Shown here piece by piece: positions 1 through 64,000 of a DNA stretch of 64,000 bases. Position 1 is the stretch's first letter; each line of letters starts with the position of its first letter. The stretch is from Burkholderiales bacterium (lineage in GTDB: Bacteria > Pseudomonadota > Gammaproteobacteria > Burkholderiales > Ga0077523), in contig JAIEQG010000034.1 in assembly GCA_019747905.1 (NCBI GenBank), forward strand, positions 110,290 to 174,289, given 5' to 3'. The position numbers and the translations under genes were made by a program. Below the pieces are notes generated by a model, which was not told where the DNA came from, searched no databases, and saw only the letters and a program-made list of their open reading frames with translations.

Positions 1-637
1 GCTCGGCGGTCTGGGCAACGGCCTCACCCACGCCGGCCGGCAACGCCGGTGCGGCGCTTGCGAGGGCGGTCTGCGCGCTCTCCAGTTCCCGTGCCGTGTC
101 CGAGCCCGTCAGCGAACTGAACTCGAGCGCCGTGGCAGCGAGACGGTCCAGCAGCGGCCGCACTTCCTCGAGCTTCGCCCGGCTGGTTCCGGTGGCGGTG
201 CGCGGATCGCGCACCAGTGCCTGCACCATCGGCACCGAATCGAGCACGTCGCGCAACGCCTTCTTGAAGGCCGCGGACTGCTCGCGGTACTCGGCCATCA
301 GCTTCATCTTCTCGTCGTAATGCGTCGCGAGCGAGGCCGAACTCGCCACCAGCACCGGATCGTCCAGGGCGCGCGCCTCGATCGCCAGGCCCTGGATCTC
401 GCGCCCCACGGCGTCGCGCGTCTGGGGCGCGAGGTCGTCCTCGCCCAGCAGCTCGCTGCGGGAGCGCAGGATCGCCTCGTTCCATTTGGCGTCGATCACC
501 TTGAGGTTGCGCAGGTGTTCGTTCACGCGCACCTGGCGGCCGAAATCGACGCCCTGGGTCTTGTAGTAGAGAAAACCGAGCAAGGCCGCCAGGAGGATCG
601 CTAGCAGGATCAGCAGCGCGCGGCGCAACAGCTTCAT
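1..637 (-). CDS. membrane-anchored sensor protein, N-terminal part (DAHL-like)
   Basis: The ORF track lists only a shadow here (24..722). Translating the other minus frame from the ATG at 637 gives an uninterrupted protein starting MKLLRRALLILLAILLAALL, which is one N-terminal membrane helix or uncleaved signal. It continues as an all-helical, charged region with VNEHLRNLKVIDAKWNEAIL and LLGEDDLAP. This resembles the DAHL periplasmic sensory domain found at the N terminus of some histidine kinases and diguanylate cyclases. The gene runs off the left edge, so its output domain is not visible. Family placement is from pattern memory only; the reading frame and membrane anchor are clear. Confidence 0.7.
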   Translation of the reverse strand, partial: MKLLRRALLILLAILLAALLGFLYYKTQGVDFGRQVRVNEHLRNLKVIDAKWNEAILRSRSELLGEDDLAPQTRDAVGREIQGLAIEARALDDPVLVASSASLATHYDEKMKLMAEYREQSAAFKKALRDVLDSVPMVQALVRDPRTATGTSRAKLEEVRPLLDRLAATALEFSSLTGSDTARELESAQTALASAAPALPAGVGEAVAQTAE

Positions 638-809
638 GGAGCGAGGTCGGATTTTCCGGCAGGGGGGAGCAGGCAGGCGCGCCATTGTACTGGCTGGCGC
701 CGGCAACAGTCAGCAAAAACAAGCGATTGGCATGCCTGCACCGGCAAGCGACCGGTGCCCATGCCGGGCGAGGCCGGTCCGACCGCCTCGCCCCCCACCC
801 CGGCAGGCG

Positions 810-2144
810 CTATCGCGCGGGCTCCGAGGCCACCGCCGCAGCGGTTTTCTCGGGGCGCGGCAGCAGCAGGATGATGACCGCTCCGAGCAGCGCCATCCCC
901 GCCAGCGCGAAGAAGGCCGACTCGCTCGAGTTGGTCGCGGTACGGATGCGTCCGATGAGGTCAGGCCCGAAGTGTCCGCCCAGGTTCCCCACCGAATTGA
1001 TCCATGCGATGCCCGCCGCCGCCGCAGTGCCGGACAGGAACGCCGTCGGCAGGGACCAGAACGTGGCGACCCACGACAGGATCCCGCACGTCACGAGCGT
1101 GAGTGCGATGATCGAAGGCACCGGGGCATGGCCCACCACGGCGAGCCCGATCAAGCCCAGCATCGCGACGAGCAGGCCGCCCGCCGCATGCCAACGCCGC
1201 TCGCCGGTCTTGTCCGAGTGCATGCCGTTGAGAACCATGGCGACCGCAGCGCAGCCCCACGGGATCATGCTCAGCAGTCCGACCTTCAGGAAGTCCTTCT
1301 TGTCGATGCCGAGTTCCTGGATGATCGTGGGCATCCAGAAGTTGACCGCATAGAAGCCGACGACGCCGGAGAAGTACACCACCGCCAGGGCCCACACCCG
1401 GTAGTCCTTGAAGGCGCCCATGAAATCGTGCTTGCCGCCGATATCGCCCTTCTTGGCGTTGTCCTCGGCGACCGCGCGGCTCACGAAGTCGCGCTCTTCC
1501 TGGGTGAGCCACTTGGCCTTCTGCGGCCCGTCGTCCAGCAGCACCAGCACCAGCGCGCCGATGACGACCGACGGCAGGCCCTCGAGCAGGAACAGCCACT
1601 GCCAGCCACGCCAACCGTTGTACCCGTCCATGAATTGCATGATCGCGCCCGATACCGGCGATCCGACCACGTTCGCGATCGCGATGGCGGTCATGAACAG
1701 CGCCACCGCTTTCGCACGCCGCGCGCCCGGGAACCAATAGGTGAGGTACAGGATGATGCCGGGGAAAAACCCGGCCTCGGCCACTCCCAGCAGGAAGCGC
1801 AGCGTGTAGAACCAGAACGGCGTGGTCACGAACATGAAGGCGCTCGAGATGAGCCCCCACGTGATCATGATGCGGGCAATCCAGACCTTCGCCCCGACCT
1901 TCTCGAGGATGACGTTGCTCGGGACCTCGAAGATGAAGTAGCCGATGAAGAAAATGCCTGCACCGAAACCGTAGACGGCATCGGAGAAGCCGAGGTCACC
2001 CGACATCTGCAGCTTGGCGAAGCCGACGTTCACCCGGTCGAGGAACGCGACGATGTAGCAGATGAACAGGAACGGAATCAGTCGCCAGGCGACCTTGGTG
2101 AACGTCGCTTCTTCGAACTCGCGCGATACGCTTTGCGTGGCCAC
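810..2144 (-). CDS. MFS transporter, anion:cation symporter (phthalate permease-like) family
   Basis: A 444-residue inner-membrane carrier with about 12 hydrophobic helices. The segment FLDRVNVGFAKLQMSGDLG near residue 35 is typical of the ACS family of MFS carriers, which move organic anions such as phthalate, tartrate or hexuronates. FEVPSNVILEKVGAKVWIAR matches the family signature after TM2. The track's start at 2411 is too long. A GTG at 2144 follows AGGGGAGGGG at good spacing and gives a normal length. No catabolic genes lie beside it, so the substrate cannot be named. It is divergent from the next gene across about 285 bp, in which I see only a weak ACCTG/CAGGT dyad near 2278-2296. Confidence 0.9.
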   Translation of the reverse strand: MATQSVSREFEEATFTKVAWRLIPFLFICYIVAFLDRVNVGFAKLQMSGDLGFSDAVYGFGAGIFFIGYFIFEVPSNVILEKVGAKVWIARIMITWGLISSAFMFVTTPFWFYTLRFLLGVAEAGFFPGIILYLTYWFPGARRAKAVALFMTAIAIANVVGSPVSGAIMQFMDGYNGWRGWQWLFLLEGLPSVVIGALVLVLLDDGPQKAKWLTQEERDFVSRAVAEDNAKKGDIGGKHDFMGAFKDYRVWALAVVYFSGVVGFYAVNFWMPTIIQELGIDKKDFLKVGLLSMIPWGCAAVAMVLNGMHSDKTGERRWHAAGGLLVAMLGLIGLAVVGHAPVPSIIALTLVTCGILSWVATFWSLPTAFLSGTAAAAGIAWINSVGNLGGHFGPDLIGRIRTATNSSESAFFALAGMALLGAVIILLLPRPEKTAAAVASEPAR

Positions 2145-2429
2145 AGATGCCCCTCCCCTATGATTGTTTGTGCCTCGTCGGGACGGGCTCGGGGCCCCGT
2201 CGCGCGGGTGGCGGCATTGTAGGGACCGCTCCGGGGCTTGGCTATACGGCTGACCGCACCCCGCCACGTGCCGCAATACCTGCCATGTTGTCAGGTTTGC
2301 CCGTACGGCCATGCACCAGCGGGCCCTGGAGCCGGCGTGATCTGTCATCATCGGGGCCGTCGGCCGGATACCGGGAACGCAACTCGCTTGGCCCCGGTCT
2401 ACCCGCCGCACTGGTCAGGGTCCACGAGC

Positions 2430-3149
2430 ATGATGAACGACGCCACCACCGCCACCCGCCGCCTAGCGGGTCTTCCCGAACCGGAGCCGCTGCATCCGGA
2501 CCTGGCCGCTTGCCTGGTACGACGGCCGGGACGGCTGCCCTCGCTCGAGCACCCGCTCATCGTGCAGGCACCGTACATCCCGCCGCTCGCGAGCTATGTG
2601 AACGGCCTGTACGACTCCCTGTCCCAGCGCGCCGACGCCCTGCTCGAGAGCCGTTCGTACGATCGATGGCTCGAAATGCATGCCCGCGCCTACCAGTTGC
2701 GGGTGCTGACCGACAAGGGCGGCAAGATCGACCACGGCACCTGGTGGGAGCTTGTCGCCTCCGTATTCCGGCGCGAACTGCCGTGGTTCGACGATGAGAC
2801 CGGCCAATGGATGAAGGCCCTGGGGGCCGATCGCCCTGCCCGCCGGCGTTTCATGACCGCAGCCGAAGGCGCCACCCTGGACAGATTGCCCGACCTGCTC
2901 GACGTCTGGCGGGCGGTCCACGCCGGCAATGCCGCCGCCGGCTTCAGCTTCTTCCTCGACGAATCCTCGGCGCGGGCATTCGCGTCGACCGCCCGCATCC
3001 GCCTCGAGCTCCCGGAGAACTCCTTCACCGTGCTGCGCGGCCGACTCCAGAAGCCGCACGTGATCGCGCTGTGCCAATCGCGAGGCATGCCGGAGCTGTT
3101 GGCGCCACCGGCCAAGGTCGTGGGCGAAGTCGCAGCCGGCTCGGTCTGA
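2430..3149 (+). CDS. hypothetical protein
   Basis: A 239-residue soluble protein with no signal peptide or membrane helix, which I do not recognise. It has proline-rich early segments (LPEPEPLHPD) and a middle rich in Trp and charged residues (DHGTWWELVASVFRRELPWF). The frame has clean codon use. The start is the ATG at 2430 (or the next codon, 2433), after AGGG about nine bases upstream; the track's earlier start at 2238 adds low-quality sequence. It stands alone between the divergent MFS gene and the convergent pbpC. No function is proposed. Confidence 0.7.
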   Translation: MMNDATTATRRLAGLPEPEPLHPDLAACLVRRPGRLPSLEHPLIVQAPYIPPLASYVNGLYDSLSQRADALLESRSYDRWLEMHARAYQLRVLTDKGGKIDHGTWWELVASVFRRELPWFDDETGQWMKALGADRPARRRFMTAAEGATLDRLPDLLDVWRAVHAGNAAAGFSFFLDESSARAFASTARIRLELPENSFTVLRGRLQKPHVIALCQSRGMPELLAPPAKVVGEVAAGSV

Positions 3150-3226
3150 TTCGCGGGCGAGCTCAGCCAGCAAGCGGGCTGGCCCCCTGGGGGGAAAGGC
3201 CGACGGCCGGTGGGGGGCATGTCATC
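3150..3226. terminator. convergent intergenic region with GC-rich hairpins
   Basis: The 77 bp between the convergent 2430..3149 gene and pbpC contain CCCCCTGGGGG and GGCCGACGGCC. These short GC-rich dyads could act as a two-way terminator. There is no clear T-tract, so this is an inference. Confidence 0.3.
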
Positions 3227-5410
3227 TCAGCGCCCGGCAGTCCCGCGGACCTCGAACCGGACCCGGTCGAGTTCGCGTCCTTGCGCGTCGATCAGCGCCA
3301 GTTCGAATCGCCCCGGGTGCGGCTGCCATAGCGCATCTGGAACGGCTTCAGCGGTTGCGCCGACGATGCGCCACTGCAGCGTCGCGTCCGGCACCGAGGC
3401 TTCGAAGCGCACGCGCTGCGCTGCTGCGGGGATGTCCGGATCGAGAGCGATGATGCTGCCCTCGCCCGGATAGACGATGCGCGCCGCGCTTGGCAACGCG
3501 GGCTTGACCTCCACCTCGGCCACTTCGGTGCCGGCGAGAAACAACTCGTCGCGTTCGGCTTCGATCTCGGGAACGAAACGCACCCGTTGCACGACGACGT
3601 CGGCGGGCCGCACCGGCGCTGGCGTGCGACCGTCGGACCGATGCAGCGCATTCATGAGATCGAGCCACGCCGGCGCCGCCCCGGAAACGCCGGACACATC
3701 GCGCATCGGCGCGCCGTCGAAATTGCCGACCCACACGCCCACGGTGTAGCGGCGCGAATAGCCGATGCACCAGTTGTCGCGCATGTCCTTGCTGGTGCCG
3801 GTCTTCACCGCGGTCCAGAAGCGGCTGGCGAGCGGATTGTCGAGCCCGAAGGTGACGCTGCGCGCATTCCGGTCGGCCAGGATGTCGCTCACGATGTAGG
3901 CGGCCCCGGGGTCGATGATGGCGGCGCTCTTGCCCGGCGGTGCCGGCAATACGCGCGGCCGGCTCCACTGGCCGGCATTGGCGAGCGCGCGATAGGCGTT
4001 GGTGAGCTGCCAGAGCGTCACGTCGGCGGAGCCCAGCGCCAGCGAGAAGCCGTAGTAGTCACCCGATTCCACTACACCTTCGAAGCCGGCTTCGCGCAGC
4101 CGGCCGGCGAAGCGCTCGGTCCCGACCAGCATCAGCGTGCGCACCGCAGGCACGTTGAGTGACCCCGCGAGGCTCACGCGCACGCTCGCAAGGCCGCGGA
4201 ATTCGCGGTCGTAGTTCTGCGGCACGTAGAGGCCGGAGGGCGTGACCAGGTTCGCCGGTGCATCATCGAGGAGCGAAGCGGCGGTCAGTACCCGGTCCTC
4301 GATCGCGGTGGCATACAGGAACGGCTTCAGCGTCGAGCCCGCCTGGCGCGGCGCGCGCACGCCGTCCACGAACGGCGCGCTCGAACCTGCACCGGAATTG
4401 CCGACGTAGGCGAGCACTTCGCCTGACGCGTTGTCCAGGACCAACGCCGCAGCGTCGCGTACCCCACGGTTCGCCAACTGGGCGAGTTGTCGCTGCAGCG
4501 TTTCGATGGCGAAGGTCTGAAGCTGCGCATCCAGCGTGGTCTGCACGCGCCGGGCATCGCGCGTCAGCAGGTCGCGTGCGAGTTGCGGCGCAAGGGCCGG
4601 TCGCCCTTCGAACTTCGGCGGCTCGGTGAGGCGCGCCGTCGCCAGCGCCTCGAACGCTTCGCACGATGGCGCTCCGGCGAACCCACCTCGAGGTTTGCCT
4701 TGAGGGAGGCCGTGCGCCCCGGCTGCGCCGGCCGCCGGCTCGGAGAGCGGACCGCCCAGGGCTAGCTGGCACGCGCGTTTCGCCACCACCGGCGGCTTCG
4801 CGTTCGGACCGCGCAGCAGCGCTGCGAGGAGTGCGCCTTCGCGTTCGTCGATGCCGGAAGGATCCTTGCCGAACAGGCCACGGGCGGCGGCACCGATACC
4901 CACCAGTTCGCCGCGGAAAGTCGCCAGATTGAGGTACGCCTCGAGGATGCGGCGCTTGGTCCACGCCTTCTCGAGTTCGCCGGCGGCGCGGATCTGGTCC
5001 CACTTCTGGGTGACGGTGCGGCGCTGTCCGGTGGCCCTCAGTTGCGGCTCGAGCATCGCCGCGACCTGCATCGACAGCGTGCTGGCACCTCGAGGCACAC
5101 CGCGCACCACGGTATCCACCGCGGCGTCGCCCAGGGCGCGCCAATCCACACCCGAATGCTCGAAGAATCGCTTGTCCTCGGCCCGCAGCACCGCCTCGAC
5201 CAGCGCCGGTGACACCTTGGCGAGCGGCACCCAGGGCAGGCGCCGGACGCGCTCGTCCACGCGCAGCTCGTGGATCACTTCGCCGTGCCGGTCGAGCAGC
5301 ACCGCTTCGCTCGGCTGATGGGCACGCTGGACCTCTTCGAACGCCGGGATCGCCGCGTCTGCACGCGACGCCGCGATCAGGAAGGACGCCGCGAGCGCGA
5401 CCCGTCGCAT
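3227..5410 (-). CDS. pbpC: penicillin-binding protein 1C (bifunctional GT51 glycosyltransferase/transpeptidase)
   Basis: A 727-residue class A penicillin-binding protein that polymerises glycan strands and is classed as a transpeptidase, in the periplasm. An N-terminal signal or anchor (MRRVALAASFLIAAS) is followed by the GT51 domain with EDKRFFEHSG at about residues 78-87 and STLSMQ near 110. The transpeptidase domain carries GSTLKPF (active Ser about 359) and KTGTSKD about 533. The C-terminal 100 or so residues fit the PBP1C C-terminal domain. The ATG at 5410 overlaps the stop of the upstream macroglobulin gene as TGATG, which implies translational coupling; the track's 5719 start runs through that gene. 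The same yfhM-pbpC pairing is known from E. coli. Length is slightly below the E. coli protein. Confidence 0.95.
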   Translation of the reverse strand: MRRVALAASFLIAASRADAAIPAFEEVQRAHQPSEAVLLDRHGEVIHELRVDERVRRLPWVPLAKVSPALVEAVLRAEDKRFFEHSGVDWRALGDAAVDTVVRGVPRGASTLSMQVAAMLEPQLRATGQRRTVTQKWDQIRAAGELEKAWTKRRILEAYLNLATFRGELVGIGAAARGLFGKDPSGIDEREGALLAALLRGPNAKPPVVAKRACQLALGGPLSEPAAGAAGAHGLPQGKPRGGFAGAPSCEAFEALATARLTEPPKFEGRPALAPQLARDLLTRDARRVQTTLDAQLQTFAIETLQRQLAQLANRGVRDAAALVLDNASGEVLAYVGNSGAGSSAPFVDGVRAPRQAGSTLKPFLYATAIEDRVLTAASLLDDAPANLVTPSGLYVPQNYDREFRGLASVRVSLAGSLNVPAVRTLMLVGTERFAGRLREAGFEGVVESGDYYGFSLALGSADVTLWQLTNAYRALANAGQWSRPRVLPAPPGKSAAIIDPGAAYIVSDILADRNARSVTFGLDNPLASRFWTAVKTGTSKDMRDNWCIGYSRRYTVGVWVGNFDGAPMRDVSGVSGAAPAWLDLMNALHRSDGRTPAPVRPADVVVQRVRFVPEIEAERDELFLAGTEVAEVEVKPALPSAARIVYPGEGSIIALDPDIPAAAQRVRFEASVPDATLQWRIVGATAEAVPDALWQPHPGRFELALIDAQGRELDRVRFEVRGTAGR

Positions 5411-8400
5411 CACGGTGCGACGGTCATGGTCCCGTTGGGCAGCTCGGCGAACATCTCGGGTGCATACATCGCCTCCACCCGCGTCGGGGGCAACGAGAAC
5501 GTGCCGGGATTGTTGAGACGCAGCGTGTACTCGACGCTCCATTTGCCCTTCGGTACCAGCCGATAGTAGGCGCGGAACGCCTCGAAGGTACGCTCTTCGA
5601 AGGCCGGCCACACCCAGCCCTGGCGCCGTTCGCCGGCAGTGAGAGTCTGCGTGTCGCCGCCCAGCCCGCTGCCGAGGATGCTGGCACCCGCCGGAATCGG
5701 ATCGCTCACCACCACCCACGTCATGTCGCTTTGCGCTTCCAGCTCCAGGCGTACGCGCAGCACATCGCCGCGCCGCCAGTCGCCCCCTGTACCTTCCGTG
5801 TGCGACACCGATTTCACGACTCGATAGCCACTCGAGAACGGCGCCTTGAGCGGCACGGCCGCGCGGCTTTGCACGGTGACCCAGGGCTTGCCGCCACCCT
5901 CCTGTACCAGTGCGAGTTCGGTCGCTTCACGCGGCCAGTCGAATGCCAGGGCCCCGCCCTTCTCGGACTGCTTCCAGTCGAAGGTCCTGGTTGCAGCCGC
6001 GAGCGTGGCACGGGTAGTACCGCTCACCGGCTCCGCTTCGAAGGCCGTGGAAAACTTCTCCATCGCGAGCGTGCCCCAGGCGTTCGCCACGGTCGTATTC
6101 CAATGACCTCGCTGTTGCCGGCCGAGACTGCCGCGCACCATGCGCGGCAGGTCCTCGCGCCATTTCGGCTCGTCCATCAGCGCGAGCAGCGCGCGATTGG
6201 CGTTCACGTCGGTCGACACCATCAGCCACCACAGGTAATCGGAGCGCTCCGTGGAGAACCCCATGGTCGTGCCCTGGAAGTCGAGGCGCGAGCGCAGGAT
6301 CTCCTCGGCGCGCGCGGCATGGCCTTCGCGACCCGGCAAACTCGTCCAGCGCCTGGCCACGGTCAGCCAGTCGATCACGCCCGAAGTGGGCCAGAGGTTG
6401 GGTTCGACGCTGAACGTGCTGGCCAGCGTCGCTTCCGCTTCCGGGTTGTAGCGGGTGACGGCGTCCAGCGCGGCCACCTTGCGCAGCGCCAGATCCGCGG
6501 TCGGCAGTGCCGAATGGCGCACCACCGAACCACCGACGAAACCGGTGAGGCCGCCGATCATGCGGGTGCGCGCGGCCTCGGGGATTTCCCAACCCGCCTC
6601 GTGGCCCAGGGCGAGCAGGTAGCTCGTCAGCGTGTCGCTGCCCTCGCGCATCGCCGGGAAGTACTTCGCGAGCCCGTCGCGGTCGAGGTATGCCGGCAGC
6701 GCCGCCATCAGCGTGCGCCACGCACTTTCATCGCGCAGCGCCACCGCGACCGAGGCACGCTGCTCGAGACAGGTATACGGGTACCGGGTCATGTACTCGC
6801 GCACGCCCGAGAGCTCGTCGGCGAGACGGCTGCGCAAGTGCACCGACACGCCACCGCGGCCCGGCACGGCATCCTCGGGACGCGCGATCGGCATGGCCAT
6901 GGTGCCGTCGAGCTGCAACAGCGTGGCCTGGAACGTGCGCACCGGCACGGCAGGCACCACCTTCTGAGTCACCTTGAGGCTGTCGCCGGCACCGCCGGCG
7001 TCGCGGGCCGCAACCGACCATTGCAGCGACTCGGCGTTGACGGGTGCCACGGCTTCCCAGGTCACGGGGCGCGCTTCGCCGGCGGCCAATTGCACGCTCC
7101 TCACCGGCAAACCCTGCGGCTCACCCTTCGCTCCGGCCACCGTTGCACTGAGCTCGAGGTCGAGCGGTCGGGTCGAGGCGTTGCGCACCGTGAACGTCGC
7201 ACCGTAACGGTCCTGTTCGCGCACGAGCGGCGGCAGGCCGGACAGGAGGATGACGTCCTGGCTGGTGCGGATCGTCGCCTGGCCGGAGCCGAACCAGCTG
7301 CTGCCCCGGCTCGCGATGGCGACGATCCGGAACGCCGACAACGAATCGTTGAGCGGCACCTCCACCTCGGCGCGCCCGCGTTCGTCCAGCTTCACGCGCG
7401 CTTTCCACAGCAGCAACGTGTCGAACAGCTCGCGCGAGGTCTGACGCCCGCCGCCGCCACCGGCGAGCAGTGCCTTGCGTCCGTAGTGTCTGCGCCCCAC
7501 CACCTGCATCGCGCCGGTGGCCGTGACCACTTCGATGGGCCGTGCCTGCATCATGGTGTCGAGCAGGCGCCAGGAGTCGTTGGGCAGCAATTCGAGCAAG
7601 GCTTCGTCGACTGCCGCCACCGCCACTTCACCCCCCTTCACCGCCGCACCGTTCTCGGCCCGTACCACTTCGATGGCGACCTTCGCCTTCTCGCGGACCC
7701 GGAACCCGTCCCGGTCCGGAATCACCTTCACGCGCAGTTCGTGGGTGCGCCAACCGACGTTGATCTCCGCCACGCCCATCCGATAAGCAGGCTTGCCCAG
7801 ATCCACCAGCGCCGTGGGCTGCACGTCCGCTGCACGTCCACGCACCGCCAGCACGGAGACGAACACGTTCGGCGCGTAGTGGCCCTTGAGGGGCACCTCG
7901 ACCACCGGTTCCCTGCCGGTGAGCGATTTCACGAAACCGTCGATGACGCCCTCGCGCTCCACCGTCACCAGGGCCTTGGCAGCGCGAAACGGCGCGCGCA
8001 CCTGGAACACCGCGGTTTCGCCCGGCTCGTAGCGCTTCTTCTCCGGGATCACATCCATGCGATCATCGTTGGCGACGTCGAACCACCATTCGCCATCGCC
8101 AGCCACCCACGCTTCGGCCTTGGCCACGGTCACGTTGCCGGCGGCATCCTGGCCACGGGCTCGCAGGATCATGTTGCCCGACTTCGCGACCGGCGCCTCG
8201 CACGAGAGCAACCCCTTGTCGTCGGTGCGGCCCTGGCAGAAATCGCCGAGCCGCTTCACTTCGGCACCGTACTCGTAGGCGTAGAACCCGCCGATCAGCC
8301 GCTTGCGATGGGAGAACTGTTCGCGCTCGAACAGATCCACCGCGACCGCGACACCGGTCAGCGGTCGGCCCGCGGTATCCACCGCCACCACCTTGATCTT

Positions 8401-11178
8401 CACCTTGTCCTTCGACAGCGCCCAGCCGTCGGGCTTGACGCCCAGCAGCACGCCGGACGGCCACAACGGCACGCGCGTCGCGCGCGTCAGGATCTCGCCA
8501 TTGGGGTCGGCGTACTCCATCTCGGCCGCCAGGTCCTGGGGCACGTCCGACTTGGGGAGACCCTCGATCCGTGCCGCGGCCGCACCGCCACCGTCGAGCG
8601 CCAGGACCTGGGTCTTGAGCGGCCGCACGTTCGGATCGGGTGATGCCGGCGCATCTTCTTCCTCGCCCTCGAAGCCGCCGAAGTTCCACCGCGGCGTTTC
8701 CTCCACCCGTCCCGGCTTCACATCTCCATTGGCGAACACCACGCCGTCGTAGTCGGCGAACGCGACACTCTTCGGCTGCAGCACCGAGCGCAGCTTGACC
8801 CGCTGATAGCCGGCCCCGCCGCCCGAGAGGTAGGCGAGCTGCAGGCCGACCGTCGCTTCGCGGGCGTTGATGAGCGGCAGCGCGGGCGGCTGCACGGTCG
8901 CACGCAGCACCGGCACGCGGAACTCCTCCACCCGGAACGAACCCGACGTGACACCGCGCACGTAGTTTTCGCTGTCGCCCTTCGGCTTCGCCCCGGCGAG
9001 CGTGATGGAGTAGGTGCCGGTCTTCGCGTCCTTCGGCACGGCGAATGACGATTCGGCGATGCCGGCACCGGCGTCCCACTTGAGCGGCAGTTCCCAGCGC
9101 TGGTCGGTGCCCTGATGGGTGATCACCGCCCGCACCGGCAGTTCCCGGGCCGCCGGCAACGCGAATCCACCGCCCGTGTGCAGCCGCGCGAAGTGCTTCA
9201 TCCCGACCGTATCGCCGGCACGCACCAGGGAGCGATCCATCACGGTGGTCATGATCTGCGGGCCCGCCGCACCGTAGGTGCGCAGGTTGAAGCGCCACGG
9301 TGCGATACCCTCGTTCCAGTCGGAGAAGGCGAAGCTCACGTCGTTGCGCAGGCGCGCGGTGACGAACAGCTCCCGATCCCACTCGTGGCGACAGGACGGC
9401 AGCGTTTCGCGCGCCGGCAAGGCCTTCTTCACGCGTGCGATGCCCGACGCGTCGGTGCGGCCCCGGTACAGCACTCGACCCCCGCAATCCTGCACCAGCA
9501 CTTCGGCATCGGCCGCCGGCTCGCCGCCATCGAGCGTGGTCACCCAGACGAGCGACGACTCGCGGCCCCACTTGAAATGCACCGCCAGGTTGGTCACCAG
9601 CGCTGCCGCCGACACATAGTACGGCGCACCATCCTTGAGCAGCGCCTTGCCGAGCTTGGGACTGACCACCTCGACCACGTGCAGGCCCGCGCCCGCCAGG
9701 GGAATGCCGACCACTTCGAATTCGCGTTCGCCGCCCGGCTTGGGCAGCGTGAACGGCCGCGTGCGATCGGCCGCGTCGAACACGCTGCGCGAAACGTAGC
9801 CGTCCTCTTCCCACCGGGCTTCGCCCGCCTCGAGTCTGCGCAGCCACGCGAGAATCTCCGCAGGCGACTGGACCCGTAGCATCCGTCCGGGCACGCCCGG
9901 CGGCTGCTTCGCCACTTCACCCGTCACGCCGGCCTGCTTGCCGTCGAGAGACCTCTCGACGTTGCGCAACGTGATCGGCAGCGCCGGTTCCGCATTCATC
10001 TCGACGATGCCGAACCGCGCGGCGAATTTCGCGAGCGGTGGTGCCGCGTCGGTCTTGACCGTCAGCGGAAAGCGCCGGGCGTTGGCGAGCGTGCGCCCGG
10101 CATCGTCCTTGAGGCCTTCGGGCAGCACCACCTGGAACGTAGCCCGTTCCGGCAAAGGCGCGGGAAACGCGACGTAGTCCACGAACCCGGAGCGGCGCAT
10201 GTCATCCCCGATCTTCGGCTTCCACACGGGGCCGGCATCGTTCTTGAGCTGGATGCGCTCGGCCGCCGCCACCTCGATCGGCGCCGTGAACGACAGGCTC
10301 ATGGGCAGCACCGGAATGCATTGCGCGTTCGCATTCACCCGCTCGCAGGTGAACTTCGCGGTGAACGCCGGCCGCACCTTGAACGCCAGCGTCTGCGCCT
10401 CGCTCGTAGTTACGCCGGATGGCGCGGCGATACCCTGACCCCACACGAGGTGCACCTCCGCCTCGGCCGGCAGGCGGCCGCGGCAGGCGAGCAGCACCAG
10501 GGGCAGCTTGTCGTAGTCCCGATTGCGTAAGGCGACTTCGTAGACATCGATCACGCTGCGTCCGCCCGAGATCCCGCGCTTGACGAACAGGCGCGCCATG
10601 CGATCGAGGAAATCCTGCCGACGCTCGAGGATCGCCTTGCGCTCCGCGCCACTCACGACGCGCACGGGAATGCGCTCGGCGCGACCCGACACGTCGCAAT
10701 AGGCATGGCGCAGCACCGTCTCCTCGGTGGCGGGCGCATCGAGCCCGAGGATGAATACCTGGTTCTCGTCCACGGCCTCGTAGCCTTCCCATGGCATGGT
10801 CTCGCGGATCGCCGGCCCGCCGGTGGTGAACGAGAACGCAGCCGGCGCAATGGCGTTGCCGGCGAGATCCTTCGCGTCGGCCTTGAGCGTGAACCGGCAG
10901 AGCACGCCGGCCGGCAGGTCGCGCTCGAAGTCGAACACCCAGTGGCGCGCGTCGGCCCAGCGGCCGCTGCCCTTCTCGGCGCAATCGACGTCGAAGGGCT
11001 CCACCAGCCGCGGATCGCCGAACGGCACCATCGGCGTCGCGAAACGTGCCGTGACCTGCCGCACGTCCTTCACCTCGCCCTGGGGCGCGAACACTTCGAC
11101 GCCGGGGTCTTCGGCCGCGTGCGCCGCCGCGCTCACCGCGACGAGCGCGCCGAGCAGACCCGCGACGCCGGTGCGCAT
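5410..11178 (-). CDS. yfhM: bacterial alpha-2-macroglobulin (YfhM-like)
   Basis: A 1922-residue periplasmic alpha-2-macroglobulin thought to trap invading proteases and protect the envelope, working with PBP1C. The signal peptide ends AAAHA before AEDPGVEV; unlike E. coli YfhM there is no lipobox cysteine, so it is probably soluble. MG1-like and MG2 macroglobulin domains fill the first 1200 residues. The thioester motif CLEQ lies in YPYTCLEQRASV near residue 1470, so the covalent trap is intact. It is followed by the thioester domain and a receptor-binding-like C terminus. It is about 270 residues longer than the E. coli protein. The 3' end overlaps the pbpC start by one base, and the upstream gene is 5 bp away. 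Confidence 0.95.
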   Translation of the reverse strand: MRTGVAGLLGALVAVSAAAHAAEDPGVEVFAPQGEVKDVRQVTARFATPMVPFGDPRLVEPFDVDCAEKGSGRWADARHWVFDFERDLPAGVLCRFTLKADAKDLAGNAIAPAAFSFTTGGPAIRETMPWEGYEAVDENQVFILGLDAPATEETVLRHAYCDVSGRAERIPVRVVSGAERKAILERRQDFLDRMARLFVKRGISGGRSVIDVYEVALRNRDYDKLPLVLLACRGRLPAEAEVHLVWGQGIAAPSGVTTSEAQTLAFKVRPAFTAKFTCERVNANAQCIPVLPMSLSFTAPIEVAAAERIQLKNDAGPVWKPKIGDDMRRSGFVDYVAFPAPLPERATFQVVLPEGLKDDAGRTLANARRFPLTVKTDAAPPLAKFAARFGIVEMNAEPALPITLRNVERSLDGKQAGVTGEVAKQPPGVPGRMLRVQSPAEILAWLRRLEAGEARWEEDGYVSRSVFDAADRTRPFTLPKPGGEREFEVVGIPLAGAGLHVVEVVSPKLGKALLKDGAPYYVSAAALVTNLAVHFKWGRESSLVWVTTLDGGEPAADAEVLVQDCGGRVLYRGRTDASGIARVKKALPARETLPSCRHEWDRELFVTARLRNDVSFAFSDWNEGIAPWRFNLRTYGAAGPQIMTTVMDRSLVRAGDTVGMKHFARLHTGGGFALPAARELPVRAVITHQGTDQRWELPLKWDAGAGIAESSFAVPKDAKTGTYSITLAGAKPKGDSENYVRGVTSGSFRVEEFRVPVLRATVQPPALPLINAREATVGLQLAYLSGGGAGYQRVKLRSVLQPKSVAFADYDGVVFANGDVKPGRVEETPRWNFGGFEGEEEDAPASPDPNVRPLKTQVLALDGGGAAAARIEGLPKSDVPQDLAAEMEYADPNGEILTRATRVPLWPSGVLLGVKPDGWALSKDKVKIKVVAVDTAGRPLTGVAVAVDLFEREQFSHRKRLIGGFYAYEYGAEVKRLGDFCQGRTDDKGLLSCEAPVAKSGNMILRARGQDAAGNVTVAKAEAWVAGDGEWWFDVANDDRMDVIPEKKRYEPGETAVFQVRAPFRAAKALVTVEREGVIDGFVKSLTGREPVVEVPLKGHYAPNVFVSVLAVRGRAADVQPTALVDLGKPAYRMGVAEINVGWRTHELRVKVIPDRDGFRVREKAKVAIEVVRAENGAAVKGGEVAVAAVDEALLELLPNDSWRLLDTMMQARPIEVVTATGAMQVVGRRHYGRKALLAGGGGGRQTSRELFDTLLLWKARVKLDERGRAEVEVPLNDSLSAFRIVAIASRGSSWFGSGQATIRTSQDVILLSGLPPLVREQDRYGATFTVRNASTRPLDLELSATVAGAKGEPQGLPVRSVQLAAGEARPVTWEAVAPVNAESLQWSVAARDAGGAGDSLKVTQKVVPAVPVRTFQATLLQLDGTMAMPIARPEDAVPGRGGVSVHLRSRLADELSGVREYMTRYPYTCLEQRASVAVALRDESAWRTLMAALPAYLDRDGLAKYFPAMREGSDTLTSYLLALGHEAGWEIPEAARTRMIGGLTGFVGGSVVRHSALPTADLALRKVAALDAVTRYNPEAEATLASTFSVEPNLWPTSGVIDWLTVARRWTSLPGREGHAARAEEILRSRLDFQGTTMGFSTERSDYLWWLMVSTDVNANRALLALMDEPKWREDLPRMVRGSLGRQQRGHWNTTVANAWGTLAMEKFSTAFEAEPVSGTTRATLAAATRTFDWKQSEKGGALAFDWPREATELALVQEGGGKPWVTVQSRAAVPLKAPFSSGYRVVKSVSHTEGTGGDWRRGDVLRVRLELEAQSDMTWVVVSDPIPAGASILGSGLGGDTQTLTAGERRQGWVWPAFEERTFEAFRAYYRLVPKGKWSVEYTLRLNNPGTFSLPPTRVEAMYAPEMFAELPNGTMTVAP

Positions 11179-11183
11179 CGTCG

Positions 11184-11594
11184 CTAGCGCTGCGCGGTGC
11201 GGGCGCAGACGAATTCCAGGGTGGCGAGGCCGGGCGACCCGGGATCGATGCTCTCCCAGATCCGCTTCATCTCGCCCGACGTCCAGATCACCTTGCGCCC
11301 CTCGCCGATCAGCGAGATCGAGATCGCGCGGTGCTGGATACGGTCGCAGTCGTCCTCGACCACGCCCACGGATTCCAGAATGAGGGGCATGCCGGCGGTC
11401 CCGCCGATCGGCTGCGGATTCCGGTAGACCGCACGCTTGGTCGCACGCACCACCTCGCCGTGGCGCGACAGCGTGGCATCGTCGACGAAGTGCTCGGCGT
11501 CGTCATCGCCGCCGACGCGGACCCAATTCTCGGCCAGGCTCGGTCCGGTCACGAACAGGCACGCCGTGGCCGCTGCGATCACCATCCGTTTCAA
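11184..11594 (-). CDS. periplasmic protein, surface-adhesin protein E-like
   Basis: A 136-residue exported protein. The signal peptide MKRMVIAAATACLFVTGPSLA is followed by a small domain opening ENWVRVGGDDDAEHFVDDATLSR, with two cysteines likely to form a disulfide (DDCD and FVCA). The pattern W-V, then D-x-T-hydrophobic-x-R, then a K-R-A-V-Y strand resembles the Adhesin_E (surface-adhesin protein E) family found in many proteobacteria. TTG at 11594 is preferred because it follows GGGAGGG at good spacing and supplies the basic N terminus; an ATG lies nine bases later. It is 5 bp upstream of yfhM and probably co-transcribed. The true role is unknown. Confidence 0.7.
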   Translation of the reverse strand: MKRMVIAAATACLFVTGPSLAENWVRVGGDDDAEHFVDDATLSRHGEVVRATKRAVYRNPQPIGGTAGMPLILESVGVVEDDCDRIQHRAISISLIGEGRKVIWTSGEMKRIWESIDPGSPGLATLEFVCARTAQR

Positions 11595-11661
11595 GTGCCG
11601 CCCTCCCTCTGCTCGCTCCGGCCGTGAAGATACCCGAGGCCGGAAAACCGCGATACCGGCC

Positions 11662-12846
11662 TCACAGATACACGATCAGGAACGCGATCACCGCGGCGAC
11701 CGCCACGACACCCGTGAGCAGCAGGGCGTCGGTCTTGCGCTGCACCCGGTCGATGCGCTTGCGCGTGGTCCGGGCGAGCGTCGCGGCGCGCGCCGCCAGG
11801 GTCGCACTGCCGTCGTCCATCCCGGTGCGTTCCGCCAGGTGCTCGAGGTACGCGAGCGCCACGGCCGCATCGAACCGGCGCGACACGGGCAGCCGGACGG
11901 CCGCATCCGTACCCGCGAGCGTGTTGCCGCCGGAGATCGTGCGGCTGCCATCGGCGGCGGCACCCGGCGGATCGAGCCGGATGGTGGCATCGTTGGACGC
12001 CACCGCCGCCAGTTGCGAAACCTCGTAGCGGCAGGCGAGCAGATCGGCCTGCAATTCCGCGGCAGTCTGGTAGCGGTCCGCCGGATCCTTCGCGAGCGCC
12101 TTGGCGAGCACCAGATCGACCATCTCCGGCACCGCCCTGTTGGTCACGCTGGGCGGAGGCGGCACCACGGTCGACACGTTGTACAGGAGCTGCGTCACGT
12201 CCTTGCCCGCGAACGGCGGCGCGCCGGTCAGCATCTCGTAGAGCACTATCCCGAGCGAGAAGATGTCGGAACGCCGGTCGACGGTGCCGCCCATCGCCTG
12301 CTCGGGCGACATGTACTTGGGCGATCCGAGCAGCATGCCGGTCTGGGTCTTGACGTCGGAGATCCACAGGCGCGCGATGCCGAAATCCATGATCTTCACC
12401 TGCCCGCCACGCAGGATCATGATGTTCGCGGGCTTGATGTCGCGATGCACCACGCCGCGTTCATGCGCGTAGGAAAGGGCGTCGGCCACCTGGCCGACGA
12501 TGTCGAGCGCCCGTTCCACGCTGATGCTCTCGGTGGCGAGCAGATGGCGCAGCTCGGTGCCTTCCAGCAGTTCCATGGCCATCCAGACCATGCCGCCCTC
12601 GCGGCCGACATCGTGGATGGTGATGATGGCCGGATGGTTGAGCCCACCCGCCGCCTTCGCCTCCTGATAGAAGCGCGCCTCGGAACGTTCGCGCTCTTCG
12701 GGGTCGGCGGACAAGGCGATGGTCTTCACCGCCACGGTCCGGTCCAGTACCGGATCGAGGGCCCGGTAGACCACCCCCATGGCACCGCGGCCCAACTCGG
12801 AATCGATCAAATACCGCCCGAACCGATCCGGCGTCTCGTCGATCAT
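11662..12846 (-). CDS. Hanks-type serine/threonine protein kinase with C-terminal membrane anchor
   Basis: A 394-residue eukaryotic-like protein kinase. It carries the glycine loop LGRGAMGVVY, VAVK, the catalytic loop HRDIKPAN about residue 134, DFG about 154, and the GSPKYMSPEQ activation/P+1 segment, so it should be active. After residue 280 comes a linker, then a basic coiled stretch and one C-terminal helix (LLLTGVVAVAAVIAFLIVYL), which puts the kinase domain in the cytoplasm. There is no extracellular PASTA domain. The ATG at 12846 overlaps the upstream stop as TGATG; a GTG at 12849 is the alternative. It follows the cyclase-like/PEGA gene and precedes the envelope genes, which suggests a role in envelope signalling (inference). 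Confidence 0.93.
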   Translation of the reverse strand: MIDETPDRFGRYLIDSELGRGAMGVVYRALDPVLDRTVAVKTIALSADPEERERSEARFYQEAKAAGGLNHPAIITIHDVGREGGMVWMAMELLEGTELRHLLATESISVERALDIVGQVADALSYAHERGVVHRDIKPANIMILRGGQVKIMDFGIARLWISDVKTQTGMLLGSPKYMSPEQAMGGTVDRRSDIFSLGIVLYEMLTGAPPFAGKDVTQLLYNVSTVVPPPPSVTNRAVPEMVDLVLAKALAKDPADRYQTAAELQADLLACRYEVSQLAAVASNDATIRLDPPGAAADGSRTISGGNTLAGTDAAVRLPVSRRFDAAVALAYLEHLAERTGMDDGSATLAARAATLARTTRKRIDRVQRKTDALLLTGVVAVAAVIAFLIVYL

Positions 12847-13754
12847 CACATTCCCAGCTTGCGCTTGAGGTCCTGCATGACACCGGGACTCGCCGGCGCC
12901 GGCGCCGGCGCATTGAAGCTGTGGCGGATCGCCATGGTCTCGCCCGGCTGCAGGTTCACCTTGAGCTGCAGCGGAGCGTTCTGGCCGTTGCGCACTTCGA
13001 TCGTGTGCGCCCCGGGGGAAATCGCGATGCGCTCGAGGGGCGGGCTGCGGCCCTTCGGCGCCCCGTCGATGTACACGTCGCCGCGCGGCGAGATGGCGAA
13101 CTCGACCGACGCACGCGCTCCGGCGACCATGCGCCGTTCGCGCGACTGGCGTGCCGCGAAACCGATCGCGAGGATGCCGCAGAAGCTCGCGGCACCGAGC
13201 GTGAACAGGCGCCGCCGGCGGCGCAACGCGGCGTGTTCGTCGGGCGCGAACAGCTCGTGCGTGCGCACCCGAGCATCGGTGAATGTGCCCATGGAGCGCA
13301 GGTCCTCGCCCCGTTCCGGCGCCTGCTCCAGCACCGCGTCGCGCACGCTGCGTGAGACCAGCAACTGGCCCGGAGCCGCGAATCCGGCGATGACCATGGC
13401 CGTCTCGATTCCGTCGCCGGCGAGCACGGCGTCGCCGCGATCATTCAGTTCCGCCAGCACCGGGCCGAGGTTGACGCCGACCGCCAGCGGCAGGTCGGCA
13501 GCGGCAGTTACTGCGCGTCGCGCCGTGTCGAAAGCCGCTTCCGCCCCCCCGAGCACCACGATGGCCAGGCCTTCGGGTGCCTCGAGCACGAGCCAGCGGC
13601 CCACCGCCAGGGGCATCGCGGCGAACGCCACGAGCGCTTCGAGCTGCGCCTTGACGCGTGCCTGCTCGGCAACGGCCTTGCGCGCGAACTCGTGACTACG
13701 AAGCAGGATGACGCTGGCTGAAACCGGGCGCGGCGCGGGATAGCTGTCGGCCAT
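12846..13754 (-). CDS. degenerate nucleotide-cyclase-like protein with membrane helix and PEGA domain
   Basis: A 302-residue protein with three parts. Residues 10-165 resemble a class III adenylate/guanylate cyclase homology domain (VGVNLGPVLAEL, AGDGIETAMVIAGFAAPGQL, VSRSVRDAVL), but metal-binding aspartates are not evident, so it is probably a sensory relic. A basic RRRRR run leads into one membrane helix near 190. The periplasmic C terminus holds a PEGA-type repeat with GDVYIDGAPKGRSPP and ISPGAHTIEVRN. Cyclase-like domains joined to STPK genes are common in betaproteobacteria. It is translationally coupled to the kinase gene, so it is likely a kinase partner or substrate (inference). Confidence 0.75.
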   Translation of the reverse strand: MADSYPAPRPVSASVILLRSHEFARKAVAEQARVKAQLEALVAFAAMPLAVGRWLVLEAPEGLAIVVLGGAEAAFDTARRAVTAAADLPLAVGVNLGPVLAELNDRGDAVLAGDGIETAMVIAGFAAPGQLLVSRSVRDAVLEQAPERGEDLRSMGTFTDARVRTHELFAPDEHAALRRRRRLFTLGAASFCGILAIGFAARQSRERRMVAGARASVEFAISPRGDVYIDGAPKGRSPPLERIAISPGAHTIEVRNGQNAPLQLKVNLQPGETMAIRHSFNAPAPAPASPGVMQDLKRKLGM

Positions 13755-13976
13755 GAACGCGAAACGGCGTGAGGGTGCCGCATTCTACGGCCACAAAAGG
13801 GCCCGGCTTGATAGGAAGACGACGCGAGGCTAGCCTGGGCAGGGTCGCTGCGCGAGCGCGGACGCGCACCGCGCCCGACGGCGGTTAGACTGATCCTGCA
13901 CGTTCCCTTCATCGGATTCACTCCCTGCGGCGCGGGCGCCTTGCAGCACCCTGCCGTCGGGCAACCCCCGACATCC

Positions 13977-16900
13977 ATGGCGAAACGTCTGCTCGACACT
14001 GCGGTCCCGCTCGCAAAACTGTCGCGGCCCCGCCTTCCCGCCGCAGCGCCGCGCGAGCGCCTGTTCGCCCGCCTGGAAGCGCTCCGCAGCCTCCCTTGCA
14101 CGTGGGTCTGCGGACCGGCCGGCAGCGGCAAGACGACCCTCGTGTCGGACTACCTCCGCGCGAGCGGCGAGCCGTCGCTCTGGTTCCACGTCGACGAGGG
14201 TGATCGGGATGCCTCGGCGATGATCGCGTACCTCGTCACCGTCGCAGCCGGCATCGACCCGGCCGCGCCGCCGCTGCCTTACCTGACACCCGAGCATCAA
14301 GCCGACAGCGGCGCATTCTGCCGCCAGTTCTTCCGGCGCTTCTACCAGGTCGTACCCGCCGCCAGCACGCTGGTGTTCGACAACTGCCATCGGGCCGCCG
14401 GTGCATCGTTTCACGCCGTGCTCCGTTGCGCCATCGAGGAAGCGCCCGCGGGCGTGCGCCTCATCGCCCTCAGCCGGCACCGGTTGCCCGACGATCTCAT
14501 CGCCGTACACGCGAACCGCCAGGCTGATCTCATCGGTGCCGACGATCTGCGTCTCGATCTCGCCGAGACCAGGGCCGTCGTGGACTCCCTCGGCGCACCG
14601 GCCAACGTCGACTGCGAAGCACTGCACGCGCTTACCGACGGTTGGGCCGCCGGCATCGTCCTCATGCTGTCGCGCTCGGCCAGCAGAACAGCGGACCGCG
14701 CGGCACCGCGGATGGACCGGGCGTCCCGGGACGCGGTCTTCGCATATTTCGCGGACGAACTGTTCCGGACGCTCGATGCACCGCTGCGCGCATTGCTGCT
14801 GCGCACCGCGTTGCTGCCGACCGTCACGGCGGCGCAGGCCCACGCGTTGACCGCCGACGAGCACGCCGACGAGCTCCTCGAAGGTCTGTACCGCCGGAAT
14901 TTCTTCACCGCACGCCGTGAACCCGAAGCCGAGGGTCAACCGGCAAGCTACTGCTATCACGACCTGTTCCGCGCGTTCCTGCTGGACCGACTCGAGCACG
15001 AACTCGCGCCGGATGAACTGCGGGTGCTGCGCGACCAGGTGGCCGGCCTACTCGAACGGGAGGGACTGCTCGCCGACGCCATCGAACAGTATCGGGCGCT
15101 CGGCAACTGGGAGCGGGTCGCACGACTCATCCGGCAGGACGCGCAGCGCTTGACGGACCAGGGCCAGCTCCAGACGTTGCGCGCCTGGTTGAACTGCGTC
15201 CCTGCGGACCTGGTTGCAGCCGATCCCTGGCTGCTGCTGTTCGACGGCCACGCGACCGCGACGGTCAACCCGACGCAAGCCACGAGGATCTTCGAGGCGG
15301 CCTATGAGCGCTTCGTCGAACTCGGCGACGAGGCAGGCCAGTCGAACGCCGCGTTCGCGCTGATGGAAACCATGATGATGAGCAGCGCAACCTACAAGGG
15401 TTGGGATCGCTGGATCGACGTGCTCGCACGGCTGCTCGCTTCGAAACCGCCTGAGTCGCCGGACGCGATGGTCCGCTCGTGGCACACGTTGCTCTATACC
15501 TGCCTCTACCGCCGGCCGAACCATCCCCTGATCCCCACCGCCGCCGCGATCCTGGATCGGGAACTGTCGAACGGCCGCCTGGGCCCCACGCAGGCGATAC
15601 AGGCGGGCACCGGACTGCTCGCCTATGCCCACTTCCGCTGCGACGAGGCACTCGCTGCGCGCGTCGTACCGATCCTGCATCGCTGGCTGGCAGGCGAACA
15701 GCTCGCGGTGATGTCGAGGGCACTCGCGACGGGCTGGATCCTGGTCTACACCTTCTTCGACGCCCGCTACGAAGAGGCGCTGGAGTGGGCCGGCAAGTCG
15801 ACCGCCGTCGCACAAAGACACGGCTTCAAGACGATTGCCCGGGCGTGGTCGTGGTACGGCGTCCAGTGTCTCGCCCACCTGGGACGCGGCGAAGCTGCAC
15901 TCCTCGAAGCGACCCGGCTGCAGGCAGAAGCCGCCGATCCGACCTCCAGTTCCCCTGCCGCCTACGCGGCGTGCTCGGCCGCGCTGGCTCATTTCGTCGC
16001 CGGTGATACGGCCGCCGCCATCCGTGCCGGCGAACGCGGACTGGAAGCCTGGCGCGAGAACGGGTTCATCATGGCGCGGCTTGCATGGGCCCAGTCCATG
16101 CAAGCCGTCTATCGCATGGCGGCCGGCGACACCGAAGCGGCGCTGGAACTCGTTGCCGATGCCGAGGCTGGCCTTGCGGGCACCGTGTGCAACTATCCCG
16201 ACGCGCTGTACGCCGCCCTCCGCGCCCACGCGGCACTCGCGCGAGGTGCAGCCTCGGAAGCCGCACGACACATGTCGGCATCCCTGGCGCTCGCTTCCAA
16301 CCACAAGCGCATCGCAGTCCTGTCGTGGGCCCGCCCGTTCCTGCCGCGCCTGTTCTCGTTCGCATGGAAGATGGAGATAGAGCGCGCCCACGTGGCACGC
16401 CTCGTTGCCGAATGGGACATCCGCCCGCCCACGCCGGACGAGCCCGACTGGCCGCATCCCCTCGAGATCTGCGTGCTGGGTCCGTTCGCCGTGCGGCGAT
16501 TCGGCAGTCCCATCGAGTTCGGACGCAAGCCTCCGAGAAAGGTGCTGGCGTTGCTGAAGGTCATCGCCATCCACGGCGAGCACGGCGTTTCCGTGGAGCA
16601 CGCGCGCCATCTGCTGTGGCCCGACCAGGACGGCGACGCCGCGGTGATGTCGCAGTCCGCGGCCCTCTACCGCCTGCGGCGGATGCTCGACCTCCCCGAT
16701 GCGATCCGTTCGACCGAAGGCCGCCTCGTCCTGGATCCGACCTGCGCATGGGTGGATCTCGCCGCGTTCGAGCGCCTCGCGGCAAGCGGGCGGGAGCCCG
16801 ACAGGCTGCAGGCGATCGCCATGTATCGCGGACCGCTGCTGCCGCATGACGAAGGCGACGCCTGGACCACTGCGGCACGGCTGCGGCTGCGCAACACGTT

Positions 16901-17165
16901 CGCGCGGCTGGTGGAACAGGTCGCCGGGCCGCTCGAGCGCACCGATCCGGATGCGGCCGAACAGCTGTACCTTCGCGGCATCGAAGCCGAACCGCTGGCG
17001 GAGGCCTGCTACCGCGGACTCATGCGCTGCCACGCCGGGCGCGGTCGCGCGGCCGACGTGGCAGCGGTCTACCGGCGGCTGCGCCAGACCCTGTCGGTCG
17101 TCCTCGGCATCGAACCCTCTGCGGAATCGGAGCGCCTTCGGAAGCAGATTCTCGAAGGCGCTTGA
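13977..17165 (+). CDS. MalT-like STAND ATPase regulator with C-terminal BTAD module
   Basis: A 1062-residue signal-transduction ATPase. The N terminus (PLAKLSRPRLP) matches the MalT/LAL start, followed by Walker A GPAGSGKT at about residues 47-54 and a Walker B-like TLVFDNCH. The centre is a long run of helical TPR-like repeats. Instead of the LuxR helix-turn-helix expected in MalT, the C terminus from about residue 820 reads LEICVLGPFAVRRFG and then LWPDQDGDAAVMSQSAALYRLRRML. This is an OmpR-like winged helix plus bacterial transcriptional activation (BTAD) domain as in SARP/AfsR regulators. ATG 13977 is preferred over the track's TTG at 13941. No target operon is obvious; the adjacent small exported-protein gene is convergent. 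Confidence 0.85.
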   Translation: MAKRLLDTAVPLAKLSRPRLPAAAPRERLFARLEALRSLPCTWVCGPAGSGKTTLVSDYLRASGEPSLWFHVDEGDRDASAMIAYLVTVAAGIDPAAPPLPYLTPEHQADSGAFCRQFFRRFYQVVPAASTLVFDNCHRAAGASFHAVLRCAIEEAPAGVRLIALSRHRLPDDLIAVHANRQADLIGADDLRLDLAETRAVVDSLGAPANVDCEALHALTDGWAAGIVLMLSRSASRTADRAAPRMDRASRDAVFAYFADELFRTLDAPLRALLLRTALLPTVTAAQAHALTADEHADELLEGLYRRNFFTARREPEAEGQPASYCYHDLFRAFLLDRLEHELAPDELRVLRDQVAGLLEREGLLADAIEQYRALGNWERVARLIRQDAQRLTDQGQLQTLRAWLNCVPADLVAADPWLLLFDGHATATVNPTQATRIFEAAYERFVELGDEAGQSNAAFALMETMMMSSATYKGWDRWIDVLARLLASKPPESPDAMVRSWHTLLYTCLYRRPNHPLIPTAAAILDRELSNGRLGPTQAIQAGTGLLAYAHFRCDEALAARVVPILHRWLAGEQLAVMSRALATGWILVYTFFDARYEEALEWAGKSTAVAQRHGFKTIARAWSWYGVQCLAHLGRGEAALLEATRLQAEAADPTSSSPAAYAACSAALAHFVAGDTAAAIRAGERGLEAWRENGFIMARLAWAQSMQAVYRMAAGDTEAALELVADAEAGLAGTVCNYPDALYAALRAHAALARGAASEAARHMSASLALASNHKRIAVLSWARPFLPRLFSFAWKMEIERAHVARLVAEWDIRPPTPDEPDWPHPLEICVLGPFAVRRFGSPIEFGRKPPRKVLALLKVIAIHGEHGVSVEHARHLLWPDQDGDAAVMSQSAALYRLRRMLDLPDAIRSTEGRLVLDPTCAWVDLAAFERLAASGREPDRLQAIAMYRGPLLPHDEGDAWTTAARLRLRNTFARLVEQVAGPLERTDPDAAEQLYLRGIEAEPLAEACYRGLMRCHAGRGRAADVAAVYRRLRQTLSVVLGIEPSAESERLRKQILEGA

Positions 17166-17174
17166 TGCCCGGTG

Positions 17175-17663
17175 TCAGGGCAGCCGGTAGTCGACCTTCT
17201 GGTCGCAGGTCCATTGCCCTGCGTTGAAGTTCACCGGAACGCACTTGAACGACCAGCCGCCGGTGATCCCTGCGAACTTGCCGGTACCCGCGATGAACCT
17301 GCCCGAACCCTCGTAGGGCGCATTGGCCACGGTGTTGCCGGTCCATTCGCCATGCACCTTGTCGGCCCCGTCGGCGAAGGTGCACACACCCTTGCTGGGT
17401 CCGGCGCCGTTGACGAGATCGAGGTAGCCGGCGCACGTCACCGGATTGGCGTGGAACAACCCGGCGCCGGCACCGTTGTAGCTGATGCCGAGCCAGGTTC
17501 CGACCCAGTAGAGCCGCGCATCGGTGACCTGGTGGACATCGCCGGAACCCTTGTATGCGGTGTGCAGCGCGAGCGAGCCGCTCTTGGGGATCGATTGTGC
17601 GTCTGCACCTGCCGCGGCCATGGCGAGCGCCATCGCCAATAGTGACTTCCTGATAGTCGTCAT
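17175..17663 (-). CDS. small exported protein of unknown function
   Basis: A 162-residue secreted protein. The signal peptide MTTIRKSLLAMALAMAAAGADA is followed by a beta-rich, glycine-rich mature part with repeated G-S-G-D/R turns (YKGSGDVHQV, YEGSGRFIAG, GTGKFAGITGGWSF). The strand pattern and length recall small beta-barrels of the allene-oxide-cyclase or lipocalin type, but I cannot name the family. Four cysteines in the mature part suggest disulfides. ATG 17663 follows GGAG; the longer track start at 17714 adds nothing recognisable. It ends 9 bp from the convergent regulator gene. Confidence 0.65.
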   Translation of the reverse strand: MTTIRKSLLAMALAMAAAGADAQSIPKSGSLALHTAYKGSGDVHQVTDARLYWVGTWLGISYNGAGAGLFHANPVTCAGYLDLVNGAGPSKGVCTFADGADKVHGEWTGNTVANAPYEGSGRFIAGTGKFAGITGGWSFKCVPVNFNAGQWTCDQKVDYRLP

Positions 17664-17760
17664 GGGTACGCTCCGTGGAAGGACTCGGTGCGAGTCCGGC
17701 GAGAGCGTAAGCACGACGGCTTGACGAATCCCTGACGGATTCGCGCCGTCGCACCGGTGG

Positions 17761-20700
17761 TTACTGCTGCGCCTGCGTCGCCTGGCTCGCGGACGACGCC
17801 CCGGCCACGCCGTAGTCCGGCGCGCGCCGGAGGTCCAGCGTCATGGGGAAACGCCGGTTCGCCTGCTCCGGCCGGTACGGCATCGGCCCCGGCGTGTGTC
17901 CGATGGCCTGGAACCGTGCCACCCGGCGGGCTTCCGCTTCGTTTGCGTTGACCGGGAAGCGCTCGTAGTTGCGCCCGCCCGGATGCATGACGTGGTAGGT
18001 GCAGCCGCCCAGTGCGCGACCGCTGCCCGTGTCGTAGAGATCGAACACCAGCGGCGCGTGGACCTTGATGGTCGGATGCAGGGCCGAAGGCGGTTGCCAC
18101 GCGCGGTAGCGAACCCCGGCCACGTACTCGCCGCGCGTGCCGGTGGCAGCGAGCGGCAGCGGGCGCCCGTTGCACAGCACGACGAAGCGGTGACCGGCGA
18201 GGTGCCGCACCTTGACCTGCATGCGCTCCACCGAGGAATCGACGTAGCGCGTCGTGCCGCTGCCCGCCACCTCCTCGCCCAGCACGTGCCAGGGCTCGAG
18301 GGCCTGCCGCAGTTCCAGTTCGATTCCCTGGTGAACCACGGTGCCGAAGCGCGGGAAGCGGAACTCGAAGAACGGTGCGAACCATTGGGCGTCGAACGCG
18401 TAGCCGGCGCGATTCAGGTCCTCGATCACTTCCTCCATGTCGTGCGCGATGAAATGCGGCAGGAGGAAGCGGTCGTGCAGGCTCGTGCCCCATTCGATCA
18501 GGCGATTCTCGCACGGGGTCTTCCAGAAGCGCGCGATCAAGGCCCGCAACAGCAGGAGTTGCACCGAACTCATCTGCCAGTGCGGCGGCATCTCGAAGGC
18601 CCGGAATTCGAGCAGGCCGAGGCGACCCGTGGGCCCGTCGGGCGAATAGAGCTTGTCGATGGAAAACTCGGCCCGGTGCGTGTTGCCGGTGACATCGATC
18701 AGCAGGTTGCGCAGCAGGCGGTCGACCAGCCACGGCTCCGGCGTTTCCTCGCCGGACTTCGCGGCCCGCGTCATTTCCTGGAATGCGATCTCGAGCTCGT
18801 ACAGGCTGTCGTCGCGCGCCTCGTCCACCCGCGGCGCCTGGCTGGTGGGGCCGATGAACATGCCGGAAAAGAGATACGACAATGCCGGGTGGTTCTGCCA
18901 ATAGGTGATGAGGCTGCGCAACAGATCGGGCCGGCGCAGCAGCGGACTGTCCGCCGGTGTGGCACCTCCGACGGTCACGTGGTTGCCGCCGCCGGTGCCG
19001 GTGTGCCGACCATCGAGCATGAATTTCTCGGTGGAAAGGCGCGTGAGCCGCGCGTCTTCGTACAGCGCACGGGTGTTCGCCGTGAGTTCGCTCCACGAAG
19101 CCACCGGATGCACGTTCACCTCGATCACGCCCGGGTCTGGAGTCACGAACAGGCGCTTCAACCGCGGGTCGTAGGGCGGCAGGTAGCCCTCGATGCGCAC
19201 CGGCGCACGGCACCGCGCGGCAGCATCCTCGACCCTTGCGATCAGTTCGACGTATTCGTCGCCCGATGCCACGGGCGGCAGGAACACGTTGAGGCACCCG
19301 TCGCGCACCTCGACGCACAACGCGGTCCGGACCACTTCGCGTGCTGACCGGCCTTTTTCCAGCTTGACCGGTTGCGGCTTCTCCGGGTCTTCGCCCTGCT
19401 GTTGAGCGGTACCACCGAGCGCACTCTTCTTCTCGAACGGATCGGGTTCGTGCAACGGCTCCACGTCTTCCGGGGCGACCATCGGCAGCGAAGCGAGCGG
19501 CAGGCGATAGCCCATGGGCGAGTCCCCGCCGATCAGGTACAGATGCTCCCGCGGCAACGGCCACGGCGAGCTGATCCAGGCGCGTTTGCCTGCAGCGGCG
19601 GGCTGCGCCTTGAGAGGCAGCACGAAGCCAACCGGATCACCCAGCTTGCCGTCGAGCAACCGGGCGAGCTTGCTGCGCTCCTCGGGCGCCTTCAGGTCGC
19701 GCTCCAGCGGATCGACGTTGAGCGGCTTCTGACGCTCCTCGTGCGCCGCGTTCCAGACATCCTCGTAGGCGGCAACCACGTAGTCGGGATGCAGGCCCAG
19801 CAGGCCGGCCAGGGTCACGGTGAAACGCAACGCATCCGCATGACCCGCGTTGCCCTTGGCGTCGCCCGCGAGCCAGCGCGGCTCCTTCCACAACGCAGTA
19901 CCGTCGTTGCGCCACAGGACGCCCAAGGCCCAGCGCGGCAGCGGCTCGCCGGGATACCACTTGCCCTGGCCGTGGTACAGCATGCCGCCGGGCGCGAAGC
20001 GATCCTTCAATCGCAGCAACAGTTCGCCGGCCAGTTCGCGCTTGCGTTCACCGAAGGCGGCGTAGTTCCACTCGAGGCCGTCCATGTCGTCCACCGACAC
20101 GAACGTGGGCTCGCCGCCCATGGTGAGACGGACGTCCCAGGCACGCAATTGCGTGTCCACCTGTTCACCGACGCGATCGATGCGCTGCCACTGTTCCTCG
20201 GTGTAGGGCTTCGTGACGCGCGGGTCCTCGTGGACGCGCGTGACCTTCATCTCGAAACTGAATTGCACTTCACACGGATCGGTGAAGCCTGTCACCGCTG
20301 CCGCACTCGACGGTTGCGCGGTAGCCGCGAGCGGAATGTGCCCTTCGCCGGCCATGAGACCGGAGGTCGCATCGAGACCGACCCAACCGGCACCGGGCAG
20401 GTACACCTCGGCCCACGCGTGCAGGTCGGTAAAGTCGCGCTCCGGTCCGGCGGGACCGTCGAGCGCCTTCACGTCGGGGGTCAACTGGATGAGATAACCG
20501 GATACGAAGCGCGCCGCGAGCCCCAGGTGCCGCAGGATCTGCACGAGCAGCCAGCCGGAATCGCGGCACGATCCGGAGGCCTTCTCCAGCGTTTCCTCGG
20601 GTGCCTGTACCCCAGGTTCCATCCGCACGATGTAGCGGATGGCGTGCTGCAATCGCTGGTTGAGCGCGACCAGCATGTCCACGGTAGGCATCGGCTGTGC

Positions 20701-21117
20701 GAGGTGATCGCGCCGGAAGGCCTCGACCCACGCCTTCAGCTTTGGCGTGAGCGGATCGGTTTCGAGGAACGGGGCCAGTTCACGGCGGGTGATGTCCGCA
20801 TACTCGAACGGAAAGCGCTCGGCGCTGCGATCGAGGAAGAAATCGAACGGATTGATGACCGTCATGTCGGCCACCAGGTCCACCACGACCTTAAGCTCGC
20901 GCGCCTTTTCGGGAAACACGAGCCGCGCGACGAAGTTGCCGTAAGGATCCTGCTGCCAGTTGATGAAATGCTTGGCGGGCAGGATCTTGAGCGAGTAGCT
21001 CTCGATGGGCGTGCGGCAATGGGCCGCGGGCCGCAGGCGGATCTCGTGCGGCGACAGGTTCACCGCCCGGTCGAACCGGTAGTGGGTCTCGTGGTAGAGG
21101 GCGACGCGAATCGTCAT
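17761..21117 (-). CDS. transglutaminase-like cysteine protease fused to DUF2126 (Anbu operon)
   Basis: A 1118-residue cytoplasmic protein. Residues 1-290 are a bacterial transglutaminase-like domain: N-terminal YHETHYRFDRAVNLSPHEIRLRP, active Cys in GSCRDSGW (about 185), His in LHAWAEVY (about 233) and Asp in GLDATSG (about 248), so the triad is complete. Residues from about 330 to the end are DUF2126 (GGEPTFVSVDDMDGLEWN, HTGTGGGNHVTVGG, GNTHRAEFSIDKLYSPDG). This fusion is one of the standard members of the Anbu-associated gene set and is thought to act on a peptide made by the ATP-grasp/alpha-E proteins. It is the last gene of the operon, 104 bp after the Anbu gene. Confidence 0.93.
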   Translation of the reverse strand: MTIRVALYHETHYRFDRAVNLSPHEIRLRPAAHCRTPIESYSLKILPAKHFINWQQDPYGNFVARLVFPEKARELKVVVDLVADMTVINPFDFFLDRSAERFPFEYADITRRELAPFLETDPLTPKLKAWVEAFRRDHLAQPMPTVDMLVALNQRLQHAIRYIVRMEPGVQAPEETLEKASGSCRDSGWLLVQILRHLGLAARFVSGYLIQLTPDVKALDGPAGPERDFTDLHAWAEVYLPGAGWVGLDATSGLMAGEGHIPLAATAQPSSAAAVTGFTDPCEVQFSFEMKVTRVHEDPRVTKPYTEEQWQRIDRVGEQVDTQLRAWDVRLTMGGEPTFVSVDDMDGLEWNYAAFGERKRELAGELLLRLKDRFAPGGMLYHGQGKWYPGEPLPRWALGVLWRNDGTALWKEPRWLAGDAKGNAGHADALRFTVTLAGLLGLHPDYVVAAYEDVWNAAHEERQKPLNVDPLERDLKAPEERSKLARLLDGKLGDPVGFVLPLKAQPAAAGKRAWISSPWPLPREHLYLIGGDSPMGYRLPLASLPMVAPEDVEPLHEPDPFEKKSALGGTAQQQGEDPEKPQPVKLEKGRSAREVVRTALCVEVRDGCLNVFLPPVASGDEYVELIARVEDAAARCRAPVRIEGYLPPYDPRLKRLFVTPDPGVIEVNVHPVASWSELTANTRALYEDARLTRLSTEKFMLDGRHTGTGGGNHVTVGGATPADSPLLRRPDLLRSLITYWQNHPALSYLFSGMFIGPTSQAPRVDEARDDSLYELEIAFQEMTRAAKSGEETPEPWLVDRLLRNLLIDVTGNTHRAEFSIDKLYSPDGPTGRLGLLEFRAFEMPPHWQMSSVQLLLLRALIARFWKTPCENRLIEWGTSLHDRFLLPHFIAHDMEEVIEDLNRAGYAFDAQWFAPFFEFRFPRFGTVVHQGIELELRQALEPWHVLGEEVAGSGTTRYVDSSVERMQVKVRHLAGHRFVVLCNGRPLPLAATGTRGEYVAGVRYRAWQPPSALHPTIKVHAPLVFDLYDTGSGRALGGCTYHVMHPGGRNYERFPVNANEAEARRVARFQAIGHTPGPMPYRPEQANRRFPMTLDLRRAPDYGVAGASSASQATQAQQ

Positions 21118-21149
21118 CGTCAGGCGTCAGGCATCAGCGGTCACGCATC

Positions 21150-21218
21150 GGGAATCAGGAATCAGGTGAACTGCGCGGAGTCGATATGACTGATACCAGA
21201 TACCTGACTCCTGATCCC
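21150..21218. repeat. intergenic inverted repeat between Anbu and transglutaminase genes
   Basis: GGGAATCAGGAATCAGG (21150-21166) is nearly the reverse complement of CCTGACTCCTGATCCC (21203-21218), with about 36 bases between. On RNA this would form a strong stem-loop in the 104-bp gap between two genes of one operon. It may be a processing or partial termination signal, or a REP-like element (inference). Confidence 0.6.
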
Positions 21219-21221
21219 TGT

Positions 21222-21956
21222 TCAGGACAGCCAGTCCGGATTCGGCAACTCGCCGAACACCCTCCGCAAGCCGCCGCCCCAGCCCTGGCGCAGCATGGTG
21301 AAGTACGGATCGCCCTCGGCGATGCGCTTGTGGATGCCGACCCGCATGGAATCCTTCGGCAGCCACAGCATCTCCACCGGCAGACCCACCGAGATGTTGG
21401 AACGGATGGTGGAATCGAACGAGATCAGCACGCACTTCGCGGCTTCTGCCACCGAGGTACCGGAGGAGATCACGCGGTCGAGCACCGGCTTGCCGTACTT
21501 GCTCTCGCCCACCTGGAAATAGATGGAATCCGGGGTCGCCTCGATGAAGTTGCCCTGCGAATAGATGTTGAAGAGCCGCGGTTGCTCGCCCGCGATCTGG
21601 CCGCCCAGCAGCAGCGTGGCGTTGAAATCGATGTTGCCCTGCATGAGGTACGGCCCATCGCGCCGCTGCATCTCGCGCAGCGCGTCGCCCACCATGGTGG
21701 CCACGTCGTACAGGCTGCGCGCACTCCAGATGGTTTCGCTGCCCGGTTCGGCGTGGGCATGACGGTCCAGGATGTTGATCACACCCTGGGTGATGGCCAG
21801 GTTGCCGGACGACAGCAGCACCAGGACGCGCTCGTCCTTGCGCTCGAACACCTTCATCTTGCTGAAGGTGGCGACATGGTCGACACCGGCATTGGTGCGC
21901 GAATCGGATGCGAACAGCATCCCGGAATCGAGCGATATGGCTACGCAGTACGTCAC
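21222..21956 (-). CDS. Anbu proteasome-like beta-subunit protease (peptidase, Ntn hydrolase)
   Basis: A 244-residue protein of the bacterial Anbu/BPH type, ancestral-beta-subunit relatives of HslV and the 20S proteasome. The protein starts MTYCVAISLDSGMLFASDSR. After removal of Met the nucleophile would be Thr1, with Asp17 in FASDSR and a lysine in FSKMK near position 32-34, which is the proteasome-type active-site arrangement. The C-terminal half (YFQVGESKYGKPVLDRVISS, SFDSTIRSNISVGLP) matches Anbu. Its partner genes upstream and downstream are the classic Anbu neighbours. It probably degrades or trims a peptide linked to the alpha-E/ATP-grasp pathway, although the substrate is not established. 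Confidence 0.95.
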   Translation of the reverse strand: MTYCVAISLDSGMLFASDSRTNAGVDHVATFSKMKVFERKDERVLVLLSSGNLAITQGVINILDRHAHAEPGSETIWSARSLYDVATMVGDALREMQRRDGPYLMQGNIDFNATLLLGGQIAGEQPRLFNIYSQGNFIEATPDSIYFQVGESKYGKPVLDRVISSGTSVAEAAKCVLISFDSTIRSNISVGLPVEMLWLPKDSMRVGIHKRIAEGDPYFTMLRQGWGGGLRRVFGELPNPDWLS

Positions 21957-22090
21957 GGCTGTTCCCCGCCCTCGTGTTCTCGGTCTGGGACGGCACTATA
22001 GCCAACCGCCCTGACCTGCGCCAACGGCGCTCACGCGACGCGCCCGGGCTGCCCTCGCCACCCGGCATGGACTTCGGCGACCACCGCGGA

Positions 22091-23068
22091 TCATGCCGCC
22101 AGCACCTGCTGCTGAACCTGGCGCTGCCCCGCGCTGAAGAACGCCCGGGCCACCTCGTCGCTCAGAACGCCGGTCCGGTGCAGGAACTCCGTCAGGTATT
22201 CGTGCAGGCCGGCGGAGAAGATCGTGTCGACCCGGCCGAACTGCAGTCCCGCATGCATCTCGCCCGCCAGCCGCGTGGCCTCGTTCGGTTGACCCCGCGA
22301 AATCGCGCGCAGGATCTCGTAGGCCTCGCGCATGCAATGGTGCAGGCTGCGCGGCATGTCGGCGCGCAGGATGAGCAACTCGGCCACCCGCAGCGGCGTG
22401 ATAACGTCGCGGTACACCTTGCGGTATGACTCGAAGGACGACACCGAACGCAGTACGGCCGCCCATTGGTAGTAGTCCACGGCCCCGCCGACGTCCTGCA
22501 GCCTCGGCAGCAGCACGTGGTACTTCACGTCCAGGATGCGCGCCGTGTTGTCGACCCGCTCCATGAAGGTGCCCAGGCGATTGAACTGGAAGGCCTCGTC
22601 CTGCAGCATGGTGCCGACCGTGACGCCGCGAAAAAGGTGCGAACGCTCCTTGACCCATTCGAACAGCGTCAGCAGCCGGTCGGAGGTGAGCTCTGCGTCG
22701 GTCACCTTCTGGATCTCGAGCCAGGTGGCATTGATCATCTCCCACATCTCGGAGGTGATGCGTCCGCGCACCGCCCTCGCGTTCTCGCGCGCGGCCCGCG
22801 CGCACGAAACGATGCTCGACGGACTGTCCGGGTCGAGGGTCATGAAATGCAGCACGCCGCGCGCATTGACCTCGTCGTAGCGGCCGGTGAAGGGATACAG
22901 CGTACCCGTGATGTTGAGCGGCGCGTACCACTCCTGGTCGGCGAGGCGCGCGTCCTTGGGCACCAGCGACATGCGGTATGTCACGTCCAGAATGCGCGCG
23001 GTGTTCTCCATGCGCTCGACGTAGCGGGCCATCCAGTAGAGATTCGAGGCGGTGCGGCTCAGCATCAT
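22091..23068 (-). CDS. alpha-E domain-containing protein (DUF403, Anbu operon)
   Basis: A 325-residue all-helical protein. It opens MLSRTASNLYWMARYVERMENTARILDV, a hallmark of the alpha-E superfamily, and repeats a related element later (RLGTFMERVDNTARILDV), so the domain shows internal duplication. In the literature alpha-E proteins are predicted partners of the circularly permuted ATP-grasp peptide ligases in the same operon. Either of two adjacent ATGs (23068, 23065) can start it. It sits 119 bp after the ATP-grasp gene and 135 bp before the Anbu gene. Confidence 0.93.
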   Translation of the reverse strand: MMLSRTASNLYWMARYVERMENTARILDVTYRMSLVPKDARLADQEWYAPLNITGTLYPFTGRYDEVNARGVLHFMTLDPDSPSSIVSCARAARENARAVRGRITSEMWEMINATWLEIQKVTDAELTSDRLLTLFEWVKERSHLFRGVTVGTMLQDEAFQFNRLGTFMERVDNTARILDVKYHVLLPRLQDVGGAVDYYQWAAVLRSVSSFESYRKVYRDVITPLRVAELLILRADMPRSLHHCMREAYEILRAISRGQPNEATRLAGEMHAGLQFGRVDTIFSAGLHEYLTEFLHRTGVLSDEVARAFFSAGQRQVQQQVLAA

Positions 23069-23084
23069 CGTAAAGGCCTCGCCT

Positions 23085-23177
23085 CGTCACTCGTCACTCG
23101 TGACTGGAGGTCCGAGTTTCGGGAAGCATGATCGAACGGGAAGACGGAAGTCACGGGTCGCCGGTCACGAGTCACGG
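23085..23177. repeat. intergenic inverted GTCACGAGT repeats between ATP-grasp and alpha-E genes
   Basis: CGTCACTCGTCACTCGTGACTGG (23085-23107) holds two direct copies of TCGTCAC. Its ACTCGTGAC part is reverse-complementary to GTCACGAGT in CCGGTCACGAGTCACGG (23161-23177). This fills the only sizeable gap between the first two genes of the Anbu operon and could fold as an RNA stem-loop. The role is unknown. Confidence 0.5.
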
Positions 23178-23186
23178 ATTCCGGGG

Positions 23187-24605
23187 TCACGAATTCAGTA
23201 TCCACGTGTCCTTCGTCCCGCCGCCCTGGGACGAATTCACCACCAGCGAGCCTTCGCGCAACGCGACGCGCGTCAGCCCGCCGGGACACATCACCACGTC
23301 CTTGCCCGACAGCACGAAGGGCCGCAAGTCGATGTGGCGCGGTGCGACCCCTTGATCGACGAAGATGGGACAGGTGGACAGGGACAGTGTCGGCTGGCTG
23401 ATGAAGTTCTCCGGGCCGTCGAGGATGCGCTGGCGATAGGCTTCGCGCTCGCGCTCGGTGCTGGTGGGGCCGATCAGCATGCCGTAGCCGCCTGAGCCAT
23501 GTACTTCCTTCACCACCAGTTCCTCGAGGTGCGCGAGGGTGTATTCGAGATCTTCGCGGTTGCGCAGCTGCCACGTGGGCACGTTGTTGAGCAGCGGCTC
23601 CTCGCCGAGATAGAACCGGATCATGTCCGGCACGAACGGATAGATGGACTTGTCGTCGGCCACGCCGGTGCCCACGGCATTGCACAGCGTGACACGGCCA
23701 CGCCGATAGGCACTCACCAGGCCCGGAACACCCAGCATCGAGTCCGGCCGGAACACCTGCGGATCCAGGAAGTCGTCGTCGATCCGGCGATAGACCACGT
23801 CGACCCGCTGCGGACCCGCCGTGGTGCGCATGTACACGGTGTCGTCGGCGACGAACAGGTCGGCGCCTTCGACCAGTTCGATGCCCATCTGCTGCGCGAG
23901 GAACGCGTGCTCGAAGTAGGCGCTGTTGAATTGTCCCGGTGTGAGCAGCACCACCACCGGGTTCTCGATATTGGCCGGCGCAACGGCGCGCAGCGTATCG
24001 AGCAGCAGGTCGGGGTAGTGCTCGACCGGCGCGATCGACTGGCGCGCGAACAGCTCCGGCACCAGCCGCATCATCATCTTGCGGTTCTCGAGCATGTACG
24101 ACACGCCCGACGGGGTGCGCAGGTTGTCCTCCAGCACGTAGTATTCGCCGGCGCCGGCGCGCACCAGGTCGATGCCGGCCACGTGGGCGTAGATGCCCCC
24201 CGGCACGTCGACCCCCACCATTTCCTGCTTGAATAGCTTGTTGCCGTTGATGCGCTCCACCGGCATCTTGCCGGCCCGCAGGATCTCCTGGTCGTGGTAG
24301 ACGTCGTGCAGGTACATGTTGAGCGCCCGCACGCGTTGCTTGAGGCCGCGCTCCAGCAGCCGCCACTCGGCAGCGGGAATGATGTGCGGCAGCATGTCGA
24401 ACGGAATCAATCGTTCGGCACCGGCATCCTCGCCATAGACCGCGAACGTGATGCCGACGCGGTGGAAGAGCATGTTGGCCGCCTCGCGCATCTGCTTGAT
24501 GCGATCGAGCGGTGTGGCGCCGATCCAGTCCGCGAGCGCCTGGTAGTGGGACCGCACGGTACCGTCCGCCAGGTACATCTCGTTGAAGTAGGAATCGAAG
24601 GACAT
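23187..24605 (-). CDS. circularly permuted ATP-grasp peptide ligase-like protein (DUF404/DUF407, Anbu operon)
   Basis: A 472-residue cytoplasmic enzyme of the circularly permuted type 2 ATP-grasp family. Diagnostic stretches are SYFNEMYLADGTVRSHY at the N terminus, YYVLEDNLRTPSGVSYMLEN (a metal/ATP-binding strand with Glu, Asp and Asn), LTPGQFNSAYFEHAFLA, VFRPDSMLGVPGL, CNAVGTGVADDKSIYPFVPD and VVKEVHGSGGYGMLIGP, the glycine-rich loop that replaces the ATP-grasp lid after permutation. The family is predicted to form amide bonds in a small peptide. It is the first gene of the operon; start ATG 24605 lies 69 bp from the palindrome upstream. Confidence 0.95.
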   Translation of the reverse strand: MSFDSYFNEMYLADGTVRSHYQALADWIGATPLDRIKQMREAANMLFHRVGITFAVYGEDAGAERLIPFDMLPHIIPAAEWRLLERGLKQRVRALNMYLHDVYHDQEILRAGKMPVERINGNKLFKQEMVGVDVPGGIYAHVAGIDLVRAGAGEYYVLEDNLRTPSGVSYMLENRKMMMRLVPELFARQSIAPVEHYPDLLLDTLRAVAPANIENPVVVLLTPGQFNSAYFEHAFLAQQMGIELVEGADLFVADDTVYMRTTAGPQRVDVVYRRIDDDFLDPQVFRPDSMLGVPGLVSAYRRGRVTLCNAVGTGVADDKSIYPFVPDMIRFYLGEEPLLNNVPTWQLRNREDLEYTLAHLEELVVKEVHGSGGYGMLIGPTSTEREREAYRQRILDGPENFISQPTLSLSTCPIFVDQGVAPRHIDLRPFVLSGKDVVMCPGGLTRVALREGSLVVNSSQGGGTKDTWILNS

Positions 24606-24673
24606 GGGTCTCTAGCCGCGACTTTGCATCGTTGTTTGCCCCGTCCTGGTGCAACCGCTGTGCCACGCCTCGC

Positions 24674-24694
24674 GCGATACGGGATTCGTATCGC
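24674..24694. promoter_or_regulatory. perfect 8-bp palindrome upstream of the Anbu operon
   Basis: GCGATACG-GGATT-CGTATCGC is a perfect dyad with an 8-bp arm and a 5-base centre in the 203-bp region before the ATP-grasp gene. Its size and position fit a repressor or activator operator for the operon. No cognate regulator is next to it, so the assignment is inference. Confidence 0.5.
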
Positions 24695-24808
24695 AATCAT
24701 GCGCTTGCACGAGTTTCACCGCCATGCCCCGGAATGACCGCCGGGGCGTCGCACCACCTTCGAGCATTGTCGCGAACGCACGCACCGTGGCGACGCAACG
24801 CCCCTTCG

Positions 24809-25384
24809 TCATTGCAGTCTGGCCGCAACCCGCACGGCTTCCGCCGCCACGCCATGGACCATCTCCACCTGCTTCGGATCCTTCAGTGCGCCGTCCGCCG
24901 CGAACGCTTCCGCCGCACGCGGAATCGCCGCGCGCTGCGGCAGCACCAGGCAGCCCAGCGACATCAGGATACCGCGGACCGCCTCGAGCGAGCGCACCGC
25001 TCCGAAAGGTCCCGGCGAAGCGGAGAACAGGCCCGCCACCTTCCCCTCGTAGGGAACGCGCCCCGATTCCGCGCCGTCCTGGCGCGAGATCCAATCGATG
25101 GTGTTCTTCAACACCGCGGTCACGGATGTGTTGTATTCCGGACAGGCGATCAGGAAACCGTGGTGTGCCTTGAACAGCGACTTCAACTCCCGTGCAGCGG
25201 CCGGAATGCCTTGGGCCGCTTCGAGGTCACCGTCGTACAACGGCATGGCGAAATCCTTGAGGTCGATCGGGGTGACCTCGGCACCGGCGGCGCGGGCACC
25301 GGCAACAGCAATGGCGAGCAGCTTGCGGTTGAACGAGGCAGCACGCAGGCTGCCGGCGAAGGCGACGAGGCGGGGTGTGGTCAT
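24809..25384 (-). CDS. NAD(P)H-dependent FMN reductase
   Basis: A 191-residue flavodoxin-fold quinone/flavin reductase of the NADPH-dependent FMN reductase family (ChrR/YieF/azoreductase-like). FAGSLRAASFNRKL at residues 9-22 is the phosphate-binding loop for FMN, and CPEYNTSVTAVLKNTIDWISR is the family's second flavin-binding signature. It lies upstream of the Anbu operon on the same strand but is separated by 203 bp holding a palindrome, so it is probably a separate unit. The physiological acceptor cannot be told from sequence. Confidence 0.9.
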   Translation of the reverse strand: MTTPRLVAFAGSLRAASFNRKLLAIAVAGARAAGAEVTPIDLKDFAMPLYDGDLEAAQGIPAAARELKSLFKAHHGFLIACPEYNTSVTAVLKNTIDWISRQDGAESGRVPYEGKVAGLFSASPGPFGAVRSLEAVRGILMSLGCLVLPQRAAIPRAAEAFAADGALKDPKQVEMVHGVAAEAVRVAARLQ

Positions 25385-25485
25385 CGGGCGGTCGAGAGAT
25401 GCGTGGACGGGCTGGATGATAGCGCCCGCCGCAAGGGGTCAACGATCGGGGAAAGGGCCTCAGGCCCCCGGGGGCAGGGTCGCCC

Positions 25486-25872
25486 TCAGACCTGGAGCAG
25501 GCTCACATGCGCCGCCACGACGCGCCACCCCTCCCCGGTCCGCACCCAGGTCTGGGTCTGGCGGCCGATCTTGGTACCCGGGGGTCGCAGGAACTCCGTG
25601 CAGGCGGTCGCGAAGTCGCTGCCGAAGGTCGTGATGACCGTGTTCTGCAGGGTGCGGGCGAGGTTCTGAGGCGAGCGCGCCTTGCGGAAAGCGATGATCG
25701 CGTCGCGGCCATAGAGGTTCTCGGTAGCACCGTAGCGCACCGTCAACGGACTGGCCCAGAAGAGTTCGTCGAGAGTCTCGACGTCGTTGCCCACCAGAGC
25801 CGCCTCGTAGCGTTCGAAGGCGGCGCGGACTTCCACCAGCACTTCGGGACGATTCACGTCGGACGCGTTCAT
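25486..25872 (-). CDS. atzH: AtzH-like protein (DUF3225, SnoaL/NTF2 fold)
   Basis: A 128-residue protein reading [25 protein letters not shown], then [20 protein letters not shown] and [19 protein letters not shown], the pattern of the AtzH/DUF3225 branch of the NTF2-like superfamily. In the cyanuric acid pathway AtzH is linked to AtzE and its adaptor AtzG, and has been reported to act on an unstable biuret-hydrolysis product. The ATG at 25872 overlaps the amidase stop as ATGA; the track's 26697 start is a shadow through the amidase. It is the last gene of the four-gene unit. Confidence 0.82.
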
Positions 25873-27239
25873 GCAGCCTCCCATCGTGCGACGCCTGCCT
25901 GCTCCAGATGGTGGGCGGCGCGCAGGCAAAGGTCTTCCCGCCACGGCGCCGCGATGAGCTGCACGCCGATCGGCAACGCGCTCACGCCGGCGATCGGCAC
26001 CGTCATCACGGGCAAGCCCACGCAAGAGATGGGTTGCGTGAGCAGGCCCAGGCTCGGCCGCAGCGGCAGCCGACTGCCTTGGAGTTCCAGCCATTCCGTG
26101 CCGAGCGGCTGCGCCACCACTGGCGTAGCCGGTGCGATCAGCACGTCGAACCGTGTGAACAGCTCGTGGCAGCGCCGGGCAAACCACGCGCGGACCTTCT
26201 GTGCCTTCACGTACCAGGCCGCCGGTGTCAACGCACCCGCGAGAAAGCGGTCGCGATTGAGCGGTTCGAATCCGTTGTACTCGCGCTGCAAGGTCTCCCG
26301 GTGCAGGCTGCCGCCTTCGGCAGCGGAAATCACGAACGCGGCGGCCCGCGCCCGTTCCACTTCCGGCAATTCCGCCACCGCCGCTCCCGCGAACGCATCC
26401 GCGGCCCGCCGGCTTGCCGCCTGGGCGTCGCTGCCCGCATAGGCATCGAAGTAACCGCCCAGCCGCGCGATGCGAAGCCCGCCGGCACCGCGCGCGAGTT
26501 CCGGCAGCACGGGCTCGACGGGTCGTTGCGCACACGCATGGTCCTCCGAGTCCGGCCCCTGCATCGCGTCGTAGCACGCCGTGACATCCTCGGTCCCCAT
26601 GCCGAACGCGCCCAGATGATCGAGGCTGTGGACGAAGGGAAAACTGCCGGTCCGGGGCAGGCGGCCGTAGGTCGGCTTCAACCCGAACACGCCGCACAGG
26701 GACGAGGGCACCCGGATCGAACCGTTGGTATCCGATCCGAGTGCAAGCGGGATCATGCCTGCCGCAACCGCCGCCGCGGAACCGCCCGACGAACCGCCGG
26801 CACTGCGCTTAGGGTCGCGCGGATTGCGCGTCGGACCGTACCCGGTGTTCTCGGTGGTGAAGCCATAGGCATACGCGTCCATGTTGAGCATCCCCACCAG
26901 GATCGCGCCAGCCTCGCGCATGCGCGCCACCAACGTCGCGTCGCGGGCCGCGGGTGAGCGCTGCTCGTGCAGGCGCGACCCGGCCAGAGTCGCATGCCCG
27001 TTCACGTCGAACAGGTTCTTGACTGCGTAGGGCACTCCGGCCAGCGGCGGCAACGTTCGCCCTGCGGCCTTCGAAGCGTCGATGGCTGCGGCCTCGCGTC
27101 GCGCCCGCTCGGCCGTGACGGCAGTGAACGCGTTGATCGCTCCGTCGCACGCGTGGATGCGTGCCAGCGTGGCCTCCAGCACCGATGTCGCCGTCGCGCC
27201 GCCGGAGCGGATCGCGCTCACGATCTCCAAGGCCTTCAT
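25869..27239 (-). CDS. atzE: AtzE-like amidase (amidase signature family)
   Basis: A 456-residue amidase signature enzyme with the Ser-cisSer-Lys triad: Lys in [12 protein letters not shown] (about 75), Ser in [14 protein letters not shown] (about 150) and Ser in [14 protein letters not shown] (about 175). Overlap with an AtzG-like small gene upstream and an AtzH-like gene downstream points to AtzE, 1-carboxybiuret hydrolase, which removes ammonia from carboxybiuret after ring opening of cyanuric acid. A general allophanate/amide hydrolase remains possible. Both junctions are ATGA overlaps. Confidence 0.88.
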
Positions 27240-27418
27240 GGCCGGAACAGCGGGGCCGGCTCGGCGGACTCGGGCAGGTCGAACTCCATCAGCAGCTCGG
27301 CCATCTCCGCGGTGCGCGCGAAGATGGCGGCGACTCGGGTGATCTGTTCAGCGCTCAGCGCGAAGCCCTGGGCACCGGCGACGACCTCTACGTAGGCGGT
27401 GGTTTCATCCGCGGTCAT
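27236..27418 (-). CDS. atzG: AtzG-like amidase adaptor (DUF4089)
   Basis: Only 60 residues, hidden inside a longer shadow ORF (27236..27913) in the track. It reads [20 protein letters not shown] and then [19 protein letters not shown], the DUF4089/AtzG pattern. AtzG is a small helical subunit that binds and stabilises AtzE. The start ATG at 27418 overlaps the upstream hydrolase stop as ATGA, and its own stop overlaps the amidase ATG as ATGA. This perfect four-base coupling on both sides is what makes the short gene convincing. Confidence 0.85.
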
Positions 27419-28092
27419 CGGTGAACGCCATTCATTGCCGCAGCCAGTTCGTCGCACGTGGCACTCCAGCCGACGATGGCCCCCTGCGCGCGGATCATGT
27501 CCAATGCCGCACGCTTGAACTCGGGAAAGTAGCTCTCGGTGGCGTCTTCCACCACCAGGCATTCGTAGCCGCGGTCGTTCGCCTCGCGCATGCTGGTCTG
27601 CACGCACACTTCGGTGGTCACACCGGCGAACAACAGATGGGTGATGCCCTTGAGGCGCAGGATGTCGCCGAGCGCCGTGGCGTAGAAGGCACCCTTGCCG
27701 GGCTTGTCGATCACGATCTCCCCCGCGAGCGGAGCCACCGCGGGCAGGATGTCGTTGCCCGGCTCGCCGGCAACGAGGATGCGCCCCATGGGACCGGTAT
27801 CGCCGATGCGCAGCTTCGCATCGCCGCGGTTGCGTTTGGAAGGGGGGCAGTCGGACAGGTCGGCACGGTGCGCCTCGCGGGTGTGGACGATGAGCATACC
27901 CGATGCGCGGCACACGTCGAGCAGCCGCCGCACGGTAGGCACGATGCCCTCGAGCAGGCTGACGTCGTTGCCGAGGGCATCACCGAACCCGCCACGTTCG
28001 ATGAAGTCACGCTGCATGTCGATCACCACCAGCGCCGTCACGGCGGGATCGAACCGGTAGGCGAACGGACGCGCGGCGACGGTGTGCATCAT
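27415..28092 (-). CDS. isochorismatase-family cysteine hydrolase, biuret hydrolase-like
   Basis: A 225-residue cysteine hydrolase of the isochorismatase superfamily. Catalytic Asp is in [11 protein letters not shown] (about 35), Lys in [18 protein letters not shown] (about 138) and Cys in [15 protein letters not shown] (about 170). The KGAFY segment and the Atz neighbours favour a biuret amidohydrolase-type enzyme, which would make allophanate and ammonia; ureidoacrylate or other amide hydrolases are alternatives. The start at 28092 follows AGGAG eight bases upstream. It is the first gene of the four-gene unit. Confidence 0.85.
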
Positions 28093-28370
28093 GATGTCGA
28101 CTCCTGGAGCGATAGTGGAAAGCGGCAAACGCGGCTCATCGGTGCGCGGGCAACACCGGATCGCGGCGCTGCCTCCTGTCACTCGAGGCCGACGCGAGTG
28201 ATCCGCCCGCGTGAGCGCAAGCCACGTGCCCAGCCCAGGAGAATCGCCGCGAGAACCGCGCGGATACTGGATATGCGTCGGTTACGAGCGATGCTTGGAC
28301 GGCCGGGGCACGCATCGCCGTCGTGCGTGACGCCCCGAGAGCGCTCGGCTTTGGTGCGTGCTACCGGAGG
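28093..28370. other. intergenic leader of the hydrolase/atz unit
   Basis: Part of a 436-bp gene-free stretch (28093-28528). Apart from the AGGAG ribosome-binding site next to 28092, no convincing ORF, promoter hexamers or regulator site could be picked out by eye. The rest of the gap is the palindromic element listed next. Confidence 0.5.
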
Positions 28371-28532
28371 CTAGGGCCTGTCAACAATTAGAACGGACCT
28401 GCGTGACCTCCATGACGAGCGCAATCAAGGCGCAAAGCACAGCTGGGGCAGGACCCCCAGCGAGCATTTGTAACGCGGAGTGCGCGCGTCATGGAGGATC
28501 ACCCGAAGGGCTGGGGGCTATGAAGGCCCTAG
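28371..28532. repeat. MITE-like palindromic element ending inside the EAL gene stop codon
   Basis: The terminal inverted repeats are CTAGGGCCT (28371-28379) and AGGCCCTAG (28524-28532). A second inner pair is CCTCCATGACG (about 28408) and CGTCATGGAGG (about 28488). The 162-bp span has no ORF of its own. The right terminus supplies the TAG stop of the minus-strand GGDEF/EAL gene. Size and nested inverted ends fit a non-autonomous mobile element or an extragenic palindrome; no target-site duplication was identified. Confidence 0.55.
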
Positions 28533-29947
28533 ATGCCGAAGCGCGTTGCAAACTCTTCGGCCCGCACCGGCTTGCCGAAGAAATAGCCCTGCGCGCGATC
28601 GCAACCCCAGGCCCGCAGCGCTGCGAGATCCCGTCCGGTCTCGACCCCTTCGGCGATGACGTCCATGCCGAGGTTCCGCGCGAGCCGCACGATGGCGAGC
28701 ACGATCGCCCCATTGTCGGAGCGATTGGCAAGACCTCGGACGAACGACTGGTCGATCTTCACCACGTGCACCGGCAGCCGCGTCAAGTAGCTGAGGCTCG
28801 CATAGCCGGTACCGAAATCATCGATCGCCAGGCGTACACCGCTCGCCTTCAACCGTTCGAGCGCCGCCACGACGCCGTCGGCATCGTCCATCACGGCGCT
28901 CTCGGTGAGTTCGAGTTCGATCCATGCCGGATCCACGCGATGCGCGTGCAGGATGTCGAGGATGCGCTGCGCGAGATCGGGCTCGCGGAACTGCCGCGCC
29001 GACACGTTGACGCCCACCTGCATCTCGAGCCCGCGGTCGCGCCACCGGCGCACCTGCTCGCACGCCGCCCGCAGCACCCACTCGCCGATCGGCACGATGC
29101 AGCCGTCGGCCTCGGCCAGCGGAATGAACCGCGCCGGTTCCACCAGGCCCAGTTCCGGGTGGCGCCAACGCAGCAGCGCCTCGGCGCCCGTGATGCGTCC
29201 GTCTGCCAGGTCGAACTTGGCCTGGTAGTGAAGTTCCAGTTCGTTCCGCGCGATGGCGGAGCGCAATCCGGCGCGCAACAGCGTCTGGGCATCGGTGCCG
29301 TTGCGGGTCCGGGTCTGCACCGACCGGAACGCGTTCGGGCCCGCACGCCGCGCAGCGCTCAACGCCTGTTCGGCGCGCCGCAGCAACTCGTCGGGCCGGG
29401 TCGCATCGCGCGGGAACGTGCTGGCACCGATAGCGGCGCTCACGTGCACAGCCGCGTTGCCCAGGTAGAACGGGCGCGAGAGCACGTTGAGCACGCGATT
29501 CGCACAGCGCCGGGCAGCACTGGTAGCGGCGACACCGGCCACCATCACCGCATAGGAATGCGCCGAAACGCGGGCCACGCTGCCCGCACCGACGGCGGCG
29601 CCCAGCAGGCGATCCTCCAGTTGCAGGCCGAGCGCATCGGCATCGCTGCGCCGCAGCCGTCCGCTGCCGGTGGAATAGTCGTCGATGCCGATCAACAGCA
29701 GGACCACGTCGTGGTGCGCTCGATGCGCAGCGGCGAGCGTCTCGCCCACCCGGTCGAGGGTGACCAGGCGGTCGGGCAGATCGGCCGGCAACCCGCGCCG
29801 CGAGGGGGGCTGCACTTCACGATAGGTCTCGCGCCCGAACTCCGGCACCGTATCGGTGCCCTCAGGAGCGACGTTGCCCTCGCCCGCCGGCGACAGTAAA
29901 TCGGGCTCTGCCCGCGGCGAGCCTCCGTACAACGCGAGCGGCTTCAA
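28529..29947 (-). CDS. cyclic-di-GMP phosphodiesterase: degenerate GGDEF plus intact EAL domain
   Basis: A cytoplasmic protein with a GGDEF-like domain followed by an EAL domain. The GGDEF loop reads RVSAHSYAVM, so the cyclase signature is lost. The EAL domain looks active: TGAEALLRWRHPELG, NVSARQF, ELTESAVMDD, IDDFGTGYASLSYL, KIDQSFVRG and AEGVET are all present. Expected activity is hydrolysis of c-di-GMP, perhaps with GTP sensing by the dead GGDEF part. The start is uncertain: the track's 30151 start would run into larA and an AT-richer promoter region, so the TTG at 29947 is given as a guess. No membrane segment is visible. Confidence 0.85.
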   Translation of the reverse strand: MKPLALYGGSPRAEPDLLSPAGEGNVAPEGTDTVPEFGRETYREVQPPSRRGLPADLPDRLVTLDRVGETLAAAHRAHHDVVLLLIGIDDYSTGSGRLRRSDADALGLQLEDRLLGAAVGAGSVARVSAHSYAVMVAGVAATSAARRCANRVLNVLSRPFYLGNAAVHVSAAIGASTFPRDATRPDELLRRAEQALSAARRAGPNAFRSVQTRTRNGTDAQTLLRAGLRSAIARNELELHYQAKFDLADGRITGAEALLRWRHPELGLVEPARFIPLAEADGCIVPIGEWVLRAACEQVRRWRDRGLEMQVGVNVSARQFREPDLAQRILDILHAHRVDPAWIELELTESAVMDDADGVVAALERLKASGVRLAIDDFGTGYASLSYLTRLPVHVVKIDQSFVRGLANRSDNGAIVLAIVRLARNLGMDVIAEGVETGRDLAALRAWGCDRAQGYFFGKPVRAEEFATRFGI

Positions 29948-30070
29948 CGTTGTTGTTGTGTGGCGCAGATAGGATGCACGAGCAGGATTGCAATGTATTC
30001 CGCGGCTTATTGCAAGTAGTTTAAGTGAAATCTCCCGCCGGATCACAAATCCGCCGGCTCCATCCCGGGC

Positions 30071-30099
30071 ATTCCGAGCCTCGGCAGCGGTGCTATAGT
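30071..30099 (+). promoter_or_regulatory. possible sigma-70 promoter for larA
   Basis: TATAGT (30094-30099) is a good -10 box 35 bases before the larA ATG. The matching -35 position reads ATTCCG at a 17-base gap, which is weak. It lies in the least GC-rich intergenic stretch of the area. Confidence 0.35.
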
Positions 30100-30134
30100 C
30101 CCGCGAGACGGCTTCCCCGATGGCAGGTAACCCC

Positions 30135-31421
30135 ATGAAAATAGAACTCAATTATGGCCGCGGCACGCTGAGCGTCGGGCTTCCGGAAGGCGTCCGGGCA
30201 AGCGTCATCCGCAAACCCGAGATGCCCGTCCTGCCCGCCCCGGTCGACGCCGTCGAACAAGCCCTCGCCGCACCCGTGCACTCGCGATCCTTGCTCGACG
30301 AGGCTCGCGGCAAGCGCAGCGCCTGCATCCTGATCTGCGACATCACGCGCCCCGTGCCCAACGGACTGCTGCTGGGTCCACTCGTAAGGCAACTGCTCGC
30401 TGCGGGTATCGATCGCTCGAACATCACGGTGCTGGTGGCCACCGGCCTGCACCGACCGAACCTCGGGGCCGAGCTGGAAGAGCTGGTCGGCGATCCGTGG
30501 GTGCTCTCGACAGTGCGCGTCGAGAACCACTACGCCCGCAACGACGAGGATCACGTCGACCTCGGACGTACACCCCATGGCACCGCGGTCAAGCTCGACC
30601 GGCGCTTCGTGGAGGCCGACGTGAAGATCGTGACCGGTCTGGTGGAGCCGCACTTCATGGCCGGCTATTCCGGCGGACGCAAGGTCATCGCACCGGGCAT
30701 CGCGCACCAGGAAACCATCACCACCTTCCACAGCCACCGCTTCATGGCCGATCCGAAGGCGGAGAACTGCATCCTCGAGGGCAATCCGCTGCATCGCGAA
30801 CAGGTCGCCATCGTGCGCATGCTGGGGCCGGTACTCGCCGTGAACACGGTGCTCGACGAGCATCGCCGGCTCTCCTTCGTGAATTTCGGCGGAGTCATCG
30901 AAAGCCACCTCGCCGCCGTCGAATTCATCCGCGGCTACGCGCAGGTGGCGGTGCCGCGCCGGTTCAAGACGGTGGTGACGAGCGCCGCCGGCTACCCGCT
31001 CGACAAGACCTACTACCAGACGGTCAAGGGCATGGTGGCGCCGATGGACATACTCGAGCCCGGCGGGAACCTCGTGATCGCGTCCGAGTGCTCCGAGGGC
31101 ATGGGTTCGGAGGAATTCGTCGAGGCACAGCGACGTCTCATCGCGCTGGGTGCCGACGGCTTCCTGCGCGACATCGAGGCGAAGCGCTACGCCGACATCG
31201 ACGAGTGGCAGACCCAGATGCAGGTGAAGCCCATGCAGGTCGGCGCCGTGCACCTCTACGCGGGCGGGCTCAAGGCGGAAGATCGGCTGCTGACCGGCGT
31301 GAACAATGTGACGTCCGTGGAAGCGGCGATCGAAGCGAGTGTGCGCAGCACAGGCGACCCGGAAGTGGCCGTCATTCCCGAAGGGCCCTACGTCGTGCCA
31401 GTCTTCCGAGCGGCTGCATAA
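30135..31421 (+). CDS. larA: nickel-pincer-dependent LarA-family racemase
   Basis: A 428-residue enzyme of the lactate racemase (LarA) family, which uses the nickel-pincer nucleotide cofactor. Landmarks match: CDITRPVPN (Asp about 69), GLHRPN, HFMAGYSGGRKVIAPG (His about 173, cofactor-attaching Lys about 183) and FHSHRFM (His about 199). Many LarA homologues act on 2-hydroxyacids other than lactate, so the substrate is open. ATG 30135 is preferred over 30120 because it starts with the conserved MKIELNYG. No larB, larC or larE cofactor genes occur in the window; they would have to be elsewhere. Confidence 0.9.
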   Translation: MKIELNYGRGTLSVGLPEGVRASVIRKPEMPVLPAPVDAVEQALAAPVHSRSLLDEARGKRSACILICDITRPVPNGLLLGPLVRQLLAAGIDRSNITVLVATGLHRPNLGAELEELVGDPWVLSTVRVENHYARNDEDHVDLGRTPHGTAVKLDRRFVEADVKIVTGLVEPHFMAGYSGGRKVIAPGIAHQETITTFHSHRFMADPKAENCILEGNPLHREQVAIVRMLGPVLAVNTVLDEHRRLSFVNFGGVIESHLAAVEFIRGYAQVAVPRRFKTVVTSAAGYPLDKTYYQTVKGMVAPMDILEPGGNLVIASECSEGMGSEEFVEAQRRLIALGADGFLRDIEAKRYADIDEWQTQMQVKPMQVGAVHLYAGGLKAEDRLLTGVNNVTSVEAAIEASVRSTGDPEVAVIPEGPYVVPVFRAAA

Positions 31422-31508
31422 GGTGAGAACCCCCCCGACGGGCCTGCGGCCCCTCCCTCAAGAGGGCTGAGCGGGCTTCGTGGAACTGAGCGAGCCACCC
31501 CACCGACC

Positions 31509-31946
31509 ATGAGCGGCGCGACCGGATCCAAGGCCGGCCGCCCGTTCTCCGCCGGGGTGGTGGTGGTCCGGCGCTTCGACGGAGAGTGGCGATACCTGCT
31601 GCTGCGTTCGTTCCAGTACTGGGATTTCCCCAAGGGCGGAGTGGAGCCGGGCGAGGCGCCGCTGGCTGCCGCGGTGCGCGAAACACTCGAGGAGGCCGGG
31701 CTGTCCGGGCTGGCGTTCCACTGGGGCGAGGACTACATCGAGACCGAGCCATACAGCAGGGGCAAGGTGGCCCGCTACTATCTGGCGGAAAGCCCCGCGG
31801 GCGAGGTGGTCCTGCACCCGTCGCCCCTGCTGGGGCGGCCCGAACACGAAGAATTCCGCTGGCTCTCGGTGCGCGCCGCACGCAAGTTGCTCGTCCCGCG
31901 CGTTCGGCGAGTGCTCGATTGGGCCCACGACAAGTTGGCCGTCTGA
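31509..31946 (+). CDS. Nudix hydrolase
   Basis: A 145-residue Nudix enzyme. The Nudix box GGVEPGEAPLAAAVRETLEE fits GX5EX7REUXEEXGU with all metal-binding glutamates. The opening AGVVVVRRFDGEWRYLLLRS and FPKGG resemble the diadenosine polyphosphate hydrolase branch of the family (NudT2-like). It lies 87 bp after larA; the gap holds GC-rich inverted sequence (CCCTC/GAGGG). The substrate is not deducible. Confidence 0.9.
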   Translation: MSGATGSKAGRPFSAGVVVVRRFDGEWRYLLLRSFQYWDFPKGGVEPGEAPLAAAVRETLEEAGLSGLAFHWGEDYIETEPYSRGKVARYYLAESPAGEVVLHPSPLLGRPEHEEFRWLSVRAARKLLVPRVRRVLDWAHDKLAV

Positions 31947-32136
31947 CCCCTCAGCGGCACTTTCCGCACCGCGGTGTAGCTGATCGGAGACATTTGGGGT
32001 ATTCCATCCGCGGGGGTGATGCAAGTATCCTTGGGCATTACGGAACTTCGGCCAGGCCGGATGGCCCAATGCGCCCGGTTGCCCTCTGCGGCACTGCAGC
32101 GCGAGCGGGCTACCCCCGCCACCGCCCCACACCTCC

Positions 32137-32445
32137 TTGATTTCGTCCCTCCCCCGCCGCATCCGTCCCCGCAACGCTCTCGACTGGTGTCTCGCATGCC
32201 TCGCGGCGCTGATGTTCTGCGTGGTGGTGCTGGGGCCGCAGGACATCGGCGACGACGCACCGTCGTCGAACATCGCGACCGTGGTGGACATCGAGATCAA
32301 TGACATCGACCAGGAATCGCTCGGCCTGAGTTGCGCCGACCCGACGGAACGCGCCGCCAGCAAGGCGGATTGCCACGACCCTTCGGTATCCGTGAAGATC
32401 GTGACGCGCGTGCCCGCCCCGCCCGACCGACCGCCGTCCGCGTAG
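32137..32445 (+). CDS. small putative membrane protein upstream of RND efflux genes
   Basis: A 102-residue ORF, if the TTG at 32137 is used. It has one hydrophobic helix (WCLACLAALMFCVVVLG), then an acidic stretch (DIGDDAPSSN, VVDIEINDID) and two cysteines (SCADPTERAASKADCHD). The Asp/Cys/His pattern could bind metal, and small metal-binding proteins precede czcCBA-type genes elsewhere, but I do not recognise a family. There is no ribosome-binding site before the TTG. The gene itself is uncertain. Confidence 0.4.
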   Translation: MISSLPRRIRPRNALDWCLACLAALMFCVVVLGPQDIGDDAPSSNIATVVDIEINDIDQESLGLSCADPTERAASKADCHDPSVSVKIVTRVPAPPDRPPSA

Positions 32446-32611
32446 TGAACCGCCGCCGGCCCGCTCCGTGGCCGTCGGTGGTGTCGGATCCGTGCGCTTC
32501 GAATCGATCGCCGCTGTGGCAGCGGCGACCACACTCAACCCGCCGATCCGTGCCGGACCGCATCTTGCATACGGCGCGAGATCTTTCTGCAGTTCCCTGG
32601 CCCTCATCGAG

Positions 32612-33868
32612 ATGAAATCTTTTCGTAGTTCGACCGGCATGCGCCTGGCCGCGACACTGATGCTGGCCTCGTGTGCTGGCGCGTTGCACGCCGAGTCGCT
32701 CGGCCTCGACCGGGCCCTCGAACTCGCCGAGCGGTACAGCCCGCGATTGCAGATCGCACTTGCCCAGGTCGAGCGCGCGCGCAGCGGCATCCGCACGGCG
32801 CGCGCCTACCCCAACCCGGAGTTCGAGATCCTGACGGGCCAGGTCCGGGCCCGCGTGCCGGGCTTGCGCTCCGGTCAGGGCACCAGCATCAGCATCGGCC
32901 AGACCATCGACCTGCCCAACCAGCGCACGCCACGCATCAACGCGGCCGAGGCCGGCCTCGAGGGCAGCCGCTACGCGCACCAGGAAGCACGCCTGCTGCT
33001 GCGGGCCGACGTGAAGCAGGCCTTCTACACTGTTCTACGGCGCCGGGCGGAGTACGAACTCGCACTCGACAATCAGAAGCTGCTCGAGCAGATCAAGAAC
33101 CGGATCGAGCTGCGCGTCAAGGTGGGCGAAGGGGCACGCTTCGAGCTCGTGCGGGCCGAGGCGGAACTGTCGAGCGCGGTCAATCAATCGAACAGCGCGA
33201 AACTGCGCGTGACCCAGGCGCTGGCTCAGTTGCGGGTGCTGATCGGCGCCCCCCTGCCGGCCGACACCGACGTGACCGGGGATCTCGAGGCAGTCACCGC
33301 CACGGATGACCTGGAGACATTGCGCAAGCGCGTGATGGAGCGCTATCCGGCAGTCCTGCAGGCGCAGATGAACGTGAAACAGGCGGAGCAGCGGCTCGAG
33401 GCCGAGCGCGCGCTGCGCACGCCGCGACCCACGCTGTTCGCCGGCGTCGACCAGGATCCCGAGCAGCGCCAGGGCATCTTCGGCGTGTCGGTCCCGATTC
33501 CGCTGTGGGACCAGCGCCAGGGGCCCATCGGCGAATCGGTCGCCCTGTTCCAGCAAGCCACGTCGCAGGCCGAGCTGACCCGCCTCGAAGTCACCGGCGA
33601 CCTCGAGGTGAACTACAACCGCCTCAAGGTCTCCGCGCAGCAGATCGCGGCGTTCGAGGGCGGCTTGCTCAAGCAGGCGGAGAGCGCCCTGCGGGTGGCC
33701 GAGGCGGCGTTCCGCTTCGGCGAGCGTGGCTTCATCGAGGTGCTGGACGCGCAGCGCGTGCTGCGTACTGTCCGCGCCGACTTCCTCAACGCTCGATTCG
33801 AAAAACAGGCCGCGGCGATCGAAATCGATCGCCTCACCGCCAAGGACTTGCCCGGAGAAACGAAGTGA
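32612..33868 (+). CDS. outer-membrane efflux protein, TolC/CzcC family
   Basis: About 418 residues forming the outer-membrane channel of a heavy-metal RND pump. The signal peptide (MRLAATLMLASCAGALHA) is followed by two halves of the OEP repeat with long coiled-coil helices: LALDRALELAER-like start, YPNPEFEI, AEAELSSAVNQSNSAKLRV and the second-half RYPAVLQAQMNVKQAEQRLEAERA. IPLWDQRQGPIGE is typical of CzcC. The start is either ATG 32612 or 32639; the track's 32468 start adds non-signal sequence. The stop overlaps the GTG of the adaptor gene. Confidence 0.9.
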   Translation: MKSFRSSTGMRLAATLMLASCAGALHAESLGLDRALELAERYSPRLQIALAQVERARSGIRTARAYPNPEFEILTGQVRARVPGLRSGQGTSISIGQTIDLPNQRTPRINAAEAGLEGSRYAHQEARLLLRADVKQAFYTVLRRRAEYELALDNQKLLEQIKNRIELRVKVGEGARFELVRAEAELSSAVNQSNSAKLRVTQALAQLRVLIGAPLPADTDVTGDLEAVTATDDLETLRKRVMERYPAVLQAQMNVKQAEQRLEAERALRTPRPTLFAGVDQDPEQRQGIFGVSVPIPLWDQRQGPIGESVALFQQATSQAELTRLEVTGDLEVNYNRLKVSAQQIAAFEGGLLKQAESALRVAEAAFRFGERGFIEVLDAQRVLRTVRADFLNARFEKQAAAIEIDRLTAKDLPGETK

Positions 33869-35040
33869 ACCGCCCCCACATCACCCTACCCGTCATCCTG
33901 CTCGGCTTCCTTGCCTTGGGTGCCTGCAGCAGCAAGGAGGAAGCCACCAAGGCGACAGCGGCAACGCCATCGGCCCAGGCCACACCGGCGCCCGCGAACG
34001 ACCCCATGAGCATCGTCGCCGACGCCGAAGTCGCCAAGTGGCTCAAGGTCGCACCGGTTCAGACCGTCGAGTACCGCGAGACCATCCGCGTGCCGGCCTC
34101 CGCGAGCGTCGACGAAACGCGCGTGGCGCGCATCGGGGCCTCGGTCACGGGCCGCATCACCGAATTGAAGGCGATCGTCGGCCAGAACGTCACGCGCGGG
34201 CAGGTGCTCGCGGCCCTCAACTCCACCGAGCTGTCGAACGCCCAGCTTTCGTTCCTCAAGGCCTACTCGGCCAAGCTGCTCGCGCAACGGGCCGCGGAGC
34301 GGGCCCAGCAACTGTTCGACGCCGACGTGATCGGCCTCGCGGAACTGCAGCGCCGCCAGACCGAACTCGCCCAGGCCGAGGCCGACATGAGCGCCTCCCA
34401 CGACCAGCTGAAGGTGCTCGGGATGTCCGAGGCCAGCATCGAAAAACTGGAGAGTACGCGCACGGTGAACTCGCAGTCGTTCGTGGTCTCGTCCATCACC
34501 GGTACGGTCATCGACCGTATCGTCGCGCAGGGGCAGGTCGTGCAACCGGGGGCCGTCGTATTCACCGTGGCCGACCTGTCGCGTCTCTGGGTGCAGGCCG
34601 AGGTGCCCGAGAAGCAGTCGGACCTGGTGAAGGTGGGCGACGTGGTGAAGGTCGCCATTCCGGCACTGGAGAACCGCACCATCGAAGGCCGCCTGGTCTT
34701 CGTGAGCTCCACGGTGAACCCGGAGACCCGTACGGTGACCGTACGCACCGAAGTGGCCAATACCGACCGCAGCATTCGCCCGGCGATGCTGGCGGTGATG
34801 ATGATCGAGGACCGCCCGACGCTGCGTCCGGTCGTGCCGGTGGACGCCGTGGTGCGCGAGAGCAACAAGGACTACGTGTTCACCCGCCTCGGCGACAACC
34901 GCTACAAGCTGGTCACCGTATCGCTCGGTCCGGAATCGAACGGCGTGCGCCCCGTGATCGACGGCCTCAAGGACGGCGATTTCATCGTCGCCGACGGCGC
35001 CTTCCACCTGAACAACGAGCGCAAGCAGAACCTCCAGTAG
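33865..35040 (+). CDS. RND efflux periplasmic adaptor lipoprotein, CzcB family
   Basis: A 391-residue membrane-fusion protein linking the inner-membrane pump to the outer channel. GTG 33865 overlaps the czcC-like stop (GTGA) and follows GGAGAAACG; the track's start at 33505 is wrong. The lipobox LGAC near residue 18 marks it as a lipoprotein. Barrel-sandwich and hairpin domains follow (VARIGASVTGRITELKAIVGQNV, SSITGTVIDRIVAQGQVVQPG), then the beta-barrel (LWVQAEVPEKQSDLVKVG) and membrane-proximal domain. No His-rich N-terminal metal-binding tail is present. Confidence 0.92.
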   Translation: MNRPHITLPVILLGFLALGACSSKEEATKATAATPSAQATPAPANDPMSIVADAEVAKWLKVAPVQTVEYRETIRVPASASVDETRVARIGASVTGRITELKAIVGQNVTRGQVLAALNSTELSNAQLSFLKAYSAKLLAQRAAERAQQLFDADVIGLAELQRRQTELAQAEADMSASHDQLKVLGMSEASIEKLESTRTVNSQSFVVSSITGTVIDRIVAQGQVVQPGAVVFTVADLSRLWVQAEVPEKQSDLVKVGDVVKVAIPALENRTIEGRLVFVSSTVNPETRTVTVRTEVANTDRSIRPAMLAVMMIEDRPTLRPVVPVDAVVRESNKDYVFTRLGDNRYKLVTVSLGPESNGVRPVIDGLKDGDFIVADGAFHLNNERKQNLQ

Positions 35041-35047
35041 CGGCACC

Positions 35048-38000
35048 ATGGAACGTATCGTCCGGTTCTGCCTCCAGCAGAGAATCATCCTCGTTGTCGT
35101 GGCACTGGCGCTGGCGGCCTTCGGCCTGCGCGCAGTGCAGAGCCTGTCGGTGGATGCCTTCCCCGACGTGACCAACGTACAGGTGCAGATCGCCACCGAG
35201 GCGCCGGGCCGCTCGCCCGAGGAGGTGGAGCGCTTCATCACGATCCCGCTCGAGATCGGCATGACCGGCCTGCCGGGACTCACCGAGATGCGCTCGATCA
35301 ACCGCAACGGGCTGTCGCTCATCACGCTGGTGTTCCGCGACGATGTCGACGTGTTCTTCGCGCGCCAGATGGTCACCGAACGCATCATCGAGTACCGCCC
35401 GCGCCTGCCCGTCGACGTGGCTCCGGTGCTGGGTCCGGTGTCCACCGGCTTGGGCGAGGTCTACCAGTACACGCTCGATCTGCCCGGCGACAAGGGCAAG
35501 CAGCTCTCGGAAGAGGAGTTGATGGCGCGTCGCGTGACCCAGGACTGGGTGGTGCGGCCCATGCTGCGCTCGATACCCGGGGTCGCGGAAATCAACTCTC
35601 AGGGCGGCTTCGAGCGCCAGTACCACGTGCTGGTGAACCCCGAGCGCATGCGCCACTACAAGATCTCGCTCAAGGACGTCTACGAGTCGCTCGCCCGCAA
35701 CAACGCCAACTCGGGCGGCAACGTGCTGCCCATCGGCGACGAGCAGCTCCTGGTGCGCGGCGTCGGCCTGATCCGCTCTCTCGAAGACGTCGCCTTCATC
35801 GTGTTGAAGGAAGAAGGCGGCACTCCGGTCTTCGTGCGCGACGTGGCCGAGGTGAAGATCGGTCCCGCGGTGCGCGTCGGCGCCCTGATCAAGAACGGCA
35901 CCACGGAGGCGGTCGGCGGCATCGTCATGATGCTGCGCGGCGGCAACGCGAAGGAGGTCGTCACTCGGGTCAAGGCACGCGTGGCCGAGATCAACCAGAA
36001 GAACATGCTGCCCGGCGGGCTGCAGATCGTGCCCTTCTACGACCGCACCGAACTGGTCGACTCGGCGCTGTGGACCGTCACCAAGGTGCTGATCGAGGGC
36101 ATCATCCTCGTGATCATCGTGCTGTTCGTGTTCCTCGGCGACCTGCGCTCCAGCCTCATCGTGGTGGCGTCGCTGGTGCTGGCACCGCTGGTCACCTTCA
36201 TGGTGATGAACCGCTACGGCATCTCCGCCAACCTGATGTCGCTGGGCGGTCTCGCGATCGCCATCGGTCTCATCGTGGACGGCGCCGTGGTGGTGGTCGA
36301 GAACACCTTCGCCCATCTGTCGCACCGCAAGGGCGAGTCGAAGATGCGCATCGTGCTGGAGGCCGTGGGCCAGGTGAGCAAGCCGGTCATCTTCGGTGTC
36401 GGCATCATCATTCTCGTGTTCCTGCCGCTCATGACCCTGGAGGGCATGGAGGGCAAGATGTTCGCCCCGCTTGCCTACACCATCGCGATCGCGCTCACCG
36501 TGTCGCTGGTGCTGGCGCTCACGTTGACCCCGGCGCTGTGCTCCTACTTCCTCAAGCCCGGCAAGGAAGAGGACACGAAGCCCATCAAGTTCCTGAAGAA
36601 GCACTACCTCAAGCTGCTCGACGGTGCACTGGCGAACCCGAAGTTGACCGTCGGCGCCGCCATCGTGCTGCTATTCACGAGCATCGGATTGTTCCCCTTC
36701 CTCGGCACATCGTTCATACCGACCCTGAAGGAGAACTCGATCACCCCGGCGATCTCGCGCATGCCCAACATGTCCTTCGACGAGGTGATGAAGCTGGAAT
36801 TCGAGGCCTCCAGGCGCATAGCCTCCGTGCCGGGCGTACGCACGGTAGTCAACAAGGTCGGCCGCGGCGAAAGCCCGGCCGACCCTCAACCCCACACCGA
36901 TTCCGATCCGGTGGTGTCGCTCGAGGACCGCTCGAAGTGGCCGGAGGGCTTCAACTCGCAGGAGGACTTCGAGAACGTCATCCGCGACAAGTTGAAGGAT
37001 CTGCCGGGCATCAGCCTGATCATGCACCAGCCGATCGCCCAGCGGGTCGACGAGATGGTGACAGGCGTGCGTTCACAGATCGCGATCAAGATCTTCGGTG
37101 ACGACCTCGAGACCCTGAAGACCCTCGGCGACGACATCGCGCGCGTGCTGGGCAAGATCAAGGGCACGCAGGACCTGCGGATCGAGCGCCTGACGGGCCA
37201 GCAGTACCTGACCGTGGACATCAAGCGCCGCACGATGGCGCGCTACGGCCTGAATGCGTCCGACGTGCACGACGTCATCGAAACCGCGATCGGCGGCAAG
37301 ACGGCGACCGAGATCTACGAGGGCGAGCGGCGTTTTCCCGCGGTGGTGCGTTTCCCCGAGGAGTTCCGCGACAAGGTGGCGGTCATCTCCGACACGTTGC
37401 TGACCGGCCCCGGCGGAGCGCTCGTGCCCATGCGCGACCTTGCCGACGTGAATGTGCTCGACGGTCCGGCGCAGATCAGCCGGGAGACCGGCAAACGCCG
37501 CATCGTGGTCGGGTCCAACGTGTCGGGGCGCGATATCGGCGGCTACGTCGCCGAAGCGCAGGCCCGCATCGACCAGGAGGTGAAGCTGCCCGAAGGCTAC
37601 TACCTGGTCTGGGGCGGCCAGTTCGAGAACATGCAGCGCGCCATGGCACGCCTCATGATCATCGTGCCCATCACCATCGCGGCCATCTTCTTCCTGCTGT
37701 TCGTGATGTTCAATTCGGTGCGCTTCGCCGGCCTCATCATCACGGTGCTGCCGTTCGCGTCCATCGGCGGTGTCTTCTCGCTGTTCCTGACCGGCGAGTA
37801 CCTGTCGGTGCCGGCCTCGGTCGGCTTCATCACGCTGTGGGGCATCGCCGTGCTGAACGGCGTGGTGCTGGTGTCCTACATCCGCAGCATGCGCGAGGAA
37901 GGCATGCCGCAGCACGAGGCCATCGTGCACGGCTGCGAACAGCGGTTCCGGCCGGTGCTGATGACCGCGACCGTGGCCATGCTCGGTCTGATTCCGTTCC

Positions 38001-38143
38001 TCTTCGCCACCGGCCCCGGATCCGAAGTGCAACGCCCCCTCGCCATCGTCGTGATCGGGGGGCTCATCTCGTCCACGCTGCTGACGCTCGTGGTGGTACC
38101 GACGCTGTACCGCTGGTTCGAAGAGCGTCGAGTGGAAGCCTGA
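35048..38143 (+). CDS. heavy-metal efflux RND pump, CzcA/CusA family
   Basis: A 1031-residue inner-membrane proton/metal antiporter of the HME-RND class. It starts MERIVRFCLQQRIILVVVAL with TM1 and two large periplasmic loops (FPDVTNVQVQIATEAPGRSP, the HME signature). TM4 reads AIAIGLIVDGAVVVVEN: the DGA and E/N of CzcA are kept (Asp about 411, Glu about 418), but the first Asp of the CzcA DFG motif is Ala, as in the AIG of CusA. GRGESPADPQPHTDSD and GVRSQIAIKIFGDD match CzcA-like porter domains. Substrate (Zn/Co/Cd/Ni or Cu/Ag) is therefore left open. It is eight bases after the adaptor. Confidence 0.94.
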   Translation: MERIVRFCLQQRIILVVVALALAAFGLRAVQSLSVDAFPDVTNVQVQIATEAPGRSPEEVERFITIPLEIGMTGLPGLTEMRSINRNGLSLITLVFRDDVDVFFARQMVTERIIEYRPRLPVDVAPVLGPVSTGLGEVYQYTLDLPGDKGKQLSEEELMARRVTQDWVVRPMLRSIPGVAEINSQGGFERQYHVLVNPERMRHYKISLKDVYESLARNNANSGGNVLPIGDEQLLVRGVGLIRSLEDVAFIVLKEEGGTPVFVRDVAEVKIGPAVRVGALIKNGTTEAVGGIVMMLRGGNAKEVVTRVKARVAEINQKNMLPGGLQIVPFYDRTELVDSALWTVTKVLIEGIILVIIVLFVFLGDLRSSLIVVASLVLAPLVTFMVMNRYGISANLMSLGGLAIAIGLIVDGAVVVVENTFAHLSHRKGESKMRIVLEAVGQVSKPVIFGVGIIILVFLPLMTLEGMEGKMFAPLAYTIAIALTVSLVLALTLTPALCSYFLKPGKEEDTKPIKFLKKHYLKLLDGALANPKLTVGAAIVLLFTSIGLFPFLGTSFIPTLKENSITPAISRMPNMSFDEVMKLEFEASRRIASVPGVRTVVNKVGRGESPADPQPHTDSDPVVSLEDRSKWPEGFNSQEDFENVIRDKLKDLPGISLIMHQPIAQRVDEMVTGVRSQIAIKIFGDDLETLKTLGDDIARVLGKIKGTQDLRIERLTGQQYLTVDIKRRTMARYGLNASDVHDVIETAIGGKTATEIYEGERRFPAVVRFPEEFRDKVAVISDTLLTGPGGALVPMRDLADVNVLDGPAQISRETGKRRIVVGSNVSGRDIGGYVAEAQARIDQEVKLPEGYYLVWGGQFENMQRAMARLMIIVPITIAAIFFLLFVMFNSVRFAGLIITVLPFASIGGVFSLFLTGEYLSVPASVGFITLWGIAVLNGVVLVSYIRSMREEGMPQHEAIVHGCEQRFRPVLMTATVAMLGLIPFLFATGPGSEVQRPLAIVVIGGLISSTLLTLVVVPTLYRWFEERRVEA

Positions 38144-38152
38144 GGTAATCTG

Positions 38153-38473
38153 ATGAAAGAAATCAAAGCGGTGATCCAACCCTCTCGCCTGTCGCGGGTG
38201 CGCGAAGCCTTGCGCAAGGTCCCCGGCTTCCCCGGCATGACGATCACGGCTGCCGAGGGATGCAGCGACGTCTCGGACCTCGCGCTGCAGAAGCGCGACA
38301 CCGAGGAACTGGTGGAATTCAGCCGCAAGGTCCGCGTCGAGATCGTCTCGCCCGACGAGCACGTCGACGAAATGGTCCGCATCATCCATGAGCTCTGCCA
38401 CACGGGTCAGCGCGGTGACGGCATCGTCTGGGTGACGCCGGTGGACACGTTCAGCCGGCTGCGGGAACGCTAG
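38153..38473 (+). CDS. PII-like protein associated with heavy-metal RND efflux
   Basis: A 106-residue PII (GlnB/GlnK) fold protein: MKEIKAVIQPSRLSRVREALRKVPGFPGMTI at the start, and GDGIVWVTPVDTFSRLR at the end, which mirrors the GDGKIFV and R-R positions of GlnB. The usual T-loop with its uridylylated tyrosine is absent and replaced by EGCSDVSDLALQKRD. It lies nine bases after the pump gene, so it is co-transcribed. PII-like proteins of this kind occur with HME-RND operons and may sense a metal or nucleotide to regulate efflux (inference). A classical nitrogen role is unlikely. Confidence 0.85.
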   Translation: MKEIKAVIQPSRLSRVREALRKVPGFPGMTITAAEGCSDVSDLALQKRDTEELVEFSRKVRVEIVSPDEHVDEMVRIIHELCHTGQRGDGIVWVTPVDTFSRLRER

Positions 38474-38598
38474 GGGCCGCTGGCCTGCCCGGGGCCTTGC
38501 CCACCCCGCCCCGGGGTCCGCCGTCCGGGCAGTCGCCGTGCCCTGGAAATTGCGAGACCATTCGCACTCTCGCGAGCAACGTGGGTGCGACCTGACAC

Positions 38599-39165
38599 AT
38601 GGGATCTGATCAAGGCGCAGCAGGCCTCGTGCGGGCGACCATCGTCCTGTGTGGTCTCGTGCCCTTGCCAGCCCTCGCCTGGGACCTGGAACTGCACAGC
38701 GTTGGCATCCGGGCGCGGGTCGGCGAGAAGAGAGTGCTCGGCAAGGAGCAGCCGGAATCGTTTCGCGAGTACGACGTGGTCGCCGCCTTCCGGCTGCCCT
38801 GGCAACGCTATGCGCCGTCGGGCTGGGGAGCGGGTACGCGGCTGCTCGCCAGCGCGGGAATTCTCCAGGGCGCAGAGAAGTCCGCGCTGGTGGTATCCGG
38901 TGTGCCGGTGCTGGCACTGGGCAGCCGGGACGGGCGCTTCACCTTCGACATGGGCGCCGGGCTGGCATTGGTGAGCGAGCATCGGTTCGCACAGCAGGAC
39001 TTCGGCGGGCCGCTCCAGTTCGCCCTCACGTTCGGCGCGGGCATTCCGGTCTACCGGCGCATCGGCGTGGGCTATCGGTTTCTGCACTATTCCGATGCCG
39101 GCCTGTACGGGCCCGACACCATCGGTGCGGATTTCCACATGGTCGAGTTGACTCATCGCTTCTGA
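38599..39165 (+). CDS. PagL-like lipid A deacylase (acyloxyacyl hydrolase family)
   Basis: A 188-residue outer-membrane beta-barrel protein. The signal peptide ends PALA before WDLELHSVGIRARVGEKR. Alternating strands follow, and the C-terminal GVGYRFLHYSDAGLYGPDTIG ends in a terminal Phe (VELTHRF), the barrel signature. The HYSDAG element matches the His-x-Ser catalytic pair of PagL, where HYSNAG is usual. By my alignment the third catalytic residue, Glu, falls on a non-acidic position, so activity is uncertain. It follows the PII-like gene after 125 bp of GC-rich sequence and is probably separate. Confidence 0.78.
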   Translation: MGSDQGAAGLVRATIVLCGLVPLPALAWDLELHSVGIRARVGEKRVLGKEQPESFREYDVVAAFRLPWQRYAPSGWGAGTRLLASAGILQGAEKSALVVSGVPVLALGSRDGRFTFDMGAGLALVSEHRFAQQDFGGPLQFALTFGAGIPVYRRIGVGYRFLHYSDAGLYGPDTIGADFHMVELTHRF

Positions 39166-39320
39166 CCCCCCCGGCCTGCCGCCGAAGGTCCGGCCCGGTC
39201 CGATCCGAAGCAAGGGGCGCGATACCAGAAAATCCGTAGGCCGGTCCGGGCAATTTCCAGAAGGGGCCCGCCAGCGTCCCGGCCTATACTTTCGGGAAAA
39301 GCTCCCGGAGGAAAGTCACG

Positions 39321-41132
39321 ATGTTCCGCACCGTCCTTGCTGCCGCCGCCTTCCTCGGCAGTTCCCTCGCCCAGGCCGCATCCCCCTGGGCCGGGGACCT
39401 GGCCCCGATCGCCCCGTCCGACTGGAACCGCGCCCGCGCGGCGCACCTCCTGGAGCGCGCCGGATTCAGCGGCACCCCGGAAGAAATCGATGCCCTGGCG
39501 CAGCTGACCCCGGTCGAGGCCGTGCGCCGCCTCGTCTATTTCGAGGGCGTGCCGGCCACCGAGTTGCCGCCGTTCGAACACTCGGGCGTATTCGAAGAGG
39601 GTCTCGACCAGTTCCCGCCCAGCCGCCCCGCCACCACCGATCTCGCCCGCACCAAGGGCGAGGCGCTCGGGGTCAAGGTGAAGCCGGGCGGCAACCGCCG
39701 CATGCAACCGGTGGTGAACAAGTTCTTCTACTGGCTCCGGGCGAGCAAGCTCGAGACCGATCGCGTCGCCTACTGGTGGGCCGATCGCATGCTCGTCTCG
39801 CCGCGTCCGCTGGAAGAGAAGATGGCTCTCTTCTGGCACGGACACTTCGCCACCAACGAAGAGAAGGTGCGCGACTATCGCAAGATGCTGAACCAGCTCG
39901 AGCTGTTCCAGCGCGAAGGGCTGGGCAATTTCCGCACGCTGCTGATCGGCGTCGCGCAGGACCCCGCGATGCTGTCGTTCCTCGATGCCGCCGTGAACGT
40001 GAAGGGCGCCCCGAACGAGAACTTCGCCCGCGAGATCATGGAGCTTTTCACCATGGGGGTCGGCAACTACAGCGAGCGCGACATCCGCGAGGCGGCACGC
40101 GCGTTCACGGGCTGGAACTTCGAAGGTGTGACCTTCCGGGTGGACCAGTCGAAGCACGACGACGGCACCAAGGAAGTGCTCGGGCACAGCGGCAACTACG
40201 ACGGCATCCAGGTGATCGACATCATCCTCGAGCAGCCGGCCACACCGCAGTTTCTCGCGGCGAAGCTGTACCGCTTCTTCGTGCGCGATGACCTCGATCC
40301 CGCGTTGAAGGCCGAGCTCGGCAAGCGGCTCAAGGCCGGCAACTACGAGATCGCCCCCTTCCTCGAGACATTGTTCCTGTCGCGCGATTTCTACGCGCCC
40401 GAGTCGGTGGCGACCCGCATCAAGAGCCCGGTCGAGCTGGTGGTGTCCACCTACCGCAAGCTGGGCCTGACCGCGGTGCCAGGGGTGCCGGACTTCAACG
40501 AAACCACCACGGCGCTCGGGCAGCGGTTGATGCACCCCCCGACGGTAGCCGGCTGGGCACAGGGGCGCAGCTGGATCACGCCGGGACTGCTGCTCGAACG
40601 CGGCAACTTCGCGCTCGACGTCGCGCTGCCGGACATCAACTACATCCCCGGCGATCGCTACCCTGCGTCCCAGGGCGGTTACGAGATCCGCTTCGTGCAC
40701 GAGCGGGTGCGCAGCGGCCTCGACCTGACCTCGGCGACCAAGCCCGGGGGGCCCGACGGCGGCATGGAGATGATGGCCATGTCCACCATGAGCGGCGACC
40801 GCGACGAGGATTTCAATACCCGCTTCGGGAGCTACCGCGGCTGGCAGATGGCAGTGGAGCGGGTCAAACCCATTCCCCGCACCGTCGCGCAGCTCGATCT
40901 CACGGGCATGGTGCTCGAGGCCGGCTGCGACACTCCGGAAGAGGTGGTCGCCTACATGGAGGGCCGCTTCCTGTCCGTGCCGCTGGATGCGACCACGCGC
41001 CGCAACCTCGCCACGTTCCTCGAGAAGGAGCTGGGAACGCGCGACATGAAAGCCACTTCGACCTATGCCGAAGATTCCCTGCGCCTGCTGTTGCACCTGC
41101 TGCTGAGCCGGCCGGAGTATCAACTCGGGTGA
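39321..41132 (+). CDS. DUF1800 family exported protein
   Basis: A 603-residue secreted protein. The signal peptide MFRTVLAAAAFLGSSLAQA is followed by the DUF1800 pattern: RAAHLLERAGFSGTPEEIDAL, WWADRMLVSPRPLEEKMALFWHGHFATN, NENFAREIMELFTMGVGNYS, EAARAFTGW, AKLYRFFV, and GWAQGRSWITPG near the end. RBS AGGAAAG precedes ATG 39321. DUF1800 genes are almost always paired with a DUF1501 gene, as here (34 bp apart). The biochemical role of the pair is not established. Confidence 0.93.
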   Translation: MFRTVLAAAAFLGSSLAQAASPWAGDLAPIAPSDWNRARAAHLLERAGFSGTPEEIDALAQLTPVEAVRRLVYFEGVPATELPPFEHSGVFEEGLDQFPPSRPATTDLARTKGEALGVKVKPGGNRRMQPVVNKFFYWLRASKLETDRVAYWWADRMLVSPRPLEEKMALFWHGHFATNEEKVRDYRKMLNQLELFQREGLGNFRTLLIGVAQDPAMLSFLDAAVNVKGAPNENFAREIMELFTMGVGNYSERDIREAARAFTGWNFEGVTFRVDQSKHDDGTKEVLGHSGNYDGIQVIDIILEQPATPQFLAAKLYRFFVRDDLDPALKAELGKRLKAGNYEIAPFLETLFLSRDFYAPESVATRIKSPVELVVSTYRKLGLTAVPGVPDFNETTTALGQRLMHPPTVAGWAQGRSWITPGLLLERGNFALDVALPDINYIPGDRYPASQGGYEIRFVHERVRSGLDLTSATKPGGPDGGMEMMAMSTMSGDRDEDFNTRFGSYRGWQMAVERVKPIPRTVAQLDLTGMVLEAGCDTPEEVVAYMEGRFLSVPLDATTRRNLATFLEKELGTRDMKATSTYAEDSLRLLLHLLLSRPEYQLG

Positions 41133-41166
41133 TCAGAGCCATCGCGACCAGCAGCAGGAGCCAACC

Positions 41167-42363
41167 ATGACGACAGACAAGAATCGCCGCCGCATCCTCC
41201 AGGCTTCCGCCGGACTCATGATGCCCGGCATCTTCGGCACCATCGCCCGCGCCGCAGCCGCAGCTGAGCAGGAAGACCGCATCCTGGTGGTCTTCGAACT
41301 CTCCGGCGGCAACGACGGCCTCAACACCGTCGTCCCATACGCCGACGATCGCTATTACAAGCTGCGGCCCAATATCGGCATCCGCCCGAACAAGGTGCGC
41401 AAGCTCGACGACCGCTTCGGTCTCAACCCGGGCATGGCCGGCTTCGAACGCCTGTGGAAGGACGGCCAGCTCGCCATCGTGCACGGCTGCGGCTACGACA
41501 ATCCGTCGTTCTCGCACTTCACGTCCATGGCCTACTGGCACACTGCCGCGCCGAACAGCGGCGACGATTTCGGCTGGGTCGGCCGGCTCGCGGACACCAT
41601 GTCGCCCAAGCCCGTGCCGAACTACCTGCTCAACATCGACGCGACCCAGTCGCTCGCGGTGCGCAGCCGGGTCCACACGCCCGTGGTCTTCGACGACCCC
41701 GACCGTTTCATGCGCAACGCCTTCTTCCAGGAGCGCCCCCTGCTCGACGACGTTGAGGTCGAGGCCGAAGACAATCCTTCGCGCCGCTTCCTGGAACAGG
41801 TTGCCGTGAGCGCCCGCGAGTCTTCCTTCGCCGTGCGCGACGCCTGGTCGAAGTACAAGACGACGGTGGACTACGGCATCATCCCGCTCGGTCTCACCAA
41901 GGTGGCCGCGTGCATCTCGGCTGGATTGCCCACACGCCTCTACTACGTCGGCTACCGCAACAATGCCTTCGACACCCACGTCCAGCAGTCGGATCTGCAC
42001 CAGCGCCTGCTCACCTACACCTCCGACGCGATCCACGGGTTCCTGCGCGACATGGAGCGCATCGGCCAGGCCGACCGCGTGAGCATGCTGATCTTCTCCG
42101 AGTTCGGCCGCCGCGTACCGGAGAACACCAGCCTCGGCACCGACCACGGCACCGCCAACGTGATGTTCTTCGCCGGCAAGCCGGTCAAGGGCGGACACTA
42201 CGGTACACCCTCCGACCTGGGCGGCCTCGACGCCGGCGACAATCTGATCCACACGGCGGACTTCCGCCGCGTCTACGGCACCGCGATCGACGGCTGGCTG
42301 CGCCTCGGCGCCGCCGACAAGGTCCTGAAAGGGCGATTCGAGGCCTTCCCCGTCTTCGCGTGA
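41167..42363 (+). CDS. DUF1501 family protein, Tat-exported
   Basis: A 398-residue protein with a twin-arginine leader (NRRRILQASAGLMMPG) and the DUF1501 pattern: VFELSGGNDGLNTVVPY, GYDNPSFSHFTSMAYWHTA, YYVGYRNNAFDTHVQQSDLHQRLL, IFSEFGRRVPENTSLGTDHGTANV and GGHYGTPSDLGGLDAGDNL. The fold is alkaline-phosphatase/sulfatase-like, and the Asp/His residues in TDHG and NDG sit where that superfamily binds metal. It is exported folded through Tat. It forms a two-gene unit with DUF1800, with AGGAG before its ATG. Confidence 0.93.
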   Translation: MTTDKNRRRILQASAGLMMPGIFGTIARAAAAAEQEDRILVVFELSGGNDGLNTVVPYADDRYYKLRPNIGIRPNKVRKLDDRFGLNPGMAGFERLWKDGQLAIVHGCGYDNPSFSHFTSMAYWHTAAPNSGDDFGWVGRLADTMSPKPVPNYLLNIDATQSLAVRSRVHTPVVFDDPDRFMRNAFFQERPLLDDVEVEAEDNPSRRFLEQVAVSARESSFAVRDAWSKYKTTVDYGIIPLGLTKVAACISAGLPTRLYYVGYRNNAFDTHVQQSDLHQRLLTYTSDAIHGFLRDMERIGQADRVSMLIFSEFGRRVPENTSLGTDHGTANVMFFAGKPVKGGHYGTPSDLGGLDAGDNLIHTADFRRVYGTAIDGWLRLGAADKVLKGRFEAFPVFA

Positions 42364-42387
42364 CCGGGTTGGTGTAAGGTACGGGCG

Positions 42388-43317
42388 ATGAACGCATTCG
42401 CCCGTTTCCTCGGGGCGACATTGTTGTGCGCCCTGCCCGCGTTGCCCGCCGCCGCTCTCGAAGGCGGCGCGGTCGATTCCAACGCCGATCCCACGTTCGC
42501 CGGTGTCGGCAGCCTTTCCCGATCCACCGGCGGCACGTTCTCCGGCGTGCTCATCGGGTCGCGCCACGTGCTGACCGCCCAGCACGTGGTGGGCGCGAGC
42601 GCGTCGCCGTCCCAGTGGACCTTCAACCTCAACCTCGACGGCCTCGCCTCGGGCGAGCGGACCTTCGCGGTGACACGGATCATTGCGGCACCCGGCTTCG
42701 TCGGCTTCGTCAACGGCGAAGTGGCACGCAACGACCTCACCGTGCTCGAACTCGATCACGAGGTGCCGGCGGGGGTTCCGATCTACGGGCTCAGCGATTC
42801 CCCCTTGCAGTTGGGCCAGGAGATCACCCTCGTGGGCTACGGCGGGACCGGCGCGGCAATGAAGCGGCGCGGGACCAACATCGTGGAGTTTCTCGATCCC
42901 ACGCCCGGCCCCGGGGCAAGCCCCGACGTATTCGCCTACGACTACGACACCGACTCGGCCAACCAGGCGACGGTGGTGGGTGGCGATTCGGGCAGCCCGG
43001 TATTCGTGAATGAAGGTGGCACATGGAAACTCGCCGCCATCAGCACCTTCTCGTGGACCAATCCCGACATCCCCGGCAGCGGGCCGCTGCGGGGTGGCGG
43101 CGGCATGATCGTCTCCGCCTATGCGCCGTGGATTCAACAGGCCACCGTGGTGCCGGAGCCCGCCACGCATGCACTGTTCGCGATCGGCATGCTGATGCTC
43201 GTCGCATGTGTCCGTGCGCTGAAACTGCGCCGTTTCCCCTCGGCCGCACGGCAACCGGCTCGGGAAATTTTCCGGCGGGCACAAAATCGGATGACCGAAA
43301 GACCGCGGGCAAGGTAA
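42388..43317 (+). CDS. trypsin-like serine protease with PEP-CTERM sorting signal
   Basis: A 309-residue secreted protease. Signal peptide MNAFARFLGATLLCALPALPAAA. The chymotrypsin-fold triad is visible: His in LTAQHVVG (about 66), Asp in RNDLTVLEL (about 116) and Ser in GGDSGSPVF (about 200). Near the C terminus VPEPATHALFAIGMLMLVAC plus basic residues (ALKLRR) is a PEP-CTERM signal, recognised by exosortase for sorting linked to exopolysaccharide. Oddly the ORF continues about 27 residues past the basic cluster, whereas such proteins normally stop there. No exosortase gene is in the window. Confidence 0.88.
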   Translation: MNAFARFLGATLLCALPALPAAALEGGAVDSNADPTFAGVGSLSRSTGGTFSGVLIGSRHVLTAQHVVGASASPSQWTFNLNLDGLASGERTFAVTRIIAAPGFVGFVNGEVARNDLTVLELDHEVPAGVPIYGLSDSPLQLGQEITLVGYGGTGAAMKRRGTNIVEFLDPTPGPGASPDVFAYDYDTDSANQATVVGGDSGSPVFVNEGGTWKLAAISTFSWTNPDIPGSGPLRGGGGMIVSAYAPWIQQATVVPEPATHALFAIGMLMLVACVRALKLRRFPSAARQPAREIFRRAQNRMTERPRAR

Positions 43318-43375
43318 GCTTCCGGTCGTCCGGCGGGTATCGCGGCCCGCCCACTTTCAGGGGAGGTTCCACGAC

Positions 43376-44530
43376 ATGAGGTTCCATGACAGGGCCATCG
43401 GTGCCGGCTGCCTCGGCGCAGCACTCGCCATCGTTGGCGGCATCTCTTGCCAGACGGCGTCCGCCCAGTTGCCGATCGAGCAGCTGACCAACAAGCCGGC
43501 GATCACCGCCAAGAACCGGGTCTACATCCCGGACATCGCGATCATGCACATCGCCGACGGCAAGGTGCACGTCATCGACGGCGACACCGGCAACTACGAG
43601 GGCGTGATCGGCTCGGGCTTCACCGGCCAGTCGAAGCTGTCCAAGGACGGCAAGGACCTCTTCATCGCCACGACCTACTACGATCGCGGGCAGCGCGGCA
43701 ATCGCTCCGACATCGTCGAGGTGTGGGACGCCGAGACCCTTCACTTCAAGTACGAGATCGCCATCAGCGACAAGCGCGCGATGGCGCTCAACTACAAGTG
43801 GCTGCTGAGCCTGTCGTCGAACGGCCGCTGGCTCATCGTGCAGAACGCCACGCCGGCCACCTCCGTGACGGTGGTCGACCTCGAGAAGAAGGCGGCCGTG
43901 GCGGAGATCGCCATGCCGGGCTGCTGGGCCATCTACCCCGTGCCGTCCCAGCCCAACAAGTTCGGTTCGCTCTGCGGCGACGGCACCGCGCAGATCGTCA
44001 CGCTGGCCGACGATGGCTCGGCGGCCGGTCGCACCGTGTCGGACACGCTGTTCGACCCCGAGAACGACGCCCTCTTCATCCAGGGCGAGGCCACGGGCGA
44101 CACTTATCATTTCGTCAGCTTCACCGGCAACCTGGTGTCCATCGATTTCGGCGGCGACAAGGCCAAGGCCGCCGGCAAGACGTCGCTGGTCACCGGCGAA
44201 GAGCGCAAGAAGGGCTGGCGGCCGGGCGGCTACCAGCCGGTCGCCCTGGGTGGCGGCAAGCTCTACGTCGCCATGCACCCCGGCGGCGGCGAAGGCAGCC
44301 ACAAGACGCCTGCCAAGGAGATCTGGGTGTACGACGTGGCGTCCAAGAAGCGCGTGGGCAAGATGCCGGGGCACGGCGCCACCGCGATCGGCACCTCCTC
44401 GGACGGCACCCGGCTCTACGCCATCGATGCCGAGAAGGCGTCGCTCGTCATCACCGACGTGGCCAAGAAACCCAAGGTGAAGGCCACCGTGCAGGTGGGC
44501 GAGTTCCCGAGCCAGATCGAAGTGAATTAA
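43376..44530 (+). CDS. mauB: TTQ amine dehydrogenase, heavy (beta-propeller) subunit
   Basis: A 384-residue periplasmic subunit of a tryptophan-tryptophylquinone amine dehydrogenase (methylamine or aromatic amine type). Signal peptide ends TASAQ. The mature part is a seven-bladed propeller with repeats such as RVYIPDIAIMHIADGKVHVIDG, SKDGKDLFIATTYYDRGQRG, DIVEVWDAETL and the C-terminal GTSSDGTRLYAIDAEKASLVI. It is first in the order B-E-D-A, shared by mau and aau clusters. AGGGGAGG precedes ATG 43376. The order and the following cytochrome gene favour the aromatic amine dehydrogenase type (inference). Confidence 0.92.
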   Translation: MRFHDRAIGAGCLGAALAIVGGISCQTASAQLPIEQLTNKPAITAKNRVYIPDIAIMHIADGKVHVIDGDTGNYEGVIGSGFTGQSKLSKDGKDLFIATTYYDRGQRGNRSDIVEVWDAETLHFKYEIAISDKRAMALNYKWLLSLSSNGRWLIVQNATPATSVTVVDLEKKAAVAEIAMPGCWAIYPVPSQPNKFGSLCGDGTAQIVTLADDGSAAGRTVSDTLFDPENDALFIQGEATGDTYHFVSFTGNLVSIDFGGDKAKAAGKTSLVTGEERKKGWRPGGYQPVALGGGKLYVAMHPGGGEGSHKTPAKEIWVYDVASKKRVGKMPGHGATAIGTSSDGTRLYAIDAEKASLVITDVAKKPKVKATVQVGEFPSQIEVN

Positions 44531-44543
44531 GCACGCAGACCCG

Positions 44544-45119
44544 ATGGACGTGTTGTCGATCATCGCCGACCCGGCCGCCAAAGGCGCCGTCATCGGCGCC
44601 CTGGCGCTGATCCTCCTGGGAGCGGCCTGGCACAAGCTGTCCGAGCCGAACATGTTCCTGTCGGCACTGGCCGCCTATCGCCTGTTGCCCCAGGGCCTGC
44701 TCGATGTCGCCGCCCGCGGCATTCCCCTGCTCGAGATCGCCCTGGGTGCCGGACTGCTCGTGCCTGCCACCCGGAGCCTCGCCTTGGTAGGCGTGGCGTT
44801 GCTGATGCTCGGCTATGCGCTGGCCATCGGCATCAATCTGGCGCGCGGCCGCAGCTACATCGATTGCGGTTGCGGCGGTGCTGCACATCCGTTGTCCTGG
44901 GGTCTTGTCGTGCGCAATGGCGTGCTGGCCGCGGCAGCCCTCGCTGCCAGCGGCGCCACCATGGATCGACCGCTCGACTGGCTCGACGCCGTGACGGTCG
45001 TGCTCGGTGTGCTCGCCTTCTTCGTGACCTACCTCATGGCCGACGAACTGCTGCGCCAGGCAAGCCGCATGGCGCGCGCGGAACGCTCGACCGATACCGC
45101 AAGAAGCCTCTCCTCATGA
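44544..45119 (+). CDS. mauE: MauE family membrane protein for amine dehydrogenase maturation
   Basis: A 191-residue inner-membrane protein with about four to five helices and a DCGCGG motif (GRSYIDCGCGGAAHPLSWGL), the MauE signature. MauE and MauD are needed for export or disulfide formation of the small subunit, which holds many disulfides. Its stop overlaps the mauD ATG as ATGA. Confidence 0.92.
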   Translation: MDVLSIIADPAAKGAVIGALALILLGAAWHKLSEPNMFLSALAAYRLLPQGLLDVAARGIPLLEIALGAGLLVPATRSLALVGVALLMLGYALAIGINLARGRSYIDCGCGGAAHPLSWGLVVRNGVLAAAALAASGATMDRPLDWLDAVTVVLGVLAFFVTYLMADELLRQASRMARAERSTDTARSLSS

Positions 45120-45730
45120 CCAGCATCACCATCTCCAACGCCCTGCTCTGGGTGCTCATGCTCGGCGTGATCGTCGCGCTGTGGGCGCTGGCGCGGCAGG
45201 TCGGCATCCTCTATGAGCGCGTGGCCCCCATGGGCGCCCTCATAACCGATGCCGGTCCGAAGCTCGGCGAAGCCTCGCCGCAGTTCGATCTGCCGTCCTT
45301 GAGCGGCGCCACCATCGCCATCGGCGGCGAGCGGCCCAAGAGCCAGCTGATCTTCTTCCTGTCGCCCACGTGTCCGGTCTGCAAGAAGCTGCTGCCGATC
45401 CTGCGCTCCGCTTCCCAGGCCGAGAAGAACTGGCTCGACGTGGTCATCGCGAGCGACGGCGATTCGACCCAGCACCTCGGTTTCTACCGCGACGCTAAAC
45501 TCGAACAGTTTCCCTACGTGCTGTCGGCCGACCTCGGCATGACCTACCGCGTGAGCCGCCTGCCCTATGCCGTGCTGCTGGACGAGCATGGCGTCATCCG
45601 CGCCAAGGGACTCATCAACAATCGCGAACAGCTCGAAAGCCTGTTCAATGCGAAGGAAATCGGCGTCGCATCGGTGCAGGACTACCTGCAGCGCGGCGCC
45701 CAAGCTCACCAACCCCACGAATCCGCCTGA
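45116..45730 (+). CDS. mauD: MauD thioredoxin-like protein for amine dehydrogenase maturation
   Basis: A 204-residue membrane-anchored thioredoxin-fold protein: N-terminal helix LLWVLMLGVIVALWALARQV, then GEASPQFDLPSL and the redox motif SPTCPVCKKLLP (Cys about 86 and 89), and cis-Pro in RLPYAVLLDEHGVI. It is placed to form or isomerise the disulfides of MauA in the periplasm. The ATG at 45116 overlaps mauE; the track lists a longer frame start (44864) that is not real. Confidence 0.92.
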   Translation: MTSITISNALLWVLMLGVIVALWALARQVGILYERVAPMGALITDAGPKLGEASPQFDLPSLSGATIAIGGERPKSQLIFFLSPTCPVCKKLLPILRSASQAEKNWLDVVIASDGDSTQHLGFYRDAKLEQFPYVLSADLGMTYRVSRLPYAVLLDEHGVIRAKGLINNREQLESLFNAKEIGVASVQDYLQRGAQAHQPHESA

Positions 45731-45753
45731 ACCTGATCGAAGGAGACTTGAGA

Positions 45754-46275
45754 ATGTTCCAGATCATCGAGCAATGGATCGACCGCATGGCCGAACGCCG
45801 CGTGCGTGCCACCGCGCAATCCACCTCGCGCCGCAGTGCGGTGGCGAAGATCGGCACGCTGATGGTCGGCGGCGCCGTGCTGCCGATGCTGCCCTTCGAT
45901 CGCTCCGGCGGCGAAGCCCATGCCGCGCTGCCAGCACCCCAGGACCCGACCAAGTGCGAATACTGGCGCAACTGCGCGCTGGACGGCTTCCTCTGCACCT
46001 GCTGCGGCGGCTCCATCACTTCCTGCCCGCCCGGCGCCGAGGCCTCCAAGGTCACCTGGGTCGGTACCTGCAAGAACCCGAAGGACGGCCGCGACTACCT
46101 GGTGAGCTACAACGACTGCTGCGGCAAGGTCGCCTGCGGTCGCTGCCTCTGCAACTACAACCAGGGCGAGCGTCCGGCGTACCGCATGGGCATCCACAAC
46201 GACATCAACTGGTGCATGGCCGACAAGCAGACCATGTATCACTGCACGGTGTCGGTCATCGTGGGAGTGAATTAG
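45754..46275 (+). CDS. mauA: TTQ amine dehydrogenase, light (catalytic) subunit
   Basis: A 173-residue precursor of the catalytic subunit carrying the TTQ cofactor. A long twin-arginine leader (STSRRSAVAKIGTLMVGGAV) is followed by a Cys-dense domain: CEYWRNCALDGFLCTCCGG, TWVGTC, DCCGKVACGRCLC and HNDINWCMAD. The two tryptophans that become TTQ correspond to those in TWVGTC (about 100 of the precursor) and NDINWC (about 153), and both are kept. AGGAG at 45741 favours ATG 45754 over the TTG used by the track. No mauG-like di-haem gene is nearby. Confidence 0.94.
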   Translation: MFQIIEQWIDRMAERRVRATAQSTSRRSAVAKIGTLMVGGAVLPMLPFDRSGGEAHAALPAPQDPTKCEYWRNCALDGFLCTCCGGSITSCPPGAEASKVTWVGTCKNPKDGRDYLVSYNDCCGKVACGRCLCNYNQGERPAYRMGIHNDINWCMADKQTMYHCTVSVIVGVN

Positions 46276-46342
46276 GCGATTGAGGTGTACGCATCGGTCG
46301 CTACGCGCCCGATGCACGTGCACTTCAATCGGATCTGATCAG

Positions 46343-46378
46343 CAGATCAGGCTAGGGAGCGGCCCGGCGCCTGATCTG
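46343..46378. promoter_or_regulatory. inverted repeat between mauA and the cytochrome c gene
   Basis: CAGATCAGGC (46343-46352) and GCCTGATCTG (46369-46378) are perfect 10-bp arms with a 16-base loop in the 123-bp gap. There is no T-run, so it could be an operator, a processing stem or a partial terminator setting the ratio of the cytochrome to the dehydrogenase. Confidence 0.45.
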
Positions 46379-46398
46379 AGGGCAAAGGTTACGGGGCG

Positions 46399-46854
46399 AT
46401 GAGATTGGGAATTCTGCGATCGGTGGTGGCTTTTGCAGCGTTGATGCTCGCGCTCGCCACTGCCGCCTTCGCCGCCGACAAGTCGGAGACCCGCGCCAGG
46501 ATTGACTACCTGCTGCATTGCTCCGGCTGTCACGGGCAGGACGGCACCGGCAAACCGTCCGCGGGGATTCCGCGGTTCACCGATCAGGTGGGGTACTTCC
46601 TGAAACTGCCGGAGGGGCGCGCGTTCCTGATGCAGGTGCCGGGGCTGTTGAGCGCCAACATGCCGGACGATCGCGCTGCGGCGGTGGTCACGTGGATGAT
46701 CAAGGAATTCGCGGGGCCCTCGATGCCGGAGAATCTGGAGCCCTATACGGTCGCGGAAGCGAAGCGCTACAAGGCCGAGCGTCCGGCGGACATCATGGGT
46801 CGGCGCAACGAGATCTACGCGAAGCTGCTCGCGCTGGGCATCAAGATCGAGTAG
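46399..46854 (+). CDS. periplasmic monohaem c-type cytochrome, probable amine dehydrogenase electron partner
   Basis: A 151-residue exported protein. Signal MRLGILRSVVAFAALMLALATAAFA is followed by a single haem-binding motif CSGCH (about residue 41) in LLHCSGCHGQDGTGKPSAGIP. A methionine in LSANMPDDRAA could be the sixth ligand. In aromatic amine dehydrogenase clusters a small monohaem cytochrome gene follows the structural genes, which fits here. It converges with dsdA and overlaps its 3' end by 14 bases. Confidence 0.85.
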   Translation: MRLGILRSVVAFAALMLALATAAFAADKSETRARIDYLLHCSGCHGQDGTGKPSAGIPRFTDQVGYFLKLPEGRAFLMQVPGLLSANMPDDRAAAVVTWMIKEFAGPSMPENLEPYTVAEAKRYKAERPADIMGRRNEIYAKLLALGIKIE

Positions 46855-48121
46855 CGCTGGCCGGCGAGTCGTTCAGCAGCTGCTGGAACACGTCATCGGG
46901 GAGCAAACCGCCGCCCGTTGTCCACACGATGTCCGTGCCCTTTCCAGCGTTCAGACCAGCACGCGACCACGATACCGCCGCAGCAAACGCCGATGCTGCG
47001 GACGGTTCCAACTCGAGTCCCGCATCGAACCACGCTCGCCGCACCCATTCGAGACTGGTTGCATCACTCACTGTGACGACACCGTCGATCAGGTGCCGGA
47101 CCACGTCAGCCGCGAACAAAGACGCCGATGCGACGGCCAGTCCGTCCTGCACGGTCTGGTTGCTGCGCCCGACGTCGTAGACCGAAACGGATTCGCGGGA
47201 TTCCGATGCGAGCTGCACCACCATGCAAGGCGATTCGACCGGCTCCACGAAGACGCAGCGCACCGCATCGCCGAACACGTGCTTCAGACCGAACGTGATG
47301 CCGCCTGGAGCACCGCCGACGCCGCACGGCAGGTAGACCAGCAGCGGCCGACCGGCATCCACCGCAATCCCGGCCGCCTCCAGTTGAACCCGCAGATCGA
47401 TCGCTGCCGTCGCGTAGCCAAGGAAAAGCTGCTCCGAAGTTTCGTCGTCCACGAAGTGACACTGCGGACGCGTCGCTGCGGAGGAGCGCGCCGCGGCCAC
47501 CGCGGCGGTGTAGTCCGCCTCGTGCTCGACCACGTTCACGCCGATGCGACGCAGCCGGTCCTTCTTCCACGCTTTCGCGTCGCTCGACATGTGCACCTCT
47601 GCCGCAAAGCCGAGCGCGCGGGCCATCACGCCGACGCTGAAACCGAGGTTGCCGGTACTGCCGACGACGACGGTGTGGCGCGCGAAACGCTCCCGCCAGG
47701 CCGGGTCGGCGAACGCGGCGAAATCGTCTGGCACGCCGAAACCTTCCGCAACGCGTTCCGCGTACCACAGCACTTCGTAGACGCCGCCGCGCGCCTTGAT
47801 GCATCCAGTCACAGGCAGATCGTGATCCGCCTTCACCAGCAGACGGCCCTGCCCGCCCAGCACCGAGCGGGCGAAGCTCTCCTTCGGTTCCAGCAACGCC
47901 GAGTCGATCAGCCCACCCGACGAGCGCAGTTCCGGAAACAACTTCGAGAGCAACGGAGCGAAGCGCCGCCAGCGCGCTTGTGCCGCCTGCACGTCGGACC
48001 ATTGCAGAGGCAGCGTGGGCAGCACTTCCGCTGCGGGGCGAACGTGCGGATTGCGCCACACCGTCGGCACCCCCGCACGGACGGCATCCGGCACTCCCAG
48101 AGCCGGCTTCGGATCGTTCAT
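46841..48121 (-). CDS. dsdA: D-serine ammonia-lyase (D-serine dehydratase)
   Basis: A 426-residue PLP enzyme converting D-serine to pyruvate and ammonia. The PLP lysine lies in PVTGCIKARGGVYEVL (about 108), close to the E. coli DsdA sequence around Lys118. VGSTGNLGFSVG is the phosphate loop, and YLPCGVGGAPGGITFGLK and VWTTGGG match the fold-type II DsdA family. ATG 48121 overlaps the stop of the oxidoreductase gene as ATGA; the track's 48460 start is spurious. It is the last gene of the long minus-strand run. Confidence 0.9.
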   Translation of the reverse strand: MNDPKPALGVPDAVRAGVPTVWRNPHVRPAAEVLPTLPLQWSDVQAAQARWRRFAPLLSKLFPELRSSGGLIDSALLEPKESFARSVLGGQGRLLVKADHDLPVTGCIKARGGVYEVLWYAERVAEGFGVPDDFAAFADPAWRERFARHTVVVGSTGNLGFSVGVMARALGFAAEVHMSSDAKAWKKDRLRRIGVNVVEHEADYTAAVAAARSSAATRPQCHFVDDETSEQLFLGYATAAIDLRVQLEAAGIAVDAGRPLLVYLPCGVGGAPGGITFGLKHVFGDAVRCVFVEPVESPCMVVQLASESRESVSVYDVGRSNQTVQDGLAVASASLFAADVVRHLIDGVVTVSDATSLEWVRRAWFDAGLELEPSAASAFAAAVSWSRAGLNAGKGTDIVWTTGGGLLPDDVFQQLLNDSPASATRS

Positions 48122-49434
48122 CGCCAGCGGTCCTCGATGCCATAGGCCAGATACGCACCGGCGAGGTAGGCCTTGCGCAGAGCCGGCAGCGGGAAGCGCG
48201 GGATCTCCGTGGACGTGACCGGCGTGTCGCGCGGCACCGTCTTGCCCATCACGAGATCCGCTGCGAGGCCGCCGCAGTGACTCGATAGCGCGACGCCACT
48301 GCCCAGATAGGCCATCGCGTATGCGACTGTCGCATCGCCTTCGACGGTGTTCATGTGCGGAATGAGGTCGTAGGACAAGCCCACGTTGCCATGCCAGAAC
48401 CACTCGCTGCCTACGCCCGCGAGCACCGGCCATTTGGCGGCGATGGCCGCCTCCAGCCATCTGCGGCGTCGAGCCAGAGCCGAAGGCGTGTCGAATACGC
48501 CTGAGCGTCCACCAAACAGCAGCCGGTCATCGGGCAGGCGCCGCCAGTAGAACAGCAGGCGGCGGGTGTCGGAGTACACCTGAGTGGTAGCCATGCCGAC
48601 GGCATCCCATTCGGCCGGGGTCAGGCGGCGCGTCACCACGATGTTGCTGGCCGCCGGCAACACCCGCCCGCGAAAGTACGGATGCAGGTGCTCCGGCGTG
48701 TAGCCGTTCGTGGCCATCACGACCCTGCGGGCGTGCACCGTGCCGCCCGGCGTTGCCAGGACATGGGTGCTGCCGTCGCGCTGCCAAGAGACGACGGGCG
48801 TTCGATCGAACAGGGCGGCACCGCGACGCGCAGTGGCCTTCGCGAGACCTCTTGCGTACTTGAGCGGATGCAGCCCGAAGCCGGTGCGGAACCGGATCGC
48901 ACCTCCCGCGGACGGCCCGCGCAGGTAGCCATCGCGCTCGAGCTGCTCGCGACTCAGGAGATCCACGCCGTCGAAACCGAGCACCTCGCGGTACGTGCGG
49001 ATGCGATCCTTCAGTTCGGCCACTCGTTCGTCGCGATGGGCCACCGTGAGCGCGCCTTCGGGTTGCGCATCGCAATCGATCGCCTCGCTGCGGATCAGTT
49101 CGCGCACCGTTTCGACCGCATCGACCCCAAGTCTTACCGAAGCTCGCGCCGCTTCCAGGCCCCATTTGCGGATGCGTTCGTCCAGGCCGACCTTGCCCAC
49201 CGACGTCAGCGCGAACCCGCTGTTGCGTCCGCTGGCGCCCCAACCGATGCGATTCGCTTCGAGCACCGCCACGTCGACACCATGCACAAATGCAAGCTGG
49301 CGTGCGGCCGTAAGACCGGTGTAGCCGCCACCGATCACCGCGACCTCCACCTGGCGGTCGGCTTCCAACGGACGCGCGCCGGATTCGTCGGGCGCAGCCG
49401 TGTCCTCCCAGTACGAAGGAACGACAGCGGTCAT
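48118..49434 (-). CDS. FAD-dependent amine/amino-acid oxidoreductase (DadA/PuuB-like DAO family)
   Basis: A 438-residue flavoenzyme of the DAO superfamily. It has the Rossmann motif VAVIGGGYTGLTAARQLA (about 31-48), then VLEANRIGWGASGRNSGF, which is typical of PuuB/gamma-glutamylputrescine oxidase-like proteins, and a C-terminal AYLGSGVALSSHCGGLAADLV that binds FAD. The N-terminal SYWEDTA also fits PuuB-like enzymes. Neighbouring Pot-type ABC genes and dsdA suggest oxidation of an imported amine, polyamine derivative or D-amino acid. The exact substrate is unknown. Confidence 0.9.
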   Translation of the reverse strand: MTAVVPSYWEDTAAPDESGARPLEADRQVEVAVIGGGYTGLTAARQLAFVHGVDVAVLEANRIGWGASGRNSGFALTSVGKVGLDERIRKWGLEAARASVRLGVDAVETVRELIRSEAIDCDAQPEGALTVAHRDERVAELKDRIRTYREVLGFDGVDLLSREQLERDGYLRGPSAGGAIRFRTGFGLHPLKYARGLAKATARRGAALFDRTPVVSWQRDGSTHVLATPGGTVHARRVVMATNGYTPEHLHPYFRGRVLPAASNIVVTRRLTPAEWDAVGMATTQVYSDTRRLLFYWRRLPDDRLLFGGRSGVFDTPSALARRRRWLEAAIAAKWPVLAGVGSEWFWHGNVGLSYDLIPHMNTVEGDATVAYAMAYLGSGVALSSHCGGLAADLVMGKTVPRDTPVTSTEIPRFPLPALRKAYLAGAYLAYGIEDRWR

Positions 49435-49441
49435 CGCGACG

Positions 49442-50521
49442 TCACTGGATCAGCCACGCGTTGAACCGCTGCACCAGCGCCGTGTCGTTCTTGCCCCACC
49501 ACTCGTTGTCGGTCTTGATGAGACCCTTCACGTAGTCCGGATGCGTGGTGAGCGACTTCGCCGCATTCGGGTCCACCAGGTCGAACGCCTTGCGGTTGGT
49601 CGGGCCGTAGGCCACGTACCTGGTCTGGTTGGCCTGCTGCTGCGCCTGGGTGGCGAAGGCGATGAACTTCATCGCGTTCTCGCGATGGGGCGCACCCTTG
49701 GGCACGGCCCACCAGTCGCCCGACAGCAATCCCTGATTGCGTTCCACACCGATCGGCGCACCCTTGGCGATGGCACTCACCACCTCGCCATCCCAGATGG
49801 CCGCCAGGTCCACTTCGCCGTTGGACAGCACCTGCGTGAATTGAGCGCCGGAAGTCCACCACGCGGTGACGTGCTTCTTGATGCGGTCCATGCTCTTGAA
49901 CGCCCTTTCCACGTCGAGCGGATAGAGCTTCTCCGGCGGCACCCCATCGGCGAGCAGCGCGATCTCGAGGTTGCCGAAGGGCGTCTTGCGCAGCGAGCGC
50001 GGACCGGGAAAGCGCTTCACGTCCCAGAACTCGGCCCAGTTGCGCGGATGGTTCTGCACCGAGTAGCGGCGGGTGTGGTAGCCGATTGCCGTGGCGAACA
50101 TGTCGCAACCGGTGCCGCGCGGATGCACGGCCGCAGGCATCAGGTCGGTCGTCGGGACGATCTTGTAGTCGATGGGCTCCAGCAGGTTCTCGCGAGTGCC
50201 GACGATCACGTGCCGGTCGCCCACGTTCACCACGTCCCATTCGACGTTGCCCGCCTCCACCATCGCCTTGATGCGCGACAGCGGATCCTCGAAGGTGGTC
50301 TCGATCACCTTGATCCCGGTGGCCTTCATGAACGGTTCGAAGTGCGCCTTGCGATGTGCTTCCTGGTACGGCCCGCCCCACCCCGCCACCACCAGTTCGT
50401 TCGCGGCGCCTCGTGCGCGCGCCGGCACGACCAGCCCGAGGCCCAGGGCAGCGGTGCCCTGCAGGAACGACCGTCGACCCGATCCTCGCCCTGCGCCTGC
50501 CTCACCTTGCTCGTGATCCAT
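49442..50521 (-). CDS. ABC transporter substrate-binding protein, Pot (spermidine/putrescine)-like
   Basis: A 359-residue periplasmic binding protein. A twin-arginine-like leader (SGRRSFLQGTAALGLGLVVP) precedes the mature domain LVVAGWGGPYQEAHRKAHFEPFMKATGIKV, which places it in the PotD/AfuA-like class of extracellular binding proteins. IWDGEVVSAIAKGAPIGVERNQG lies in the ligand cleft region. ATG 50521 follows GGAGGA; the track's 50584 start overlaps the permease gap. It lies between the permease genes and the oxidoreductase. Confidence 0.9.
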   Translation of the reverse strand: MDHEQGEAGAGRGSGRRSFLQGTAALGLGLVVPARARGAANELVVAGWGGPYQEAHRKAHFEPFMKATGIKVIETTFEDPLSRIKAMVEAGNVEWDVVNVGDRHVIVGTRENLLEPIDYKIVPTTDLMPAAVHPRGTGCDMFATAIGYHTRRYSVQNHPRNWAEFWDVKRFPGPRSLRKTPFGNLEIALLADGVPPEKLYPLDVERAFKSMDRIKKHVTAWWTSGAQFTQVLSNGEVDLAAIWDGEVVSAIAKGAPIGVERNQGLLSGDWWAVPKGAPHRENAMKFIAFATQAQQQANQTRYVAYGPTNRKAFDLVDPNAAKSLTTHPDYVKGLIKTDNEWWGKNDTALVQRFNAWLIQ

Positions 50522-50567
50522 CCTCGCTCCTCCCGGTCCTACGGCATCCATCGCGTCCACCATGCGC

Positions 50568-51398
50568 TCATCCCGCCTGCGCACCGGTCAATCGTGCCGA
50601 CCGGCGCCGCAACAGTTCCAGCACCAGCAGCAGTGCCAGCGACACGGCCACCAGCAGCGTCGAGACCGCCGCGATGGTCGGATCGATCTCGGAGCGCAAC
50701 CCTTCCCACATGCGTTTCGGTAGCGTACCCGAGCGCGTGCCGCTGATGAACAGGGCGATGACCACGTCATCCCACGACGCGATGAACGCGAGCAACGCCC
50801 CGGCAGCCACACCCGGGCGGATCAGCGGCAAAGTCACGTGCCGGAAAGCGCGCCACGGCGTGGCCCCGAGGCTCGCGGCGGCATGCTCGAGCCGTTCGTC
50901 CACCCGTTGCAGCGTCGCCGACACGGTCACGATCACGTACGGCAGTCCGAGCGCTGCATGGGCGATCACCAGACCGGCCAGGCTGCCCACGAGCTTCAGC
51001 TTTGCATAGACACCATACAGCGCGATGGCGAGCACGATCACCGGCACGATCATGGGCGACACCAGGAATCCCACCACCAGCGCCTTGCCGGGAAATCGGC
51101 TGCGAGCGAGCGCCAGTGCCGCCGCGGTGCCCAGAATGCAGGCGAGCAGCGTCGCCAGCACGCCCGCCTGCAAGCTGGTCCAGAGCGCGCTCGTCCACTC
51201 GACCGAGTCGAGGAAACGCTCGTACCACTGCAGCGAGAACCCGCGCGGCGGAAACTCGAGGTACTGCGAGCTGCTGAACGAGATGGGTATGACCACCAGC
51301 ACCGGCACGATCAGGAATATCACGACCAGCGCAGCGAGCCCGTGGAGCACGACGCTCGCCGTGCGTCCCGGCGAATCCCAGGCGCGATCGAGGCTCAA
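50568..51398 (-). CDS. ABC transporter permease, PotC-like
   Basis: A 276-residue inner-membrane permease with six helices and the EAA loop EHAAASLGATPWRAFRHVTLPLIRPG near residue 185. The start is a TTG at 51398 overlapping the previous stop (TTGA), with GGGAGGGAC upstream; the track merges this gene with an unrelated upstream frame (50568..52526). It pairs with the PotB-like permease. Confidence 0.9.
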   Translation of the reverse strand: MSLDRAWDSPGRTASVVLHGLAALVVIFLIVPVLVVIPISFSSSQYLEFPPRGFSLQWYERFLDSVEWTSALWTSLQAGVLATLLACILGTAAALALARSRFPGKALVVGFLVSPMIVPVIVLAIALYGVYAKLKLVGSLAGLVIAHAALGLPYVIVTVSATLQRVDERLEHAAASLGATPWRAFRHVTLPLIRPGVAAGALLAFIASWDDVVIALFISGTRSGTLPKRMWEGLRSEIDPTIAAVSTLLVAVSLALLLVLELLRRRSARLTGAQAG

Positions 51399-52264
51399 TC
51401 CAGTCCCTCCCAGATCCGGCCCAGTCCCAGGAACCTTCCGGCCAAAGCGAGAACGGCCAGGGTCGCCACCAGCAGGGTGACGGCGAGCGCGGATGCGAAG
51501 CCCCAGGCGAGCAACTCGGACACCTGTTGCGATATGAGCATGGACAGCGTCAGGTCCGCCGGGCCACCGAGCAATGCCGGAGTCACGTAGAACCCGAGCG
51601 CGAGGATGAACACCAGCATCGCGCCGGCCATCACCCCCGGCAGCGTGAGCGGCACGAACACGCGCAGGAATGCGCGCAGCGGTGACGCACCCAGGCTGCG
51701 CGCCGCCATGGTGAGCGCCGGATCCAGCCGCGTCATCACGCTCCACACGGGCAGGATCAGGAACGGCAGCAGGATGTGGATCATCCCGAGATGGGTGGCG
51801 AGGCTGGTGTGCAGCAGCTTGAGCGGTTCCTCGGTGATGCCCAGCGCCATCAGCACCTGGTTCACGATGCCGTATCGACCGAGGATCACCATCCACGCGT
51901 AGGTGCGCACCAGCAGGCTGGTCCAGAACGGCAGCAGTACCAGCGCCACCAGCAGCGATCGCCAGGCACCGCGGCTGCGTGCGAGCGCATATGCCACGGG
52001 GTAACCCAGCACGACGGTAGCCAGCGTCACGGTGAGCGCCAGACCGAATGTCGAAGCCAGCACGCGCAGATAGACCGAGGCGGTGCCGATGGTGACGTAG
52101 TGATCGAAGCCCGGCGCGGGATCGGTCACGCTGCGGATCGCGATCAGCGTGAGCGGTAGTGCGAATGCCAGCGCGAGGAAGATGAGCGCGGGAAGAAGCA
52201 GGAGCAGGCGGCGGCGGTGCTCGGGTGCGATCGTCAGCGGCACGCCTCGTGCGGTTGCCAGCAT
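51395..52264 (-). CDS. ABC transporter permease, PotB-like
   Basis: A 289-residue permease with six helices and EAA loop AARSLGASPLRAFLRVFVPLTLPG near residue 190. The order ATPase, permease, permease, binding protein is that of pot-type operons. The ATG at 52264 abuts the stop of the ATPase gene. Confidence 0.92.
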   Translation of the reverse strand: MLATARGVPLTIAPEHRRRLLLLLPALIFLALAFALPLTLIAIRSVTDPAPGFDHYVTIGTASVYLRVLASTFGLALTVTLATVVLGYPVAYALARSRGAWRSLLVALVLLPFWTSLLVRTYAWMVILGRYGIVNQVLMALGITEEPLKLLHTSLATHLGMIHILLPFLILPVWSVMTRLDPALTMAARSLGASPLRAFLRVFVPLTLPGVMAGAMLVFILALGFYVTPALLGGPADLTLSMLISQQVSELLAWGFASALAVTLLVATLAVLALAGRFLGLGRIWEGLD

Positions 52265-53425
52265 CTAGCCCCCTCCCCGGCCCTCCCCCGCCTTCGTCGG
52301 GGGAGGGAGCCCACTGGCGATGCTCGCGGCCGTCGCCGGGTAGACCATCACGGCGTCCGCGGACCAGCCAATCCGGACAGCGTCCCCCATGCGGGGGCCA
52401 CCGCCACCTACCGCACTGCGTGCCTTGGCGATCAGCATCTCGCCAGTCGGTGTACGCAACAGGTAGCGCACAGCGTCCCCGAGATACACCGCCTCGTCGA
52501 TCACCGCATCGACCATGTTGTCGCACGACTCGCCCGGCTGAAGGAAGTCGACGCGCTCGGGACGGATCGAGAGCCGTACTTCGCCGTCACCCGGCGGTGC
52601 GACAGCGGCGGCGACCATCTCGAGGCCGCGTGCCGTGCGTACGACGACCCGGTCCGCACCGCCGTGCAGCACGCTCGCGGCGAGTGCATTCGACTCGCCC
52701 AGGAACTGCGCCACGAACGGCGTCAGCGGCCGCTCGTAGAGTTCCTCGGGGGTACCGAGCTGCTCGACGCGGCCGTGATTCATGACGGCGATCCGGTCGG
52801 ACAAGGTGAGCGCCTCTTCCTGATCGTGGGTGACGCAGATCACCGTCAGGTCCAGGGAGCGCTGCAGCCGTTTCAACTCGCCTTGCATGGTTTCCCGCAG
52901 GCGGCGGTCGAGCGCTCCGAGCGGCTCGTCCATGAGCAACAGCGAAGGCTCGAACACCAGTGCACGTGCCAGCGCCACACGCTGCTGCTGTCCGCCCGAG
53001 AGCTGGTGCGGATAGCGCCCGCCCATGTCACCCAGGCGCACCAGGTCGAGGGCCCATGCCACCCGTTCCGCGATGCGCGCCGCGGGCTGCTTGCGCATCT
53101 GCAGGGGGAAAGCCACGTTGCCGAACACCTTTAGGTGCGGAAACAACGCGTAGTGCTGGAACACGATGCCGATGTCGCGCTCGTGCGGCGGCTTGCGCGT
53201 GATCGGCTTGCCGCCGACGTAGACCTCGCCACGGGTCGGCGCGACGAAGCCGGCGATCATCAGCAACGTCGTGGTCTTGCCCGAACCGGACGGACCGAGC
53301 AAGGTCAGGAACTCGCCGGCGCCCACTTCGAGCGACAGGTCGTCCACCGCCACCGAGCTGCCGAAATCCTTGCGCAGTCCAGCGAGCCGGACCGGCGCAC
53401 CGCGGCTGCCCGATGCCGGCGCCAT
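52265..53425 (-). CDS. ABC transporter ATP-binding protein, PotA-like
   Basis: A 386-residue ATPase that powers the Pot-like importer. Walker A GPSGSGKTT, Q-loop FQHYALFPH, signature LSGGQQQRVALARAL, Walker B LLLMDEP and H-loop VTHDQEEAL are all intact, followed by a C-terminal TOBE domain. The last residues PPPTKAGEGRGGG are translated from a hairpin repeat (see 52281-52307), so the end of the gene has been rewritten by the repeat. ATG 53425 is preferred over the track's 53518. Confidence 0.93.
   Translation of the reverse strand: MAPASGSRGAPVRLAGLRKDFGSSVAVDDLSLEVGAGEFLTLLGPSGSGKTTTLLMIAGFVAPTRGEVYVGGKPITRKPPHERDIGIVFQHYALFPHLKVFGNVAFPLQMRKQPAARIAERVAWALDLVRLGDMGGRYPHQLSGGQQQRVALARALVFEPSLLLMDEPLGALDRRLRETMQGELKRLQRSLDLTVICVTHDQEEALTLSDRIAVMNHGRVEQLGTPEELYERPLTPFVAQFLGESNALAASVLHGGADRVVVRTARGLEMVAAAVAPPGDGEVRLSIRPERVDFLQPGESCDNMVDAVIDEAVYLGDAVRYLLRTPTGEMLIAKARSAVGGGGPRMGDAVRIGWSADAVMVYPATAASIASGLPPPTKAGEGRGGG
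52281..52307. repeat. GC hairpin repeat inside the 3' end of the PotA-like gene
   Basis: CCCTCCCCCG (52281-52290) and CGGGGGAGGG (52298-52307) form a perfect 10-bp stem with a 7-base loop, flanked by more C-rich sequence. It belongs to the same family as the elements near 57600 and 63820 and encodes the last residues of the ATPase. Confidence 0.8.
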
Positions 53426-53456
53426 GCCTACACCCGACGCCGGCCGTATCCGCCGG

Positions 53457-54749
53457 TCACGGCTGCAAGGCGGCCGCGGCGTTGAACTGGTCCCACATGG
53501 CAGCATAGGCCGGTGCACCCGCCACGGACCAGGGCCGGTTCGTGAGGCGCTGCAACCAGCGGTCGGCAGCCTCGTCGGCCAGGCGCCAGCACTCGTTCAC
53601 GAACGCCTGCTTTTCCTTCGTGCTGCCCTTCATCACGTGGAGCCCTTCGGCGAAGAAACGATCCTCCAGGGCATCGAAGTCCTTGCGCAGCTCGGGCATC
53701 ACCGCTCGGTAGTCGGCCATCACGCGACGGTGCAGGGTCTCGTATTTCCACCAGTATGCACCGGGCGTGAAGGTCTCGCGCGGCATCGGGCCGAGATCGG
53801 GCAGGTCGACCCCGCAGAACACCGGCTTCATGATCGAGGCATCCGGGCCCGAGGTGGCATTGGCCCACCCCATGACATTTCCGTCCTTAGCCACGCTGAT
53901 CAGTCCGCCGGTGGCCTGCCAGAAGCGGAACTCGTAGGGCGCCGCATGCATGCAGATGCGCGTGGGCCGCTCGCCGTCGTAGGGATGGTAGTCGGGGTCA
54001 TCGCCGGTGTAGCGCAACAGGTCGGCCATGGTACGCACCGTGATGCGGCCCTTCTGCTTCGCGAGGAAGTCGTAGGATGCCTTCTGCCGTTCGTCCGGCG
54101 CCGTGCAGTAGCTCTTGGTCTCGTCGGTGAAGCGCTTGCGGAAGTCCGCCTTCGGTCCCGGCTCGCCTTCGAGGGACGAGCGATACCAGTCGTCGCGGAT
54201 GCTGTGCACGTTGGAAATGCTGGCGAAGTCCGTGACGCGCTTGGCCGCCCACTGTTTGCCCGCGGTCTGGATCTCCACCGCACCGGTCATGTCGGAGACG
54301 ATGAAGCCGCCGTCGAAGTGGCTGTTGCCGCGCAGCTCGCAGTTGCCGCCCTGACCGAATTCAGCGAGCAGTCCGGCGATCACGTCCACCGCTTCATCGC
54401 AGTTGCGGGCCCGCTCGAGCATCAGCCGCAGGTGGTCGATCAGCGTGACCCCATCGCCCTCCGACGTCTGGTTCGTGAACACCGCCTCGTTGCCGCAGGC
54501 GAGCCCCCATTCGTTGAAGCCGATCTCGGCACCGTAGGTCCAGAACGATTTGTTGAGCACCACGTCCCACGTGGTTTCCGGCTGCGGGATCACGCGATGG
54601 CTGACCCGCACCAGCGCGCCCTTGCCCCACTCCCGGCGCGGGAAGCGGATGAGGTGCTGCGCCTCGTTGATCTCGGTGTCGGCGTTCTTCGCGAGCAGCA
54701 CGGAACCGTCGGCAGTGCTGTTGGCGAGAGCCACGAAGGTGTCGCACAT
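53457..54749 (-). CDS. C69 family dipeptidase (Ntn hydrolase, secernin-like)
   Basis: A 430-residue peptidase of family C69. The mature enzyme starts at Cys2 in MCDTFVALANSTADGSVLLAKNADTE, an N-terminal nucleophile pattern with Cys first. YGAEIGFNEWGLACGNEAVF and GGFIVSDMTGAVEIQTA fit secernin-like dipeptidases. With no signal peptide it should cleave imported peptides in the cytoplasm. It lies between a peptide importer and a Pot-type importer, which supports that role. ATG 54749 follows GGAGA; the longer track start is not needed. Confidence 0.9.
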   Translation of the reverse strand: MCDTFVALANSTADGSVLLAKNADTEINEAQHLIRFPRREWGKGALVRVSHRVIPQPETTWDVVLNKSFWTYGAEIGFNEWGLACGNEAVFTNQTSEGDGVTLIDHLRLMLERARNCDEAVDVIAGLLAEFGQGGNCELRGNSHFDGGFIVSDMTGAVEIQTAGKQWAAKRVTDFASISNVHSIRDDWYRSSLEGEPGPKADFRKRFTDETKSYCTAPDERQKASYDFLAKQKGRITVRTMADLLRYTGDDPDYHPYDGERPTRICMHAAPYEFRFWQATGGLISVAKDGNVMGWANATSGPDASIMKPVFCGVDLPDLGPMPRETFTPGAYWWKYETLHRRVMADYRAVMPELRKDFDALEDRFFAEGLHVMKGSTKEKQAFVNECWRLADEAADRWLQRLTNRPWSVAGAPAYAAMWDQFNAAAALQP

Positions 54750-54769
54750 CGCAAGTCTCCTCTGTTGAT

Positions 54770-55756
54770 TCAGGTCGCAGCGAAATGGCACGCCGCGGAA
54801 TGGGTTTCCGACAACACCGCCGTCGCCGGCACCTGCTCACGGCATCGATCGACCGCCTGCGGGCACCGCGGCGCGAACGGACATCCGCCCACCACCGCGG
54901 CATTCATGTCGGTCGCTGCCTGTACCGGCCGCACCCGCTTGCGCGCCACGATCTGCGGCACGGCCGCCAGCAGCATCCGCGTGTACGGATGCGCCGGCCG
55001 CAGGAAGATTTCCTCGCGCGTGCCCAGTTCCACCAGGCGGCCGCGATACATGACGGCCACCCGGTCGGAAACGTGGCGTACCACCGACAGGTCGTGGGCC
55101 ACGAACAGCATCGCGAGGCCGAACTCGGCGCGCAGGTCGGAGAGCAGATTCAGGATCTGCGCCTGGATCGACACGTCCAACGCCGCCACCGGCTCGTCGA
55201 GCACCAGCAGCGTCGGGCGCACCGCGAGTGCCCGCGCGAGGCCGACGCGCTGGCGCTGGCCACCGCTCATCGCGCGCGGCAGCCGATCGGCCATGGAGCG
55301 CGGCAGACCCACCACGTCGAGCAATCGTGCCACTTCGGCAGCCACGCCCGCATCCGGTACGATCCGATGGAACCGCAAGACCTCGCCGAGAGTCTGCGTC
55401 ACGGTCAGGCGCGGATTGAGCGACGAGTACGGATCCTGGAACACCATCTGCATCTCGCGCCGCAGGCGCCGCTGCCAGTCCGGCATGGGGTCGTGCACCG
55501 ACCGGCCGCGATAGCGGATCTCGCCGCCGGCCACCGGATGCAATTGCAGGATCGCGCGGCCCAGGGTGGTCTTGCCGCTGCCGCTCTCGCCCACCAGCCC
55601 CAGTGTCTCGCGCGGGCGCAGTTCCAGGCTGGCCGACGCCACTGCATGCACTGCTGCCGCAGGGCGGCGCAGGACGATATCGGCGAGAGTGCGCGCCTTT
55701 GCGAAGCGCACGTCGACATCGCGCACCGTCAGCAATGATGATTCGTTGCCCGCCAT
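54770..55756 (-). CDS. peptide ABC transporter ATP-binding protein, DppF/OppF-like
   Basis: A 328-residue ATPase of the oligopeptide/dipeptide importer. Walker A GESGSGKTT, signature MSGGQRQRVGLARALAV, Walker B LLVLDEPVAALDVS and the C-terminal oligopeptide-binding extension with four cysteine-like positions (GGCPFAPRCPQAVDRCREQ) identify the DppF/OppF class. It is directly adjacent to the second ATPase gene. Confidence 0.92.
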   Translation of the reverse strand: MAGNESSLLTVRDVDVRFAKARTLADIVLRRPAAAVHAVASASLELRPRETLGLVGESGSGKTTLGRAILQLHPVAGGEIRYRGRSVHDPMPDWQRRLRREMQMVFQDPYSSLNPRLTVTQTLGEVLRFHRIVPDAGVAAEVARLLDVVGLPRSMADRLPRAMSGGQRQRVGLARALAVRPTLLVLDEPVAALDVSIQAQILNLLSDLRAEFGLAMLFVAHDLSVVRHVSDRVAVMYRGRLVELGTREEIFLRPAHPYTRMLLAAVPQIVARKRVRPVQAATDMNAAVVGGCPFAPRCPQAVDRCREQVPATAVLSETHSAACHFAAT

Positions 55757-56743
55757 TCAGCGCACCGCCTCGGGGAACAAGCAGGCCGACGCATGCCCCT
55801 GTGCCACTTCGCGCAAGGCTACCGGAGCATGCCGGCAATCCTCCCTGGCGAACGCGCAGCGGTCCACGAACGGACAGCCCGCCGCAAGTTTCGCGAGGTC
55901 GGGCGGCTGGCCCGGGATCGGCTGCAGCCGCTCGGCATGCTCGTCCATCCTCGGGCTCGAACGCATGAGCCCCAGCGTGTAGGGATGGCGGGGTCGACCG
56001 AAGACTTCGGCGGCCGGGCCGGTCTCCACCAGCATGCCCGCGTACATCACCGCGATTCGGTCGCAGGTTTCAGCCACGACACCGATGTCATGGGACACCA
56101 GCACCATGGCCATGCCGCTCCTCGCCTGCAGGTCGGTGAGCAGCGCCAGGATCTGTTCCTGGATGGTCACATCGAGTGCAGTGGTCGGCTCGTCCGCCAG
56201 CAGCAGGCGCGGCGAACACGCCATGGCCATCGCGATGACGGCTCGCTGCAGCATGCCGCCGGACCACTGCCAGGGATGATCGTCGTAGCGCCGTGCGGCC
56301 TCCGGAATGCCGATGGACTGCAGCAGTGCGATACCGCGCTCACGCGCCTCGATCCGGTTCATGCCGCGATGGATGCGCAGCCCCTCGGTCACCTGGTCGC
56401 CGATGGGCCACACCGGACTCAGGCTGGTCATGGGGTTCTGGAACACCATGGCGATGTCGGTGCCGCGGATTTCGCGCAGCCTCGCTTCGGGCAAAGTGAC
56501 GAGGTCCGTGCCGTCGAACAGGACGCGGCCGCGCTTGGTTCGTGCCGGCGGCGAAGGCAGCAGTCGCAGTATCGCGCGACACAGCACGCTCTTGCCGCTG
56601 CCCGACTCGCCCACCAGTCCAAGCGTCTCCCCGGCCGCCACGTCGAGCGACACGCCGCGGTTCGCGAGCACTTCGCCACCGCGCACCTTGAATGCGATCT
56701 CCAGGTCTCTGACCCGCAACAAGGGCTCAGTGGCCTGTGACAT
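55757..56743 (-). CDS. peptide ABC transporter ATP-binding protein, DppD/OppD-like
   Basis: A 328-residue ATPase with Walker [10 protein letters not shown], Walker [15 protein letters not shown], signature region [16 protein letters not shown] and C-terminal [16 protein letters not shown] cysteine motif typical of DppD/OppD. It is the second of two ATPases needed by this importer class. Its start overlaps the 3' end of the permease gene by 17 bases. Confidence 0.92.
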
Positions 56744-57587
56744 GTCGATCTCCGAGCCGATGGGTCAATCCGTCCCCGAGCAGCGCGAGCGCCACGCCGG
56801 TCAGCACGATCATCAGGCCCGGCAGCGTGCTGATCCACCAGGCCTGCTGCATGAAGTCCTTGCCCTCCGCCACCATCGCACCCCATTCCGGTGTCGGCGC
56901 CGGCACGCCGAGTCCGAGAAAGCTCAAGCCCGACACGAGCAGGATGTTGAGCACGAAGTCGGACATGGAGAACACGATCGAGGAGTTGATCACGTTCGGC
57001 AGCGCGTGCCGCAACAGGATGCGCGCCGTCGGAAAACCCAGCGTCCGTGCCGCGAGGATGTAGTCCTTGCCCGATTCCACCAGCATTTCGGCGCGGGCCA
57101 ACCGCGCGTACATGGTCCAGCCCACCAGGAACACGGCGATGTAGATGTTCTGGGTGCCGGGCCCGAGGATGGCCAGGATGACGATGATCAGCACCAGGAA
57201 GGGAAAGGCGAGCGCGGTGTCGATCACGCGCATCAGCACCGCGTCGAACCAGCCGCCCTTGAGGCCCGCGTACGCGCCCAGCAGCACCCCGATCAACATC
57301 GGCACGTACGTCGTCCAGAACCCGATCACGAGGTCGGTGCGGATCGCATACAGCGAGCGTGTGAACAGATCGCGGCCGAGGGAGTCGGTGCCGAACCAGT
57401 GGGCTGCATCTGGGGCACGCAGCGCCGCGCCGTAGTCCTGCCTCAGTGGATCGTAAGGCGTGAGCCACGGAGCGAACAGACCGGCCAGCACGATGAACGC
57501 AAGCAGTCCGATGCCGATCCAGAGCGAGGGTGACCAGCGGGCCACTTCGGCGCGCAGGGCGGAGGGAGCGAGAGTCGTGGTGGTCAT
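56727..57587 (-). CDS. peptide ABC transporter permease, DppC/OppC-like
   Basis: A 286-residue permease with an N-terminal helix, the HWFGTDSLGRDLFTRSLYAIR motif after it (conserved in DppC/OppC), five further helices and the EAA-like loop AARTLGFPTARILLRHALPN. ATG 57587 begins MTTTTLAPS; the track's seven extra residues MGWGQLS come from the adjacent repeat and are not used. Confidence 0.92.
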   Translation of the reverse strand: MTTTTLAPSALRAEVARWSPSLWIGIGLLAFIVLAGLFAPWLTPYDPLRQDYGAALRAPDAAHWFGTDSLGRDLFTRSLYAIRTDLVIGFWTTYVPMLIGVLLGAYAGLKGGWFDAVLMRVIDTALAFPFLVLIIVILAILGPGTQNIYIAVFLVGWTMYARLARAEMLVESGKDYILAARTLGFPTARILLRHALPNVINSSIVFSMSDFVLNILLVSGLSFLGLGVPAPTPEWGAMVAEGKDFMQQAWWISTLPGLMIVLTGVALALLGDGLTHRLGDRHVTGH

Positions 57588-57595
57588 GGACAGTT

Positions 57596-57690
57596 GCCCC
57601 CATCCCAACCTTCCCCCACGACTGCGTCGCGGGGGAAGGGGTGTACAGCTCCTTCCCCCAGCTTCGCTGGGGGAAGGCTGGGATGGGGGC
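57596..57690. repeat. 95-bp nested hairpin repeat between the two peptide permease genes
   Basis: The outer arms GCCCCCATCCCAACC (57596-57610) and GGCTGGGATGGGGGC (57676-57690) differ at one base. Inside lie CCTTCCCCC/GGGGGAAGG and a perfect 12-bp stem CCTTCCCCCAGC/GCTGGGGGAAGG (57651-57662, 57666-57677). It fills the gap between two co-transcribed genes. Confidence 0.85.
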
Positions 57691-57699
57691 CGCGCCGCA

Positions 57700-58641
57700 T
57701 CACTCCGCCCTCACCCTCTTATCGATCAACGCGTACGCGAGATCCGCCAGCAGATTGGTCCCGATCACCATCACCGCGAACACGAGCGTCAGTCCCTGGA
57801 TCACCGGGTAGTCCCGCGTCGAAACCGCATGCACCAGCAGCATCCCGAGCCCCGCCACGGAGAACACCGATTCCACGATCACGCTGCCGCTCACCAGCCA
57901 GCCGATGTTGACGGCGAGGATGGTGACCACGGGAATCGACGCCGCACGCAGTACGTACTTGAACAGGATGCGCGACTCCGACAACCCCTTGGCACGCGCC
58001 ACCTCCACGTGCTCCGCAGTCATCGCGTCCAGCATGGCTGCCCGCAGCGACTGGATCAGCAGCGGCGCGAGGAACAGTGCGATGGTCAGCGCCGGCAGGA
58101 AAAGATGATGCAAGTGCCCGCCGAAGCCACGACCGAATCCGGCGATGGGAAACCACTTGAGGGTGAGCCCGAAGCCCAGGATCAGGATGAGCCCGATCCA
58201 GAACGACGGCATGGCGAAGCTCACCGTGCCGCCGAGACGGATCAGGTGATCGGCGAGCCGGTTGCGCCTGGCAGCGGCCCACACCGCCAGCGGCACCGCG
58301 ATCAGCACCGAAAGCAGCGTCGCATACACCAGCAGGAACGACGAAGGCACTAGCCGTTCGCCCACGATGGTCGCGACCGGTGCCCGCTGGATTATGGAGG
58401 TGCCAAGATCGCCGGTGACCGCGCGCCCGACGAAGCGCGCGTACTGCACCAGCAGCGGCCGGTCCATGCCGAGGCGCGCGTAGATCTCGGCCACCGCCGC
58501 GTCGCTCGCCCGCCCCTGCAGCATGATGCGCACGGGGTCGCCCGGCACCAGGTGGATGGCGAGAAACGCCACCAGCGAGATGCCGAGCAGCACGGGCACG
58601 GCCTGCACGAGACGCAGGCCGACGAAGCGGAAGACCCACAC
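57700..58641 (-). CDS. peptide ABC transporter permease, DppB/OppB-like
   Basis: A 313-residue permease. RLVQAVPVLLGISLVAFLAIHLVPGDPV at residues 9-36 is the DppB/OppB signature, with PGDP conserved, followed by five helices and the EAA loop VARAKGLSESRILFKYVLRAASIP. It is first after the binding-protein gene in the order A-B-C-D-F of dpp operons. Confidence 0.93.
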   Translation of the reverse strand: MWVFRFVGLRLVQAVPVLLGISLVAFLAIHLVPGDPVRIMLQGRASDAAVAEIYARLGMDRPLLVQYARFVGRAVTGDLGTSIIQRAPVATIVGERLVPSSFLLVYATLLSVLIAVPLAVWAAARRNRLADHLIRLGGTVSFAMPSFWIGLILILGFGLTLKWFPIAGFGRGFGGHLHHLFLPALTIALFLAPLLIQSLRAAMLDAMTAEHVEVARAKGLSESRILFKYVLRAASIPVVTILAVNIGWLVSGSVIVESVFSVAGLGMLLVHAVSTRDYPVIQGLTLVFAVMVIGTNLLADLAYALIDKRVRAE

Positions 58642-58688
58642 GGTCGATCAGGCGTGCGACCGCCCTCGCGGCCGCACGCCACGCACGA

Positions 58689-60302
58689 TCACTTGTTGCG
58701 GATCACATCCTTCAGCCACCACCAGCCGTTCTTCGCCGTCTGCCAGCCGTCCACATAACTGTGGTAGGCGTTGAGCGAAGGCGAGAAGTTGAGCGGCACG
58801 CTGTAACCGTCGTGGTAGACCACGTCCTGCACCTTGGCGTAGAGCTCCGCGCGCTTGCCCGCATCCGGCTCCTTGCGTGCCGCGTCGAGCATCTTTCCGA
58901 CCTCGTCGTTGCGGTAGTTCGAGAAGAAAGCCTTAGTGCTGCCGCGCACGTCGGCCTGCAGGGTGGCCAGTTCGTCCGTGTCGTTGATGTCGCTCGTGAT
59001 GTAGCTCACGTACGCCATGAAGTTGCCCTTGGTGGTCATGTCGAAGGCGGTGCCGACGTCGAACTCGACGATCTCCACCTTCATGCCGGCTTCGGTCCAG
59101 CCTTGCTGCAGGATGGTGGCGACCTGCTTCGAGGGTGCATTGCCGGTGTCCACCATCAGCTTGATGGGCTGGCCCTTGTAGCCCGACGCCTTGACCATCT
59201 CCTTCGCCTTCTCGAGGTCGTACGGGATCATCTCGACCGCATCGGAATGGAAGTTGACTCTCGGCATGTACGAGTTCGGTATCTTGCCGTAGCCGAAGAA
59301 CACCACCTTCATGATCGCCTCGCGATCCGCGGCGAGGTTCATGGCGAGACGCAGCTCCTTCTTGTCGAGCGGCTTCGCCTTGTGGTTGAGGTAGACGTAG
59401 TCGAGGCGGAAGATGGGCGCTTCCTCGAGCTTCACTTCGGGCATCGACTTCAGCGACTCGGCCTGGTTGAAGGGCACGATCGCGATGGCGTCGAAGTCGC
59501 CGTTCTTCAACCCCAGCACGCGCGCATTGCTGTCGGCGACGTAGCGCATCTCCACCTTGTCGACGTAGGGAATCGACTGCCCGTCCTTGCCCTTCTCCCA
59601 GTAGTCCGGGTTCTTCGCGAGCACGACGCGGGTGCCGCGGCTGTACTCCTCGACGACGAACGGTCCGGTGCACACCGGCTTCTGACCGAACGCATCGGCG
59701 CCGGCCTCGTAGGCTTTCTTCGAAACCACCGCCGCGCTGTACGCGGACAGTGCCGACAGCACCGGCGTGTAGGCCTGCTTCAACGTCATCTTGACCGTCT
59801 TGGGGTCCACCGCTTCGATGGACTTGATCGGTGCGTAGAGAAAGCCGAGCGGCGCGCTGTCGGCCGAAGCCTTCTTGAGCGAGAACAGCACGTCCTCGGC
59901 CGTGACCGGGTCGCCGTTGCTGAACTTGGTGTCGCGCAGCTTGAAGGTATAGGTGAGCTTGTCCTCCGAGATCTCCCAGGATTCCGCCACGCCGGGGCGC
60001 AAGCCTTCGCCGGTCGTGTCGGGTTCCACCAGGGAGTCGCAGACCTGCTCGATGGCATAGATCGAACCGTTGTCGTTCGGGACGAACGGGTCGAGGGTCG
60101 CCGGCTCCTCAGGGCGGGCGAACACGAAGGTACCGCCGCGCTTCGGCCCGGCCGGTGCGGCCGCCTTCGGCTCCGCACCGCCCTGGGGCGCCTTCGGTTC
60201 CTCCTTCGAGCACGCGCTCAACAACAGCGCACCCGCCGCACAGACCGCCAGGCTGCGCACTGCGACCGACGCCTTGAAGCCAAGGCCATCATTCGTGGAC
60301 AT
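58689..60302 (-). CDS. peptide ABC transporter substrate-binding lipoprotein (family 5, DppA/OppA-like)
   Basis: A 537-residue family 5 binding protein. ATG 60302 follows AAGGAGA and starts a signal with lipobox LLLSAC, so it is a lipoprotein. The mature part shows RPEEPATLDPFVPNDNGSIYAIEQVCDSLV and SWEISEDKLTYTFKLRDTKFSNGDPVTAEDV, the family signature, and ANPDYWEKGKDG-like and GYKGQPIKLM segments further on. It is the first gene of the long minus-strand run; the track's 60521 start is too long. Ligand (di-/oligopeptide or other) cannot be read from sequence. Confidence 0.93.
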   Translation of the reverse strand: MSTNDGLGFKASVAVRSLAVCAAGALLLSACSKEEPKAPQGGAEPKAAAPAGPKRGGTFVFARPEEPATLDPFVPNDNGSIYAIEQVCDSLVEPDTTGEGLRPGVAESWEISEDKLTYTFKLRDTKFSNGDPVTAEDVLFSLKKASADSAPLGFLYAPIKSIEAVDPKTVKMTLKQAYTPVLSALSAYSAAVVSKKAYEAGADAFGQKPVCTGPFVVEEYSRGTRVVLAKNPDYWEKGKDGQSIPYVDKVEMRYVADSNARVLGLKNGDFDAIAIVPFNQAESLKSMPEVKLEEAPIFRLDYVYLNHKAKPLDKKELRLAMNLAADREAIMKVVFFGYGKIPNSYMPRVNFHSDAVEMIPYDLEKAKEMVKASGYKGQPIKLMVDTGNAPSKQVATILQQGWTEAGMKVEIVEFDVGTAFDMTTKGNFMAYVSYITSDINDTDELATLQADVRGSTKAFFSNYRNDEVGKMLDAARKEPDAGKRAELYAKVQDVVYHDGYSVPLNFSPSLNAYHSYVDGWQTAKNGWWWLKDVIRNK

Positions 60303-60458
60303 TTTTCTGGTCTCCTTGAGGGTGTGGACAGGCCTCGGATGCCTGCGACTGGCCGCGCGGGTCACCGAACCGGCCGCTACCTTATCAAGTTCCGCGCCAC
60401 GATGAACATCCGTCGCGTCCGGTAGCATTGGCGTCCCCCCTCCCCGTCGAGGCAAGCG

Positions 60459-60764
60459 ATGTTGATCCAGTTCGACAGCAAGGCCGGCCAGTTCTTCATG
60501 GACGGCGAGATCGCGGTGCACCTGCTCAAGTTGATGGGCAACTCCGGCACCGTCCCGGGCGCGATACTGGCCGCGGACCTGGGAGCCGCCCGGGCGCGTC
60601 TCGAGGCCGCCATCCGGGGCAGGCCCGAACCGGCAGCGTCGCAGGTTGCAGACGGTGACGCCCCGGAGATTCCGGTCTCCCTACGGCAGCGGGCCCATCC
60701 CCTGCTCGAGCTGCTGGAGCGCGCCGCACGGCAGGGCGCCGACGTGCTGTGGGACCGGCTATGA
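60459..60764 (+). CDS. DUF1840 domain-containing protein
   Basis: A 101-residue cytoplasmic protein opening MLIQFDSKAGQFFMDGEIAVHLLKLMG with a later PVSLRQRAHPLLELLERAA, the DUF1840 pattern. This family is largely restricted to betaproteobacteria and its function is unknown. The gene is divergent from the binding-protein gene across 156 bp. Confidence 0.88.
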   Translation: MLIQFDSKAGQFFMDGEIAVHLLKLMGNSGTVPGAILAADLGAARARLEAAIRGRPEPAASQVADGDAPEIPVSLRQRAHPLLELLERAARQGADVLWDRL

Positions 60765-60888
60765 TCCGCGCCGCGCGCCGCGGGTATTCGGCACGCGGCT
60801 TGCATCGAGGGGCAGTCCGCAACGGCCGTCCAGAGCCACCGGCAGACCCCCGCAACGGGGCCATTTCGATCTCATCACGAGGATTTGC

Positions 60889-61566
60889 ATGAACAAGTTC
60901 GTAGCAGTGGTCCTTTCCCTCACCCTCGTCATCGCCGGTTGTGCTTCCAGCGGCGGTGCCGCCGACGGTAAACGCGGCATGACCAACACCGAAAAGGGCG
61001 CGATCATCGGCGCCGTCGGTGGTGCCGTGGTCGGTGCCGCCGTGTCCGACAAGCGCGGCAAAGGTGCCCTCATCGGCGCCGTGGGCGGCGGCCTCGCGGG
61101 CGGGGCGGTCGGAGCCTATATGGATTCGCAGAAGCAGGACCTCGAGAAGAACCTCAAGAAGGAACGCGAGGCCGGCAACGCCCGCGTCGAGAAGCTGCCC
61201 GGCGATATCGTCAAGATCACCATGACCAACCAGACGGCCTTCGACACCGGCTCGGCCGAGATCAAGCCGGGCTTCCGTGCCACCATGGATCGGCTCGCCG
61301 AAGTCGTGGTGCGCTACGGCAAGACCTCGCTCACCGTCGTCGGTCATACCGATTCCGAAGGCACCAAGGATTTCAACGAGGAACTGTCGCGCAAGCGCGC
61401 CCAGGCGGTGGCGGACTATTTCCGCTCGAAGAACGTGAACCCCGCTCGCCTCGAAGCCGTCGGCAAGGGTGAGACCGAGCCGGTCGCCAGCAACAAGTCC
61501 GAAGCGGGCCGTCAGGCCAACCGCCGCGTCGAGATCTTCGTCGAGCCGGTACGCGCGGAAAGCTGA
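60889..61566 (+). CDS. OmpA-family lipoprotein with glycine-zipper domain
   Basis: A 225-residue outer-membrane lipoprotein. The lipobox is in TLVIAGCASSG. A glycine-zipper segment follows (KGAIIGAVGGAVVGAAVSDKRGKGALIGAVGGGLAGG), then a coiled linker and an OmpA-like peptidoglycan-binding domain: TVVGHTDSEGTKDFNEELSRKRAQAV and NRRVEIFV with the conserved Asp and Arg. ATG 60889 follows GAGG; the track's 60646 start is spurious. It is the YiaD/Pal-like type anchoring outer membrane to the cell wall. The protease gene follows 7 bp later. Confidence 0.92.
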   Translation: MNKFVAVVLSLTLVIAGCASSGGAADGKRGMTNTEKGAIIGAVGGAVVGAAVSDKRGKGALIGAVGGGLAGGAVGAYMDSQKQDLEKNLKKEREAGNARVEKLPGDIVKITMTNQTAFDTGSAEIKPGFRATMDRLAEVVVRYGKTSLTVVGHTDSEGTKDFNEELSRKRAQAVADYFRSKNVNPARLEAVGKGETEPVASNKSEAGRQANRRVEIFVEPVRAES

Positions 61567-61573
61567 TGCTCCC

Positions 61574-62857
61574 GTGAAGCGCTACGCGGCGCTCTGCGCG
61601 CTGTTCTGGTTCGCCTGCGCGCCGGCCGTAGCGCAACCGGAGATCGAGATCGTCTCCGACCAGGCGCGGGCGGTGTTCGACCGCTCGCGCGATCGGCTGC
61701 TGCAGGTGCGCATGATCGATCGCAGCACCGAAGCCCAGGCCTCGATCGGCTCCGGCTGGATCGCCTCCGGTGACGGGCTCGCCGTCACCAACTATCACGT
61801 GGTCTCGCAGTTCGTGCTCGAACCCGAGCGTTATCAGGTCGAGTTCGTGCGCAGCGACGGCACGCGCGGTCCCTTGGCCGTGCTGGCGGTGGACGTCCTG
61901 CACGATCTCGCCCTGGTGCGCATGGGCGGAGCCGACCTGCCGTTCCTGAAGCTGCACGAGGGCACGCTGCGCAAAGGCGACCGCGGCTTCGCCATGGGCA
62001 ACCCGCACGACCTCGGTTTGACCATCGTCGAGGGCACGTACAACGGCCTGGTCGAATACACCCTGAACGAGCAGTTCCATTTCACCGGCGCGATCAACGC
62101 CGGCATGAGCGGTGGCCCGGCCGTCACGCCGGACGGCCGCGTGTTCGGCATCAACGTCGCCAACCTGCGCGACGGGCAGCTCGTGAGCTTCCTGGTGCCG
62201 GTGCGGTTCGCACGCGAGCTCCTCGCACTGGCACCACGCGAACCGCCCGACCCCCAATCGCTGCGCGGGAGCGTCGAGCGCCAGTTGCTCGCACGGCAGG
62301 AAGCCCTGGTCGCCCGCATCGGCAACACGCCGCTGCCGGTGGCCACCTTCGGCCGCTACACGGTGCCCGACAGCCTCGGGGCATACATGCGCTGCTGGGG
62401 CGACTCGGATCTCGATCGCACCTTGCCCTACGAGATCTCGACCAAGCAATGCGATGCGCAGGGCACCATCTACGTGAGCGGCAGTTTCGACACCGGCGAC
62501 CTGCGCTACCGCCATGAACTGGTGAAGAGCAGCAAGCTCGGCACCATCCGCTTCTCGTCGCTGTACGAGCGCAGTTTCAACAAGCCATTCCCGGAGCGCG
62601 GCGGCACTCGCGAAGACGTCACCAACTTCCGCTGCAACGAGCGTTTCGTCACCATCGCGAGCGGCACGATGCGGGTGGCCATGTGCCTGCGGGCTTACCG
62701 CAAGTTGAAGGGCCTCTACGACCTGCGCCTGAAACTCGCCACGCTCGATCGCACCGACGAAGGTCTGCAGAGCTGGTTCACGGTCGATGGCGTCAGCTTC
62801 GACAACGGCTTGAAGCTCGCCCAGCGCTACCTCGAGACGTTCAAGTGGACCAACTGA
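61574..62857 (+). CDS. exported trypsin-like serine protease
   Basis: A 427-residue periplasmic protease. The GTG at 61574 begins a signal peptide (VKRYAALCALFWFACAPAVA). The protease domain carries His in AVTNYHVVSQ (about 74), Asp in VLHDLALVRM (about 110) and Ser in INAGMSGGPAVTPDG (about 178). No PDZ domain is present; the C-terminal 220 residues form a separate domain with cysteines (MRCWGDSD, TKQCDAQG, NFRCNERF, AMCLRAY) that I do not recognise. Its stop overlaps the FHA gene by 13 bases. Confidence 0.88.
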   Translation: MKRYAALCALFWFACAPAVAQPEIEIVSDQARAVFDRSRDRLLQVRMIDRSTEAQASIGSGWIASGDGLAVTNYHVVSQFVLEPERYQVEFVRSDGTRGPLAVLAVDVLHDLALVRMGGADLPFLKLHEGTLRKGDRGFAMGNPHDLGLTIVEGTYNGLVEYTLNEQFHFTGAINAGMSGGPAVTPDGRVFGINVANLRDGQLVSFLVPVRFARELLALAPREPPDPQSLRGSVERQLLARQEALVARIGNTPLPVATFGRYTVPDSLGAYMRCWGDSDLDRTLPYEISTKQCDAQGTIYVSGSFDTGDLRYRHELVKSSKLGTIRFSSLYERSFNKPFPERGGTREDVTNFRCNERFVTIASGTMRVAMCLRAYRKLKGLYDLRLKLATLDRTDEGLQSWFTVDGVSFDNGLKLAQRYLETFKWTN

Positions 62858-63801
62858 TCCACGTCGAGGTGCTCGGCCGCACCGGCGACGTGGCACAGCG
62901 CGTGCCGCTCACGGCGCTGCCGGCGACCATCGGCCGCGCCTACGACAACGACGTCATCATCGACGACCCGTTCGTGGCAGCCCATCACCTGCGCATCGAG
63001 CGGCTCGACGATGGCAAGGTGCACGTGGTGGACCTGGGTAGCCGCAACGGCCTGCACCTCATGCATCCAAGGCGCCGCGTCGCTGAAGCGACCATCGGCG
63101 GGGACCAGCGCGTGCGTATCGGTCACACCGTGCTGCGCTTTCGCAGCCGCGATTGGCCGGTCCCGGCGGAAGAGTCGGATCCTGCGGCGGAAGGCTGGCG
63201 CTCCCCGCTGGTCACGGCCCTCGCGCTGACCGCCTACCTCGTGCTCTTGGGCCTGCACACGTACTCGGCCACGATCGACGAATTCCAGCCGGCCCGCCTC
63301 CTGGCCGGACTGCCCTTCGCGTTGCTGGTGCCGGCGGTGTGGAGCGGCATCTGGGCCGCGATCGGCCGCCTCGCCTCAGGTCGCGCCAATTTCTTCGCCC
63401 ACGGCACCGTCATCCTGACCGGCGCCGCCACTGCCTTCGTGGTGGAACCGCTGCTGAAACTGGCTGCGTTCGCATTCTCGCTGCCGGTGCTCGCGGCCGA
63501 GTCTGTGATCGCGATCGCGCTGATCATCGGCGCGGTCCTGTTCGGTCACCTGCGGCTGGTGAGTCGCCTGCGCGCGCCGATCCTCGTCACCGGCGCCGCC
63601 AGCGTGGTGGTGCTGGCGGTGACGGCCACGCAGGTCAACTCCTGGCTCGAGTCACGCGACGACGTGAATCAGATCGCGACGATGAACACGCTCTATCCGC
63701 CGTACCTGCGCGTGGCTCCCGGCGTCACGCCCGAGGAGTTCATCCAGGATTCGCGTGATCTCGAGAAGCCACTGCTGAAGCAGCGGGATGCGGCGCCGTA
63801 G
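62845..63801 (+). CDS. FHA domain-containing membrane protein
   Basis: A 318-residue protein with an N-terminal cytoplasmic FHA domain (TIGRAYDNDVIIDDPFVAAHHLRIE, then VVDLGSRNGLHL; the conserved Gly-Arg, Ser/Ala-His and Asn positions are present in most part), which binds phosphothreonine peptides, followed by four to five membrane helices and a periplasmic tail. GTG 62845 overlaps the protease gene; the track's 62683 start is a shadow. With an STPK elsewhere in the window a phospho-signalling link is possible but unproven. The last codons are within the duplicated segment. Confidence 0.85.
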   Translation: MDQLIHVEVLGRTGDVAQRVPLTALPATIGRAYDNDVIIDDPFVAAHHLRIERLDDGKVHVVDLGSRNGLHLMHPRRRVAEATIGGDQRVRIGHTVLRFRSRDWPVPAEESDPAAEGWRSPLVTALALTAYLVLLGLHTYSATIDEFQPARLLAGLPFALLVPAVWSGIWAAIGRLASGRANFFAHGTVILTGAATAFVVEPLLKLAAFAFSLPVLAAESVIAIALIIGAVLFGHLRLVSRLRAPILVTGAASVVVLAVTATQVNSWLESRDDVNQIATMNTLYPPYLRVAPGVTPEEFIQDSRDLEKPLLKQRDAAP

Positions 63802-64000
63802 CGCAGAGCCTGCCCCCACCCTATCCCTCCCCCGGCATTGCCGGGGGAGGGGACTTACGCTCCTTCCCCCAGCTTTGCTGGGGGAAGGTTGGGATGGGGG
63901 CAACAACCCTCATCGAGAAGCCGCTGCTGAAGCAGCGGGATGCGGCGCCGTAGCGCAGAGCCTGCCCCCACCCTATCCCTCCCCCGGCATTGCCGGGGGA
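63761..64000. repeat. direct duplication with 152-bp period at the window end
   Basis: 63761-63848 and 63913-64000 are identical except for one base (63771 A, 63923 G). Each copy holds the last codons of the FHA gene (GAGAAGCC...GCGCCGTAG), its stop codon and the start of the hairpin repeat. The second copy continues past the window edge, so the full number of copies is unknown. Confidence 0.9.
63811..63902. repeat. nested hairpin repeat downstream of the FHA gene
   Basis: It contains two perfect 12-bp stems: CCCTCCCCCGGC/GCCGGGGGAGGG (63825-63836, 63840-63851) and CCTTCCCCCAGC/GCTGGGGGAAGG (63862-63873, 63877-63888), with outer C/G-rich arms ending TGGGATGGGGGC. The second stem is identical to that of the 57596-57690 element. 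It may end transcription after the FHA gene. Confidence 0.85.

Follow-up and report, generated by a model that had tools for sequence, protein, structure and literature searches.

A monohaem cytochrome tied to TTQ dehydrogenase genes as candidate for cofactor completion or electron transfer in an aromatic amine dehydrogenase operon

Aromatic amine dehydrogenase clusters and the Burkholderiales locus

The closest described system is the aau cluster of Alcaligenes faecalis, whose aromatic amine dehydrogenase (AADH) is the best structural match for both subunits of the enzyme considered here and whose genes share the order aauB-E-D-A, with mauFGLMN absent. The sequences of the two systems are clearly diverged, their neighbouring genes differ, and the genome studied here has no cupredoxin (azurin). 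Chistoserdov reportedly described in 2001 a small monohaem c-type cytochrome, orf-2, after the A. faecalis aauB-E-D-A genes, and the absence of mauG and mauF is likewise said to have been published for Alcaligenes in 2001. TTQ synthesis is less well understood for AADH than for methylamine dehydrogenase. The mau clusters of Paracoccus denitrificans and Methylobacterium, which encode methylamine dehydrogenase (MADH), possess a homologous B-E-D-A core and the TTQ residues, but differ by the presence of mauF, mauG and amicyanin and by the absence of the cytochrome referred to below as B-type. In MADH, TTQ arises by a six-electron oxidation that depends on a dedicated enzyme (PMC6405878).

The window, i.e., the whole stretch of 64,000 nucleotides that was analysed, contains five genes on the + strand at 43376-46854 (Table 1). 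As a first, sequence-only reading had described, they follow the B-E-D-A order and end with a monohaem cytochrome c, and both TTQ tryptophans (W102 and W153) are kept in the small subunit. The order, with homologues of MauE and MauD, is common to this locus and related loci. The aauE and aauD genes overlap by 4 bases, and aauA starts with ATG, with an in-frame TTG at 45748, and encodes a twin-arginine-like leader (SRRSA). Its product retains all 14 cysteines alignable with A. faecalis AADH as well as D121 of the DCC motif.

Table 1. Features of the aau locus, in window coordinates.
Feature	Coordinates	Strand	Evidence
aauB, AADH large (beta-propeller) subunit, 384 aa	43376..44530	+	PF06433 E 1.8e-48 (Pfam Me-amine-dh_H)
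aauE, MauE-like membrane protein	44544..45119	+	PF07291 E 5.7e-28 (Pfam MauE)
aauD, MauD-like thioredoxin-fold protein, CPVC	45116..45730	+	TIGR02661 213 bits, above cut-off (NCBIfam)
aauA, AADH small TTQ-bearing subunit	45754..46275	+	PF02975 E 1.8e-54 (Pfam Me-amine-dh_L)
TTQ tryptophan 1 codon (W102 of precursor, motif TWVGTC)	46057..46059	+	AADH alignment
Aspartate codon of YNDCCG motif (D121)	46114..46116	+	AADH alignment
TTQ tryptophan 2 codon (W153 of precursor, motif NDINWC)	46210..46212	+	AADH alignment
B-type periplasmic monohaem c-type cytochrome, 151 aa including leader	46399..46854	+	180 bits, family profile A1
CSGCH haem-binding motif, B-type cytochrome residues 41-45	46519..46533	+	invariant, 51-sequence alignment

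The assignment of the layout to the AADH type holds, as both subunits are nearer to solved AADH than to MADH: the aauB product matches A. faecalis AADH (2h3x) with E 1.6e-85 as opposed to about 4e-39 for MADH, and the aauA product matches the AADH small subunit with E 3e-51 as opposed to 1e-44 or weaker. A canonical mau cluster is not what this genome offers, since it has no MauF, no MauG above cut-off and neither amicyanin nor any other cupredoxin. Judged from sequence, the five genes almost certainly form an ordinary aromatic amine dehydrogenase operon, in which AauB and AauA are predicted to oxidise aromatic amines via TTQ.

MauG, MauF and cupredoxin genes

No mauG, mauF or cupredoxin gene was found near 43376-46854, in line with the sequence-only reading, and genome-wide searches (assembly of 4.9 Mb in 164 contigs, 91.5% complete) gave zero matches both to MauF and to the cupredoxin model PF00127. 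The cut-off of the MauG model (443.85 bits) was reached by no protein of this genome (199.6 and 134.5 bits), and thus no mauG/mauF set that could serve the enzyme from elsewhere was found. Two di-haem proteins of the CCP_MauG family are encoded on other contigs, one of which bears the MauG-type tyrosine. As true mauG products, the one on contig C160 was ruled out by its peroxidase-type methionine ligand, and the one on contig C148 was set aside since, although it has the tyrosine, its gene is unlinked and AADH elsewhere does without it. MauG-like proteins scoring 294-298 bits in three members of the genus lie in an MsrPQ/cupredoxin-type island and were found neither in this genome nor in genome G115. 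The genome also contains a second, MADH-like TTQ operon, likewise without mauG; in the tree, the MADH-like operons of the genus, which carry the B-type cytochrome, are sister to the MauG-bearing mau clade.

The lack of MauG is no peculiarity of this organism: a MauG-like gene adjoins none of 80 aauA-related loci, and five AADH-bearing genomes (G192, G413, G423, G426 and G427) encode no CCP_MauG-domain protein. In all five the TTQ residues are intact and the B-type cytochrome is present, and one of them, G192, is 99% complete and has an AADH close to the Alcaligenes enzyme. As far as gene content tells, the missing mauG and mauF are general to AADH operons, and completion of TTQ in AADH is very probably independent of both. 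To speak of a cluster "lacking visible maturation genes" was therefore too strong: MauG and MauF are indeed missing, but the cluster does encode AauE and AauD as disulfide helpers, and the fifth gene is itself a plausible maturation gene.

Tandem di-haem proteins encoded downstream of AADH clusters without the B-type gene (G397, G399 and G402) are suggestive, but no more than a lead because comparable tandems were seen in several genomes with a B-type, and one lies about 9 kb upstream in locus L059, which belongs to the 80 related loci.

The B-type cytochrome and its linkage to TTQ genes

The B-type cytochrome has no single Pfam match. Its fold model (pLDDT 95.9) is c552-like and, together with a CXXCH motif, displays the features of class I c-type cytochromes. 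The Thermus thermophilus cytochrome c552 family provides the nearest solved fold and sequence both for the B-type and for its A-type sister family, but the B-type has no counterpart of the c552 loop at residues 50-66 and does not conserve the axial methionine. The axial methionine is invariant in the A-type family (55/55), whereas the ligand loop is devoid of any methionine in 39 of 72 B-type proteins; 24 of the 72 have one at the usual place and the remaining proteins have it elsewhere. The axial methionine is thus not conserved in the aligned B-type family, and we infer that the haem is open or weakly ligated. All that the B-type protein would have in common with MauG is its proposed role as a periplasmic c-haem partner of a TTQ dehydrogenase: it has one haem (one CXXCH) and does not match PF03150, whereas MauG is a di-haem protein with a CCP_MauG domain. 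At the level of sequence, no counterpart of the acid catalyst of MauG was identified in the B-type, a point against a maturation role.

A B-type cytochrome is encoded at 71 of 75 testable AADH loci, and either an A-type or a B-type cytochrome at all 75. Apart from aauBEDA, nothing but one or two such monohaem cytochrome genes is shared by every testable locus. These syntenic candidates accordingly narrow down the "unrecognised or distant maturase" that, it was suggested, the organism may use. At least four AADH clusters (L048, L056, L069 and L071) and the operon of G397, which branches deeply, encode a cytochrome that is not of the B-type, and this counts against a maturation role of the B-type. 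The Alcaligenes-like G192 locus shares the gene layout of the A. faecalis cluster, with a single B-type cytochrome.

Across 399 genomes of the order, strong B-type matches (over 120 bits) were obtained in 17, all of which carry a TTQ light chain, and no genome without a light chain gave a B-type match above 57 bits. Copy number is one per light chain, with two copies in the six genomes that have two light chains. A survey of 398 genomes from the phylum added 14 B-type copies, 13 of them at most about 1.1 kb downstream of a TTQ light chain. Taken together, these profile searches indicate that the linkage of the B-type cytochrome to TTQ dehydrogenase genes is near-exclusive. The absence of MauG has reportedly been published; this linkage is new here. 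No B-type cytochrome was found in four mau clusters with mauG, and these clusters group as a single clade (support 100/100). MauG arises once on the tree and the independent-pairs test of MauG against the B-type yields one informative pair, so that their anti-correlation is a single event, statistically without weight.

Completion of TTQ and competing readings

In the proposed scheme, AauB and AauA would form a periplasmic TTQ enzyme, AauE and AauD would keep order among the many disulfides of the small subunit, and TTQ would be finished without MauG or MauF, as for AADH generally. The B-type cytochrome would act on the exported, folded precursor, its haem being the oxidant by which the Trp-Trp crosslink and the quinone are finished, the counterpart of the MauG step in methylamine dehydrogenase, and it may additionally accept electrons during turnover of the enzyme. 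This reading, in which the cytochrome stands in for MauG, is given a probability of roughly 0.45.

Nearly as likely, the B-type cytochrome is merely a dedicated electron acceptor, passing electrons from TTQ to a terminal oxidase, with TTQ formed in some other way. Its gene regularly adjoins a TTQ gene, its fold is c552-like, and the 24 of 72 members with methionine at the usual place are compatible with plain electron transfer, which counts against a maturation role. Since the genome has no cupredoxin, electrons must here go to a cytochrome, and mau clusters that employ amicyanin have no B-type. In the mau clusters examined, the gain of MauG coincides with that of amicyanin, which is annotated in two, while a cupredoxin lies beside MauG in G393; the identical pattern would therefore be expected of an electron acceptor. 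An acceptor role fits less well with the canonical His/Met A-type cytochrome gene that separates aauA from the B-type gene in most loci, or with retention of the B-type not only next to the A-type but also beside alternative carriers (multicopper oxidase, c553). Nor is it favoured by the lack of any ligand-loop methionine in over half of the B-type proteins, or by the Indioceanicola mau cluster, which has neither an annotated amicyanin nor a B-type.

It is improbable that the C148 di-haem protein completes TTQ in trans for both operons. This protein is the best match to the MauG model in the genome (199.6 bits) and has tyrosine at the six-coordinate-haem position, and at least one Tyr-type di-haem protein occurs in each TTQ-positive genome of the genus. 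Its gene, however, is unlinked and stands among housekeeping genes, its sequence is nearer to peroxidases than to MauG, and its score is under half of the MauG cut-off. Furthermore, G073, which has both TTQ operons, lacks a C148-type protein among its matches, a counterpart with 47% identity exists in a relative without TTQ genes, and AADH occurs in genomes without any such protein. Self-processing, in which general periplasmic oxidants would form TTQ after AauE and AauD have set the disulfides and no dedicated oxidase is involved, could account for the AADH loci without a B-type and for the several genomes without MauG-family proteins. It is also unlikely, as the equivalent oxidation in MADH requires its own enzyme (PMC6405878) and there would have to be some other reason why a TTQ-specific haem protein is kept so strictly.

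The B-type cytochrome is the best candidate either to complete TTQ or to carry the electrons of the dehydrogenase. The survey leaves one or two small cytochromes as syntenic candidates; one of these hardly ever occurs apart from TTQ dehydrogenases and is not found in clusters with MauG, and the question of how TTQ is made in AADH can thereby be reduced to the presence or absence of a single gene. More tentatively, a B-type monohaem cytochrome may have been the original TTQ-completing protein of the superfamily, with MauG and MauF having taken its place later, in a single event in the MADH lineage. If the maturation reading is true, TTQ would be made by a one-haem protein, mostly without the usual methionine ligand, and MauG would be a late substitute.

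The aromatic amine dehydrogenase operon and its surroundings

The five genes described in the sequence-only reading are confirmed at their positions, all on the plus strand (see table). The large subunit matches the aromatic amine dehydrogenase (AADH) of A. faecalis (2h3x) with an E value of 1.6e-85, as opposed to about 4e-39 for methylamine dehydrogenase (MADH), and the small subunit matches AADH at 3e-51 versus 1e-44 or weaker for MADH. The small subunit conserves both TTQ tryptophans (W102 and W153), the DCC-motif aspartate (D121) and the cysteines at 14 of 14 aligned positions. By these similarities, the cluster is predicted to be an aromatic amine dehydrogenase operon. Monohaem cytochromes downstream of aauA fall into two families, termed A-type and B-type.

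Genes of the AADH operon and the second TTQ operon of the same genome
Feature	Position	Strand	Remarks
aauB, large subunit (Me-amine-dh_H)	43376-44530	+	Pfam
aauE, MauE	44544-45119	+	Pfam
aauD, MauD	45116-45730	+	NCBIfam, score above cut-off
aauA, small subunit (Me-amine-dh_L)	45754-46275	+	Pfam
Monohaem cytochrome, B-type	46399-46854	+	One CXXCH; without any single Pfam match
Second TTQ operon, MADH-like B-E-D-A	G000:C79, locus L087, 7669-13093	-	Also L115, L116

Converging on the operon from the minus strand (46841-53506) are genes for a PALP enzyme, a DAO-type FAD oxidoreductase and an ABC transporter (solute-binding protein and permeases). The AADH of a P. aeruginosa plasmid (L127) likewise has an ABC transporter as its neighbour, a hint that amine uptake may be linked. 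The region 5' of aauB (39321-43317) encodes tandem 603-aa and 398-aa proteins resembling, as judged by eye, a DUF1800/DUF1501 pair, as well as a trypsin-like protein with a C-terminus reminiscent of a PEP-CTERM signal.

Distribution of MauG and MauF

The mauG, mauF and cupredoxin genes, reported as missing nearby, are not found elsewhere in the genome either: in the 4.9 Mb assembly (164 contigs, 91.5% complete), the best score against the MauG model is 199.6 bits, below its cut-off of 443.85 bits, MauF has no match (the positive control G393 matches at 50% identity) and no cupredoxin is found. The suggested search for MauG-type di-haem proteins does yield two CCP_MauG-family proteins, both below this cut-off and on contigs other than that of the operon. 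Tyr ligation marks the MauG type and Met ligation the peroxidase type (PMC6405878); the C148 protein has the Tyr typical of MauG, and the C160 protein the Met typical of peroxidases. The C148 gene (L001, 1375-2424) is unlinked to both TTQ operons and has orthologues in some genus members. Three genus members (L111, L112, L113) carry an island encoding a MauG-like di-haem protein (294–298 bits) and MsrP-like and MsrQ-like proteins; at least two of these islands also include a cupredoxin, and two include a cytochrome c. No such island is found in the genome studied here.

Since an incomplete genome cannot prove absence, other genomes were examined. Among about 85,000 species genomes scanned, 80 loci with aauA relatives were found. 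The TTQ residues are conserved in all 80, and large-subunit and helper genes were located at almost every locus; the exceptions are mostly due to a truncated contig or an unmatched MauE. Within up to 10 kb per side, two-haem genes of MauG size occur only at L059, 8–10 kb upstream of aauA; three clusters of a group lacking the B-type gene (G397, G399, G402) have tandem di-haem genes about 9–12 kb downstream. Furthermore, neither a CCP_MauG domain nor MauF is found anywhere in five AADH genomes (G192, G413, G423, G426, G427), among which G192 is 99% complete and encodes a light chain closely similar to that of A. faecalis. The lack of MauG and MauF is therefore not peculiar to this organism and, judged from sequence, is general among AADH. 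The A. faecalis cluster reportedly comprises orf-1, aauBEDA, orf-2 (a small monohaem cytochrome), orf-3, orf-4 and hemE, without mauFGLMN analogues, and aauBEDA plus orf-2 are said to have given AADH with functional TTQ in Paracoccus. The central observation of a minimal cluster without mauG or mauF is thus real, but it is a family trait, seen across the 80 loci and five CCP_MauG-free genomes and, given these reports, already known for AADH.

Paired di-haem CCP_MauG-family genes, preceded by a weakly B-type-like monohaem cytochrome, lie 8–12 kb from the AADH clusters of L109 (15878-18051), L110 (5870-8635) and L059 (upstream of aauA). Most of these clusters have no B-type gene, and the pairs are possibly a substitute, or there by chance.

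The downstream cytochromes and the second TTQ operon

In neighbourhood clustering, only the monohaem cytochromes directly 3' of aauA are common to all loci besides aauBEDA. Among the 75 loci with sufficient downstream sequence, 49 carry A- and B-type, 21 B-type only, four A-type only and one AAB. A-type members match T. thermophilus c552 along their whole length and have an invariant axial Met (55/55). B-type members lack c552 loop 50–66, and the model of the operon's own B-type protein is confident (pLDDT 95.9) and c552-like; Met occupies the ligand position in 24 of 72, and the loop is without any Met in 39 of 72.

Strong B-type matches occur in 17 of 399 genomes of the order, all 17 of which encode a TTQ light chain in equal copy number (two each in six genomes), and weak matches (50–57 bits, no higher) occur in two TTQ-less genomes. 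The TTQ genomes that lack the B-type are G393, which has MauF and a true MauG (538 bits) adjoining its TTQ genes, and G081 and G397, whose cytochromes are A-type-like only. A set of 398 genomes of the phylum adds 14 B-type genes (the organism's own C79 copy counted again), 13 of which follow a TTQ light chain at a distance of no more than about 1.1 kb; the remaining one is in a genome with another B-type/light-chain pair. The plasmid-borne AADH-like clusters from Pseudomonas, Paracoccus, Haematobacter, Cupriavidus, Burkholderia, Novosphingobium and Chimaeribacter all contain the B-type, whereas it is absent from the P. denitrificans, Methylobacterium and Indioceanicola mau clusters. By this distribution, the B-type is nearly exclusive to TTQ dehydrogenases.

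The second TTQ operon, whose large subunit matches MADH at 7e-60 versus 1e-48 for AADH, encodes large subunit, MauE, MauD, light chain, B-type cytochrome, multicopper oxidase and a c553-like cytochrome, with mauG and mauF absent from it. Both TTQ operons are present in five of eight sampled genus members and neither in three. In G028 and G073, too, the light chain is followed by the B-type cytochrome and then by the multicopper oxidase. On a Chimaeribacter arupi plasmid (L138, 9527-11974), a multicopper oxidase directly follows an AADH operon that has both cytochrome types, and the association therefore recurs outside the genus. The oxidase of the second operon might serve as an electron sink or as an oxidant in maturation.

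In an IQ-TREE phylogeny of the joined subunits (45 rows, 544 columns), the four MauG-bearing clusters form one clade (100/100), whose sister (100/99) is the genus's second TTQ operon, with B-type and without MauG. MauG changes once and the B-type three times on this tree, which is rooted at its midpoint, so that the direction of change is not proven, and the single MauG event has no statistical weight. Two very divergent light-chain-like genes on a Thermomicrobium roseum plasmid (L136, 3717-4169 and about 9001-9309) retain the two TTQ tryptophans as well as the DCC motif and are followed by a MauE-like gene; no B-type cytochrome is detected at this locus. They are a possible outgroup for rooting TTQ enzymes.

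Candidate roles in TTQ maturation

TTQ formation is a six-electron oxidation of two tryptophans, carried out in MADH by MauG (PMC6405878). If the AADH oxidant is dedicated and operon-encoded, only the cytochromes would qualify. The B-type fits maturation better than the A-type because it is kept with any other carriers, occurs specifically with TTQ enzymes and has no conserved ligand of the shuttle type, and we put the probability that it matures TTQ at roughly 0.45. Against this role, however, stand the A-only loci, the Met present in one third of B-type members and the clusters that gained MauG, which mostly gained amicyanin too. That the B-type is purely an electron acceptor is only somewhat less likely. 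For the route by which AADH makes TTQ, the survey sharply reduces the list of candidates.
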